Assembly: GCF_009389715.1 (NCBI RefSeq)
Contig: NC_052409.1
Location: 6,683,605-6,747,604 of the forward strand
From: Phoenix dactylifera
Taxonomy: Eukaryota > Streptophyta > Magnoliopsida > Arecales > Arecaceae
Length of the DNA: 64,000 nt
Direction: 5' to 3'
Below are positions 1-64,000 of this stretch, one piece after another. The translations under genes and the position numbers were made by a program. Under the pieces are notes generated by a model. That model did no database searches, was not told where the DNA came from, and saw only the letters and a program-made list of their open reading frames with translations. How positions within the stretch are numbered: the first letter of the stretch is position 1; every line of letters starts with the position of its first letter.

Positions 1-903
1 AATCTGCAAGTTGAATTGGACAAACATGCACAACGTACAAAAATAAAGAAGAGTCAAGACATAGCATGCATGGATGGCATATATATGAGCATCATGCTTA
101 CAATATATTATACCACAGCTCTGAATGAACAGCGTCTGCTCTATGGATATAAGCGAAGTCACCATGAAAGGCTTCAGCATGATTATTTCCTCTTTTAGAA
201 AATGTTGCATGGACGTGCATGCATGTGTGTGTGAACGTGCTTTTAACATGCATGCGTTCCGTATACTAGGACATGATCTAGGAGGATCATTAATTTGATC
301 CACTATGGACCAATCTAGTTACTCAAATGGATCTTGACAAGCTTCACGAGTGGAATCTCACATATTTTTGTTATTTTAATACTTATGGAATGAATGACCC
401 ATGACTATCTTATCCCACAAAGGCTAGTTGCAAGATATCATCTCGATTAATTTCTTGATGTTACATAAGCATCCATGATATCTTCTGTATGCAACCAATG
501 TAGTATTAAACATGCACTGGTAGGTGTCTTTATAGTCTCTTGCTATTTGGCAGCAGCGAACTCTCAACCTACGGACATTGGCAGCCTTTTCCATCTAATT
601 TGAAGAAATTTGGAATATGTCGCATACTAGCATTTTAACGACTCTTATATATCCTTTTTTCTGATGGTTAGATACTATGCACTCCTTTATATATATATAT
701 ATTACCTTAACTTCTAATCTTACTCACCTTCTCTTACATACCCCTATGTTAAGTATTATGCATTATATTCAAATTCCATTTAATGCATTGGATTGGAATT
801 CCCTATTCTTCTCTTAGAAAAAAAAGGCCATGCAAGGGAAACTTGCCCACAATATATGGATGAAGTGCAAGGTATGCAAAACCCCCTACATCCATAGTAA
901 AGG
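1..903. other. Intergenic, AT-rich, no gene seen
   Basis: No exon-like reading frame, RNA gene or clear element is visible. The stretch is AT-rich, with short TA runs near 690-705 and A-rich runs near 820. It ends at the first LTR of the TRIM array. Confidence 0.6.
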
Positions 904-1942
904 TGTGAGGACCCGTGCCGGCATGTGTTTAGTTCCACATCGATTATTCATTGGATAGATTTTAGGTACTTATACAGCATCAAGAAACCCAAATAATACC
1001 TTCCGACTAGCCATTTTGGGAGAGGTCCCGCGTTGTTACAAATGGTATCGAGCGAACTTGACCTATAACCTATGTGGACTAGAAAATACTGCAGTGCAGA
1101 TCATGGGGCCTGACCACGGGCCGATCGTGGTATTTGTGATTAGATTTGAACCCTTAGCCTGATGAGAACGTTAGGGCTTAAACGGAGGGAGTATGTGAGG
1201 ATCCATATAGGTGTGTGTTTAGTCCCACATCAGTTATTCGTTGGGTAGATCTTGAATATTTATACATGATCAAGGAACTCAAATAATACCTTCCAACTAG
1301 CCATTTTGGGTGAGGTCCTGGGTTGTTACAAATGGTATCAGAGCAGACTCCGCCCATAACCTATGTGGACTAGGAGACACTGTAGCACAGATCCATTGGG
1401 GATGACCACATGCTGATTGTAGTGCTCGTGATTAGATTTGAATGCATTTAAACCCTTAGCCAGCCTGACGAGGACGTTAGGGCTTAAACGAGGAAAGTAT
1501 GTGAGGACTCGTGAGGCCGTGTGTTTAGTCCCACATCAGTTATTTGCTATGTGGATCTTGGATCTTGGATACTTATATAGGATCAAAGAACCCAAATAAT
1601 ATGTTCTTGATAGCCCTTTTGGATAAGGTCTTGTGTTGTTACAAATGGTATCAGAGCGGACCCAGCTCATAACCTATGTATACTATGGGACACTGCAATA
1701 CAGAATTAGGGTTGACCACAGGCCGATCGTTATGCTTGTGTTTAGATTTGAATGGATTTGAACCTTTAGTCTGACGAGAATGTTAGGGTTTAAATGGGGA
1801 GAGTATGTGAGAGCTCGTGCGGGCATGTATTTAATCCCACATCGTTTATTCGTTGGGTAGATCTTGGGTACTCATACAGGATCAAGAAACTCAAATAATA
1901 CCTTCCGGTTAGCTCTTTTGGGTGAGATTCTGAGTTGTTACA
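904..1942 (+). mobile_element. Tandem TRIM retrotransposon array (4 LTRs, 3 internal segments)
   Basis: Four direct repeats of about 137 bp lie at 904-1040, 1194-1330, 1500-1643 and 1806-1942. Each begins TGTGAG and ends TTGTTACA, the TG...CA signature of LTRs. Directly after each of the first three is AATGGTATCAGAGC or a near form, which matches the initiator-Met tRNA primer-binding site (copy 1 is degraded to GGTATCGAGCG). Before LTRs 2-4 is a purine-rich tract (such as GGAGGGAGTA near 1186), as expected for a polypurine tract. Internal segments are only about 153-169 bp and encode nothing. This is the architecture of terminal-repeat retrotransposons in miniature, which are mobilised in trans. 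Alternating LTR-internal-LTR units sharing LTRs suggest LTR-LTR recombination. LTR3 has a short internal duplication (GGATCTT repeated). Flanks AAAGG and AAAAG could be a degraded 5-bp target duplication. Confidence 0.88.
1221..1265 (+). promoter_or_regulatory. snRNA-type USE plus TATA motif inside TRIM LTR 2
   Basis: LTR2 reads AGTCCCACATCA at 1221-1232, one base off the plant snRNA upstream sequence element RTCCCACATCG. A TATA-like TATTTATAC follows at about 1257-1265. Centre-to-centre spacing is roughly 33-35 bp, as in plant Pol II snRNA promoters. The other LTRs carry related versions (AGTTCCACATCG in copy 1, AATCCCACATCG in copy 4). The motifs are seen directly; promoter function is inferred. 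Confidence 0.45.
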
Positions 1943-4900
1943 AAAAGACCATGTGGAAGAGCTTGTGTTTGGTTTAGAGTTGGTGAGTGAGTTCTTCATG
2001 GAACGCATTTTTTGCATTTGTAAACTAATCAATTGCAAAGCTAATAGACATTTGCCATGTGTTAGGCTATAGAAACTTCCTGCATATAATGTTATAGAGG
2101 ATTTACACACTTCCCTCCTATGATTGCAGTTTTATAAAAATTCAAACTTAGCTTCAGCTTCATTAGTTAGGAAGTAATCGTATTCAAATGAAGAGTGAAG
2201 TTTAGGTCTGGATGCTCAATCCTAATGAATGCCATAATTTGAGGTGGTGCTATAGCATAAATCAAGGAGTCAAGCCAGACTCACATGGTTATAGTGTGTG
2301 CACTGAGGAGCACCCACCATGTACCGGAAATGGCCCACTGTATTCAGCCAAGTGCCTTGTGGATATACCCTACTTTGGATAAACATTCATATCCCATATA
2401 TCCTATGTCAGGTTAGTCCTCTACAGAAACAAGGTTTATCTCCAGGTACGTATCACGAATGGTGAGTACTTCTTGCATTCTATGGTTTTGCACATAGCTT
2501 GTGCCCCTCTCCTTATGTTTTTTTTCCTAGCATTCACTCAATCTAGCAGCCCTGCTCAAGAGAACTTGGTTCGGATTTCTTCACTTGAGACCCAACTCCT
2601 GTGCTCATGTAATACCCTTCATTTTCACCACCTTTAGCCCAACCAACTTCTAACATTATCCTCAAATTAAGGACCTAACAAATGGCTATCAAGTTGCGTT
2701 AATGAAATATTTAGGAGAACGCCTACTGCATTGTACTTTTTTGTGTGCACAAACTTCATTGTGCTATGTAGGGTCCAAAGAAAGAACTGCATGCTTTGTT
2801 GAGAAGGATATCAATGGTGTTCTGAACAAGATTAATACTTGAGTTCTCATGATTTGTTTCTTTATTCAATCTACTACCTGAAGACTGATTTCAAAAATAA
2901 TTTCACATTTTACCAGGATGATAACATGCGTGCGCTTATATCGATCCTAACAATATATTTTAATGCAGCTTCGAGCCTTTGACCGAGCATATTTTTTCGC
3001 ATGAAGAATATGTAGCACTCTGTTAGGATTAAAGTGCATGCATTTGAATCTGTTTCTTGTGTCAAGTAAATATGCTTCCGATCTTCGTAAAAGACAGTGC
3101 AGTTGGCTTAACTAACAGTTAGCTTCTTGATGCTCCAATGGAAGTCATGTAAGCTTTGCTCATTTTTCATTCCACTTCATGGAGTTCAAATGACCCAAAA
3201 ATAATTGATTAGGCAATACGTCCTTCATCTGCAACTAATAAAGTTAAATTCTTTTAGATCAAACAAACAAACAAGCAAATAAAGATAAATCTTGAGATAC
3301 AGCTTGTTTAGGAGAACTGTTGTCCTGTAAAGCTTCAACTTTCGTGATAAGTTCAAGGCCAATTGCTGGTCTATAAAATTGCCTATGTGACCTGATCATG
3401 CTAAAACATCTGGAGATCCAGATTCTCCATTTTCTTTTTGTCATTGAACATCACTGCTGATATTTTAGGCTTCTTGCATAACACCTAACCTATATCATGT
3501 TGAATATAGGGCTTTCATTCTGCTTTGTCCTGTGCCCTTTTCAAATTTCATGTCCTTTTTGACTATTCCACCCTAAATATGAATGCCCAGATCATTTAAA
3601 TGTTGATTCACTTTATCATAAGAAGTGATGATCCAAAATTGCAGGCAATAAATCTTCGTTTTCTAAATAGTAGCACCCTACAAGCAAGAAGAAAAGGGCA
3701 TCCATGGTAAAATTTAGAAAATATCAATGTTTGAACTTATCATACTAGCAAACTAACATCTTGGAGCTATCCCACTTGCTAACATGTTGTTTACAGAACC
3801 TGAAGCATGAAATAACAATGTATTCGAGCCCAGTTTATTATAGAAACTATAGAATAGCTGAAGGATTAATCTGATGAAGATCAACCTGCAAAGAAGAATA
3901 TTTGAAGACAAACGCAATCTGCTCTGAATTTATGTTTGATTACTTAATATATAGAATTAACTTCTTTTGCTATGTGTACTACTATATCCATCTTATGACT
4001 TTCTAGGATCTTTTCTGAGTTACCAAGGATCTGGCATCCAACATGATCTGCTTTGGATCTTAGTTGAATCAGTTTGATAGATATATAGGAAGAGTTCCTG
4101 TTACTGCTTGTATGTCAACTTCCAGTTGATGACTCATTAGTTCTGAGCAAATTATGACATACTAGTTTTGGTTTCATTTATGCTAAGATTCCCAGTCTCT
4201 CAGTTTCCCATTGAATCTTAAGCTTGGTAAGCCCCATTATGTCTTCCAAACTAAGCTCTTTGCTATGACAGGATTAGACAGAGAGCTCTTCAGCTTTTAC
4301 AAAATGCCACACTTTACTGTTCAAATCTTTGTTGGAATGGGTCTAGATAAAACCAAAGAAGCTTCAAGAGATTTGAGGAGACAAAGAAAGAAAAAATACA
4401 GCATGCACAGATTTCCATTTCTCGAAAACAAACGTACACTAACAAGCAATAATGGAGCAGAGATTCAACCATAATAAAAAAGATGGAGCATAACAATAGA
4501 GCCTCATCTCAACAAACCCTAACCCTAATATGCCCGTCTTTCAATACTTTCCTAAAACAAGGCAAAAGATATGTATATCAAAATCGGATCAAATATGTAT
4601 TATAGGATCACGCAAAAAATTCTCTAAATTTGTCTAATTGAATCATAAAATGGGGCGATCAAGAAATTTAAGCCACACTTAATATTCCTGAATATTGTGC
4701 TTCAAGGTAACTCATTTTCATTTCATTTGATAATAGATATTCCTTTGCTCATGACCAGATTATTCTTCATGTAAACTTGAACTTTATGGGTAAACGACCA
4801 CGTACTTTTCCAAAACTCCTTATCAATCCTCCATAGAATTAGTACTAAGAAAGGTTCCTTGTCTCATTCCTTGCGGTTATCTCGCTGACCAAACAAAACA

Positions 4901-7900
4901 GTGGTCCTAGCGACGTAAATGGGATGGCACGCATTATGGAGTCCTACCGCTCCATACCAACCCCAGTTTTGTGCGACGATGACATGCAACCAAATGTCTG
5001 GCCCTTCTGCAACCTTCTTAATACTAGTTGATAAGGGACTGTGACTCATTGCCCCGTTTTTCCACTTGGATAGCAAGCAAAAAACATTTGCCTTCTTCTT
5101 TTTTTTAACAGAAAAAATTGCCTTTCGTTGAAAGGGCAAGCTCAACCATTACCTGGTTGGATAGCATTTTGAACGATAGTTTTGCATGAGATTGTTTAAA
5201 GGCTTCTGCATTTGTTTTTAAGATGATATGAGACTGACTTCTTTCTATGCTCCAATTTCTTGGGAAACGGAAGTTCTATTCGATTTGATTTCATTGAGTT
5301 CTCGAGATATTAAATTGATGACAAAGCATAAAGTTTATTAAGATTTGGGTTAATAGCACTAGCTTTTGGAATAAAACCAATAACTGTGGTTTGTCTCAGT
5401 TGCTGATAGCTTATTTAGCTGGTGACGCAATAGGTCTAGATGAGGCCCTTCATTCATCTATACTCTTCTATGTTCGTCATTCTTCTAGCTGATTGCCGGG
5501 TTAGCTAGATTTGGCCCTAAGTTATTACAATGTTATATTGAATTTGTTATGGTGGATAGTTTCCCTGAGTGCCCTTCTCCTTTTTTAACCAAGAATTTTT
5601 ATTTTATTGTCTTCTATCTCTATACTTTCATTTTCCTTGAGGAAAATTAAGCTGCATTAAACTATTCACCAGTGTCTTCTTCGGTCTCGTGGCAGAAGTG
5701 TATGGTTTATTTACTCCCATGGTATTTGAGAAGATTTGGCTTATGAATGCAAATATAAGTGAAAGAAGAAGTGGTAAGAGTAGCCTTCTACAGCAACAGG
5801 GATAAGATCAAGTAGCCTTCTACATGATGCAGAGTTATATTTTTTTAGAATTAGATGGTAGAGATTCGACATTAATGACTCAAGCTATTAGATGTAATCT
5901 ACTATTTTTAATTACTTATATACCAAAAATTACATGATTTGAAGATTTTTATCTTTGGCATTAAGCCATTAAGTGGTCAAAAATGTATATGCTAGGGATC
6001 TTCAAATCACATGTCGAATTGTCAATGGGGGATTATTATCATCCAATTCATAAAATGTGTAACCATTGCCTACTTTTTTGTCCCGTCTGGATAAGTATCA
6101 GTGAACTCGAGGTCCTAGGGAGCTCGGTTGGTCTGCGGAGAAAAGCATTGACTCTCAATACTAGCGAGATTGGTGTGCACAAGCATGCTATAGGTTTTGA
6201 TTAGTGAAAAAGATGATAATGAGGATTTGAAAGGAAAGATAGAGAGTAGTGTGGATCCAGATGCCTTGACCTTCAAGAACTTTAGCCACTGTTACATTGT
6301 TATTCGAAGGAGATGAATTGGATAAGGATGTAGCGTTGGGCTATGGTAGAAATCTATTATAGCTACTTCTATAGTAGAACTACTAGTAGAGTAAAGTTAA
6401 GATGAGATAAAAAGATGCATTAGATTGATTGTTGAAAGCATCTAATATAAAGTATAATGTCAATACTTATACTAAGATAAAATAACTATCCAGTTTGATG
6501 ATTGCATGCCATCTACGTCACACTCATAACGATTTTGGTAATTAACATCAGTTGCCTTTCTCTATGCAAGTTCAATCACAAGATCACCCTGCATTAACTA
6601 TTAGATCAATAATTATACCTTATCGATTCTAGCTTATCATGGCTTATGCTGGCCGTTTCTTTTATTTCAGTCTATGATACAGTCAGCACTTGGAAATCTT
6701 TAAGATTTGTTCAGTCACCTCAGTCTTCTAGTGACCATCTTCATATGCTCTGCAGTTAATTACGACTAAAGCTCCATCCGTCAACCCGCATATCTATGTC
6801 ATGTTTGAATTTCCCTCCTTCCCCTCCCTTGACTTGTGTCTCCACTCTTAGTGAAATTTATCATAGCCATATCTTATTAAACCCAACAAGAATTTCGTGG
6901 CTTCAACATGTTTTGACTTTATCCAAATTGGTTTATGTGGTACTTGATTGTTTTTTAGGTCGTTGAGATGTGGTTTAAACAGTCAGCATTATACAAGCCT
7001 TTTTATTGATGGATTAAAACATCCATAGGCAATTTATGTCTTTCATGGATAGATAATAGAATTTGTAGCTAATAATATAGACAAGCAAAATAACCATCAG
7101 TAAAAATCTGTATATATTAACGAATTTTTCTCCATAAGCAATACTGTTTGTTCGTAGGCAAATATATATCCATTTCTTTATAATGAGCTAGGTTTTTTTT
7201 GACAAAATTTAGTAACCCAAGTGACCATTATTTCGTGTTATAATTAATGTTAAAGATGCCAACCACTACTTTTTTTTAAGCAATTACTTTCTATCTCTAA
7301 TTAATTAAGATTTTGTAAGAATATTTAAGTTCCTCCCTGCCGCATCATGAGAAGCAGGTCAATTTTTTTTAAGATATGTGTCCTGCCGCCTAGATATGCA
7401 TGTTGATCTTAGAGCTAGTCATCCAAAACACATTTCAAGACACTTTGCATCTTACGACATCTTCGTATTCACAACCAACAAAAACTTCTTACACTTGCTA
7501 GTTATCAAAACCAACCAGAATCCTATATATATTTTATTGGATACTAATGTATAGTATTCATTATATTGTGCTTCAAGCAGTGGTAGTTATAAACCTGGCA
7601 ACCATGAGAGTTTTATTAAATGGTTCGAAGTTAAGGTAAGGCTACAATAAATAAGTTTGATGCATAAAATTAATAGCAACTGTACGATATGCGCACGTAT
7701 CAATGATGCATATATTTGTTCATGTACAACCATGCAAGTTAATTACCTACCGAGCCAACTTAATTATGTGCCAGCATAGTTGATATGTGCATATCAACTA
7801 CCCTAGAAAAAAAATCTTTGATATAGGTGCAAAAGTTTAGCTTGAAGCTCTACAAAGAACAATGGGCACATCAAGGAAAATGACCAATTGAAGTAATCAT

Positions 7901-8530
7901 ATGTTAGGTGATCTCCGATTTAGTATCTTTCTTGTGTGCAAAGTTGGCTCAGGAGGTCCATTAAACAAACTTCTGAAAAATACTGTTATGTTGATAATCA
8001 TGTATAAATTATACGTGTCACATATTAGCGTGTGGCGCGCGTAGAATACATGCATGGTTTTTCATAACTAACAATATAGAATATACATCAGCATAGTATT
8101 TACCCAAAAAATGCACGAAGCTACTGCAATATTTAAATTGTCAAATAATTTTTTTTTGTTTGTTTTTTTGAAAGAAGACTCCTCTCCACAATTTTGGTGA
8201 CCGAACTACCTGTTGCATGAAAAAGATTGACTTATACTACAAAAATATTTTAGAATTCCTATATATGTTTAGAGGGGGACCTCTTCATCGTTACCTAGTA
8301 GCTTTCTGATACATCATCAATAAACGTCTGACTTCATTTTCTTGTACATAATTGTTAGAGAATTATATATATTTATAAAAAAAAATTAATAATGTTGTAG
8401 TTTGATGAGGGCTTATGTGGCCAACTTATTTTTTAAAATATATATATATTTTTTTTGAAGGTATGGATGTGCCTGTACATATATGGCACAATATATCTGA
8501 TTTTTAAAAAAGAAAAAAAAACTTATTTTC
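1943..8530. other. Long intergenic stretch, no gene supported
   Basis: About 6.6 kb of AT-rich sequence. The reading frames are short, lack exon-like borders and resemble no family I recognise. Two telomere-type units, AAACCCTAACCCTAA, occur at 4514-4528 and are most likely chance or a telo-box. Simple TA and A/T runs occur near 8340-8460. It may hold decayed transposons that cannot be named by eye. Confidence 0.5.
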
Positions 8531-8539
8531 CATATGTGG

Positions 8540-8990
8540 ATCCTACTGTTGTCCCCTCGGCATTGGGTTACATGGAGGGTAAGCGAGATCCTCTGTCCAT
8601 TTCCTTCCAACCAAAGGTGGAGCAAATCCCTGCACCAAAGTTATGAGAGGGGGTTGACGACGCCAGAGTGGCCCTCCCCCACGGCGACGGGGGCGGCCCC
8701 TCCGAATGCCCGTGTCGCCCCGTTGCTCCGATCAACCCCGCGCACCAGGGCACTCCGCCGTACGACCCGCTCGTCCAACCCCCGCATTCACTCACTCCAT
8801 TAAGAGCCAAGCTGCTGCCACCCTCTCTCTCTCTCTGTCTCTTTCCCTCCCCTTGGCTTTTAATGGCACAGTGGTACGTACAACGCGTACAGCTCATGAA
8901 ACCATGGACCTTGCAGTGCCACTCACACTCTTGCCAATATTTTTAGTCCCACATCTCATTTATATAGGAAAGCGACTGGGACAGCATCCG
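8540..8990. other. GC-rich island of unknown nature
   Basis: A GC-rich block (8640-8800) with a CT microsatellite (about 8822-8843) stands out from AT-rich surroundings. It has several overlapping short frames, none resembling a known protein. A TTAGTCCCACATCT motif followed closely by TTTATATAGG lies at about 8943-8968. The spacing is shorter than in the TRIM LTRs, so it may be an old solo LTR or another promoter-like relic. No gene is claimed. Confidence 0.3.
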
Positions 8991-9914
8991 TGATGAGGGG
9001 TGGGGGCATGCATGGCTTTGTCTTCTACGTACCAGTGTGTGATCACGGTGCAAGTGTGCCCAGTCCTCAGTGTGCAGTAGTTTTTCTTTTTATTTTAAAA
9101 GGTTTGATATCCAAGAATGCACTCCACTTGTTGTTCTATAAATATTTGAACAGGCCTTGTTGATCTCCCTCCTGTGAAGATTCTTGTATCAAACACCTTT
9201 AGGGGGATTACCACCAAAGCATGGGGTTGTCTATTTAGGAGTTTAATGTGGTCCTGAAATGAGTTTGTCAAATTGTGTGCAGTGATATCACTTTGTTTTT
9301 TTGAGAAGATTTATGTTCTAAGTAAAATATTATGGGTAGATAAATAAAATTTGAAGATTTGGACCGCTTCGGGCGTTATGATTATTTATGAGCAGCTTGG
9401 ACTCGGGTCATTGGATAGCTTTCTAAAGGTTGTCCGTAAGTATAGAAAATATTTTGAGCTTAAGACAAATTCTAAGATCCGCTAGTATATGATTTAAGAT
9501 TAAATTATAATCAACTTGCAAAGTTAAGTATGATTTCATGTTGTTGCCCGGCAAAATTGTGCGACCAAATGTTCTCAGCAAGAACTCCTCGCAGATAGAG
9601 CCAAGTGTGGAAAACCAGGATTTGGGTTGATGCCATGGCTCAAAATCAGTATCCATACATGCTAATGGATTGTGAATTGACTATAAAAATTGAGAGCTAT
9701 ATTTTAGGTTATTTTATTGCATCTCTATAAGTGGCAGTGTTAGTTTTTATAAGAGTGGTGTTGATGTTTCTTTTACATTTAGTGCCAATATTAGTTGTTG
9801 GTGGAGTGGATATGCTGTGATATTGTTTCATGCACCCATGTAGGGCGATAACGCTCGATAAAAAATTGGTAGATAGTTTTTGAACTTTTTAGTTGAAAAG
9901 TACTCTAGCTTAAG
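8991..9914. other. Intergenic, no feature seen
   Basis: AT-rich sequence without recognisable coding, RNA or repeat structure. It ends where the foldback element begins. Confidence 0.5.
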
Positions 9915-9919
9915 TATTT

Positions 9920-10372
9920 AAATTTTTTTATATGAATACCTTTCTAAATATTAAATATTGCATGAATACCCTTTCAAAATTAATATTGACATGTATACCT
10001 TCATAAAACACTTATTTTACTATTCTAATCTTTTCTATCCTTGTTTTTGCATATGTGCCCACACAATCTAATGCCGTTAAAAAATTAACGGTTTCAAATT
10101 AAAATAACTAAAAATACTTTTAATAGGTAGACCGTGCAAGGAGAAGTATTTATAAGGCGATCGTGATGGAAGATAAAAAAATAATTTTAAAATTCTATTT
10201 TATTTGTAATTAAAATATATAGTTTTTATTAACAATGTTAGAAGAATCATTATATTATAGACATTTGTGCAAAAACAATATTTTATGAGGATATACAAAT
10301 AATTTAAATTTTAAGAGGGTATTCGTATAAATTTAAATTTTTAGAAGAGTATTTATGAAAAAAAAAACTAAA
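9920..10372. mobile_element. Foldback MITE-like element, copy 1 (interrupted)
   Basis: The left arm has spaced repeats of the type GCATGAATACCCTTTC and ACATGTATACC (9930-10010). The right arm carries their inverted counterparts (GAGGATATACAAA, GAGGGTATTCG, GAGTATTTATG; about 10,290-10,365). The centre has AATGCCGTTAAAAAATTAACGG, related to the centre of the copy at 40,753-41,040. Extra sequence at roughly 10,165-10,270 makes this copy longer than its relatives, so it probably has a secondary insertion. No coding capacity is visible. Confidence 0.6.
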
Positions 10373-10855
10373 TATTTTTATGAAATATGTTTACGGTGCA
10401 AAGATGCTGCCTTCGTCTGTACATGACGTGGAAGCCCAGCCCTTTTCGTTTTCTTGAAGTAATTCAATAATAAAACACCTGCAGGCTCAGTCCGCATGAC
10501 TGCTCTGAGTTTAGCACTCCTTTGAAGAAGGCACACCCATTAATGCATCCTTCCATGGACGCATTACACATGCCAAAAACTAGTAAATATAGCATTATTG
10601 CTTCAGCAAATATATATGTTCATCTGCTAGATAGCAGACTATGTGGTATCAAAAATATACCTAAAAGAATTTTATTCTAAATTTGAGAAAAATAAAGGAA
10701 TGCATATAGAGTTGGATTTAGAAAGGAGATAGTATATTTTCAAGAACAAAAAAATTATAATTACTTTTATCTTCATATATAAGCATATTGCCGTGTCTTG
10801 CAACGGATTTATCAAGATTAGAGATCTATACAAATATGAAACGATATTTTTTTCC
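10373..10855. other. Intergenic between foldback element and rps14 copy
   Basis: No feature recognised. The plastid rps14-trnfM spacer and trnfM itself were looked for on the 3' side of rps14 and not seen, so the organelle-derived segment may stop close to the rps14 stop codon. Confidence 0.4.
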
Positions 10856-11158
10856 TTACCAACTTGATCTTGTTGCGCCCGGTAACAAACATGCATGAAC
10901 CATTTCTCGAAGTATGTGTCCAGATAGCCCAAAGTCTCGATAGTTAGCTCTAGGTCTTCCAGTCAAAAAACAACGTCGATGAAGACGTATAGGTGCACTA
11001 TTACGTGGTGGGGATTGCAATTTTCCATGAATTTCCCATTTTTCACTCAACGATGGAACTTCGCTTATTTTTTTTTTTGAAGATCGACGAATCAAATGAT
11101 ATTTCTGTTCCAATTTCTGCCGCTTCTTCTCCCTCTGAATCAAACTTTTTCTTGCCAT
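10856..11158 (-). pseudogene. rps14: Plastid rps14 copy in nuclear DNA (NUPT)
   Basis: A complete 100-codon frame on the minus strand (ATG at 11,156-11,158, TAA at 10,856-10,858) is plainly plastid ribosomal protein S14. It starts [20 protein letters not shown], contains PPRNSAP and [20 protein letters not shown], and ends [10 protein letters not shown]. The length equals that of the plastid protein. It has no transit peptide, is surrounded by AT-rich nuclear sequence and is not followed by trnfM, so it is best read as a nuclear insertion of plastid DNA and not an expressed gene. Differences from the form I remember (E to K, T to I, S to L) each fit C-to-T or G-to-A change, typical of methylated NUPTs. 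The frame is still open, which suggests a fairly recent transfer. The upstream neighbour psaB was not recognised. Confidence 0.85.
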
Positions 11159-11223
11159 AATGTTCAGTTCCTATTATTATCAATTATTATTATATTGTAT
11201 CTTTCTTCATGATGTCAATTGTT

Positions 11224-11290
11224 GGATCGCAATATGCACAAATCTCAAAACACTCCGAACTCTTTCGTTCATTTGCCGCGATCTAATGGT
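11224..11290 (+). repeat. Orphan partial monomer of the 97-bp satellite
   Basis: The segment contains GCACAAATCTCAAAACACTC, then CGAACTCTTTCGTTCATTTG and CGATCT, matching about two thirds of the 97-bp monomer arrayed at 39,625-40,530, in the same orientation. It lies about 370 bp upstream of the NOA1 start codon. Confidence 0.6.
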
Positions 11291-11409
11291 TGATGTTCTT
11301 TTGCGCAAAAGATACAAACCAAACCCACATTTTCATTGTTGTTGCTTTCTTTTTTTTCTTTTTCTTGAGAACGTTCCTTTGTTGGTGCTATCCCAAACAA
11401 TGTTGGACC

Positions 11410-11520
11410 AGCCCACTCTCAACCTCATCTCTAAAACATCCAATCGCTCTTGTGGGCCACTCAAAGGCCTAGCCAAAGCTTGGCCCGGCTCCCCAGTGGT
11501 CTTGTGGCCCAGATAGCCCA
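11410..11520 (+). promoter_or_regulatory. Site II (TGGGCC/T) cluster upstream of NOA1
   Basis: AGCCCA (11,410-11,415), TGGGCC (11,453-11,458), GGCCCA (11,506-11,511) and AGCCCA (11,515-11,520) lie 140-250 bp before the start codon. Such site II elements are bound by TCP factors and are common in promoters of plant ribosomal and organelle-biogenesis genes, which fits a plastid ribosome-assembly GTPase. No good TATA box is visible. Function is inferred. Confidence 0.45.
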
Positions 11521-11656
11521 ACTGCACCTCTATGGGAGCTCGCGGGCCTTTCAGTCGAGAATCAAATGTCTAGTATTAGCGGCAACTAGTAGGAGTAGAT
11601 AGAGAGGCTACAACCCCATCCTCTCTTGAGCTCGTCACAATCCCGTCTCTTCTTCC

Positions 11657-14600
11657 ATGGCGCCCAACCCGCTCCTCCTTTCCATCAAAACCCTGAACCC
11701 TATCTTCCTCCCCTTCTCCACCAAAACCCTAACCCTCCGCAAGCCCTCTCCCATCACCTGCCGGACCTCCTCCTCCTCCGCCGCCGCTCCCCCTCCCCCG
11801 CCGCTCTCCGTCGAGCCCGAAGGCAGCGGCGCCGCCGCCCCCACCCGCGGCGACCGCTTCCTCGAGCGCCACAACTCCATGTCCGCAGCCGCCGTCGTCA
11901 TCAAGAAGGACAGGGCAAAGAATAAGAAGAAGAAGCCTGAGGCCAAGGCCTCCTCCGCCGTCGCTTGCTGCTACGGCTGCGGCGCTCCCTTGCAGACCAC
12001 TGAAGTCGATGCCCCGGGCTACGTTGATTCCGGCACCTACGAATTGGTAACTCTTCTTTTCCTTCCGATGATGGATTGGTGTCTGTGTTTATTATTGATT
12101 TGGAAAAAACCTTTTTTTGTTGAAATTTCATGGGTAGTTTTCATCTGGAATGCTACATATTGATGATTCTTTTGTTTCTTTCATCTGTAATTTGATAATT
12201 TTTAGCGAGTTCTGCATCTTGATCACCCGCTAGTTTATCATATGTCAGCTAAATTCATTATTGATTTGGTTCGTTTTTGGGAAGATTCATGGGTGATCTA
12301 ATCCTGAAATTTTATGTATTTTGTGATTCTTTTGATGCTATCATCTGTCATTTGATTACAATTTAAGTGAGTTCTGTACCTTGATCGTGTGCTACTTTGT
12401 CAAATGTCATACAAGCTGAGATTCTTGATCTTGAGTTGGTGTTGAATTGATTGACTGTCGTGTTCAATATAATTAGGTTTGAGGGGCAAAAAAACACCAT
12501 TAATTAGAATATCATGCATTCACAGTATCTTGAAAGCAATCTGGTGTACTGTAGTTATACTTGTTTCGAGTTCTTCTGACTTCTATTTTGATGATTTTTG
12601 GGGTTTTTTATTTTGGTCATACTTGGGTTGATTGCAGTTCTCTATTTGAGTTTTATTTTGTGTTGTTTTTTTGCTGGGTGCAGAAGAAGAGGCATCGCCA
12701 GCTTAGAACTATCCTTTGTGGGAGGTGTAGGTTGTTGTCGCATGGGCACATGGTAACTGCTGTTGGTGGACATGGTGGATATCCTGGGGGTAAACAGTTT
12801 GTGTCAGCAGAGGAACTTCGAGAAAAGTTGTCCCACTTACGCCGTGAGAAAGTGCTAATAGTTAAGCTAGTAAGTGATACATTTCTACCTACTCTTTAGC
12901 TACAGCTTTTTAGCTACTATGCTGAAACATATATGAAATATATGATTTTATGCTGGTCATTACATTTCCATTACACTTCCTTTTGGTTCTCCTAAAAATA
13001 AAAAAAATTGTTCGTTTGGCAACATCATTTCTTTTTTTTTTTTACCAAAACTGTGTGAAGTCTTCTATCTCGATCATTATCACTCATAAACTTGTGAGGA
13101 TTAGAACTCCCAATGGCATTGAATGAGGTATCCCCTTAGGCATGAGTTCACTACTGAGAAACAGATGGCTCTCTACCTATGTTTATAGCAAAACGTGGTT
13201 TGTTATGCTATAATCAAAGGTCTTTTCATGCGAAATGATACTACTATTGCTAATTGCTGTCGCACAGTTCCCCAACATAAATATAACCTAGTAGCCTGCA
13301 TGATCCCATTTTTCTTGCTTGACATTGAGAAGAACCACCAAAGCTAGATCACCAAATTGTTTCAGAACTCTGTACCTTTGGTTTCGTGGGTGAGCATAAT
13401 GCTAGATATTACTTGAGAAATCCCCATGCTGCATTCTCTGAGGTCATGTCAGAATTTTACTTTTTGGTGTAACCTTGAAATGAACATTGCTCCGTACATG
13501 AAATCTTGTCTCGTTCCTCTTCATTTAAAACTCATTCCAGGTCTAAGGGACTTTTGGATGGTTATACCTTGGTTGCACGAGCTCAACAAATAAAATTTAT
13601 TATCACAATGGATCTTGTAGGGAAGACCTCTGACCAAGGGTTGCCTTTATTATCACAAAAAAAATACTCATTCCATTTGACCTTCTAAACCTAGAGTTGT
13701 GCACTTGTGCTCCATGGCCAACTTTTTTTGATCAGGCTTGGATTATCATGGCGAGGACAAGAACAAAAAGCACAAGACGCTAACCTGAAATGAAGCTTTC
13801 TTTCAAGTTTTTAGCTTTGGTGAACTACACTGTAATATATTCTGGTCTATCAATAGAAGCACAATACTAAGCTCCTAGGTGCAATTATCCATGCTTGAAC
13901 TATGCTAGATGATTTCAAGATAGGGGGTTCTGCACTACATGTCACATACCAATACTTTTAAAAAATAATTTAGTTGAATTCTTTTGGTTTGATTGTTTTA
14001 GGCTTATGTGTTGACTGATTAGTGTACTGAAATTTAACAAGCCACAAAACAAGCTGGTCAAATGTATGGAGGCCCAATATAGTGCAGCTGACCTGCTTTT
14101 TGAGTAATTTGAGCAACCATTTTTAACCTTTCATTCTCTCCATGTTTACCTAGACACTGGTATACATTAGAAAATTGTGTCAACATGATGTTACATAGGT
14201 TTGGATCAGAAAGAAGAAATTTTTGAGCGAGTAAAGGGGTCTCTCAGTTGGACATTGAACTATACTCTGTACTACTTGATTCCGTGCAGTATAGACCCTC
14301 ACTGCAGCTTCAAAAGGAGTAGCTTTTGTGCCAAGTAGCTTCCATTATGACATGAAAGCCCAGTAAATGTGTAAAAGTTAATATAATAATGATTGGATTT
14401 ACATAAATGATAAAATTCTATTGGCAAAGTTTCTTGTCTCAGCATGGACATAATTAGCATGCTTCTCAGCTACTTATTCTGCTAAAATATTTTTCTTTGT
14501 CACTTATAATATGTAGGTTGATATTATTGACTTCAATGGCAGTTTTTTGGCACGCATACGTGATCTTGCAGGTGCTAATCCAATTATACTGGTCATAACT

Positions 14601-16157
14601 AAGGTGACAATCCTTAACTTGCATTTTATGACTTGATTCTTTCTGTTGTTTGAAGCCATTAGCTGTCATTTGAATGCTTATCAATTCTCTTTTCTTCTTT
14701 GCTGTTTTAAGATCGATCTCCTTCCTAAAGGTACAGACTTAAATTGTATTGGTGATTGGGTTGTCGAAGCCACCACAAAGAAGAAGCTGAAGTATGTATC
14801 TATCTTTTCCTCTGTAACTAATTTTCAATTATTGCAATATTTTTTTTCTAGTGTAATTTCTGCGTTTTGTTATGTATTTAACTTGGTTATGTTGACCTGT
14901 AGTTAGTTTTTCAGGTTCTTACTGGCCTGCAGATTCTCAGTTATTTTATTTTCTCTATGTGAGTACTTGGTCATATTGGTAAACCATGAGCCTACAAAAA
15001 CATCCTATCTTAACAATAGTGAATCTTCAGTGCTGATTCTATAGTAAATCCCAAAGATGTCTTTGTATTTAATATATAAAGTGGTTGACCGGTGACTCTT
15101 CTATGACATGTCATGTCAACTCGACATGCAAGCAAGGTTTATTTGTTCCCTACATCTTTCCTCATCTATTTGCTTCATTCTTTCCATGCTTCCCTCATTG
15201 CTAGCTCTTATAAAGCCTTTTCATGTGAACATTAATCTCATGCAACCCCTTTGTTATGGTGGGTGCCATATCATATTTCTTTATAGGGTATTCTTAATTG
15301 GACTAACAGCTAGTAATGAGAATGACCCCTATAATAGCAAAATACACAATCATGGATAGGTTATATACCACCATACCTACATGGAGGTAATCAGTATGAT
15401 GTCAACAAATTCTTCCGCATGAAATTTTTTTCTTCTAGTTAGATGTTTAATAAAATATCTAAAAATATGATCACATAGCTTTTCATTAGTATGAAATGTT
15501 TTGTCATACAACTTGGACATCGAAAGATATTGCAAATATTCACATGCTATCGGTGCTTGACGAAGTCAACTTTCTTCCCTTTTGTCTTATGCATCTGCTT
15601 TTGTGATATTTTTTGTGCTTAGCATGTCAGCATTGCTTTGATTTGTTATTAGGAATCAATTTCTTGTGGAAATATTCTTTTGCAATGAGTGTGGGTGCAT
15701 GCATGTGGGGGCACATGCGGCAAACTTTATTTTTTAATTTTATAATTGCTTAGAAAAAAGGCTTTGTCCTAAGATATGTCTTTTTTATTGTAGTGTTATC
15801 AGCATCCACTTGACTAGTTCAAAGTCTTTGGTGGGGATTGCAGGGGTCATATCAACGATTCAAAAGGAGAAAAAGGTCCATTTTAATATATTATCATACT
15901 GAATTTATCATCATTTTATAGGGTGATATGTCTGTGCATTGACTTCATTCAATTCTTTTGAGAAACTGAGTTCGGTCCTTAAGGTTTACATCTTGTATTT
16001 TTGTACCATATATTTCTCTTACTCATATCAGCCTGTGGTTTGGAATAACCCTAGTTGATTAAAAAAACTGAAATTACTTTTTTATTATAATTTTGTTTTA
16101 TTTCCATTATCTAGTACTTACGGGTCTTGTCATTAACTTTGGCCAACAACCTCATGG

Positions 16158-16249
<92 letters not shown>

Positions 16250-19200
16250 GAAGGAGATACACCTGATTGATTTATTGTTTTATGCTTCGCTGCAAGTAAA
16301 CCAACAATTACCTGTGCAGTATATCTACAAGACCACATTATCTAAGTTCAAGGGAGCATATCTGGTTAGATGAGCATGAAACCTGCTGGTTGGATTCGTG
16401 ACAAACTAAGCAAAAAAAAGGAACAAACAACCATAATCATAACCATCAATTGCTAGCAACAGCTACTTATTTTCATTCATCTAGTCTAAACGCTACATAT
16501 GATGTTATTACAAACTTTTTCAAATTCTTCCTTACAAATTTCATCTCTCTCCTTCCATTATAAGAATATGCGGTGCTTAGGTTTTTTATAAGTTACAGCT
16601 GCTGATGATATTTTTTTTTTGGCTTTTGTTGTAGGGCCGAGATGTATATATTTTGGTTAGTATTTTCCACCTTTACGCTTTTACAAGTTTTATTGTTTTG
16701 TTTATTGGTGCTTCATCTGGACTCTTTTTTTCAAGAATCATCTTTTCCGTTGATTTAATCTGAAACTTGTACATTTGAGGTATCATCAGTTCTAATCACC
16801 ATTTGTTACAGGGGTCAGCAAATGTTGGAAAGTCTGCTTTTGTCAATGCTTTGCTTAGTAAGCTTCTGTAGCACCGTTGCTGTCAAAGTTAGCAATATTA
16901 TTTAACCTTTGGATTACATAAGATATTCTGTATTTTATCTATACGGTTTTTAGTTTGACTCAATGGACAACCATATGATGATCATATTAGAAGTTCACAT
17001 GGCTTTTGACATACATCTGTTTTGATTTACAAATCAATGACTGGAAGTTAGTTTTATCAGGACTAGCACTACCTCTTGTTGAGGTAGACTAGTTATGTTG
17101 CCAGGACTAGTCGTACTACTAGGATTTTTTTTTTCCTGTGGAAATTCAGTAGAGTGTTTTATACTTGTTATGCCTGTATTTGAATTCACCCATAATGGTG
17201 CATCGTCTTGCACTTTTGCAATCCATCTTTCTCATAAGTTACATGCTATGAATGTTGGGACTGCCTTCCTAGTCTCTTTATGACAATCTTAGAGGTATAA
17301 TGTGAGATTTGGAAGCCACCGTTGATCTGCAACATTGGCCCACATCAGGAAAAACCTTCAAAGAGCATTAGTCTATATGTATGCAATATGAAACAATACA
17401 ACCATATCGCATTCTTGTTCATATTTATCTGGGCTTGGGTAGAATTGTAGGGTTTTGCTGCATGCTTATGTCCCAGAGCCTTCTGATCGTTCATCATTTC
17501 TTCTGGACTTGTATGAAAATGTCATGCCTATATCCATGCCATGTTGGCACAGATATTCCAGACTAACCCAAACGTCTAGATAACTTAGGTTCATTGTCTT
17601 TGATTTTTCTTCTTTAGCTTTGTTCCATTATCTCTTAACCACAGCCATCCGGTCTTATCCCAATTATATGTGGTCAGCTATATTCCCATATCTCATGCAA
17701 GATGTAAATGATTTGTGCATCTTTTCACCAGTCTGTATCCTTTATATAATCATATCATATGATGTGTTCCACCTGTTGCTGTGAGGACTTACATGACAGT
17801 AAACTTGGCTATGGTGCAAGTAACTTTTCAATCTCTCCTGACAGATCCAGAGATCTTAATATAATTATCATGTTTAATTGCATTAGAAGATTTTATCAAG
17901 ATTGGTTGCAATTCTTTTTACCCTGTCATACATAGTGTATGATTGTGCAATACTTATTTGCTTAAGCTGATAAATGCTTCAATATTAATATTTTTAATTG
18001 TTATGTACCATTTCTGTTTCTGAACATGAGATTACTATCTTTCAAAATTTCACAAGGTTAACATGTTTTGGCTCTTCTTGTGTTTTTTATAATGTTGCGT
18101 AGAAATTGTCCAGTAGTTACTGATATATATATATTAAAATTTTCTAATAACTGTAGAGATGATGTCACAAAAAGATCCAGTGGCTGCAGCAGCTCGGAAA
18201 TACAAACCAATGCAATCTGCTGTGCCTGGAACAACCCTTGGTCCCATTGAAATTGAAGCTTTTCTGGGAGGAGGGGTATGTTTAGTAGAATTGCCTTTTC
18301 TGGTCTTTTATCCATCTTTAATATTATCTGCATATCTTGAAAGTGTGCTATTTTAAAATTGGAATTATAACTGTAAGATGCTGATTATTATACTATGAGA
18401 TATTTACTATGTATAATAAATCAATAGTTAGTTACATTGGGCAATCTAAAGTTAGCTAAATGTGTTTCTTCATCTTATCTAATAAGTCATTTTTTGTTTT
18501 ATGTAATTTATCTCTTTATGGATCTAAAAAGGGAGCCATGGTAGGATAATAATATGTTGTTGTATTGGTACGGTATCCTGTGGTTTTGTAATGTTTGTGT
18601 TTTTGTTGCTTTTGTTGTCTGTGACTTCCATCCACCATTGTTTTTAAATTCACCCAACTGTTCTGTACCATCACCTGTTAACAGCCATGGGAAGGCCCAG
18701 AGGTAAGATTTTGGTTTCTCATACTGGTTCACAAAAGAAAAGAATCATGATGGAAATAATTGTACTAGGAGTCGATGTAGATGGATGAAAAGGAGAAACA
18801 TTTTCTGATTTGTGAACTTGTCACCTGGCACTGTGGTTTAGATCAAGTTCTGTTGGAGAGTATCAGCATTGGGAGTTTTCTGCATTGATCAAAGCTTTTT
18901 GCATGAATAGATGTGAATAAGATGAATTCTGTGGAGATAATGATGTTAAAGGAGACAACTGGCTATGGAAATGCTTGAATTAGAAAATCTAAGTGAAACC
19001 ATGTATAGAAAATAAATTGATACACATAAATCATCGATCATTTTCAATGAAAACCAGAGTCAGAGGAGGGAAAGAACGAAAAGGGAGTATGTAAGCATAA
19101 ATACTTACAAGGAACTTCACTGTCTGAAGGAGATACAGTCCTTAAATAGACTTGCAGGACCTGTAAAGCCAAACACGTGACCAAGATTATAAGAGACAAG

Positions 19201-22150
19201 CTTGTCTATGCTGTTTAAAATTAATGTTTAGATTGTTTATGGATTGCTTATTTACATTGTTTGCATTTCCTAGGAAAAGAGAGAAGCAGTATCTATAAGG
19301 CACATGATAGCTAATATAGTGGAAAAGATGGTAGAGAAGATAGTTCTGCCAAATTTATTAATTCTGGCTTCTACTTTTAGCATACACTTCTTGAAATTAT
19401 TGTTTTAGCTCACTTGGATTTTCTTTTTATACACCAAAACTTTCCTTCTTGTGTCTTATCACATTTATGTATCTTTGTGGGATACTGTCATGATTATATT
19501 GCTTATAGCATTATCTGACAATCATGTTGTCTGACTAACCTCCAGTCAGAAACTCACCAGAGCAGCAAATAAAAATAAAATGATGCTATGAAGTTGTTTT
19601 TAAAAAAAATTCTGTTTTTTGGAAATCATTTATTTTTCTATGAATGTAACAAACTTGTCTTTTCCATAGTTTTTTAACACATCAAGTAGCTGCTCCGTTT
19701 CATTTGCAGATTATGATATATGTTAGCAGAAATTATTGAGATCCTGTACTTGGAACGAAACAATGATTTGTAGTGTATTTGTTAATGACAGAAATTATTT
19801 GACACACCTGGAGTGCATCTTCACCATAGGCAGGCAGCAGTTGTTCATTCTGAAGATCTGCCTTCTCTTGCACCTCAAAGTCGTCTAAGGGGACAATCGT
19901 TCCCTGTATGTTTGTCTTTCCTTTTTCATTATTTGTTGGATATTGCAAAAAGCACTGGCATGTTAATCTGCTTTCTCAGAACGTTTTGAAAATGTTCAGG
20001 CACTCTCAAGGAAGAGTACATTGAAGGATACCGATGATGTTGGTTTAAATGGATTTTCATTATTCTGGGCTGGGCTTGTTCGCATTGATGTTATTAAGGT
20101 TTCCAGATTATCAGCATTAACTTTATAGTTTTTTAGAGCGGTCCTTAGGAATTTATAATTTTGAGTAGTTGCAGCTAATTATGTAATGAAAATGCAGGTT
20201 CTTCCACAGACACGACTAACATTCTATGGGCCCAAAAAATTGCAGATTCATATGGTTCCGACTGTTGAAGCAAATGAGTTTTACCATGTAATATCACAAT
20301 CAGTTTATGAGTTATTTGCCTCTGTTTGGTTAATTTGCTGTCTTTCTTTTGCCAATAAATTTATTTCCTTATCTAATTGAAGTGCGTGTTGTCTTCAATT
20401 TCTGTGTTTAATGTGTTGAATTCTTTGTACAGTTGTATGCATATTTTTTTGGTACAATATTAGTTTGATTAAAGTAACTGCTGAAACTGCATGACATTTG
20501 GTCTTCCACAAAATGCAGTCCTTCAAACCACTGAGCTATGACTATTTTTGGTAGACATTGTCACTAATTAATGTTCCATAAGGCAGTAATTAATGTACGA
20601 AAGGTGTTACTAGCAAGAATTGTCATACTGGTACTTCTGTTCATCACATGGAGACATCACATTGATTTTGAAGAAGTTTTATAGAAAAACTAAGTAAATG
20701 AATCTTATGCATTTATCAAATTATCAATTCACAAATGACCTTTGTGTGTGTGTTTTAGGGGTGGGAAGGGGGTGTGTAGGACACAGATGGGCATCTATTA
20801 GGTCACAATTTTTTTTTTCTGTAGCAGTTGAAGGAACAAAGGTCTCAAATTAATCCCCCATCTTGCGTATAATGTTGTCCGTTTTTTTATTAGGTAATGC
20901 CTGTCACCTATTTCTTATAAGTTTTGAACTTCCTATGGCTTAATTTTTTCCTAATTTTTCAGAAAGAGCTTGGAATTATTTTGACGCCTCCAACTAGTAA
21001 AGAAAGAGCAGAATCCTGGATTGGACTAGAAGCAGTACGTCATTTGCAGATAAAATTTGAAGACCAAAGGAGGTATTTTTCTATAGTACTAGGATTTTGA
21101 TGAACTATTTTAGTGATCGAGTTGATGCCACATATGGATACGTGCAACATAATGGAGTACGCTTCATATGGTTATTTCTTTGAAAAAAAATGTTAACTAT
21201 GAAGTCATAATTTTTTTGATATATAGAAGTCACGAAGCACAGCAGGGTGGAAGTGACAGCAGAATTGTCTGATAATAAGAAAATCATATAGTTGAGATGT
21301 GATCACCTGACTAGCAAACACACACTTGCAAAGCCTTGCCCTTGACTCAATCGGGAATACCACTCATCATATACTAGTACAGTTTATTTTGAAATTGCCT
21401 TATGATATCCACATATCAGAAAGCGAAGTTCAAGATGCCTATACTGTCATGCATAATAAGACAGTAAAAGCAGGGCATCGCTTTTCGGAGCATTGTCGCC
21501 AAGCTAAAATTATCAGGAGACAAGTATGTTAAACGTCATTACAATTAAGTTTTTATGCTATTAAGAGATTGACCACAAAGAAGAGGGAAGAAACAAAAGA
21601 TTGTGTGACATTTGTTGCACTCATATATGCAAGGCGCATATTGAACAAATCCATGTTCAAACTTTTGAAATATTTTTTTTTGTATATAAATGTGCTACAT
21701 GGTATCTTGTTAAGTCGTTACGGTCAAGCTTAGATTCTCAGGCGAAATAGAAATGATCTCCATTTTTATTCATGAGCATCTTTCTGTACTATGAGAGTCT
21801 GTTAATGGAGATTTTGAAAGAAGTGGATTGATAAAAAAAAATTCGAGAACCTTTTAGCAGTAGGGTTCTAACTGTTCATGCTTCTATCCTTGTGCAGGCC
21901 TGCTTGTGACATTGCGATTTCTGGTCTGGGGTGGATAGCTGTGGAACCAATTGGCATGCAACTTGAGACTGATTCAAACAATGCCGAAGATGATAGCATG
22001 AGGGAATTGCATTTGTCTGTACATGTTCCCAAGCCAGTGGAGATTTTTGTCCGGACCCCAATGCCTGTTGGTAAAGCAGGTGGGGACTGGTATCATTATC
22101 AAGAATTGACAGAGAAAGAAGAAGAAGTGCGACCTAAATGGTTTTATTGA
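11657..22150 (+). CDS. NOA1: NOA1/RIF1-like circularly permuted GTPase, chloroplast
   Basis: Thirteen coding exons join in frame to 558 aa: 11657-12046, 12684-12869, 14517-14603, 14712-14791, 15794-15875, 16635-16655, 16812-16857, 18157-18275, 19792-19905, 20000-20098, 20198-20287, 20963-21072, 21898-22150. All have GT-AG borders. The N-terminus (about 1-60, Ser/Thr/Pro/Ala-rich) looks like a plastid transit peptide. A YqeH-type zinc motif follows (CYGCG at 105-109, CGRC at 142-145). GTPase motifs come in permuted order: G4 TKID (220-223), G5 TSSKS (255-259), G1 GSANVGKS (283-290), G2 PGTT (321-324), G3 DTPG (341-344). The C-terminus ends RPKWFY. Length and sequence closely match rice NOA1. 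Members are not nitric-oxide synthases; they bind GTP and support plastid ribosome assembly and translation. Exon 6 is a 21-bp microexon. BPG2-type relatives are the alternative, but this protein is shorter and more NOA1-like. Confidence 0.92.
16160..16247. repeat. (TA)44 microsatellite in NOA1 intron 5
   Basis: An uninterrupted TA dinucleotide run of 88 bp lies about 390 bp before the microexon. It is likely to vary in length between individuals. Confidence 0.97.
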
Positions 22151-23480
22151 TGTTCAATCGTGTAAAGTTGTGGTGTATTTTCAATTTTGTTGTACAAATA
22201 TGATGCTTTTGTCTAATTAAATAGTCTAATTTGTAACTAATCATAAGATTATTTCCTTATTCTACGGAGATACCTCATATCCATATTACTGCACCAAATA
22301 TTCCTCTGGAATATTTGATCATAAGAAATACGGTTGTAAATTGCATTATTAGCCGAGATCCGTTAACAAGTTCATATATGACAAAAGTGTTTGTTTATTC
22401 AGTCAGGTCTTGCTGAATGAGAAGAAAACATTAAAAAAACGTTCATCTTCATTATCCCACCAAAGTTTGATGATGAGGTTACTTAAATTGACACCATCAA
22501 AGTCGTTAAATTGATATAGGGTGAGCCTCAGCACAAATAGGATTACTCTATTATGATGTAAATGTTACAGATTTGAAATATAGAAATATATTTTAAGATA
22601 AGGTTGTGTGCATCTGACTCTTCTATTAGAAGTTGATATCTAAGTTTGATTTAATTTTGTCTGTTAGGAAGATTTGTGGAAGTGTGCACTAAAAACATAA
22701 ATTCTTAAAGGAAGAAATCTATCATAAGCAAATGCTAGGTGAGGACTTAGGAAATCGATGACTAAGCTATATCTATTTTACCATCCTATATTACTCGCCA
22801 AAATTCTTTTCAAGGAAACTTTTGCAGGATCCTTGCAAGTCAGCAATCTAAAACTAAAAAATAGGTAAGAGAACCTAACGTACGAGTATAGGAAAACCAC
22901 ATAAGAAACATGCCCTGTTTAAATTTCATATTTCACGAGTACTATATCTTTCCTAATGAAGTAGAGATTAAATTGAAAGTACTAATCTTAGCAAGTAAGG
23001 TCTGCTTGAACCATTTGGTCCAGCTGGTACAAGAGTTTCAGGCTCATCGGCTTGCCGGTTATGATGCTATCACGTCAGCAATGGACGACGGTAGAGCTAT
23101 GTGGCTGCATTATTATCCTTAACATCCAATATTAATGGTTCATTCCTACCTATCCTATCTATATTAACTAAAAACCACAGCAATGCAATAAAAGAGCAAT
23201 TAAAATTAAAAAATAGTTTTTTTTAATATCAACAGCTCACACTAGCCTTCAATAAGCACTGCCATTTGAATCAAAGAACAAGATACTATAGAGAGGTAAA
23301 GAAACAGATACAGAGTGGGTTCATAAAATATCTCCAAAATAATGTGCAGCGAGAAAGGCGATTCAATTAACAATTTTATTTGGGTGTGTAAAAATAAAAA
23401 TAATAAGGATGACAACAGTAGGAAAAAGGAACTGCAGCCCCCGATCGAGCTGAGTTAGGAGTAAACCTTTTCGAGGTCCG
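22151..23480. other. NOA1 3' flank and intergenic region
   Basis: AT-rich, with AATTAAAT near 22,213 as a weak candidate poly(A) signal for NOA1. No further gene or repeat family is recognised before the RBM48 promoter. Confidence 0.5.
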
Positions 23481-23483
23481 GCT

Positions 23484-23530
23484 CGGTTCGGTCCCCATAA
23501 CCGAACCGGACCGGCTCTGACCTATATAAG
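23484..23530 (+). promoter_or_regulatory. RBM48 core promoter: palindrome plus TATA box
   Basis: TATATAAG at 23,523-23,530 lies about 90 bp before the RBM48 start codon. Just upstream is a perfect 9-bp inverted repeat, CGGTTCGGT (23,484-23,492) and ACCGAACCG (23,500-23,508), with a 7-base loop. The TATA position fits transcription starting near 23,555-23,565. The role of the palindrome is unknown. Confidence 0.5.
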
Positions 23531-23620
23531 GTCGGCCATTGCGGCGACTTCAGTTTGTGCTCTCTCTTCGTCCTTGCGTCCGTCCTCCCGGCCTCCCTCC
23601 CGAGTCTATAAATCCGAACG

Positions 23621-26600
23621 ATGCCGCGAGACCGAGGCGAACCTCCGGCCGTCCGTATCTACACCGTCTGCGACGAGTCCAGGTGGTACCGCAACCTCTC
23701 TCTCTTGCTCCATCCCTGAACCCTAACTGTTGATCTCCTTTTCCTATCAAAATTATAGGCTTGTAGATTCTTGCTTCAATTTTTTCCTTTTCCGGCACCC
23801 CTTTTCTTTGCGCGGGGTATTTTAAAGAACGATCTTCTTGCACCGAAAGAAAAAGAAGAAAACAAGATCTTTTTTGTTCTATGGTACCATTTGGATGCTC
23901 CATGGAATTTTCTGACTTCAATAAGGCTCTGCAGATATCTAATAGTGAGAAACGTGCCGGCATTAGGATGCGGCGACGAACTGTTGAAGTTGTTCGGATC
24001 GTATGGAGAGATAGAAGAGTGAGTTGTTTTCCCTTTTTTTCCTGTTTTGTGTAATCCTTAGTAAAGGAACCAATGTTGATGTTACAATTAAAACAATTAG
24101 GAGGGGGCGAAGCTTCTTGTAGTAAAATTAAAGATGTTTTGGGGCTTAATCTTATTACGGGTTTTTAGCTGTAAGCAGTGCTCCTTAGTTAGGAAAATTT
24201 CTTGGAGGATTGCATGTTTTTTTTACCGAACAGTATGATAATCATCATTTGTTTCGCCTTTTGATCTTCATTTATTTATTCGCTTCATAATTCATATTTT
24301 GCAGATGCAAACCTATGGATGCAGAAGACTGTGAACCTTTCACTGATGTTTATTGGATTAAATTTTCACAGGTCGGCAATGCAAGGTGATTAGTTCGATC
24401 ATAATTTCCTGTGAAAAGGATGCTTATTTGTAAAGTTTTACCATGGGTTACTTGCCAAATCTATGATTTGGCAATGCAGTATGGACAGTGAGGTTCAATA
24501 ACTTTGTTTAGGTATCGATTTCAATCTACCTGTTTGGGTACTCTTAGACCAGAGTATCGGGACACTACTCTAGTATATCTAGACTCCGGAGTAAAATTTA
24601 CAATATGGCCTTTGGATGATGTTCTTGAAGGGTGGAGATACTATAGTTAACACCTCAATACCAGAGTAAAAAAATAATCTGCAATGAGTTCTAGAAAACT
24701 TTGCAGAACTCATTGAGAAGCTCACACTATTTCCTGTCCCGTCGTTTTTCCTCCTTTCTCCCCACTTTTTTGCCAATGAGCGAGTTCCCTCCTTGTCTCG
24801 ATGGCGTCTGACTAAGCTCCACCTTGGCGGCAGCCCACCGCCAGCAAAGACGGCAACAACCACAACTCTGGTGCTGGGTGACCCCAATGCTTCACACCCT
24901 ACCTCTGGCTAACTGCAAGCTCTGTCTTTGCCCCATTAGCAGCCTACATCAAGCTTTGTCCGTGGCCCATTGCTGGGCCAAACGAACCCCTGGCTATATG
25001 CACCCTCACTGGCTTTGCACCCATGCAAAGCCATCCAAATCTAGCTTCTTTACATGCTTGGCATCCATCCAATGCCTCAACCTTCCGCACATTGTCAACT
25101 CGACCATCCCCTCCACGGTCAACTTCTTCTTTCATCATCACCTTCACCATCTCCACCACCATTACCGCCACCGCCAACATCACCATCTGCATTTCCTTAA
25201 CCACCATCACCACCACCACCTTCACCTCGACAATCAACTGCTACTATCATAGATTAAGAAGAGAGAGAATTTTTTTTGATGAATTTGTTTAATATTCATT
25301 TCATGATCTTATAATAGATATTAAATTTTGATTACAGAAAAAATTTCCTATAAAATTTTCAATGAACATCCAAACACTAAAATAGGGTGTATACTGGAGT
25401 ATAGGCTTATTGGAGTATTCGCTTGATGGATCTCTCCTTTAATGAATTTATAAAATTCTCTGGTAAGTTTTCCTTAACATCCAAACAGGGCCTATGCCTC
25501 AAGTAAAATAGTTCAGTATTTTCTTTTGACTTTAGTGCTGTCAGCTTGAAACTAATTTAGAGTAATAAAAATGATTAGAATTTGAAAAGGATAGAAATAA
25601 CAGAAGTTGTAAAAACATATGGTTTTAGACTTCCATTGCAAAACTATTTTCAAAAATACAAAAATTAAATACAAAGGAAAATAGAAAAAGTTCCAAAAAA
25701 AGAAGAAAGAAAAAGAAAGACCAAACTAACAATAGAGTAAAGATCATTTTAGAGTGTAGTGTATTGGTTGATAGATTGTGAAGGAAAATTCATGTTGAAC
25801 ATTGGAAATCTTTGACTTTTGTATCTTCAACTCGAATATGAATGTAACAATATCTTGCTTTTTTACAGTGTTGAAATTTAAGAAATCCACAATTTCTTGA
25901 TTTATATTTGATATAGTGACAAACTATTATGATTTGCTTAATTTATACATTAAATTTATTCCCCAAAATTTGAAGATTTCATTAATCACAAACAAGATTT
26001 TGCTTATTTGTGTGAAGAAAGATAACAGTTGAAAACTTTTAACCTTTCTCATAAGTTTCTCGAAACCGACTATCTTAATGCATCCAAACTTTCAGAAGAC
26101 TTTCAAAATGTAATGTTGTCATAAGGAAGTCTTCTCAAAGGTATTATTTATGACCATTAGTTCCTCCCTTCTCCTCTCTTTAAACTCAAGCAAATGGAAA
26201 AATAGTCTAAATAACACTGATTACCAAGCCATGTTGATGATTGATTCAAGCTGAAAATAAGACACTTAAGCAAAACAAAACCATAGTAGATAGGCTAGAA
26301 AAGTAGCTTTTACATTCAAGAAAACTGCTTCAAAAGGAGATCCTAGTTGGAGGAATTTCTAGACTAAATGAAGAATCAATGAAAGTGAGGACATGGTTTG
26401 AGACTTTTATAGATGATTGGAAAGAATCTAGGAGTTGACCTGGGACACGTTGTACTAACCGAACATAAATAAGGCCTTTTGCCTGCCCAAATGGGTTTCT
26501 TTTGTATAGCAATTCAAGGTCAAGAAATCTTCTTCTTCGATCTGATTTTTTCAGCCAGTGGCTGAACTTTGCCTTTCAGGAATTGTAAAACATTTGTGGC

Positions 26601-28167
26601 TTACACTAGCAGGCATGAAGGGATGGTAGTTATTGTAAAGCAGAAAGTGTCGGGTACTTGGCTATGGCCAGTTGGCCAGAAGAAATTATACATGAGTTTA
26701 CTCCAAAAGCTTCATGGTAGAGAGACAGATGGTTAGAAACAAAATTATGCACTAATGAATGCAGAAAACATAAAAGTGACACGGATCATTCACTCCACTA
26801 CAGGCTACCGCTAGGACTGGTCTCTAAATCCTTTATGCCATTCATTTATCATATTTGAACATTTCTAAAAACATTCGGGCATACCTATAAGCTTGCAGAT
26901 GAAACATGTAAATGCAGAATGCATATGTATATACGTACTAACTATAGACCTTTATTTGAACATTAGCTTCTAATTGCAGATTTGCAAAGCGGAAACTGGA
27001 TGAGTCTGTTTTTCTTGGAAACCGATTACAAGTTTCATATGCACCTCAGTTTGAGAGTCTATTGGATACAAAGGAGAAACTGGAGGGCAGGAGAAAGGAA
27101 GTCCTAGGACGAGTAGGACGAATAGAGTGTGAGTTTTCATTTTATTGCACACAAGGTCCTAGCATCCTATTTGCTTCATAAGCAATTTAATATTTTTTTC
27201 TCTTAGGTTTGCACCTAATGCCATATTGTTGTTGCAGTTGGGAAAATGGGAGGGTCGAGCTCTCAACTTACCAATTATTCGCAAACCCTAGAGACTTCTT
27301 ATCAGCATTTGCCAACACAGGCGCCATCAGAATCAAATAGTTTAGAGCTGCAGATAAGCCCTAAGCAGAGGTAAGCTCTAACATTTATTTTAGAGCTTAT
27401 CAAAAGGTGTAATAGTATGATTGGCATGCTATTGTACCAGAGTATATGAGCCTGCTGTAGTGACTGATGCCCGTTGCAGATAAGTACTGGTGTTCATTAG
27501 TTCTGCAGCTTACTCTATATTCTTTAAACGCTCTTAAAGAGAGTTCTCCATAAAAGGACTGTTAGCTTTGTTATTGTTTGATTGCATGGCATGCTTGCTT
27601 GCTTTCCTTCTCCAGGAACTATTGTAAAGCCAGTCAAAATTCTAGTGAAGATGATTTTATCAGCCATGTGTCCTCTAACAAGGTATGCTTTGCTCTATAT
27701 TTTGAGCTTCTGACGTTGTTGCTACTTGCCAACAAGGCATCGTTCTAATGCCAAATACAATATACATAGTTCATTATGTTTCATAGCAATCTAAGTTGCA
27801 TGCTTTGATCAAAATTGAAATGGTAAATTTTGCTGTATTGTTATTTGTGATCAGGTGGAATTGTGCAACAGATACGAGCATAATTGTAATGCGTATGATT
27901 TCTAAAATTTTATCTAGGTGGTAAGTTTCTTATGCTGATTGCAGGAATACTTTGCATCAGCATCAATGAATGAGACTGTTAGATTGGTCAGAGGGAAGCT
28001 GGATAAGGTGAATCATTACTCTTATGATTTTCTTGATCTGTTTTCGGTTTCCTAAAACTTGCCCAATTTAAGCTCCTTGGAATCCTATTGTATTTTAGAT
28101 ACATTCTAGCAGCGAAGCTGCACCAGCATCCAAGAGAACACGGCCCGACAACAGAAGAAGAATTTGA
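23621..28167 (+). CDS. RBM48: RBM48-like RRM protein (minor-spliceosome factor)
   Basis: Eight exons join in frame to 235 aa: 23621-23682, 23935-24018, 24305-24385, 26980-27128, 27238-27370, 27616-27682, 27945-28007, 28099-28167, all GT-AG. A single RRM spans about residues 11-95, with RNP2 YLIVRNVP (22-29), a helix DELLKLFGSYGEIEE, an RNP1-like VYWIKF strand, and the RBM48-typical end GNRLQVSYAPQFESL. The tail is polar, ending with a basic KRTRPDNRRRI. In maize and humans RBM48 works with ARMC7 and is needed for splicing of U12-type introns; that role is taken from the family. It should act in the nucleus. Intron 3 (2.6 kb) holds a probable transposon. An AG at 27,478-27,479, inside intron 5, is a cryptic acceptor that could give alternative splicing. 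Confidence 0.88.
24529..25489. mobile_element. Candidate TIR transposon in RBM48 intron 3
   Basis: The left end reads CCTGTTTGGGTACTC at 24,529. The right end reads AACATCCAAACAGG to 25,489, whose complement is CCTGTTTGGATGTT, giving short imperfect inverted termini. CCTGTTTGG ends are common in plant MITEs and non-autonomous elements. A CTA triplet borders each side (24,526-24,528 and 25,492-25,494), a weak target-duplication candidate. The interior has a CAC/CAT-rich block (25,130-25,230) but no recognisable transposase. Confidence 0.4.
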
Positions 28168-28852
28168 TGTTTGAAAGCCTAGAAAGCTTGCAGTGCTATA
28201 CTCGTCCTCTTGAATTTGTTCCTTTCTTGTCATACCGTGCGATAATAGTGGATCATTGTACTTAGCAGTCATTATGACAAAAGCAGGTCTTATTTTATTA
28301 TTATGTGAAGTCCTTTGATCACGGTGTTTCTTCTTAATATCTGGTGCAAGGATTCCTTTTTGTCAGGTAACCCAGATGGAAACCTTGGGCCGTATTTCTT
28401 ATGGCGATAATCATATGGTGATGGTGTCTGTCCGCTCACTCTCAGTAAAGGGGAATTTTTTTTTTTTCAAATGTTTAACTGTCATAGCACTAGACAATGA
28501 GTTGTGCTTGGAGTAAGCTTCTGGTAGTCCTGTTGTGATGGGTTGGTTGAATCCAAAGTCGGGTCAGGCCATGACGACGGCTGGACTATTTTTACATGTA
28601 TGTTATCTTCTCCATCAGGGCATCAGGTTATGCATGCTGCTTTCTCTCATCCTGAGTTATTCTCCTCTTGTCAATTGGCTTCCTCTGTACATTATGCCCA
28701 CTGAGGCTCCGGGACCTCTTTAGTCTTTTATGGTGCTTTTTCTTGACCATCTTTGGTTTTGTGAGAGATGGTGGTGGAGCTGGCTTCACTGCTTGCAAGG
28801 AAGGTGGTCAAGTATCATTTGCAAATTTAATTTGTGTTCTTATAATAAGTTC
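28168..28852. other. RBM48 3' flank
   Basis: Probable 3' UTR and downstream sequence. The frames here (for example 28,535-28,940) show no family resemblance and no exon borders. No gene is called. Confidence 0.45.
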
Positions 28853-29385
28853 AAGTGCTTTGAGATTTGTGCAATGGGTAATCTTTAACTATGGCCCATA
28901 TGCTAAGGGTGCTTTGAGATCTATGCAGGTGAATAAATAAAGGCATTCGATGTATTTTAAGATATGCACGGTGTTAAGTATAGTTCATATACTAAGGATG
29001 CTTTGAGATCTGTGCAGGAGGAGGAATGAAGAGGTTTGGAGTGCTTTGAGATATATGTGATGGGTGATCGTTCCCTATAAGATATGTGCAAATGGATGAA
29101 TAAAGATGTTTAGAGTGTTTTTAGATCTATGCAACGTGTAATCTGGTTATGGGTCATGTACTAAGAGTTTTTTCACAAACAATTGATATGTAGGATAGTT
29201 TGGTCATAATACACTTTTATGCTACTATGTGACGGCCATGCGGCATCATTTTGTTAATAGAGATGAAAGACATGATTGGTTTGGAATAATTTAGAAACTT
29301 AAAGAATCTATTTGAAATTTTTTAAAGTTGAAGTTGACGGGGTGTCTTTAGGATAGACTTTAAGTTGGGATGCTGTCCCTAGCCT
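28853..29385 (-). mobile_element. Truncated, inverted copy of the satellite-bearing TIR element
   Basis: 28,853-29,170 contains the complement of about three 97-bp satellite monomers (GTGCTTTGAGATCTATGCA and variants, with ACTATGGCCCATATGCTAAG linkers). 29,230-29,385 matches the terminal region of the element at 39,366-40,721 in inverse orientation: TGTTAATAGAGATGAAAGAC, then TTTGAAATTTTTTAAAGTTG and GGGTGTCTTTAGG. The far terminal repeat is missing, so the copy is truncated. Confidence 0.7.
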
Positions 29386-30309
29386 CCCTATAATTTTTTT
29401 TTTTAAATAAAATACAGAACTCTATACCTTTTTTTTTTAATCAAAACTATACTATATTGATAAGGTATTAGTGTCAATGATACATACTGAAGATAGCATT
29501 TAAAAAATTAAAAAATTATTATTACCGACTTGAACAATGTGTATAATATTGCCGGTATGCACCAATATGGATAGATATATAAGCATAGTTAAATACCTAT
29601 CGGCACACAGCTATTTTTCTATCCTAATATCTTTATGGTGTCGGTTTCGTGCTGGAGCGTTGCAGTATTGATTGTATCATCCCCTTTTAATTATTTTTGA
29701 AACTGTGATTACCATATGAAAATATAATTTATCCAAAAGAAAATATTTTTCCTAACATTTGCTAGAAGCCTAGAACCCATGTTGTTAATTTATTTTCCCA
29801 TAAAAAATAAACGAGAAGATGAAAAACATATTGACATTTGCTTCAATCTTTTTCTACCATACTAATATACCATCCCATGGAAAACATAGCTATGTAAGGT
29901 GCCGTCACTTCTATTATTTTTTTCAAAAATTTTGAGACAAATTGATATTTATAACATGCATACAAATAGAAAATCCAAAGTAAAGAAGAAAATATGCCCA
30001 ACTCCAGGAGTGGAAGGTGAGGATATACTTGAAATGTTGTCGTATCACTCCCTCTAAACTTTGGTAACTACAATGACAACCTTCGCCATCCAAATTCTTC
30101 CTGTCTTTAATAATGCATATCAGCCTGTATCTATTACTTTAATACCTTTACTAATTAGCCTTTTCTAATTAACTTCCAATATCTCTGCCCTGCCCCTGAG
30201 CAAACCCCCCAAAACAACACTCCCCAGTCCCCAATGCTCCATCCCCAGCTCTTTTCTATATCTCTTCTAAGACAGCAGAAGGCAGCTACAGACACAAGCA
30301 AATAAGAAA
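29386..30309. other. Intergenic, upstream of the C2H2 gene
   Basis: AT-rich with poly-A/T tracts. C-rich sequence at 30,185-30,250 and CTATATCT at about 30,257 may be core promoter of the zinc-finger gene. Nothing else is recognised. Confidence 0.4.
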
Positions 30310-30327
30310 ATGGGGAGAGAAGAATAA
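30310..30327 (+). other. uORF 1 of the C2H2 gene (5 codons)
   Basis: ATG at 30,310 is followed by four codons and TAA. It encodes MGREE and ends 62 bases before the main start. It is present in the transcript only if transcription starts upstream of it, which was not shown. Confidence 0.35.
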
Positions 30328-30379
30328 AGTCTCCAACATCTCCATTGCCAAAAAAAAGGCTGGAAAAAAAAACTCCCCG

Positions 30380-30403
30380 ATGTTTATCCATGGGAAGCCA
30401 TAG
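30380..30403 (+). other. uORF 2 overlapping the C2H2 start codon (7 codons)
   Basis: ATG at 30,380, TAG at 30,401-30,403, peptide MFIHGKP. It is out of frame with, and overlaps, the main ATG at 30,390-30,392. Ribosomes that start here pass over the main start, so this arrangement usually lowers translation of the main ORF. The overlap is seen directly; the effect is inferred. Confidence 0.45.
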
Positions 30404-31439
30404 ATGCAAGCTTTGCTTCCGGCGCTTCTCCAGTGGTCGCGCACTGGGGGGTCACATGCGCTCACACGTGACTCCCCGCCTTACCGGAGCTCCGCCCCTC
30501 CCCCCCTCCCCCTCCGCCTCATCATCCTCCTCCTCCGCCGCAGACGCGGCGGCGGAAGGCCTCGGCTACGGCCTCCGGGAGAACCCCCGAAAAAGCTTCC
30601 GACTTGTCGACCCGGAATTCTCCTCCTCCTTTGCCGCCGCTGACGGCGGCTGTGGCGGCGGCGGCGTCTCCTCCGTCGTCCAGGACCGCGAGAGCGAGAC
30701 CGAGTCCTCCCTCCCCCCGGCGCTCCGCCGCCTATCCAAGCGCCCCCTGGAGACCGCGGCGGCGGCGGCGGCGGAGGCTGAACCCCTCAGTTCCATCTCC
30801 GACGTCTCCTCCGAGGAGGACGTCGCTCGGTGCCTGATGCTCCTCTCCCGCGACTCCTGGGCCAGATCGATAGCAGGGGAGGAAGCAGAGGACCAGCAGT
30901 CCGGCGGTTGGGACGAGGCCAGGGAGGAGGACGAGGATTACGACGACGAGGACGGCGGAGACGGGGACGACGGGATCCGTGGCTCCGCCCGGTCCCGGCG
31001 GAGTGGGCGGCGGAGCGGGTACCAGTGCCGCACGTGCAAGAGGTTCTTCCGATCGTACCAGGCCCTCGGGGGCCACCGAGCGAGCCACAAGAAGGTGGCC
31101 GGCGGCGGGTGCGTCCCGGCTGCCGGCGGCCAGATCGGCGGAAAAGCCTTCTCCGAGGCCAATGCTGATAGGAATTCGAGCCTCCACCGCTGTCCCACCT
31201 GCTCCCGGGTCTTCAGCTCCGCCCAGGCTCTCGGCGGCCACAAGCGATCCCACCTCGCCTCCTCCTCCTCCGCCACCGCCGCCCGTTCCCCTCCTCTCCC
31301 TCCACCTCCTCTTTCTGCCAACAGCAGCAGCACCAACCTCAGCGGCAAGGGCTTCATTGATCTCAACCAACCAGCTCCATTGGAGGAGGAAGTCGAGCTC
31401 TCCGCTCTCTCCGACGCCACGGTGCTGCAATCCAAGTGA
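30390..31439 (+). CDS. Three-finger C2H2 transcriptional repressor, ZAT1/4/9-like
   Basis: An intronless 349-aa protein from ATG 30,390; the frame stays open upstream to about 30,345 but without another in-frame ATG. Three plant Q-type zinc fingers are seen. ZF1 (C6, C9, H22, H26) has RALGGH at the very N-terminus. ZF2 (C213, C216, H229, H233) and ZF3 (C268, C271, H284, H288) both have QALGGH. Between ZF1 and ZF2 are an L-box-like stretch (EEDVARCLMLLSRD) and a highly acidic region (about residues 175-195). An EAR repression motif, DLNQPAP, sits at 324-330 near the C-terminus. This order matches the ZAT1/ZAT4/ZAT9 group of C1-type zinc-finger proteins, nuclear repressors often tied to stress or development. 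The coding region is very GC-rich, with Ala, Ser and Pro runs. Exact orthologue is unassigned. Confidence 0.93.
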   Translation: MGSHRCKLCFRRFSSGRALGGHMRSHVTPRLTGAPPLPPSPSASSSSSSAADAAAEGLGYGLRENPRKSFRLVDPEFSSSFAAADGGCGGGGVSSVVQDRESETESSLPPALRRLSKRPLETAAAAAAEAEPLSSISDVSSEEDVARCLMLLSRDSWARSIAGEEAEDQQSGGWDEAREEDEDYDDEDGGDGDDGIRGSARSRRSGRRSGYQCRTCKRFFRSYQALGGHRASHKKVAGGGCVPAAGGQIGGKAFSEANADRNSSLHRCPTCSRVFSSAQALGGHKRSHLASSSSATAARSPPLPPPPLSANSSSTNLSGKGFIDLNQPAPLEEEVELSALSDATVLQSK

Positions 31440-34400
31440 CTTGGGAAGCAATCTGAGGTGAAGTTCGTCGAAACAAAGCCGAAATCCACCGAAAAATCTC
31501 ATCTTTACAACTGAATCCTGCGCAAAGGAATCCAATTCGAATTCACCTCATATCAAGTTCAAATTTTTATCTCGTTTTTTCCGAATTTGATCTGGTCCTT
31601 CAGTTACAAGTTGCTCACTGCGACACTGAACAGTAGAAGGAAGCATAGATCATCAAAATCATCAGAAAAAGAACTCTCTTTAAATTTGAATTGACTATTG
31701 TTACATATAGTTTTCATCCAAACTTGTTCTCGTGTCACCAGTTTCAATTTCTTTTCAGTTATTAATAAAAAATTGATCTGGTTTTCGAGCTGCAGTTGCT
31801 CACTGCGTCAATCGAACATTAGAATGGAATTATAGACTATTGAAATTCCCAACATCTAAAAACAAACAAAAAAAAAAACTTCTCATAGAAATTCCTGTGA
31901 TTAAATTGAGTATTAATTAATTAATAGACGTCTCTGAGAAAAATTAATTAATGATGTTTGCTGTGTAACAAACGAAGAGTCGAAGTTGGTGTTGGTGGGG
32001 GAGCGCTGTCTCCAGCTGTGCTATGCTGGCTCTTTGGTCTTTGCTTTTCTCCCCGGCTATTTCTATATGCGCTTAGACCCTCCCCTGAAGTGAAAATAAC
32101 AGTCGAGGGACTAAGTTCGCTGACATCTCTCGCTCGTCGCTGAGAACTTTAGAGCAAAGAGACCCTCCTTTCGTTTCCCTTTTGTTCTTTTTTCTTTTAA
32201 TATGCCATTATTGATGCCGTAGTGGACAAGCTGTTTTGCATTTCTCACTTTTATTTCACTTCAGGGTCCTTCCGTTATCCAACCCCTAATTTACTGCCAT
32301 TTATTACTATTTGACTACTGCCATTTAATGTTTAGTCCATTTTATGTTTCAATCTCTATATACAATTAAGTTTTTGTTTCACTATGCAATTTTTGACCTA
32401 TAATTGAAACCTGTTTCCTATTTCTCATTTTACTTTATTTATATTTAGAATCCTTCTTTTATTTAGCACTTGATTTATTGTCCCATTCTCGCTATAAAAT
32501 TACTTCCATCTCAATATTAGGGGTGGGCAAACCCCAACATGGTTTAATGCCATTTAACATTGTTTAGCTGATATTTGATATCTATTTGGCTTTATAGTAT
32601 TACTATGTTATTTTGTGTATATATATATATTAGTACAATGTGTATATATATATATATATATTAGTACAATATGTTATTTTGTGGATATGATTGCAGCATA
32701 CAAAATCAAAAAAAAAAAGATAATACAAAAGGTAAAACACCGTAGTTTTTTTTAGATGAAGCCTTCAGAATAATGAGCCACCTAGTTAGCTGTGGACATG
32801 TATGGCCGATGAAAATTACTCATTTAAGAGATCATAGATATTGTGGAGCAGCGGTACAGAGCCATATATATTTTCAAACAAAGTTATAACACTTATAAAT
32901 GGTTAATCAAATCAAGGATCCAGTAAAAAAAATAATTTTATCAATAAAGATTTAAATATAAAGTGATGTCAATTAACCTCGATTTCCCAACAGTAAAATC
33001 TGGTCATGCTTCATTCACCTGTCAAATCATAATGCATGCAAGCATGGACCAGAGGTGAACGGCAATTGAAACGCTCCTCTGGAATGTTTCCATTTACGGC
33101 TATGAAACATCCCCCAAATCATTAAATTCTGTATCGGGTACTGGGAGCAAGAAGAACGTGGAGGCGACGACCGGAAATAAATACGCTCTCTTCCAGTGCG
33201 GGTTCCGTTCACCCGACGGTAGATTTTCTCGGCTGTTCATCCGCCTTTCAAAACTTCCCAGATCCGACCAGGGACTTTGGTATCCATCATAAATGATGGA
33301 TATCTATCGAGTTGTTCTAAAATCTAAATAACGTAATCTTATCTTATCCTCTTCATAATTTTTATTATTATTATTATTGTCGTCGTCATCATTGTTGTTA
33401 TAGCTGGATTCCGTTGACATGGCGACCGGACTCTCCGACCAACGACTCGGTCCCGACGCGTGGAGTGGTGGTCCCATCGAGTGGACCTCTCCGCCGTACG
33501 TCCGATATCGGTTGAACCGCTAGGAAAGCGCACATTTCGCGTGAATCTCATCCCTTGTGGTCCCCATTTGCTGGTGAGAGGGTGCAAGTCTGGGTGCTAA
33601 CCAGGTGAAAGTAGAAATTATGTTACTTTTCTACGCCTTTTTTTATGGTACACCAGCTCACATGCAGCAGCAGGAGGTACGAATGCGGCCAATAAAATCA
33701 AAAAATAATAGCTCACTAAAAAGCTTTGATAAAAATTCTTGGTCTTCCTATATAAATTCTAAGTGGTGAGCAGCAAAAAAACGCAACCTAATCCGCCGCA
33801 CTATTCGCTAGACTTTCGTGGCCGTATAAAAACCACAATTTTTAAATAGTCGCAGACGTCGAAGAGCATTGGCCGTCTCTCCTAGCACCTCTCTGACTCC
33901 AGATCTACTCGAATACCGTTGCTGAGTCACTCTCAAAAAGAAGACGATTTGTACCTAAGATGCACCTCGCGAAAGTGATACTCTCTCAAGCAATTCTGAG
34001 CGCACAGACAGCAATCATGTCGAAGACGCATCGGCCCGACCGCGGTTGAAAGGTCAGCAGGAATGCTGAAAAGATTCGGCTAAATTACGAAAATGCTCCA
34101 GAACGGGGGATTGTCGCAGCACAGATCGCAAAGCACTCCATACTCATCATCGATCCGGTAGCACAGATTTCAAAGGGGATCAGTGGATGATCCAACGGTG
34201 CATTCGGGCGAAGAAAGCTGAATCCTTCCTTCTTCCGCGCGAAAGATACGCCCCCCGACATGGCGCAAGGCAAATTAATACGTTGGGCAACAAGAGCGGC
34301 ACAACTGGCGGAGAAACGCGTGAGAAAGGGGAGGGCGCTGAGAAGAGAGTGAAATCCCGTGAACAAATGCAATGCAAATCCCCGCAGTATCACCTCTCCC

Positions 34401-37030
34401 ACTGTCCCGTATTCTTGTCCTTTTTCTAAGTGACATGATAACATCCTTATGGGGATGCATCTATGCTCCTAGTCCAAGGTGTTAGCCTAGATATACAAAT
34501 ATAATTAATAAATCAATAATACAATGGTCCTAATATTTATGAAGAGTAAATAAAAAGAATAAATTAGTAAATTATTTACTTGACAATAGAATAATTAAAA
34601 AAATAAGAAAAAAATGGTATGTAGATCGAAGCATGCTGACGTGCTGTCCTAGAAAAGTTTATATCTCCTACACATGGATTTGCTGGCATAGATCTCCTAG
34701 AGATACGACGACCTAGTACAGAACCTCATCTTCTCCATCAGTGCGCCTCCAGGAGACGCTTGCAGATAGCTCAAAAGAAACTCGAAAAAATAATGAAAAT
34801 TATGATGAGAAGTAAATAAGAACAAGAGGAAGAAAAGAAATTTTTTGTCCCTTTGAAATGATCCCTAGAGCCCTTTGTTAAATTGCTCGTGGGCCACCCA
34901 AAAAAGTTAACAGGCGTGTCAAAAGAAGTAGACGCAGGCCAAAAGAAGCAGAATTTTGCTAAAAGAAGAAAAGAGCCTGTTGACGCGGCCCAATCGCGCG
35001 GACAGCGCGCGATCGCATGCGGACGGGACAAGTGGCAAACATCCAAGCACAAGCAATGGGTCAAAGAAGGAAGGAACGTGTGCATAATCCATGAAGGAGT
35101 CCGTAGACTCTTCCATAGAGGCCAAACAAGCAGAAGCATGGACGGCCAAGATGCAACATGCCGCCGGATCAAAGGAGCACAAAAAGACATGTCATCAATC
35201 CGCGGGAGCCAGCAAATTCAGCACATGGCCGCAAGGGATCTGACTTAGTTTGAATCCCCTTGCGGCTGATTAGGAAGATTATTTGAATTTTAAATTGTTG
35301 CCGCCAATAAACTTATTCAGCACATGGGCATTAGGCCCATATAAAGGGCGCGGGAAAGAACGAAATCAAGAAAAAAAAAGTGAAGATTAAATGCAGCATG
35401 GTTTTCAAAAAAATTTAAAAATATTTAATTTAATTCAACACAAGGCACCAAAGAACTCTTGGGGTCTTCAAATGTTGAACACATGCATGCTTCCTACTCC
35501 ATGCAAGCTCCAAATGTACCTTCTTCTTTCTTTTCTTGGTCAATCCATATATACAAGATATGAATTCCTTCTTCTTGTTTTTGATTAATGAGACTAAGTA
35601 TGCTATATATAATCCAGTGAGAAAAGTCTTCTTCACTTGAAAAGTAATGTGTAGTTTCGTAACATGGTCATGCTACATGTAATCAAGGGAGAAAAGTTTT
35701 CTTCACTTGAAAAGTAATGTGTAGTTTTCTCTCGGGGGTAAGCAAGAGCTAACTCACCATAATAACATTACTTTTGTTCTTATAATGCAGTGCAAGGTCT
35801 TTTTCAATGTTGATCCACCAAATCGCTAGAAAGCTTGTGAAGCTATTTGTTCTCCTTCTTTTAATTGATTTGAGCCATTAGGTATGATTACGACTGTTTG
35901 TTGGTCTAGTCCTTGTATTAAGGATAGTTTTAGATTGGAGAATGGTTTGAAATAGTCAAGTTAGAAGAGCTTGTCACTTGCCTGGAGAATTAAATCTAAT
36001 TATACTATTGAATTGCTGAATTATAAAAGCAATAAACCTGGAGTAAATTGCAGGACCTGAAGAAAAAGTGTTGTCCAAGCATCTTTTTCCATCTTATTTT
36101 CCTCCTCCACCTCTTTCCAACCCATAAAGGGCCAAGAATAACTTTATTAGAGTTTTTACTGTTCTAATATATTGATTAATTGGGTATTTCTGCGAGTAAA
36201 GAGGGATGATTCTCTAATCATAGCTCGTTCGACTACGTAACCTTTTAAGTTTGGGTTGGGGGTGTAGTTCTTATCTTCTTGCGCTTCTACTGGTGGATTT
36301 TTGGGTTCTTAGTACGAGCTGAGTTGTTGCCCCTGCAGAAAAATCTTACGATCGTAGTTGTTGATAGAATTTTATGGGATTCCTCTAGAAAAATTAAGGT
36401 ACATCCTGAAGTCCTTACCTTCATCTTTTATGGACACATCTGCTATTTTTTCCTAGTACAAAAGCATCATTACGTTTATAATGTCCTCATCATTGATGGC
36501 AAAGTCACAGCCTTGAGATGTTTATAGTCTAGGACCCTTTTTCATTGAATATTAGAAAGAGGGTATTAGATTTAGCCACTTGACATAATTCTAAATAGAA
36601 GGTTAAGAAATATTTTCTACCTAGAACACTAAAATTCTTTGTTGGTTAATAACATGCACTGACTGCTTGTGCATTATTCTACCAAGAAATAAACAAGCCT
36701 CAAATACTAAAGTCATTCCTCTTGAAAGAAGTTTACAATAGATCACCATGTAGTAGAAAAAAAAAAATAAATGCAAAGAAACAATTTTAAGGTGCATATG
36801 CACAAAAGTTCGAGTGTTTCCTTTGTCCCCCAATGCTCATGGGGGGTGGAGAGTTTATAATACAGCTAAGAAGGGCAACTATCTTTGGTGAGCACAGTAT
36901 GCCGCCAGGATTGGTAGTAGAGAATGCCCGTATGCAGACGGTGGAGCTCAGTTTCATCACATCTGTTATAGGGATCTTGACAGCTTGGGACACCTAAGGT
37001 TTTCTTTCTGCTTCGGCAGTATCCTGCGTG
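31440..37030. other. Intergenic with small repeats, no gene supported
   Basis: A 5.6-kb stretch. Seen: TA runs at about 32,617-32,661 in a small tandem duplication; a (TTA/TCG)n tract near 33,360-33,390; an open frame at 34,883-35,248 (121 aa) with no recognised domain; ATATAAAG near 35,340 beside GGCCCAT, a promoter-like motif with no gene recognised after it; and a 70-bp tandem duplication at 35,601-35,740. Parts may be decayed retroelement. Confidence 0.45.
35601..35740. repeat. 70-bp tandem duplication
   Basis: Two adjacent copies start TGCTATATATAATCCAGTGA at 35,601 and TGCTACATGTAATCAAGGGA at 35,671. Both contain CTTCACTTGAAAAGTAATGT. No function is apparent. Confidence 0.75.
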
Positions 37031-37049
37031 ATGTTTTTTAGCTGAGAGC

Positions 37050-37557
37050 CCCCACCTCCGAGTTTCCTCAAGATCAATTTCGACGAATCTGTCTTGGATG
37101 GAGGTACGTGGGGCAGTGTGAGTTTTGTTATTCGGGGCCCGTCTACCAGAGTTGTGACTGCAGGAGGCAATCAACTCTTCGACACATCGGTTCCGGGTGT
37201 GCAGAACTGCGGGACACTTGGGCGGGTCTTTGTCACGCCCAGTGTATCTTACAGGCTAGTTTCATTGTCCTAGAGGGGGACTCGGTCACCGTCATCAGTT
37301 GGATCCGGAGGAGTTCGAGGGGCTACGATTGGATCCACCCTTTACTGTGAGATATTTGGGCTATGATGAGAGATGGCGAGGCCTTTCAGACCAAGTATAT
37401 GTTCCATGAAGCTAATAGGGCTGCGGATTGAGCGGCTGCTTATGTAGCCAGCCATTCCGGTAGCACCTTATAGGCTAGTGATGGAGAGTTGCCCTTGGCA
37501 CTCCGAGACATTTTGTTTTTCAACTTTATTGGGTGCATCTATACTCGTCAGGTATGA
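37050..37557 (+). mobile_element. LINE fragment: RNase H domain, copy 1 (degenerate)
   Basis: Reading across several frames gives the C-terminal RNase H domain of a plant LINE: PPPEFLKINFDESV, then VIRGPSTRVVTAGG, AELRDTWAGL, LEGDSVTVISWIRRSS, then a block ending HEANRAADWAAAYVASHSG (a stop replaces one W) and LPLALRDILFFNFIGCIYTR before TGA at 37,555. The four expected acidic residues (NFD, AEL, EGD, RAAD) are all visible. Frameshifts and stops make it non-functional. No reverse transcriptase was recognised upstream, so it is 5'-truncated. No poly(A) tail remains. Confidence 0.75.
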
Positions 37558-38690
37558 TTAACCTGCTTTGGATACCTAATACCTACTTTGGATACTTCCC
37601 AATGAGATTCTGTTTCTGATGTGGCTTTTTTGCCAAATTCTGAGATAGGCCAACAAAATCTTGTTATTCTTGAATGGATTGATTAGAGTTGAAAGACTTA
37701 TTTTTCCTTATCCAATGCCCGAGCCATGTTTATTTGGCTGATCATGACATTACCAAACTCGAGATCATGGGATGAACCCAACTTACCAGCAAAAAGAAAT
37801 GCTCTGTTTTCTTTTTCAAGTAAAAGAGGAGAAGAATAACAAGAATGGGAGGTAGGAAAAGAAATGCTGTGAAACCACTTCCCATGATATGGCCTTGTCC
37901 TTTGGCTAGTTTTTGGGATGTTATTCAACACAATAGAAAACCATATATTGGACTGGGAATATATCAAAATAAGTATCATGAAGCTTAAGTAGGCTTGCAT
38001 GTGCAATTCATTTTTGTGATGACATTGTTTAGAAAATTTTGCTTCGAGGGATTTATGCCTCGAGGTCTGTTCTTCATGTCTCTATGTTTAGCATATAATT
38101 CTTCAAATAGTCGCAAATTTTAGAACTAAATTTGCAACACATTGCAGAGGAGTAAATTTTTCGATCCGACTTTAGAGGCTAGACTAGTGCTAAGAAGGCT
38201 AGCATATAAAATATAGATCAGGACATCATGAGAAGACCAATGATCCTTCAGTGAGTTGGAGTTGGGCTAGACTAATAATTGATGCTTGGTTGCAAGCTTC
38301 AAGCGAAACAACTTTGGTCCAAGATGGATATAAGAAAATGAAATTGAACCCAGATCATTTTCATGGGTTAGACAAAATTTTGGCATCAAATATACTCTTT
38401 GCGGCTTGTTGCTTGACGAGATTTAGTGATAGGTTAGGCGTGGACCTTTGCTCTCTAGACGAGGTAGATAGATTGAGGTTGAAGCATTGCATAATAAAAA
38501 TCGTTGAATATTGGGAACTAAAGTGATAAGATCATTGCAATCTAGAAGGTTAGTTTCTATTGACTATGGGTTTAACACCCCAGCTACCACTTTGCGCGCC
38601 ATCTAACTGCATGAATATATTGGTAGGGAGTGGTTGGGACAGGGCATATGGGTTTGCTCATATTAAAGCGATGCTTTCCCTATAATATGG
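37558..38690. other. Intergenic between LINE remnants
   Basis: AT-rich. A frame at 38,251-38,526 (91 aa) shows no domain I recognise; it contains LASNILFAACCLTRF and may be a fragment of another element. No gene is called. Confidence 0.4.
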
Positions 38691-39347
38691 ATGAAACATT
38701 GCCCATATTGTCTTGCATCAATAATCTTTATTGAAGAGAAATTGAGGGAGAGGGGCTGGGTGGCTGCCCATGCGGCTCACCACTCAAGGTACACCCTCTC
38801 ATCAGAAGAGGGGGAGCTGCCACATGCACTCCGCAAATTAGTGTTTTTTGACTTTATTGGGTGTATTCGTACACGTATTGTATGAAGAACCGCTTCAGCA
38901 AAAAAAAAAAGAAAAAAAAAAGAAAGAGAAATTGAGGGAGACATGTTGGATTTTTTAGGGATGCACTATCCAAGAATGAAATCTAGAACTTTGGTTGCTA
39001 AGTAGAGGGGTGTGATCACCTGTGTATGCCCTAGTTCATGCAATTAGAAATTTATTAAGATAGATAGTATATTACGGTTAGGTTTAGAAGTATATCACTA
39101 TATTGAGCTACTCGATGAAACATTGCCCATACTATCTTGCATCAATTATTTTTTCTGAAAAGAAATGAAGGTAGACATATTATATTTTTGGGGATGCACT
39201 ATCCAAGAACCAAATTTAGATCTAAGTAGAGGGGTGTGACCACTTGTGCAAGCTCTAGTTCATATAATTAGAAATTTATTAAGATAGTATAATAGATAGT
39301 ATATTATGGTTAAGTTTAGAAGTATATCACTATATTAAGTTACTTGA
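38691..39347. repeat. Tandem duplication of about 233 bp, first unit carrying a LINE
   Basis: Unit A (38,691-39,114) and unit B (39,115-39,347) both begin ATGAAACATTGCCCATA and share GGGATGCACTATCCAAGAA and AGAAGTATATCACTATATT. Unit A is longer only because of the inserted LINE end and its duplicated target. Without those the units are about 234 and 233 bp. Confidence 0.88.
38752..38923 (+). mobile_element. Short 5'-truncated LINE insertion with 18-bp target duplication
   Basis: The insertion encodes only the end of the LINE RNase H domain (GWVAAHAAHHS, then GELPHALRKLVFFDFIGCI and RTRIV, TGA at 38,883-38,885). A roughly 18-base 3' UTR and an A-rich tail (38,900-38,923) follow. It is flanked by identical 18-bp copies, AAGAGAAATTGAGGGAGA, at 38,734-38,751 and 38,924-38,941. 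Extreme 5' truncation, poly(A) tail and long target duplication are the marks of target-primed reverse transcription. Confidence 0.88.
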
Positions 39348-39365
39348 ATAATTTAGAGAAGATTA

Positions 39366-40721
39366 TAGTGGCACCCTCTTAATTTTGGACACATCCTAGA
39401 GACTCTTTCTTAACTTTAAAAAGTTTCAAACCGACCTTCCAAATTTTTAAATCGTTCCAATACGGCCTCTTCGTTCATCTCTATTAATAGAACGGTAGCG
39501 TGTGATCATCACATGATAGCATAAAATGGGTATAGGACAAAAATACCCTTGATATGTATTAAATGGGATAGAACCTCACAGGATCTTTCGTGCGAAATAG
39601 ACTTACTGTTTGGCTTATAGTTAAGGATCACCCATTGCACAAATCTCAAAGCACTCCAAATCCTTTCATTCATCTACTTACATAAATCTCAAAAAACTCT
39701 TATTATATGACCCATGGTTAAGCTATAGAAATTCCTTCATTCATTTGACTGCACATATCTCAAAGCATCCTTAACATAGGATCCATAATTAATGATCATC
39801 CATGTGCGGATCTCAAAGCACTCTGGACCCCTTTAATTCTTCCACCTGCATGGATCTCAAAGGGCCCTTAATATACGACTCTTAGTTAAGGATCACCTAC
39901 CATACAATCTCAAAGCACTCTGAACATCTTTATTCATCCACGTACATATATCTTAAGGCATCTTTACTATATGACCCATAGTTTAGAATCACCTACTACA
40001 CAAATCTCAAATCAATCCAAAGCTCTTAATCCATCCACATGCACAGATCTCAAAGCATCCTTGCATGCGGACAATACTTAACAATCACCCGTTGCATAGA
40101 TCTCAAAGTACTCCAAACTCCTTCGTCCATCTGCCTTCATAGATCTCAAAGTATCATTAGTAAATGGCTTATAATTAAGGATCATCTAAGATGCAAATCT
40201 TAAAGCACTCGAGATCCCTTCATTTATTTGCTTGCCTAGATGTCAAAGCTTCCCTTAGCATATGTAGCCCATAAACTAAAGATCACCCACGGTAAATATC
40301 TCAAAACACTTTGAACTCCTTCATTCATCTGCTTGCAAAGATCTTCAGAGCACCCTTAGTATATATCTTATAGTTAAAGATCACCAACCGCACAGATCTT
40401 AAGGCGCTCTGAACTCTTTTATTCATCCACCTACATAGATCTCAAAGCATCCATAGTATATGACTCATAGTTAAGGATCACCCATCATATAGATCTTAAA
40501 GCACTCCGAATTCTTTAATTCATCGGTTAGAAGACATCCATAGATGTTTGAAGAGAGTGAGGGTATTTTGATCAGTTCTAATTGTAGGCTAATAGTGTTG
40601 GTTGGTTAGAGAGCTGGAGGACTGCTTTGGAATGATATGAAAACTTGGAGGATCAATTTGAAATTTTTTAAAATTTAGGGGATGTCTTGGGGACACATCC
40701 AAAGTTGAGGAGGTATCACTA
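39366..40721. mobile_element. Non-autonomous TIR transposon with satellite body
   Basis: The left end begins TAGTGGCACCCTCTTAATTT; the complement of the right end reads TAGTGATACCTCCTCAACTT. Similarity continues for about 110 bp inward (AAAAAGTTTCAAACCGACCT against AAAAAATTTCAAATTGATCC). Between these long inverted repeats are a 97-bp satellite array and short unique flanks. No transposase is seen. Long TIRs suggest a Mutator-like element, but no matching 9-bp target duplication was found, so the superfamily is open. Confidence 0.72.
39625..40530 (+). repeat. 97-bp tandem satellite, about 9 units
   Basis: The marker CTCAAAGCACTC or a variant starts at 39,645, 39,812, 39,909, 40,006, 40,102, 40,199, 40,300, 40,398 and 40,495. 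Steps from the second on are 97, 97, 96, 97, 101, 98 and 97 bp. Each monomer holds a second half-unit with ATAGATCTCAAAGCATCC, a GACCCATAGTTAAGGATCAC linker and a CTTCATTCATCTGCTTGC-like spacer. The first interval (167 bp) reflects a partial deletion. Confidence 0.93.
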
Positions 40722-40752
40722 ATTTTTTTTCAAAATAATATAGGTTTTCTGC

Positions 40753-41040
40753 CTACATACCCTCCTAAATATTAGAATTTGCATGAATACCCTTTCAAAA
40801 TTGATATTTGCATGTATACCATCATAAAACACTTGTTTTGTATGTATACCCTTCTTTTTTCTTATTTTTTGCATAGGTTCCATGTCATCTAACGTCGTTA
40901 AAAAGTTACTGGTTTAAAATTAAAATGATGAAAATATCCTTAATGGGTAAAATGCAAAAAGAAATATTTATAAGGGTATACATGTAAATAGCAATTTTGG
41001 AGGATATTCATGTGATTTCATATAGTTAGGAGGGTATACA
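40753..41040. mobile_element. Foldback MITE-like element, copy 2 (best preserved)
   Basis: Two arms of about 95-100 bp (40,753-40,852 and 40,945-41,040) are inverted repeats: the left starts TACATACCCTCCTAAATATT, and the complement of the right starts TGTATACCCTCCTAACTATA. Each arm is made of three sub-repeats of about 30 bp ending in ATACC or ATACCCT after a GCATG/TATG. The 92-bp centre contains TAACGTCGTTA. No coding capacity. Confidence 0.75.
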
Positions 41041-41065
41041 CACAGAGAAAAATCATCAGATTTTT

Positions 41066-41165
41066 TGAATATATACCCTCCTAAATATTAGAATTTACAT
41101 AAATACCCTCCAAAATAGATATTTACATCATGCCCTCACCAAACACTATATTTGTATGAATACCT
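41066..41165. repeat. Isolated foldback arm
   Basis: Only one arm is present (ATATACCCTCCTAAATATTA at about 41,070, AAATACCCTCCAAAATAGAT, then TTGTATGAATACC near 41,150), directly beside copy 2. It is either a second truncated insertion or a duplicated arm. Confidence 0.6.
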
Positions 41166-42199
41166 TGGGCTTAGTGATTCAATTAACATGATTTGCCAAA
41201 ATAATATTTATTTAAATTCAAAATTAATTAAAATTATAAAATTATTTTTTTACCCCTCAAGGAGGTAACAAATTAATGGGTCTCGCTGGAAACTAGTATC
41301 TCTACCTCCTTTGAGAAGTTTTTCGATCTGTCTCGATCCCTCTATTTCACTTCTCTATCCAGAATCAAAACTATTCTCTCGACTCGCTTCTCTACTATAG
41401 GCAACCCTTCTCTCTCTCTTCCGTTCGTCGGAGTTCTCACCACCGAAATTGGAGTCCCTCTCATTACTACTGAAGTTCTCCTTTTGTTCTATCCTTTTTT
41501 AATGAAGATGGTTAGGTCCTATCTTTAGCTTTATGAATTATTTTTAAAAAAAATATTGTGAGATATTTACAATATTTATCTTTTAGTGTATGAGATTTGC
41601 AATGTTTATCTTTTAGAGCTGAAAAAAATTTCGTGCACAAACTGGTGGCTGATTTAAAATTATTGTGACGAGATGGGCCCTACACACTAAATTTTTTTTT
41701 CTAAAAAATTGAAGCTCCAAAAAAAAGTAGCTTAAAGTATACAACGTAAGGGATGACCTTCTACCACATAGCTGCATAGGTTGTTAATAAGTTTGAAGGA
41801 TTCTAAAAACCTTCAATGATTTTGTTTGGGAATGATTGATGTTGTTCTTCCATCTATGAGCACAGCAATAACAAGAAAGCTTGATCATTGCAATATATCG
41901 TGTGAATTTAAGAGATTCTAATTTCTTTTTATATTCTAATATATGCCCTCATATATGCATCTATAACAATAAATATTACAAGCTATGTTTCGATAAAATA
42001 AGATATAGTGGTTGTTATAAATGAAGAAAAATAAAATAGAATAATTTCATGATTAGTGAAAGAACTTTTATAGCTCTTTTTGTTATCTAAATGTTGAATC
42101 AATATTTTTCTTAAGTAATATTTTACAAAAAATATTGAGGATCAAGCACTAGACTAAAGCCCTAGTGTTAAAACAAGTTAAAATAGATAAAAATAAAAT
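41166..42199. other. Intergenic between foldback copies
   Basis: A CT-rich exon-like patch at about 41,320-41,480 has no open frame of note. The rest is AT-rich and nothing is recognised. Confidence 0.4.
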
Positions 42200-42506
42200 T
42201 ACTTTTTATATAAATCCTTCTAAATATATAAAATTGCATGAATACCCTCGCAAAGTTACTATTTATATATATACCGTTATAAATGTTTCTTTTTGCATGT
42301 CTACCTATTAAGGGTATTTCAATTATTTTTAATTTTAAACTGCTAATTCCGTAACGACGTTATATGGTGTGGGCATATATGCAAGAAAAAAGAAAAAAAA
42401 AGTATACATACAAAATAAGTATTTTATAAGAATGATGTACCTGCAATATTAATTTGGAAAGGGTATTCATGCAAATTTTAATATTTAGAAGGATATGTAA
42501 ATAAAA
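42200..42506. mobile_element. Foldback MITE-like element, copy 3
   Basis: The left arm has CTTCTAAATATATAAAATTG, GCATGAATACCCTCGC and TATATATACCG. The right arm carries the inverted set (GTATACATAC, GGAAAGGGTATTCATGC, GAAGGATATG). The centre has GTAACGACGTTA, the reverse orientation of the copy-2 centre. The size, about 307 bp, is close to copy 2. Confidence 0.7.
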
Positions 42507-43220
42507 ACACCCAATAATATATAGTTCAGAAATATATAGTGTTACAATGTAGTTCTCCAAAACAAATTTTAATACATAGTTTTATATACACAAATATGTA
42601 TTACTTGTATATATACTCCCCCCCTTGGCTTTGTCAGCAAATCTTCTCTTATCATGTTTTAGGATAAACCTTGAAAATTGTTGTTTGCTTATAACTAGAT
42701 AATATATAGCCCTTTCTTGTAATCCTTTAAAAATGCAAAACATGTACTACTGGGAGGATTTACGAAGTAAGACCCTCAAAATTTTTGATGGTTCTAGAAG
42801 CACCATATTTTTTTTTCTTTTTTTTTTTCTTTTTTATCGTGGAGTCACATCAAAAGTTATCGTGAGTTTAGTTGGATTAGAAAGCCATCAACCCCAATCA
42901 ATTTGTTTTGTTGGAATTGAATTTTGCTTGGTTACTCAGTCAATGTCATATCTCTCCTCCTCTCCTACCAATCATTCTTCTTCTTAGCCCTTGCAAGTTC
43001 ATCCTCCACTTCCCGTGTACAGTTTATATGACACTTGGACCTTCAAATTTTTTGGGGACTTGGATGTTTTGTCCATCCATCGGCTCTCATGTAGAGTTGG
43101 TGACTAACCAAATTTGGACATAGAAAATATTAAATTATTAAATTTCAAAAAAGTCCAGCCCAAGTCTAACTAAAAATGAATATAATTAGGTCAAAAGCCC
43201 ACACGGGATGGCAGATTGAG
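42507..43220. other. Intergenic, no feature seen
   Basis: AT-rich with a T-rich run at about 42,808-42,835. Short frames show no family resemblance. Confidence 0.4.
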
Positions 43221-43850
43221 CAAGCCGAAGTGCTGCACACGGCCGTTGCGACGGCCAGACGGCAGTGGCGCCTGTGCGCCGTGGCAAAGACAGGAGCGTG
43301 CCGGCTCCGTCAGGGACGAACGGTGCGCGGCATGTCTGCCGCGAGTCAACGGGCTAGCGCAGAGCGGAGCAGAAGGACCGCTGCGACAACAGCAACCCCA
43401 TCCCTACCACCTCAGTGGGGCATCCACCCAAAGTCCACCCTTAGGGTTCCAAAGCACGGGAACGATCCGGACGGGCGTCCTGGTCGCACGGGATGCGCAT
43501 CCCCGGCCGTTAGGATCGCGCTTCTCGGAAGGGCAGAGCGAGGAAGCCGAAGTACTGTGCACGCCGCTGATATGGCCGTCCGACAGCGACTACCGAGCGC
43601 CGCGGCAAAGATAGGAGCGTGCCGGATTTGCCGTGGTCATAAGGTGCACGGCACGTCCGCCACGAGCCAACAGGCTTGCGCGGCGCGGAAGGCCCGTTGC
43701 GATGACTTGCCCCTACCACTGCAGCGAGGCATCCGCCCCCATGCCCACCCCGAAGGTTCTAAATTACTGAGGAGCATTGTAAACGGAGCCAGCCGGGACG
43801 TGCGTCCCGTTCAGACGAGTCGCGGGTTTTGTACCGGCCTCCGATTACAT
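43221..43850. repeat. GC-rich 322-bp tandem duplication
   Basis: Unit 1 starts CAAGCCGAAGTGCTG at 43,221 and unit 2 starts GAAGCCGAAGTACTG at 43,543. Later shared blocks include GGCAAAGA-AGGAGCGTGCCGG, GTGGGGCATCCACCC against GCGAGGCATCCGCCC, and GGACGGGCGTCCTGGTC against GGGACGTGCGTCCCGTT. The GC-rich composition contrasts sharply with both sides. A 237-aa frame at 43,176-43,889 runs through both units but resembles nothing I know. A repeat of unknown origin is the safer reading. Confidence 0.65.
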
Positions 43851-44226
43851 CTACTCTCCTACTCTAATACGAGCCATATAAAATTTTAATTAGTCCATCC
43901 AGCATTGAAGATTTTTGAATCTAGCAAATCTATTTCTTAATACATTTATGCTTGAGAATCAAATTTGATTTTTTCCAAGTAAATTGAGGTAGATTGGTGG
44001 GTATGGGATAAAAATCACGAGCAGCGATTTTTCATCTTCAAGGTTGGAGAGTTCAATATCACTGTCCATGAAATATTTAATTTTCTGATCAAACCCCCTC
44101 TTTACTCCTTTATTTCAGTTTTAGCACTAAGTCTATGCTCACATTTCCCATTCCATCTGTGGCGGTAAAGAAAGAGTAATAAAATATAAATAAATTAATA
44201 TATAACCAAAATAGGAAAGAGCGAGC

Positions 44227-44249
44227 GAGAGAGAGAGAGAGAGAGAGAG
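44227..44249. repeat. (GA)n in the SEC16 5' region
   Basis: A GA run of about 23 bp is followed by an A tract, just before the likely SEC16 5' UTR. GA/CT runs are common near plant transcription starts. Confidence 0.85.
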
Positions 44250-44400
44250 GAAAAAAAAAAAGAAGGAAAACCCCGAGGTTACGATGGATGCTGAGATGTC
44301 GGCTGGTTCCAAAGCGAGGGTTTCGTCATCCCCTCTTCTCCCCTCCTTTCTCTGATCGATCAGCTCCTCCTCGGATCTTCAATTCCATCGTTTTTTTCTG

Positions 44401-44730
44401 GTAAGTACTTTATTTGTCGCTATCGAATCCTTTCCCAGTCGAATTTCCGCAAAATTTGCGTTTTTGCCCTGTCGGATTCGCCGGAATCGGAGGAAACCCT
44501 AGATCTCGTCAAAAAATCTTTAATTTTTCAGTCGGAGTTGGAGATCTGTTAGGGTTTTTGGCTGGATCTTGGTGGAATAGGGAAGGAGGTTCCTGGATTG
44601 GGCCGGTGTCAGCTAGATTCGGTAATCGCTGTGATCTCTCTTTAAGGGGTTTGGAAATGGGTAAATCAGTGGTTCGGTAAATTTTGGGGATTTCTTCAGT
44701 TCCGACCGTTGGGGAGAAGAGGAATTTTAG
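44401..44730 (+). other. Probable 5' UTR intron of SEC16
   Basis: TTTTCTG followed by GTAAGTACTT at 44,401 is a strong donor, and GAATTTTAG ending at 44,730 is a good acceptor (TTAG at 44,735 is an alternative). Removing it joins a 5' leader to the exon with the start codon at 44,760. Not confirmed by transcript data. Confidence 0.55.
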
Positions 44731-44759
44731 CTTAGGTGGTGGGTGTTTTTTGGGATCCG

Positions 44760-47700
44760 ATGGCATCTCCTCCTCCGTTCCAGGCGGAGGACCAGACGGA
44801 CGAGGATTTCTTCGACAAGCTCGCGGATGATGAGTTTACGATCGATGGATCTCAGTCCAGGGCTCCGGATATGGCGAAAGATTTGTCTAATCTCAGCCTA
44901 GGTGACGTTGGTACCTCGTTGGAGGATTCGGGAGAGGCTGGGCTTGCCTCCGAAGTGGAAGACCGGCAGGAAAACAGGACCTTGAAGTCTTCTTGGGCTG
45001 CCAAAAAGGACAGCTTGGATGCAGAAGGGAGCATGCTTTCTGATTCTTCTGATGATAAGGCAGTCCGATCGGACAGTTCTGCGGAGCCTGCTACTGAGAT
45101 TGGTTCGCAAGGTTCATCGACGATGAAGAGTGGTGGATCAAAGGGGACCAGTGTGAAAGAGGTGCAGTGGAGCGCTTTCAGTGTCAGCTCGCAGCAATTT
45201 GACAATGGAGGGTTTGAACCCTATTCCAACTTCTTAACTGAGAACGCTGATGGGTCTGCTAATAAGCTGAAAGCTGATGCTGACCCGAATTCTAGTTTCA
45301 TAAGAAACACGGATGAAAATCTAAATACATATGTTGGTTACTCTGAACAACAAGGCACCCAATTCTATAGCTCAGGTAACGAGCAGATGGCAGATGGAAA
45401 TGATGCACAGTATTGGGAAAGCCTTTACCCAGGTTGGAAGTACGACCCAGGTACTGGGCAGTGGTATCAAGTGGATGGTTATGATACAGGCATCACTGGA
45501 CAAATGGACAGCTATAATGCAGCGAGTGTAGCCCAAGAGAGCTTTGAAGAGAAAGCTGCTACTGTTGCTGATGGGCCTATTCTTGAGGGATCCAATGTTT
45601 CTTATCTGCAGCAAAGTGCTCAGTCAGTGTTGGAGACCATAGCAGAGGATAGTACATTGAGTAGTGTTTCTAACTGGAATCAAGTTTCTCAGGAGAGTAC
45701 AGAATTCCCATCTAATATGGTGTTTGATCCTCAATACCCAGGATGGTATTATGACACAAACACTCAACAGTGGTATACCCTTGAGTCATATACTCAGACC
45801 ACACAGATAGCATCTAGTACAGTTCAGGATGAGGTGACTCGAGTTGTGCATTCCTCAGCTGGTTTCTCAGAACAAAACCAAAGTTTATATGATGAAGTTG
45901 GCCAATCCGGCCAATACTCCGTTTGGAGCCAGGGCAGCCAAGATTTTGGAGGAGTTTGGAATTCTTCCACAAGTAACTACATGCAACAGAGTATGTGGCA
46001 GCCTGAAACAGTTTCTGATAATAAACACATTGGAGATTTCCCTGGAAATCAGCAGTTGAGGAGCTTTTACAGTTCAACAGGGCATGCAGGAAGTCAAACA
46101 GATCAACAAGCAGGTCTCAAGACCTTTGAGCCCTCTGTAGATCATAACTATGTCAGAAGTAATGGTGTGGCCAGGTCTCAGGGCTTTGTTCCTCACGAAA
46201 GCACATACCAGTTTAATCAGCCAAAGGGGGAGCAGGGCCTGCAGTCACATTTATCTAACAGTTATTATGGCAGTCAGAGCTCAATAGACTATTCTCAGCA
46301 ACCATTTCAGGGTGCTAATGCGTCTTATTCTCAGTTCTCTTACACTCCTCATGAAGGGAGATCATCAGCTGGACGTCCTGCACATGCATTGGTTACCTTT
46401 GGATTTGGTGGGAAACTCATAATCATGAAAGATGCCAACTCTTTTGGCACAATTGATTATGGAAGCCAGGTGGGCTTCAAACATGTTTCACTTCAATCTA
46501 GCTAATAAGAATCATTATTAATTGTTTTAGAAACTTTCAGGTTTTGCTGTGATTTTGTAAGATCATTCAAGAGTAGCCTTTCTCCAACTAAACCTTGTTT
46601 ATTTGTGCATTTTAAGGGCACTGCTGCTGGAGCAGTCTCAGTTCTAAACTTAGCAGAAGTTGTCATGGATAAAACTGATGCATTCAGCACCATTAGTGGT
46701 GGTGCCTTTGGTTACTTGCATTCTTTATGCCAACAATCCTTTCCTGGTCCGCTTGTTGGTGGGAATGCTGCAACAAAGGATATAAACAAATGGATCGATG
46801 AGAGGATTGCGAGTTGTGAATCTCCTGGCATGGTCTTCCAGAAAGGCGAACTTCTGAGATTACTTCTTTCATTACTGAAAATATCATGTCAACATTATGG
46901 AAAACTTCGATCTCCTTTTGGATCTGATCCTTCACTAGAGGTAGTCGTTCTCTTATCTTAATGCAATATTAAATTTTTAGTATATCTTATTGCAGTTAGA
47001 TGATTTCGTCTTGAAATTATCTATGCATTTAGATCTTTATCCTTTCTTCCTGCTTGTGCAATTGTGTTTCACAGTTTACATATTTTCCTCTCAATCTTCT
47101 TCTTCATGTTAAAAAAAATGGTGATCTGTTGGATCATTTATGAACTTCTACAAAGTTTCCACACATTCCCTTTTTCATAAATTTTGTCTGGATCTACTTG
47201 AGCATCTTCATTATTTTGCTGGGAATACTCATTTTTCTTCTGCAAAACGTGCACCTCCTAATGCTTGTTGAGGTAAAAGAGAGCTCTGTGCCTGATTATA
47301 TTCTTGTGTAATTCCTTTTTCAAACTAAAATACAAAGTTGTGCTGGAAAATAGCCAATTCAAAAGTATCATGTTTGCATAAGAGATATAGACTCGTTCTA
47401 TTCTTTTCCTTATTTGTATGCTTCTAATAACAAAGTTACAATAACCCATGCCAATGTTAGAGGCCTTATGCCCAAACCACTTTGAGGCTTAAGCCTTTAC
47501 CTTTGGAGGCTAAGATGTCTTGCTGCTGCCCTTAGTCTGTCAGAAACCACATGAATGCTACAGAGAATTGCTTTCTATACTCATAGTGCTTCTAGTCAAG
47601 GTTGAAATCTGACCTTTTACCTGTTAACTCCCATCCCAATTAAGAAGAGAGTAGAAAGGCATCAGCTGTGTACCTTCTTGGGTTGCAGTTGGACTGAATT

Positions 47701-48348
47701 AAGAACCTTTATTATACGGGAAAAAAATAAGGCAGCGACCAACTAGATAAAACTGTAGATATGATCTTTGGAACAGAAGAGCATGGTAAACTAGTCATAG
47801 AAATGTGATAAACCATGTTGGTGAATTAGTAGATAATTAACATAAAAAAGTAGAGTAATTAGTTTTTTTTTTTGTGTGTGAGACTGTATGTGTGCGTGAC
47901 TGTGAAAGAAGGGTTGGAACAATTGTGTGTTCCTAAGTCGTTTGTGTTTAGGGCCGGAAGTGGGCCGGGCCGGGTCGGACCACACCCCTACCCAAGCCCG
48001 GCCCGAAATTATTTTCCGGGCTTCGGGCCGAGCCTAGGCCCGAACAGTTTTACAAAAACTCGGCCCGAGCCCAATTGGGCCAGCCCGATTGGACTAAAGT
48101 CCGCCAGGCCGATCACGAGCCCGGCCCGAGCCCATTTGGTTCCCATAATAGCTTCCAACATGCTGTCAACCCTCTATAATAGCTTGAAAAGAAAAGACAA
48201 GCTGCATGATGTTATCTAAAAGGAAAAAAAGAAAAAATAGCTTCAAATATGACATGTAGCTTCATCTATTTATCAGGCTCCAGAACCAAAATTCCAGGTA
48301 GAGAATCATGATAACTTCCAGGTAACGCAGCATGAATAAGAACCTTGG

Positions 48349-48394
<46 letters not shown>

Positions 48395-51300
48395 ACATAT
48401 TTCCAAACCCAGTTTGAGCCCAAAGTAGAGATTGCACTAAATCTTTCTCTTTTCTTCCCGATTTTTCCACTAAAGATCGCCAACAAACCAATTTAAGTCA
48501 TAATTCTTGCGTCCAGACAAAGAGATCAGAGAGAAACAAAATCCAAATTCTTCCGTGAAGATTCCCAAGTTCCCATTTGAAACCTAAAATTCGAGTGCAA
48601 TCGAAGAACCTAAACATAAATTTCAAGATTTAAAAATGTTTCACACCTCTTCCAGGGATCGAAAGCCCTCAGATCGCGATGGGGGTGAGGAGGGGAAGAT
48701 CATTCGTACCTCAAAACCTAGCTTCGCCGACAATAGGGTGGTCGGGGCTCCTCTTCACCACTTCGCCGAGCTTGGACGGTCGACGACGACTGGCGATCGG
48801 CGACGAGCCGACAAGGAGAAGCGGAAAAACCCTAGCTCCACGCCTCCACCGCTCGTCCGCTCTGCGCCTATGCAAATCCCAACCAAAAGGAAGAAGATCA
48901 TTCGTACCTCAAAACCTAGCTTCGTCGACGATAGGGTGGTCGGGGCTCCTCTTCACCACTTTGCCGAGCTTGGACAGTCAACGACGACGACTGGCGACCG
49001 GCGACGAGCCGACAAGGAGAAGCGGAGAAACCCTAGCTCCACGCCTCCACCGCTCGTCCGCTCTGCACCTTTGCAAATCCCTCGGGCAACAACCAACTGG
49101 GTAGTCTGGGTTTAAGTTAAACCGCGATTTGGCAAACCCCTGTGATTCGGCAAACCGCGATTCGGGCTACTCGGGCTGGAAGTGGGCTCGGGCTGGGCCG
49201 GGCCGGGCCAATGAGATACCCGTGCCCGGCCCGAAATAGAAATGGGCTTAATTATTCAGCCCGAGCCCGGCCTGAAATGCATTGGGCCTAGCGCATAGCC
49301 CGGCCCGCGGGCGGCCCGACCCGATGGGCTTCGGGCCAGCCCGAGCCCACTTCCAGTCCTATTTGTGTTATATCTCTTGTGTTGCATTAATGCTTCATCA
49401 AATGATCAATAAATGGGTGAATGACCTCTAGCCCATCTAAAGAAGCATGAGAAACAGATTCTGTTTTTCTAGCTCTAGAAATGACCGTAAACATGAGAAT
49501 GTGCAAGCACTCGAAACTATTCTAGAACACTTCATCCGTAATTCCTTTTAACCACTAATAAACACAAGGAGAACAAAAGTGTCAAATTACTGTATGAAAC
49601 CAAGCTACTTTATCCACAAGATTTCGGGGCATCAATCTTTCTTGATACTGAATGTTCATATTTTCTGAGCCGCTAGTTCAGTCAAATTAATTTGAAGCAT
49701 TTTAAAGTGCTTCATGTGGGTGTTTGCCACTCTGCTTCAATGTTTTATCCCCCCCCCCCCCTCCTCCTCCTCAAACAAAAACAAACAAACAAACAAAAAA
49801 AACGGACTCTTAAAATGCCTTGCAAGAAGCCCCTTTAACTAATTCTTTAACAGAAACAAATTCTTGATCAAGAACTTGTTCCCTAGGTGTCAAAATAACA
49901 AGTTGAAGCATGCTACTGATTGCATTGGGGGATCAAAAGGCGCTATGGTATATCAAAATAGATGATTTAAGTAGGAAGCAGTTGGTGCATGGGAATGGAA
50001 ATGGAGATTGGTTTGGTTAATCATGATAGGAAAGTCAGAAGTTCTGCTGAAGGCATGTTAAAGGAGATTATTTGAAAATGATGGAATATAGCTGTAAATT
50101 ATAATTATTTGCATTAACAATCTTGAGGTCTTTGCTAGCTTGACTTGCTCGGAGTTTAGGGAAGCAGGATTTTATTTTTGAAAGCTAGAAAATGTTTAGA
50201 TCTGTTAAATTTGAATATAAGCAACATTGTAGGATTGATGTTGGACAAAAATAAGGTGATTGTTAGCAGAACTATGTAGAATTTAGAGCAAAAACAGCCT
50301 TTTCAAAATGCATTAAACATTTAGAAGATCAGTTTTGGAGGTTTAAGACTGATAACTATAGATGAAAAAGGAAATTTGATTTAATAAAATGCCCATATAA
50401 GGGAATAAAGGCAAGCTTGTGTGCTTATAGATATTATATCATGGAACATCGGCATCTTGGGTTGGAGGGAAACAAAAAACAGAACCTCTTTGTGCATGCT
50501 AATAGCGTGTTTTTTTAGAAGACTGCCATTATAGGTTCAAGTTAGAAGCATTGTTGAAAAGAAAAGATATTCTTTTTATCCAGCGGAGTGCCAGTGGTAT
50601 GGGTGAGTGCCACCCTTTGATTCGAGACATCCGGGCCATGATCTGTGGCGAGGTGGCATTCCAGGCTAAGCATGTTTATAGAGAGGCCAACTAGGCTGCA
50701 GACTAGGTGGCTTTATAAGTGGCCAACCACTCCGGAGATACCCTTTATCGGAAAGAGGGAGTTGCCCAGTGCGCTCTATGATAAGTTGTCTTTTGACTTT
50801 TTTGAATGTATCTGTGTTAGAATTGTATGAATCATCTATTTCAACCAAAAAAAAAAGAATATCTCTTTTTCATTTAAACAAGGTTTATGCTATCTGGAAT
50901 ACTTTATTGTTGGCAGGCCACCATGTTTGGATAATAACTGCAATAAATGATTTTGATGACTGGGCTTGGAGAGTGAATGAGGATTTGAGCATTATATATG
51001 AGTTCTTTTGGGAAAAAAATTGAGGAGTGCTGAAAACATGAAAAGAGTAAAAGACTTCATCAAAGGATTGAATATTTGCCTTAAGGAAACTAACAGAAAT
51101 TCATGCAATAAAAGAAATGAGAGAGATTTGCAAACTTGTATAAGGGCAAAAGGAAAAGAAGAGAAAACAAAATTTTGATAATAATGAAGGCACACACAAT
51201 CAAAATACAATTCAGGTGGAAGATCTTCTATTAAGGGAAGCTAATGCTTTATATCAAAAATAAAGAACAAGTTTTTGATAGGGGTGTTGTTGGGGCATAA

Positions 51301-51613
51301 AGCAAAGTATTTTGAACAATTTCTGTAAAATCAAGCCCAGTGTGTTGAGGTCGAGAAGAGATAAGAGATACTGAGCTGTTGAACTTCAATAATGTGAAAA
51401 TAACACCCATTATAGATGGTTGCAAATGAAAGGAGAAGAATTATTAGTTGTTATGTGTGGTTTTGAGCAATCAGAATCTTGAGGATGTGTTCTAATCGAG
51501 GAGTGGGAATGAGTTTTTAACATATCTTTTTTTAAGCTGCAGAGGATAACTTGTTAGAGTTTATTGACTTGTTGGGCAGGTGTCAGAGTGTAGACTCTTG
51601 CAAGTTGCTTATA

Positions 51614-51665
<52 letters not shown>

Positions 51666-54600
51666 GTGGGGATCAAGTGGACCATAGATGCAAGGCACAA
51701 TTGCAGGATCTATTTTTAGATATGATACAGATTTACGATACTAAAACATGCAGCAAATTCGATGATTGTTCCAAATTACCGCAAACCGATGTCACATTTA
51801 TATGATCAGCTTAGAAAGGAGAGGTGGAATTGCATCAAACAAACTAATAATTTGCTTAACCTTTATATTATTCTGTAATAACTCTCAAGGAACCAATTGC
51901 GCAATGAAAATTGGCAGGCTTACTCGGAAGTGCCTCTAATCCATGATTGTCATGACATATTTATGCTCAATTTAAATGTGAAAAATGAGATCTAGGGATA
52001 ATTTTTGGAGCTGATGTTCAAATTTGATTTTGTGAACTTCTTTACCTAGTGTTTACATCTCTTTTGGAGCAAATTTGGTTTCTTGAGGAGTTAAGAGGAA
52101 ATGGATTATGATCTTCATGTTCTACCCTGAAACTACATGCTCTTACAACAGGGGAGTCAGTGGCGTAAATCTACACCCGGGGAAAGGAAATGCCCCATCC
52201 AACCGTTGCCCAGGTTTCACCATGACTTGGTAGAACTGTGGAACATTGCTCTTAATTCATGGCCAAAGACACAAACATGTGGAAATAAAACTGTGTGGAT
52301 GCTTAGCATGTGTAGGCTAGGTGATGAAATCTGGTTATGAGCATGAACATTGTGAAGTAAAATAATAAGATATGGTATTTGATGGGGAACAGGTTGAATC
52401 ATTGGTGGAAATCCAATAGCTTGTTGTTGGCCAGTTGTTTCTATGCAATATGATCTGTGCCTGTTATAGACAAAGATATATATCAAATGAGAAACTTTTA
52501 CTTTGTAAAAATGTGCTTATGGTCATTTGAGAATTGCCAAGTTATATCATCATGTTTGTACCTCTTGAGTTTTTAACAGTTTATTATTTCTGTCATTTTA
52601 TTTTCCCTGTTGACAGGAAACTGATGGTCCAGAAATGGCAGTCACTAAGCTTTTCGCATCTGCTAAAAAGAATAGTGTTCAGTCAAGGGAGTATGGGTCC
52701 TTCATACATTGTATGCGAAATCTTCCTTCTGAGGGACAGATCCGGGTATTCTTAAACTTCAAATCTGTGTTGTCTGAAATGTTCTTATAAATGCTCTTTC
52801 AGATTTTTATTGGCATTTGCCACCTGTTCTAGGCAACTGCCGTTGAAGTACAAAACCTTCTTGTTTCTGGTAGAAGGAAAGAGGCCCTCCAATGTGCACA
52901 AGAAGGTCAGTTGTGGGGCCCTGCACTTGTTCTTGCAGCACAGCTTGGTGAGAAGGTTTGTCACTTTCTCAACATTTTATGCTATTTTGCTTCCATTTTA
53001 TGATGGTTTTGCTGTTTATTATTATCCAATTTCTTGCCCTATGCATTTGCACTGAAATAAAATTATTGTTTTTTTTTCTTTAAAATCCTTATATCTCATT
53101 TGTGTTTGATTGAGCTGCAGTTTTATGTTGATACTGTGAAGAAAATGGCACATCAACAGTTTGTATCTGGATCACCTTTACGTACATTATGCCTACTTAT
53201 TGCTGGACAACCTGCAGATGTTTTTTCTGGGGGAAGCTCCTCCAGTAGTTTGTCTGGTGCTGCAAATATATATCAACAACCTGCTGAGGTGATTTATCTT
53301 CTAAAACAGTCAGTTGCTGATTTTGCTTGTAACATAATTGTTTCTGCTACTCCTTAATTCATGCTTTTGGAATTATGTGGATATTTTGTTCTACAGAATC
53401 TTCAGCATGGTTACTTTTTGGGCAATAGCTGCTTAATTGTGTGAATCAGGGTCTGACGAACCGGCCGGTTCGGACCGGTCTGGCTTGTAACCGGTACGCC
53501 GGAGCAGTGGAAACCGGTACGGGCCAGTTCTGTGCCGGAGACGAAGAGAAGGAGAGAGAGCGTGGGGAGGAGAGGGAGGGAGGAGACCTGTGGCCGCCAT
53601 CGGAGAGCCGCAGAGGGGCGGTGGAGGCCCGGGGGGGGGGGGGGAGGGGGGGTGCGGGGCGGCGGAGCCCGTGGGGGAGCGGTGGAACCTGCGGCTTTTT
53701 AATTTGAGGATTTTAAGTGAATAGTGTGATTTTTTGATACTTTTAGTGGGGAACATATGGTATAAAATATTGTCATGGGTAACCCTTTGTTCAAGCCTGC
53801 TTTAAAGATTCAATCTGAAGATATTGATATCTTGGAGCTTGATGTTAACTTGATCTGAGATCAATCTGGCATCTCAGTTTTTGAATTTCTTTGTGATTGC
53901 TTGGCACTTTTGAGCTCATTTTGTGTTTTCTAATGAGATACAGACTCAGGCCTCTGGCATGTTGGATGACTGGGAAGAGAATTTGGCCATAATAACTGCA
54001 AATAGGACAAAGGATGATGAACTAGTAATAATTCATCTTGGTGATTGCTTGTGGAAGGAGAGAGGAGAGGTTTGTGTTTCATCCTTTTCTTTACTAATTT
54101 TTTTTCAAAACATTATATCTTCAAATGTGCTTAATATAATATAATTTACATAAATCTTTGGAATAGGTAACTGCTGCACATACCTGCTATCTGGTTGCGG
54201 AGGCAAACTTTGAGTCATATTCTGACAGTGCAAGACTCTGTCTTATTGGTGCTGACCACTGGAAATGTCCTCGAACTTATGCCTGTCCGGAAGCCATTCA
54301 GGTCCTGTTCAGTAGGATTTCAGTTTATTTAGTTCTATCTATACTTATTTTTTTGTTAGGTTTAATGGCTTCTAAGATCTATATTTAGTTGGTCTCAGTT
54401 AAATCTAGCTTGCTTCTTTTTTCTTGCTTTGGTGATTTCGACTTTTTTTTTTGTGTGTGTGTATGTGTGCATGTCTTCTTGCTGTTTCTTGCCATGCTTA
54501 CTTCCAACAAGCTTGCTAAAGTATTGCCATGGGATGAAGATCTGCTAAATTCTTCCATTCTGTTTAGTGATTGTGGCTATAATGTTACTTATTTTGGAGG

Positions 54601-57600
54601 TTTATGTGAATGAATATGTTGCACAGCGAAATCAAGAATTTTGCTCCCTCTCCCTTCACCATGGTTGTTCCCTCTGTGAGATGACAGAGTCTGCCCATAA
54701 GAGTAAATCACTTATGATCAGTTTTGGTCCTTTATGTACTAAAATACCCTAACTTCTTATTTACCCTATAGCAAATCTTCACCCGCCCTCTCTCTCTCTT
54801 GTTTCTTTCCTCCCATTTTTTCCTTCAACTGCCCATATTCCATTCATTCACCCACTATCACAAAAGTTCTTTCTTCATCATAATCCCTTCCGTGCTACCA
54901 CCAGTCCCTCTTCCCGCCTCCCATCTCCTAGAGCATGACCCCCATTTCTTTCCTGCCATCTACAAGCTTCTGTTCTCCTCAAACTGCTTAATTCAGCATT
55001 CTTGCAAGCATCAGCAATTGCCAGTGTCCTGGATGACATCTTCTCAATGTTGGCTGGTTGGTGCCATGATACCATTGCTATCCAGTGTCCTTTACTCGTG
55101 AAGTAAGGAGTCCAGATCTCCTACTTGGTTAGCAACGGTAGCCCTAGTCACGCTACCCCGGCTAGTGCTATCCGCCAAATCACCAACATTGGCATGACTC
55201 CCTTGGTCGGAGCTTCCCATCTTCATTCCACTAGTCTTATACACTTGATACATTGCATGGTTTCTCGGCCATGGCAGGCCTTAAGAGTAATAGTTGGAGT
55301 TTTTTTTTGTGGACTCTACAACAGAAACCGAAAGTTTTTAGTTTCAGTGTGGACTGGTGAAATTGGATTTGGTTCTAGAGTAGCCAACTTTAATGTATAT
55401 ATAGGTTTCTTAATCTGGTTATTTTCTCTTTTTCTAATTTCTTTAAATGTTAGGGGGCATTTTCTCTGGTCTAATTCTATGTTTTGTGAACATTTTGAAG
55501 CATTTGACGCTAGACTCAAAGGTGATTTGGACAGCAAGTAAATTTTTCAATGTGGGTTTGGTTATTTGATATCTTGAATTGTAGACATTTCTAATATCAT
55601 ATGTTCGTTTACAAATGGTATGGTGTATACAAATGACTTTTTGAATATTTTTTTAAAGTAATTTTTGATTGCTTCATTGTGAAACTGCTAAAATAATACC
55701 GATGGCCAGCACCGCCCTCCCCCACCCCTACCCCTTTCTTTCTTCTCTCCACTACTAATTCTGAGCTGGCCACCAATAGGGGTCTTTGGACATATTGTTG
55801 TTTTCACTTGTTACTTTATGATGAATTCCAAAGGCATGGAACAAGATAATCTCTATTTTGTCGAGCTTCTCTGCTCAACTTCTCTCTCCCCTTTCCATCT
55901 TGGTCTCTCTATGTTACCTTCTTCTTCCTATCACCCTGCTCATCTTTCTTTTTTTATTATTTAGGATAGCATTTGCTGCAGTTTTCCCTTAGATGAATTG
56001 TAATTCAAATATGAAACTATATCAACCCTAAAAGGTTGCTTAACACATCCCTAGTTTCACTTGGCTGTGTTAACTGCCCCTGCAGTCACTGAACTTGAGT
56101 CACCATGGGCAGTCGTGTCCTTCAGGTAAGGGGACCATTTATATGTTTTACACGTGGAATCTACATCTTTAAACAGCAGTTTCCTGAAATGGATTCACAA
56201 TATCGAGCAATTTAATGTGAGACAGATCGCTGTGCCAGTGCAAAGTGTTGATTTGAAGCCTGTAAATGGTTGTAGGCTTGTAGCCTTTTGAAGGTATTTC
56301 CCAATCTCAGCTCTACTTGTGTATAAACTTCATGCCTCTATCCAGTCCTTGTCCTCCCATGGAAAACTCAAGCTGCACTCAGATATTTTGAGTCTAAGAC
56401 ATGCACAAGACATACCTAATACCTTATATGAGTGTGTATGAGCAGAATTATCCCTGATTATTGCATGTAAAATACCCGAAATAAACAAATGGATTATGGG
56501 GTTCAGTAAAGAGTGTGTGGAAAATGATGATCCCTATTATGCAAGGTGGGAGGAACAACCCAAGCAAGCTATGCCTTTTGTCTAGGATGAACCCCTTGTG
56601 CATGCACAGGAATGTGCTTGTGATGAGTATATATGCAATTAGCCTTTTATAACTTGTGTTCTTATTTGTTTTGGCTAATGATTCATGCCCCAAAGATGAC
56701 ACAATTCCCCTTATCAAACCTTTCCCACTTCTATATTCTTCAAGTCCATTTGAATTCGGTGGGGTGTTTTTCCTAGTTGCATTAGCTTAGATAACTGGTA
56801 AAGTAGGTCTTTACCTAGACTTGGTCTTCTATGTTTCATGATAGGCATACCTTTTGTGCAAAGTTTCTTTGGCTAGGAATATAATATTAGTTCTAAATGG
56901 TTGACATCACATGAGGGCCACTTGTAAATTGTTCTCAAACTCTAGTGGGCCATTCCAAAGCCAAGATGTCAACTCCATACAGATGGGATAAGGCTGAACA
57001 TTTTATTATATATGCCAGACAATGCCAATGCAACCAACAGAACCAGAAATTCTTTTCCATCAGTTCTTCCTAGCTTGTTTCCTTTCAATTGCTGCCTGAT
57101 TCTTCCCTGTTAATTTGCAGCAGCAACATTGCTGTTTCAATGTTTGCTCGGATTTCTCATCATTTTCTGGATTTCTAAATATATGCTGTGTGTTGGTTTA
57201 TAAACTGATTCAGTATGTAAAATATCTCTACAGAGGACAGAGTTATATGAATATTCAAAGGTGCTTGGAAACTCACAGTTTATCCTGCTACCTTTTCAAC
57301 CATACAAATTAATCTATGCCTACATGCTGGCTGACATGGGGAAGGTTCCCGAGTCATTGAGGTGGGTAGTAGTTTTTGTTCCCATTTCATTATTACTTAT
57401 GCTTTAGCTTATATTAGCATGGTTAATTTAGGTACTGTCAAGCATCTTTAAAGTTGCTGAAAAATTCTGGTCGTACTCCTGAAGTTGAAATGTGGAAATC
57501 ATTGTTATCATCCCTGGAGGAGCGGTTGAAAACCCACCAGCAGGTAGCTTGAGCAGAAAATTGTTGTCTGTAAGCATCTACAGTTGCACCATTTTCTTTC

Positions 57601-59311
57601 TGATGCCTCTCTCCTGTTACTTCTGCAGAGTGGATACAGCACAAACTTGGCCCCAGCAAAACTCGTAGGTAAATTGATTACCTCCCTTGATAGATCTCTT
57701 CACCGCATGATGGGTGCACCACCACCACCTCTGCCACCAATGTCACAAAGCAGTGTAAATGATAAAGAAATCTTCTCTGGGGTCCCAAAAGTAGCAAATA
57801 GTCAATCAACAATGGCAATGTCATCATTAATTCCATCAGCTTCAGTGGAGGCCATGAGTGAGTGGACAAGTGATAGTGGTAGGAAGAGTATGCACAACAG
57901 AAGTATTTCAGAGCCAAATTTTGGTAGAAGCCCTAAACAGGTGGTTCCCTCTGCTCAATTGGAGAAAAATTGTTTTTTCTTTCTCCCCAAATTCACTTCT
58001 TGCAGTAATGTTGGACTTTCACTGTCTAGGACTGTTTCTCTCTGAAATTGTTGTTTTATTTCTTTCCTAATCATGTTCAGCAATATCACAATAGATTCTT
58101 GAAAAAATATTTCAATGCTCTTTGCTGACTTCATACAGAACTCATCAAAGGATGCAGGCTCAGATAGTCCTCAAAGCAAAGCGTCAGAATCAGGGGGATC
58201 TCGCTTTGGGCGTATTGGCTCAAATCTTCTCCAGAAAACTATGGGTTGGGTCTCAAGAACCCACCGCCAGGTACTTCTTTTGATATAATCCAGTTGTAAT
58301 TCTCCCAGCTTCTTACACAACTTGAGCTTATACATGTCATGCGTCTGCTAAATCATGACTGAAGGCAAAACTGGGTGAACGAAACAAGTTCTATTATGAT
58401 GAGAAACTTAAGAGATGGGTCGAGGAAGGTGTTGAGCCTCCAGCTGTGGAAGCTGCCCTACCACCACCTCCAACAGTGGCATCATTCCAGAATGGTTTGC
58501 CAGATTACAACATAAACAATGCCTTCAAAGGTAGCGAAAGTCCTGCTGCTAATGGTTGGCCAGAGGTGAAATCCTCAATCCCCACAGAACATAGTTCCGG
58601 AATCCCACCCATTCCACCCAGCCAGAACCAGTTCTCAGCTCGTGGTAGAATGGGGCTTCGATCGAGGTAGATAACTGCTCTCTCTCTCTGTCTCTGTCTG
58701 TCTCTCTATCTGTGGCTCCAAGAGTATATATATTTGGTGCAGAAGTGATGGGACGAGAACATATGAACTGTTTCTTTTTTTTTTCCAGATATGTTGATAC
58801 GTTCAATAAGGGTGGTGGAACTTTGACAAACTCATTCCAGTCACCTTCAGCTCCATCTCTGAAGCCGGCAGCTGGTGCCAAATTTTTCATCCCTACCGCA
58901 CCTGCAACATCTGATGAGCCAAAAACTGAAACAATAGCAGAAAGCAGCCAAGAAGCCGCCCTTCATGAAGAACCATCTACATCAGTTCTAAAAGAAGCAT
59001 CATTTTCTTCGCCATCAACCATGCAGCGGTTTCCAAGCATGGACCATATTACTCCTGGAAACAAGGGTTCCGAGGCAGCATTCCGAGGTGGCAATGGCCC
59101 CTTATCACGGACGCGTGCAGCATCATGGAGCGGAACTTTTACAAACGCATCCAATTCTAACATGGCTGAAATAAAGCCGATAGATGGTGGACAGAGTGTG
59201 CCATCAATACTCACGCCCAGCAACGCTTCGCATTCCCGTTCGGGCAGCAGCTCATCTGTACGGCATAATGGTGTTTCTCTGGGCGATGACCTTCATGAGG
59301 TGGAACTCTGA
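44760..59311 (+). CDS. SEC16: SEC16 homologue, COPII coat assembly scaffold
   Basis: Thirteen coding exons join in frame to 1407 aa: 44760-46469, 46617-46940, 52617-52745, 52833-52955, 53121-53288, 53944-54069, 54167-54301, 57234-57361, 57432-57543, 57629-57940, 58139-58270, 58365-58666, 58789-59311. The start MASPPPFQAEDQTDEDFFDK is SEC16-like. The long acidic, Ser/Gln-rich N-terminus is one 570-codon exon. It has two PGW-(K/Y)-YD...WY motifs near residues 222 and 326. The central conserved domain begins near 537 (GRPAHALVTFGFGGKLI). The helical Sec16 C-region follows (about 680-985), then a low-complexity tail with RFGRIGSNLLQKTMGWVSR. SEC16 organises ER exit sites and binds SEC13 and other COPII parts; Arabidopsis SEC16A/MAG5 is needed for storage-protein export. 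Which paralogue this matches is undetermined. Introns 2 (5.7 kb) and 7 (2.9 kb) are swollen by insertions. Confidence 0.93.
48355..48393. repeat. (GA)n microsatellite inside the hAT element
   Basis: About 39 bp of GA dinucleotides. Confidence 0.95.
48698..49081 (+). repeat. Frame-preserving duplication inside the hAT element
   Basis: Copies at 48,698-48,880 and 48,896-49,081 share GATCATTCGTACCTCAAAAC, GTGGTCGGGGCTCCTCTTCA and ACGCCTCCACCGCTCGTCCG. The period is 198 bp (66 codons), so a 159-aa frame (48,636-49,115) stays open over both. That frame repeats KIIRTSKPSF and ADKEKR-NPSSTPPPLVRSAP. No known protein is recognised. Coding status is doubtful; it may be captured gene sequence. Confidence 0.7.
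50611..50856 (+). mobile_element. LINE fragment: RNase H end, copy 3 (SEC16 intron 2)
   Basis: HPLIRDIRAMICGEVAFQAK, VYREAN and VANHSGDTL, then CFDFFECICVRIV-like residues and TGA at 50,828-50,830 match the LINE copies at 37 and 38.7 kb, with several stops. A 16-base 3' UTR leads to a poly(A) run at 50,847-50,856. Flanks AGATATTCTTTTTATC (left) and AGAATATCTCTTTTTCAT (right) may be a decayed target duplication. Sense to SEC16. Confidence 0.72.
51616..51666. repeat. (TA)n microsatellite in SEC16 intron 2
   Basis: About 51 bp of TA with one CA interruption. Confidence 0.95.
53453..53700. mobile_element. GC-rich insertion in SEC16 intron 5, probable element fragment
   Basis: CGAACCGGCCGGTTCGGACC opens a block rich in CCGG and ACCGGT, followed by GAGA-rich sequence and a G run at about 53,631-53,648. 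Such CCGGTTCGG-rich ends are seen in some plant non-autonomous DNA elements. No matching opposite terminus was found, so it is called a fragment. Confidence 0.35.
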
Positions 59312-59852
59312 TGCGTGATATTTTATGCCATGTTTGCAGTGGTCAAAACGCTACTACCCTCCCAAAAAACAGTGGGTAGGGTTCTACGGAATTATCTTGA
59401 GAATTATACTGCTTGATGAAATGCTCCACCCAAAATGTTTCTGTACTACAGTCCAGATTTTGGATACCTGGCATATGTATTCCTAATGTGAAACTGGTGT
59501 CCTTTTACATGAAAACATGTGGATGCCGTTGTACAGATAATTTGTTGATTTATTGAAGATAGAAATCCCATATTGTTCTTAAGAAGGGGCATACAAAAAG
59601 AAATCTTAAGAGCAAACTCTTGAGAAGGATACTTCCAATTCCATATTCTTGAAGGAAAGCAGCACAGTACGTAGCCACATACCATTATGATTTTTGTTTT
59701 GTGTTTTCAGGATCCATGGTTATACGGTAGTGCAGCCATAAAGGCAAAAAGTAGTGAGGCATTTTAAATTATTAGGATGCTGGATGATAGCCATGAGAGT
59801 ATAACTTTTTGGTGGTTGAGAATTTTTTCTTGTGAAGTAAATTACTATTTAC

Positions 59853-60223
59853 TGAGTACTCATTTGGTTTGTGACAATAATTTTCTCTAAAATAGTTTAT
59901 ATTTGGTTAATATTTATTGTTTATAAAAAAAATTGTGTAAAATATTTATTATATTTTTAATAAAAATATATTTTTGTTCACAAATTTTGATGGTTCGGGG
60001 GCAGTTTTGAAAAAAAAAAGTATCAATTTTTAATTGGTAAGAAAGTAGCTTTTCATCTTTCTCATAGTTTTTTTTTTTATGAAACATGAAAATTTTATTT
60101 TTATGGAAATACTATTTTTTTATCTCTTGTATGAAACTCCAAACTAGAGACTTTCTTCATTTTTTTTGTTGACCATACTTTCTTTCCTCCGTTTCGTACG
60201 ATTCAAACAAACCAAACGAGCCC
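59853..60223. mobile_element. Candidate MITE downstream of SEC16
   Basis: The left end TGAGTACTCATTTGGTTTG and the complement of the right end, AGGGCTCGTTTGGTTTG, form imperfect inverted termini around a very AT-rich core of about 370 bp. No clear target duplication. Confidence 0.35.
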
Positions 60224-60780
60224 TAAGTTTTCTTTGTCGGTTTCAAGGGGCTGATTTTCTTGCCCTATTTTGTGATAGAGCCTGTTGATTTGGTATTGCT
60301 TTTATTTTTGTTTCCTCCAATTTGTTCCAATTGCATGGACTTGATGCTAATTAACCAACGATTCTGACCCTACTTGATGGGGGAGTTGGCATATAATAGC
60401 AAACAATGAATTGGAGGGAATGCATTTCGAACCTTTCACCTAGTAAATAGTAGCCATACTGATCTAGCCAATTAAGGAGGTGGGAGATCCTGAAAGAGGG
60501 GAATGTAGAGAGGGGGTGTTGGGAGATGCACGGGGAATGGGGAAAAGGGTAGGAGAGTTGGCATTCCATACTAGACTGGATATGATTTGAGAGCACTTTG
60601 AGAAACGGCGGTCTTCCAAGAAGGACGAGCCTGTTTCATGGAAATCTACTCTGCTTTTATTGTTGATGTACTAATAACAGATGATGCTAATGCAGTTTGT
60701 GAAAATTATTACTTGATAAGACATGGCAATTTTTGGGTTCATTGAATTTATGATTATTTTTAGGCTTTCACGGCCATCCA
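60224..60780. other. Intergenic, no feature seen
   Basis: No exon-like frame or recognisable repeat between the candidate MITE and the second TRIM. Confidence 0.45.
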
Positions 60781-61221
60781 TATGAGGACCCATATGGACG
60801 TGTATTTAGTTCCACATTGATTAGTCGCCGAAAAAAATTTAGATACTTATATAGGATTAAAAATCCAAAAAATATCTTATGGCTAGTCTTTTTGAATAAG
60901 GTTCTAGATTGTGACAAATAGTATGGGAGCGGATCCAGCTCATGATCCATGTAGATTAGGAGACATTGCAGCATGAGCTCATTAAAGCTAACTACGAGCC
61001 GATCATGATGCTTGTGATTAGATTTGAATAGATTTAGATCCTTAGTCTGACGAAAATACCATGGTTTAAATGGAAAAAAAGTATATGAGGATCGGTACGG
61101 GTGTGCATTTAGTCTCATATCAATTATTCACCGGAAAAATTTTAGATACTTATACAGGACTAAAGAACTCAAAAAATACCTTTTTGACAAATTTTTTTGA
61201 ATAAGGCCCTCGGTTGTGACA
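60781..61221 (+). mobile_element. Second TRIM copy, same family, diverged
   Basis: LTRs at 60,781-60,916 and 61,084-61,221 begin TATGAGGA and end TTGTGACA. The internal segment shares GATTAGATTTGAATAGATTT and the CTTAGTCTGACGA block with the array at 904-1942. The primer-binding site is degraded (AATAGTATGGGAGCGG), and the polypurine tract is GGAAAAAAAGTA. Flanks ATCCA and ATCGA fit a 5-bp target duplication with one change. This is a single complete unit. Confidence 0.85.
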
Positions 61222-62460
61222 ATCGACCTCGATTTAATTATTGCATTTGTGCCAGAATTGTGGGCTGATGATCTAACTGGTAATCATCTATTGGCAGAAG
61301 CGTGTTTGCTTGTTTGCTGCACCTTCAGTCCAGTCCTGTCCTGTGTTTGCAGAAGCTGGTGACAGATAATAGGATAAATGAAGACACAAATCCAGCACAA
61401 AATCGAGTCATTTGGTAGTGTGATTCAGTGCGACAGGCTCTGAAATTTCGACAAAGCACCATAACATTATAAATTTAAGATAAGGCCATGGTGATTATGA
61501 AGTTAGGAGGACCTTTTTTTTAATATTTTTGAGGTAGCAGGAGCATAAGAATTTATTTATAAAGTATATACCTGCTTAGTTTAACGTTCCATTTAGTGTG
61601 GTCATCTTTTTGCCTACAGATGGAAGCACTACGTGGTTTTCATCATCAGGCAAGGGATCTGCTGGCTCTCACTCCATGTACATGAAATCCTGAGCATCAT
61701 CTTGATCTCTCCTTATGGACAGCCAAGGCTTCGTGTGGCTATGGGGCACCTATGTTACACTGGCATCCAAAATGGCATCTTCTTTGAGCCCATAGGCTAG
61801 CACGGCACATTGAGCCAGGTACAAACTAAGCAACAAGTGCACCTTATGCACTTCTATAATGTTCAAATCTCTCCATGCCTCACGCATTTGAAAAAAAGAT
61901 TAAACTTTAATGGAATACCTAATTCTCTCAACAAGGAATTGGAATCTCAAATAAAAAGAATTTATATTTAGATTTTTTGGAAATATTTTAGACTAGCTCT
62001 TAGCTCATATGAATAAGTTCAAAAATAATGGCTAAATCTTAGTTAAGATAATTTGGAGAGAGAGGAGAAATGTCACCTATCTCAGAGCAAATTTTGGGCA
62101 TGACCGGCCACCGTTCAACCATCTCTTATGGAGTCGAAGCACACAAAAAGAAAATATGTGAGAAAGCATGTGGGTTGGAAGGAAAATATACTTAGTTGAC
62201 CGGAATATTCCTAGGAGCAGGATTCTCAATTAATCCATTCTAATTTTTTTTAAATTCTTAAAATTGATAAAAGATTAAACATTTTGCTTTCATATTTATG
62301 CCGAGTAAATCTATGTGTAATTCGTATTTAAATGGTACTCAAATTTGTGATCATATGAGTAAGATATAAAGTTGGATGTCAAACCTAATTCGTGTTCACA
62401 ATAAATTTGAAAAGAATTCCTAATTAATTTTTTAGAATAAAAAATTTCGATGAAATATGT
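61222..62460. other. Intergenic, no feature seen
   Basis: AT-rich sequence with no gene, RNA or element recognised. Confidence 0.45.
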
Positions 62461-62518
62461 AAGAATTAGGGCAGCGGGCCCGGCCTAGACCAAAGTCGGC
62501 AGGCCCAGCCGGCTTTGA

Positions 62519-62521
<3 letters not shown>

Positions 62522-62555
<34 letters not shown>
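62522..62555. repeat. (TA)n microsatellite
   Basis: About 34 bp of TA, 110 bp upstream of the TATA box of the right-end gene. Confidence 0.95.
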
Positions 62556-62558
<3 letters not shown>

Positions 62559-62662
62559 GGGAAAGATCGGAAGAGGGGGATCGAAAGCGAAGGCAAAACG
62601 TGGCTATTGGAGCGCCGCGAGTCCATTGAACGGCCGCGGGGCAAGGGAACGGTTGGGGGGGC

Positions 62663-62670
62663 TATAAAAG
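62663..62670 (+). promoter_or_regulatory. TATA box of the right-end gene
   Basis: TATAAAAG follows a G-rich stretch. A likely leader starts about 30 bp on, and a strong donor, GAG then GTAAGG, occurs at 62,730. Together these look like a promoter, a short first exon and a leader intron (62,730-63,127). Confidence 0.5.
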
Positions 62671-62906
62671 TAAAACCCCAGATCTTTCCTTCCTCCCCGA
62701 TCGGGAGCGCAGCACTTCGTCGGAGTGAGGTAAGGACTTCCGCCTCCTTCTCACCCCCTCCTCTGCCTTTTCCTCCTTTAGATCTACCGGCAATGGCCGG
62801 GATCCGGCAAAAGGCCGGGATGTAGGAAGAGCACAGAAGAAGAGGAAGAAGAGGGTAGGGCCTTGCGGTCCCCGCGGGTCAGATCTGGCAAGAGGATGCC
62901 GGAAGA

Positions 62907-62956
62907 AAAAAAAATAAGAATAAGAATAAGAAGAAGAAGAAGAAGAGAGAAGAAGA
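62907..62956. repeat. A/AAG-rich simple repeat in leader intron
   Basis: AATAAG and AAG units, about 50 bp, within the putative 5' UTR intron. Confidence 0.85.
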
Positions 62957-63182
62957 AACCGAGTTTCCTATAATGACTATGGGATTGGTAAATTGCCTGA
63001 TGCAGCTAAAATTACATTGTAGGGGAAAAGAAACCGATTTGCCTTGTCATGTTGCATTCAATTTTCCTCAGTTTGTTGTTTTGAAGCTGTTTCCAGGCTT
63101 CATGACAGTGTGGTGATTTATTTGCAGGATAGTTTGGAGAGAAATCTCTTTTTCGGTAACGTTGGTATTCCAATTGTTATAT

Positions 63183-63238
63183 ATGGGGGAGCAGTCGTTT
63201 CTTGATCGGATGTTATCCCATCTCCGATCGACCAGCAA
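63183..63238 (+). CDS. First coding exon of a gene leaving the window (partial)
   Basis: After an acceptor (TTTGCAG ending at 63,127), an ATG at 63,183 opens MGEQSFLDRMLSHLRSTS, and the exon ends at a donor, AA then GTGAGG, at 63,239. Later exons were not found before 64,000, so they lie beyond the window or in a long intron. The N-terminus resembles, from memory only, a conserved plant thioredoxin-fold family; that is a hunch and no function is assigned. Confidence 0.42.
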
Positions 63239-64000
63239 GTGAGGGAATCCAGAATCCATTTTTCTTGTGCATATCTTGGTGTTATCTCGTTAAATGATGA
63301 ATTTTTAGAACTGCTTTATAAGAAAATGTGTTTGTTGTACTTAAGATATGGTGATAGTGCTGAATTTTTATGCATCAGTTGCATGGTCTTTTTTTTTTGA
63401 TTTCTCTATAACTTACTGTGTATGCTTCATGATTTTTCAATATTTCGATATATATTCTTTCTCCTTATTGCTGCTTGTGCTGTTTAGTTATTAGTGGTGA
63501 TAATCAAACCGATGATGGGGATGCTTTAGTAGTGATGCTTAGTGATGTGGACTGTTTAAAATCTTAAAATATAAGGTCCTGTAAGGAAATATCACCTTTA
63601 CATAAACGTCTGACAGTATAGGAAAATAGAAATGAGTTGGGAATTGTTTACTGGAAACTGGTTCGTGCCTTTTGCAGCTGCAAATGGACAATTCTAAATA
63701 GGGAATGGGTGGCTTTGACTAGGAAGAATCAAAATATAGAGGTTGATTTCATGTGCAGCAATCAAATTTCCAAAACAAGTTAGAAAGAGTCAGGTTTTTA
63801 GGTCTTTATAATATCAACATATACGATATTACTAGTAAGCTAATATGACTGCTTCTATATAATATGATCTCAATAAAGAACGCAAGCTTATCTATAAATT
63901 TCATTTACATAATATCTAATTCTTTGGATTGTGGACAACAACTAGCATTCCATAATTCAAAACCAGAGTCAGGAAATCGTGTATAAATCGACATTTTAAA
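63239..64000. other. Probable intron of the right-end gene
   Basis: AT-rich sequence following a good donor site. No further exon of matching phase was recognised up to the window edge. Confidence 0.4.

What the first reader, a model, noticed from the sequence alone, without database searches (positions are those of the whole stretch)
39366..40721. A TIR transposon whose body is a 97-bp satellite array
Long (about 110 bp) inverted terminal repeats enclose some nine head-to-tail 97-bp monomers and almost nothing else. A second truncated copy (28,853-29,385) has the same satellite plus the same terminal region in inverse orientation. The satellite therefore travels with the element, and the element may act as a seed for genomic satellite arrays. 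The lack of an evident target duplication leaves its superfamily open.
Basis: partly seen in the sequence, partly recalled or inferred. Interest (0 to 1): 0.72.

Follow-up and report, generated by a model that had tools for sequence, protein, structure and literature searches.

The report
Mutator transposon stuffed with tandem repeats
This is one old, decayed copy of a family of plant jumping genes of the Mutator type whose inside is a short row of 97-base repeats, and the repeats appear to be copies of the middle of a second, smaller jumping gene.

Summary
Window 39,356-40,731 is a complete, non-autonomous element: imperfect inverted ends of about 190 bp around ten 97-bp monomer hits. With ends GGRAAAATTATAGTG, 14 complete members share 9-bp target duplications as a group (window copy 8/9; 0 of 2000 re-pairings as good), so it is Mutator-like (MULE).

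The 97-bp array travels with these ends: 14 of 14 fetched loci found with the monomer alone carry them. The ends also travel without it: 10 of 32 end-found loci show no monomers, and one holds a captured cyclin-like gene piece.

The "satellite seed" idea is not supported: no 97-bp array seen exceeds about ten monomers, and monomers are as alike between elements (71%) as within them (71%). Only 40 of 211 monomer candidates were scored.

The monomer matches the core of a separate ~205-bp MITE, itself with 9-bp duplications; two copies lie in the window (34,038-34,255; 11,201-11,312). The same core forms 43-bp arrays in a second element type.

Best reading: a MULE acquired an inner MITE fragment, multiplied it in tandem, dispersed and decayed. 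Arrays inside transposons are a known kind; the MITE source and second carrier are the new part.

The parts
39347..39355 (.). left target-site duplication AATAATTTA
   Evidence: 8/9 to 40734-40742; test over 14 elements; letters checked
39356..39560 (+). left terminal inverted repeat (L type), outer letters GAGAAGATTATAGTGGCACC
   Evidence: TIR profile 133.5 bits; 34 family ends laid side by side
39581..39625 (+). junction stretch resembling the left arm of the MITE (ATCTTTCGTGCGAAA against ATCTTTCGCGCGAAA)
   Evidence: highest of 28 L junctions, score 35, 0 of 300 shuffles; post hoc, and part of the score comes from the array's own GGATCACC
39622..40547 (+). tandem array, ten 97-bp monomer hits (one shortened)
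   Evidence: TRF; profile
40550..40731 (-). right terminal inverted repeat (R type)
   Evidence: TIR profile 120.0 bits at 40563-40729; L and R types agree with array direction in 33 of 35 family ends
40734..40742 (.). right target-site duplication AATAATATA
28848..29143 (-). array of the second, truncated copy (about 4 monomer hits, the outer ones partial)
29186..29386 (-). L-type end of the second copy; its other end was not found
   Evidence: TIR profile 108.6 bits at 29216-29386; three-end profile 29186-29381
34038..34255 (+). copy of the separate ~205-bp MITE whose core resembles the monomer; no MULE ends
   Evidence: alignment score 184 against shuffle maximum 45; family
11201..11312 (+). 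diverged copy of the same MITE, ending 345 bp upstream of an ORF start at 11657
   Evidence: score 67 against shuffle maximum 33

Best explanation
The window element is a non-autonomous Mutator-like element (MULE), moved in the past by transposase supplied in trans. Its body is not host satellite DNA. It is a short internal array that grew inside one ancestral element from a fragment of another MULE-type miniature element (a ~205-bp MITE): the inner tip of the MITE's left arm plus its 67-bp core. The array was uniform when the element dispersed. Each copy has since decayed independently, with loss or gain of monomers (4-10 hits per complete array-bearing element) and little or no homogenisation.

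Shown: the ends, the 9-bp target duplications, genome-wide copies with fixed array direction, array and ends tied together, sibling elements without the array (one with a captured gene piece), and likeness of the monomer to the MITE core. Inferred: the MITE-to-array direction, acquisition by Pack-MULE-like capture or by nested insertion, growth by slippage or unequal exchange, and movement by a MULE transposase.
For: Target duplications: 14 complete elements (12 with arrays, 2 without), mean 7.29/9 matching against 5.35 for re-paired flanks (ends allowed to slip 3 bp), 0 of 2000 permutations as high; the excess is 1.74, 1.93 and 1.80 at lengths 8, 9 and 10; exact abutting 9/9 in L016 and L041, 9/9 with a 1-bp slip in L009.
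Family: 24 places for the left end and 21 for the right, window copy included in each; end pattern with up to 2 mismatches 51 hits against 4 for the reversed control.
Array tied to ends: 14 of 14 monomer-found loci, 8 of them with both ends in the fetched stretches; 22 of 32 end-found loci (L023 and L037 look like near-duplicates of each other); end type agrees with array direction in 33 of 35, 0 of 2000 label shuffles.
Timing: identity to own consensus is 77.6% for L ends (28), 77.3% for R ends (25) and 80.4% for monomers (123); monomer identity is 0.709 within elements, 0.713 at the same and 0.711 at different positions between elements.
Siblings: L009 carries 728 bp at 83% identity to a gene whose next exon hits Cyclin_N above the cut-off, a further one below it; L016 and L040 are two copies of one ~2-kb array-free element, 76% over 2,053 aligned bases.
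MITE: 20 loci fetched, 16 with monomer-profile hits at E<3e-6, 0 with MULE ends; the best of 97 rotations times two strands aligns collinearly with the MITE's inner part.
Against: No transposase with these ends was found: of 150 scored PF10551 hits the nearest lies 25 kb from any of the listed end or monomer places. Eight of 14 complete elements fall below 8/9 in the duplication test (one scores 4/9), and several flanks are A/T-rich. Nearest neighbours of monomers lie in the same element in 10 of 80 cases against 5.0 expected, which hints at slight local exchange. The last ~20 bp of the monomer match the MITE only weakly (242 of 5000 shuffles as good). Only 8 of 28 array edges, the window's included, show any likeness to the MITE's left arm at 5 or fewer of 300 shuffles, and that score is partly due to the array itself. 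The direction MITE to array is by parsimony only.
Confidence: 0.76

Rival explanations
1. The direction is reversed: a tandem array inside one MULE (perhaps the 43-bp form) came first, and the MITE core is a captured piece of it; 43-bp, 97-bp and MITE forms all descend from that array.
For: The MITE core is about one and a half 43-bp units, because its two AGATCTCAAAGC copies lie 43 bp apart; 43-bp arrays make up 5 of 6 fetched multi-hit clusters, with up to about 19 copies in one stretch.
Against: The 97-bp monomer includes GGATCACCCACC, which is the inner tip of the MITE's inverted arm, adjacent and in the same order. It is easier to explain as taken from the MITE than the reverse.
Confidence: 0.2
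2. The element seeds true genomic satellites; the window copy is one seed.
For: The array travels with a mobile element and varies from 4 to about 10 monomers. A comparable animal element has done this (Tetris, PMC4079207, abstract read). One fetched 43-bp array runs to the end of the stretch, so its full length is unknown (L081).
Against: No 97-bp cluster longer than about 1 kb among the scored matches; no clear homogenisation. Of the first 100 exact core hits 74 are isolated, but this is weak, since a decayed array often keeps one exact hit. Only 40 of 211 candidates were scored and satellites may be under-assembled.
Confidence: 0.08
3. Two unrelated insertions, or chance inverted similarity, rather than one element.
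For: The two arms of the window copy are only 54% identical.
Against: Many genomic copies with both ends, the same layout and 9-bp duplications.
Confidence: 0.01

Closest known systems
Mutator-like elements (MULEs) and Pack-MULEs of plants; MULEs with tandem terminal repeats (PMC3310237, passages read)
   Same: Long inverted ends, 9-bp target duplications (the MULE length is from recall, and stated for Tm1 in PMC3169594), no own transposase, siblings with captured gene pieces; complete members here are 829-2,073 bp, and the tomato Pack-MULEs in that paper are most abundant at 1,000-1,200 bp.
   Different: Here the body is a tandem array of an internal repeat. In PMC3310237 it is the terminal repeats that are duplicated.
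miDNA4 and Xstir MITEs of Xenopus (seen only as described in passages of the review PMC12628747)
   Same: A TIR element with an internal array of variable copy number; Xstir repeats may derive from the interior of a MITE.
   Different: Animal elements (miDNA4 is Tc1/mariner); for miDNA4 the authors suggest capture of a pre-existing tandem repeat. Here the source looks like a different MITE and the carrier is a MULE.
Tetris of Drosophila virilis (PMC4079207, abstract and outline read)
   Same: Transposon with internal tandem repeats of fixed period.
   Different: Tetris repeats lie in its inverted ends and have grown into kb-size satellite-like arrays; here they lie between the ends and no such growth of the 97-bp form was seen.
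Tm1 Mutator/Foldback family of root-knot nematodes (PMC3169594, passages read)
   Same: Mostly 9-bp target duplications, Mutator-like, variable tandem repeats.
   Different: Tm1 repeats are 13-15 bp and part of the ends.
Minisatellite-bearing MITE of Porphyromonas gingivalis (PMC4596501, start of abstract in a search listing only)
   Same: A tandem repeat inside a MITE.
   Different: Bacterial; otherwise not compared.

Membership tests
Mutator superfamily (MULE) | 9-bp target-site duplication | tested here: met
   14 complete elements, 0 of 2000 permutations, excess largest at 9; 8 of 14 individually below 8/9
Mutator superfamily (MULE) | long inverted ends (100 bp or more) | tested here: met
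   ends of about 170-190 bp
Mutator superfamily (MULE) | MULE transposase in an element with the same ends | tested here: inconclusive
   PF10551: 150 scored of 452 candidates; nearest 25 kb from a listed end or monomer place
Pack-MULE | captured piece of a host gene between the ends | tested here: not met
   Not found in the window element; met by its sibling L009
Satellite DNA | long arrays of homogenised monomers | tested here: not met
   about 10 monomers at most; within- equals between-element identity; only 40 of 211 candidates scored
Foldback element (Tetris type) | tandem repeats inside the inverted ends | tested here: not met
   monomers lie between the ends, in one orientation beside each typed end
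hAT / CACTA / Tc1-mariner / PIF | 8-bp, 3-bp, TA or TWA duplications | tested here: inconclusive
   lengths 5-11 tested, excess 1.74 at 8 and 1.93 at 9; 2- and 3-bp duplications not tested by statistics for this family

The most novel reading that the evidence does not exclude
Being inside a MULE favours tandem growth of acquired DNA. At least two MULE-like carriers with different ends independently took up the core of the same MULE-type MITE and multiplied it with different periods: 43 bp, the spacing of the core's own direct repeat, and 97 bp, the inner MITE.
Probability: 0.35. Interest if true: 0.62.

Novelty: new variant of a known kind. Interest (0 to 1): 0.42.

Why it matters
It settles the superfamily of an array-bearing plant transposon and gives a genome-wide set in which the source of the repeat (a MITE), the carrier (a MULE) and the tandem step can be separated. 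A second carrier with a different period makes the question of how tandem repeats start inside transposons testable by comparing related genomes. It also suggests that such arrays need not grow into satellites.

Tried and rejected
CACTA, hAT, PIF and Tc1/mariner readings of the ends were considered from the outermost letters and dropped once the family showed that the ends lie 10 bp further out and the duplication is 9 bp. The idea that the monomer came from a gene promoter (both isolated window copies seemed gene-linked) was dropped when the isolated copy proved to be a dispersed MITE. A MITE-left-arm origin for the last ~20 bp of the monomer was tested and not supported (1331 of 5000 shuffles as good), and the right-arm alternative is only marginal (242 of 5000). 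Rfam at gathering thresholds: 0 matches in the window. A scan of viral contigs for the monomer core found nothing. Pfam on the captured piece itself gave no match and a search of solved structures gave only an unrelated weak one; the cyclin identification rests on the parent locus's next exons. A search for the second carrier's ends in the genome did not complete. Papers: in eight searches no listed title or abstract start names a MULE with an array of this kind; this covers only the held open-licence library.

Rows dropped before counts: the MITE consensus used 15 of 20 loci (L069 and L071-L074 left out); the MITE duplication test used the 16 of 20 whose two ends both passed a score filter; end comparisons left out hits shorter than 100 profile positions; monomer comparisons kept near-full-length hits only (80 of 123 hits).

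Full report
What is there. At 39,356-40,731 two inverted ends enclose a row of 97-bp monomers. TRF reports the 97-bp period, and a profile built from this element finds ten monomer hits in it. The two ends are old: 54% identical over 172 aligned bases, yet far above chance (score 90, best of 500 shuffles 51, same-strand control 21). The second copy at 28,848-29,386 has one end only; it is the left type, and its monomers run the same way from that end. The end profile has no further hit in the 64-kb window at E<=0.01.

The true ends. With those ends the flanks of the first nine complete elements matched better than cross pairs (mean 7.44 against 5.56 of 9). With 14 complete elements the mean is 7.29 against 5.35. 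No re-pairing in 2000 was as good, the excess is largest at length 9 (1.74, 1.93 and 1.80 at 8, 9 and 10), and 6 of 14 reach at least 8/9 against 11 of 182 cross pairs. Eight of 14 do not reach 8/9, as may be expected for old copies. The window copy scores 8/9 with a 2-bp slip. This, with ends of about 190 bp, makes it Mutator-like.

The family. The left end finds 24 places and the right end 21, together 39 distinct loci besides the window copy; I fetched 32 of the 39. Of 32, 22 carry monomers and 10 do not within the stretch fetched, which was short for some. Two of the 22, L023 and L037, look like near-duplicates. One array-free member, L009, has a 9/9 target duplication (1-bp slip) and holds 728 bp at 83% identity to another locus whose next exon hits Pfam Cyclin_N above its cut-off, with a further exon below it. 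Two others, L016 and L040, are copies of one 2-kb element, 76% alike over 2,053 aligned bases. So these ends belong to a MULE group that carries different cargoes.

Does the array travel with the ends? A search with the monomer alone gave 116 matches from 40 scored of 211 candidates, in 36 short clusters. Ten of these were the window copy and loci already in hand; of the other 26 I fetched 14. Fourteen of 14 have at least one of these ends beside the array, 8 of them both (one of the 8 has a weak second end, 13.9 bits), while the same end profile gives 0 hits in 20 MITE loci. In 35 typed ends from the end-found loci and the window, the left and right types keep a fixed relation to array direction: 33 of 35 nearest neighbours agree, 0 of 2000 label shuffles as strong. 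The array was therefore most likely acquired once and copied.

No satellite behaviour seen. Monomers are 0.709 alike within an element and 0.711-0.713 between elements, with no effect of position (233 of 1000 permutations). A hint the other way: in an earlier set the nearest neighbour of a monomer lay in its own element in 10 of 80 cases, 5.0 expected. Identity to consensus is similar for ends (77%) and monomers (80%). So the array was nearly uniform at the time of dispersal and has mostly decayed since. The longest 97-bp array seen, at L050, spans close to 1 kb (about ten monomers) and ends in a right end. This does not support the view that the element now seeds satellites, within the limit that most candidates were not scored and long arrays may be missing from the assembly.

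Where the monomer came from. Two isolated monomer-like stretches in the window, at 11,224 and 34,117, have no such ends (model from the main element only, 29.0 and 23.7 bits, best of 30 simulated windows 11.1). The second, used as a query, found 49 matches (40 of 182 candidates scored) with a sharp boundary. Twenty fetched loci show a ~205-bp MITE whose consensus has near-perfect ~70-bp arms around a 67-bp core, and 9-bp target duplications (16 loci tested, mean 6.88 against 5.45, ends allowed to slip 5 bp, two exact). Sixteen of the 20 match the monomer profile at E<3e-6. Of all 97 rotations on both strands, the monomer fits the MITE best collinearly: the arm tip GGATCACCCACC plus the core. 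The last ~20 bp are unexplained. At the array's left edge the window copy shows the strongest likeness to the MITE's outer arm (0 of 300 shuffles); 7 of the other 27 junctions are at 5 or fewer of 300, one of them at 0, and the remaining 20 at 17 or more. These scores are partly due to the array's own GGATCACC.

A second carrier. A 15-base core word occurs 1,457 times with at most one mismatch against 64 for its reversal. Of the first 100 exact hits, 74 are isolated and 11 clusters hold more than one. Three of the 11 are elements already in hand; of six others fetched, one is this MULE and five are 43-bp arrays without its ends in stretches of 0.75-1 kb; two were not fetched. One of these, at C4:12,047,151-12,048,585, has its own inverted ends (score 99, shuffle maximum 70) and, read by eye in one element without a control, flanks AATCTTCAA/AATCTTCGA (8/9). 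Its ends are not significantly like the first family's (41 against shuffle maximum 41); beside another of the arrays the first family's end profile gives a weak 10.9-bit hit (L087), so a distant relation is not excluded. L078 and L083 share its flank, while the short flank of L081 does not. The 43-bp period equals the spacing of the direct repeat inside the MITE core. How general this is could not be tested: the search for these ends did not complete.

Mechanism, shown and inferred. Shown: mobility in the past, by copies and target duplications; superfamily signature; array fixed in the element; likeness to the MITE core. Inferred: acquisition by nested insertion or MULE capture, tandem growth by slippage or unequal exchange between direct repeats, and movement by a MULE transposase in trans. 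The genome has many MULE transposase domains (150 scored of 452 candidates, all above the cut-off), but none of the 150 lies within 25 kb of a listed end or monomer place.

Novelty. Internal arrays in TIR elements are known in animals (passages of PMC12628747; abstract of PMC4079207), 9-bp-duplication elements with repeats in their ends are known in nematodes (passages of PMC3169594), and MULEs with duplicated ends are known in plants (passages of PMC3310237). A MULE whose body is a tandem array of another MITE's core is a new variant as far as the listings of the searches show.

On recounting I re-ran the transposase distance with all 150 places (an earlier part-list had given 43 kb), followed one array that ran to the end of its stretch, and narrowed the second copy's array.

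Noticed in passing
C4:12047151-12048585 (L084, L079, L085); L078, L080, L081, L083: 43-bp tandem arrays of the same core motif, one in an element with its own inverted ends and an 8/9 9-bp target duplication.
   Followed up: partly
window 39581-39600: ATCTTTCGTGCGAAA at the array's left edge resembles the MITE's outer arm; most other copies have ordinary monomer-like sequence there.
   Followed up: partly
genome: Many PF10551 (MULE transposase) hits share the same score (97.4 bits) and a 394-aa open frame: looks like a young, recently active MULE family.
   Followed up: no
window 38940-39347: The left flank of the element contains an imperfect direct duplication about 230 bp apart (48 bp at 90%, the rest by eye); the element sits just beyond its second copy.
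   Followed up: no
window 40742-41050, also near 9936, 10309, 42216, 42453: Another short repeat family (ATACCCTCCTAAATATTAGAATTTGCATGAATACCC) abuts the element on the right.
   Followed up: no
L020 4345-4552: A family member with a tandemly duplicated piece of its left end, as reported for other plant MULEs (PMC3310237).
   Followed up: no
window 904-1944: 306-bp tandem repeat, 3.5 copies.
   Followed up: no
window 48695-49081: 201-bp direct duplication, 94% alike, within an open frame at 48636-49115.
   Followed up: no
window 30345-31439; 46509-46958; 21872-22147: Genes or gene pieces: C2H2 zinc-finger protein, Sec16 mid-region, and a weak YqeH-like C-terminal match below its cut-off.
   Followed up: no
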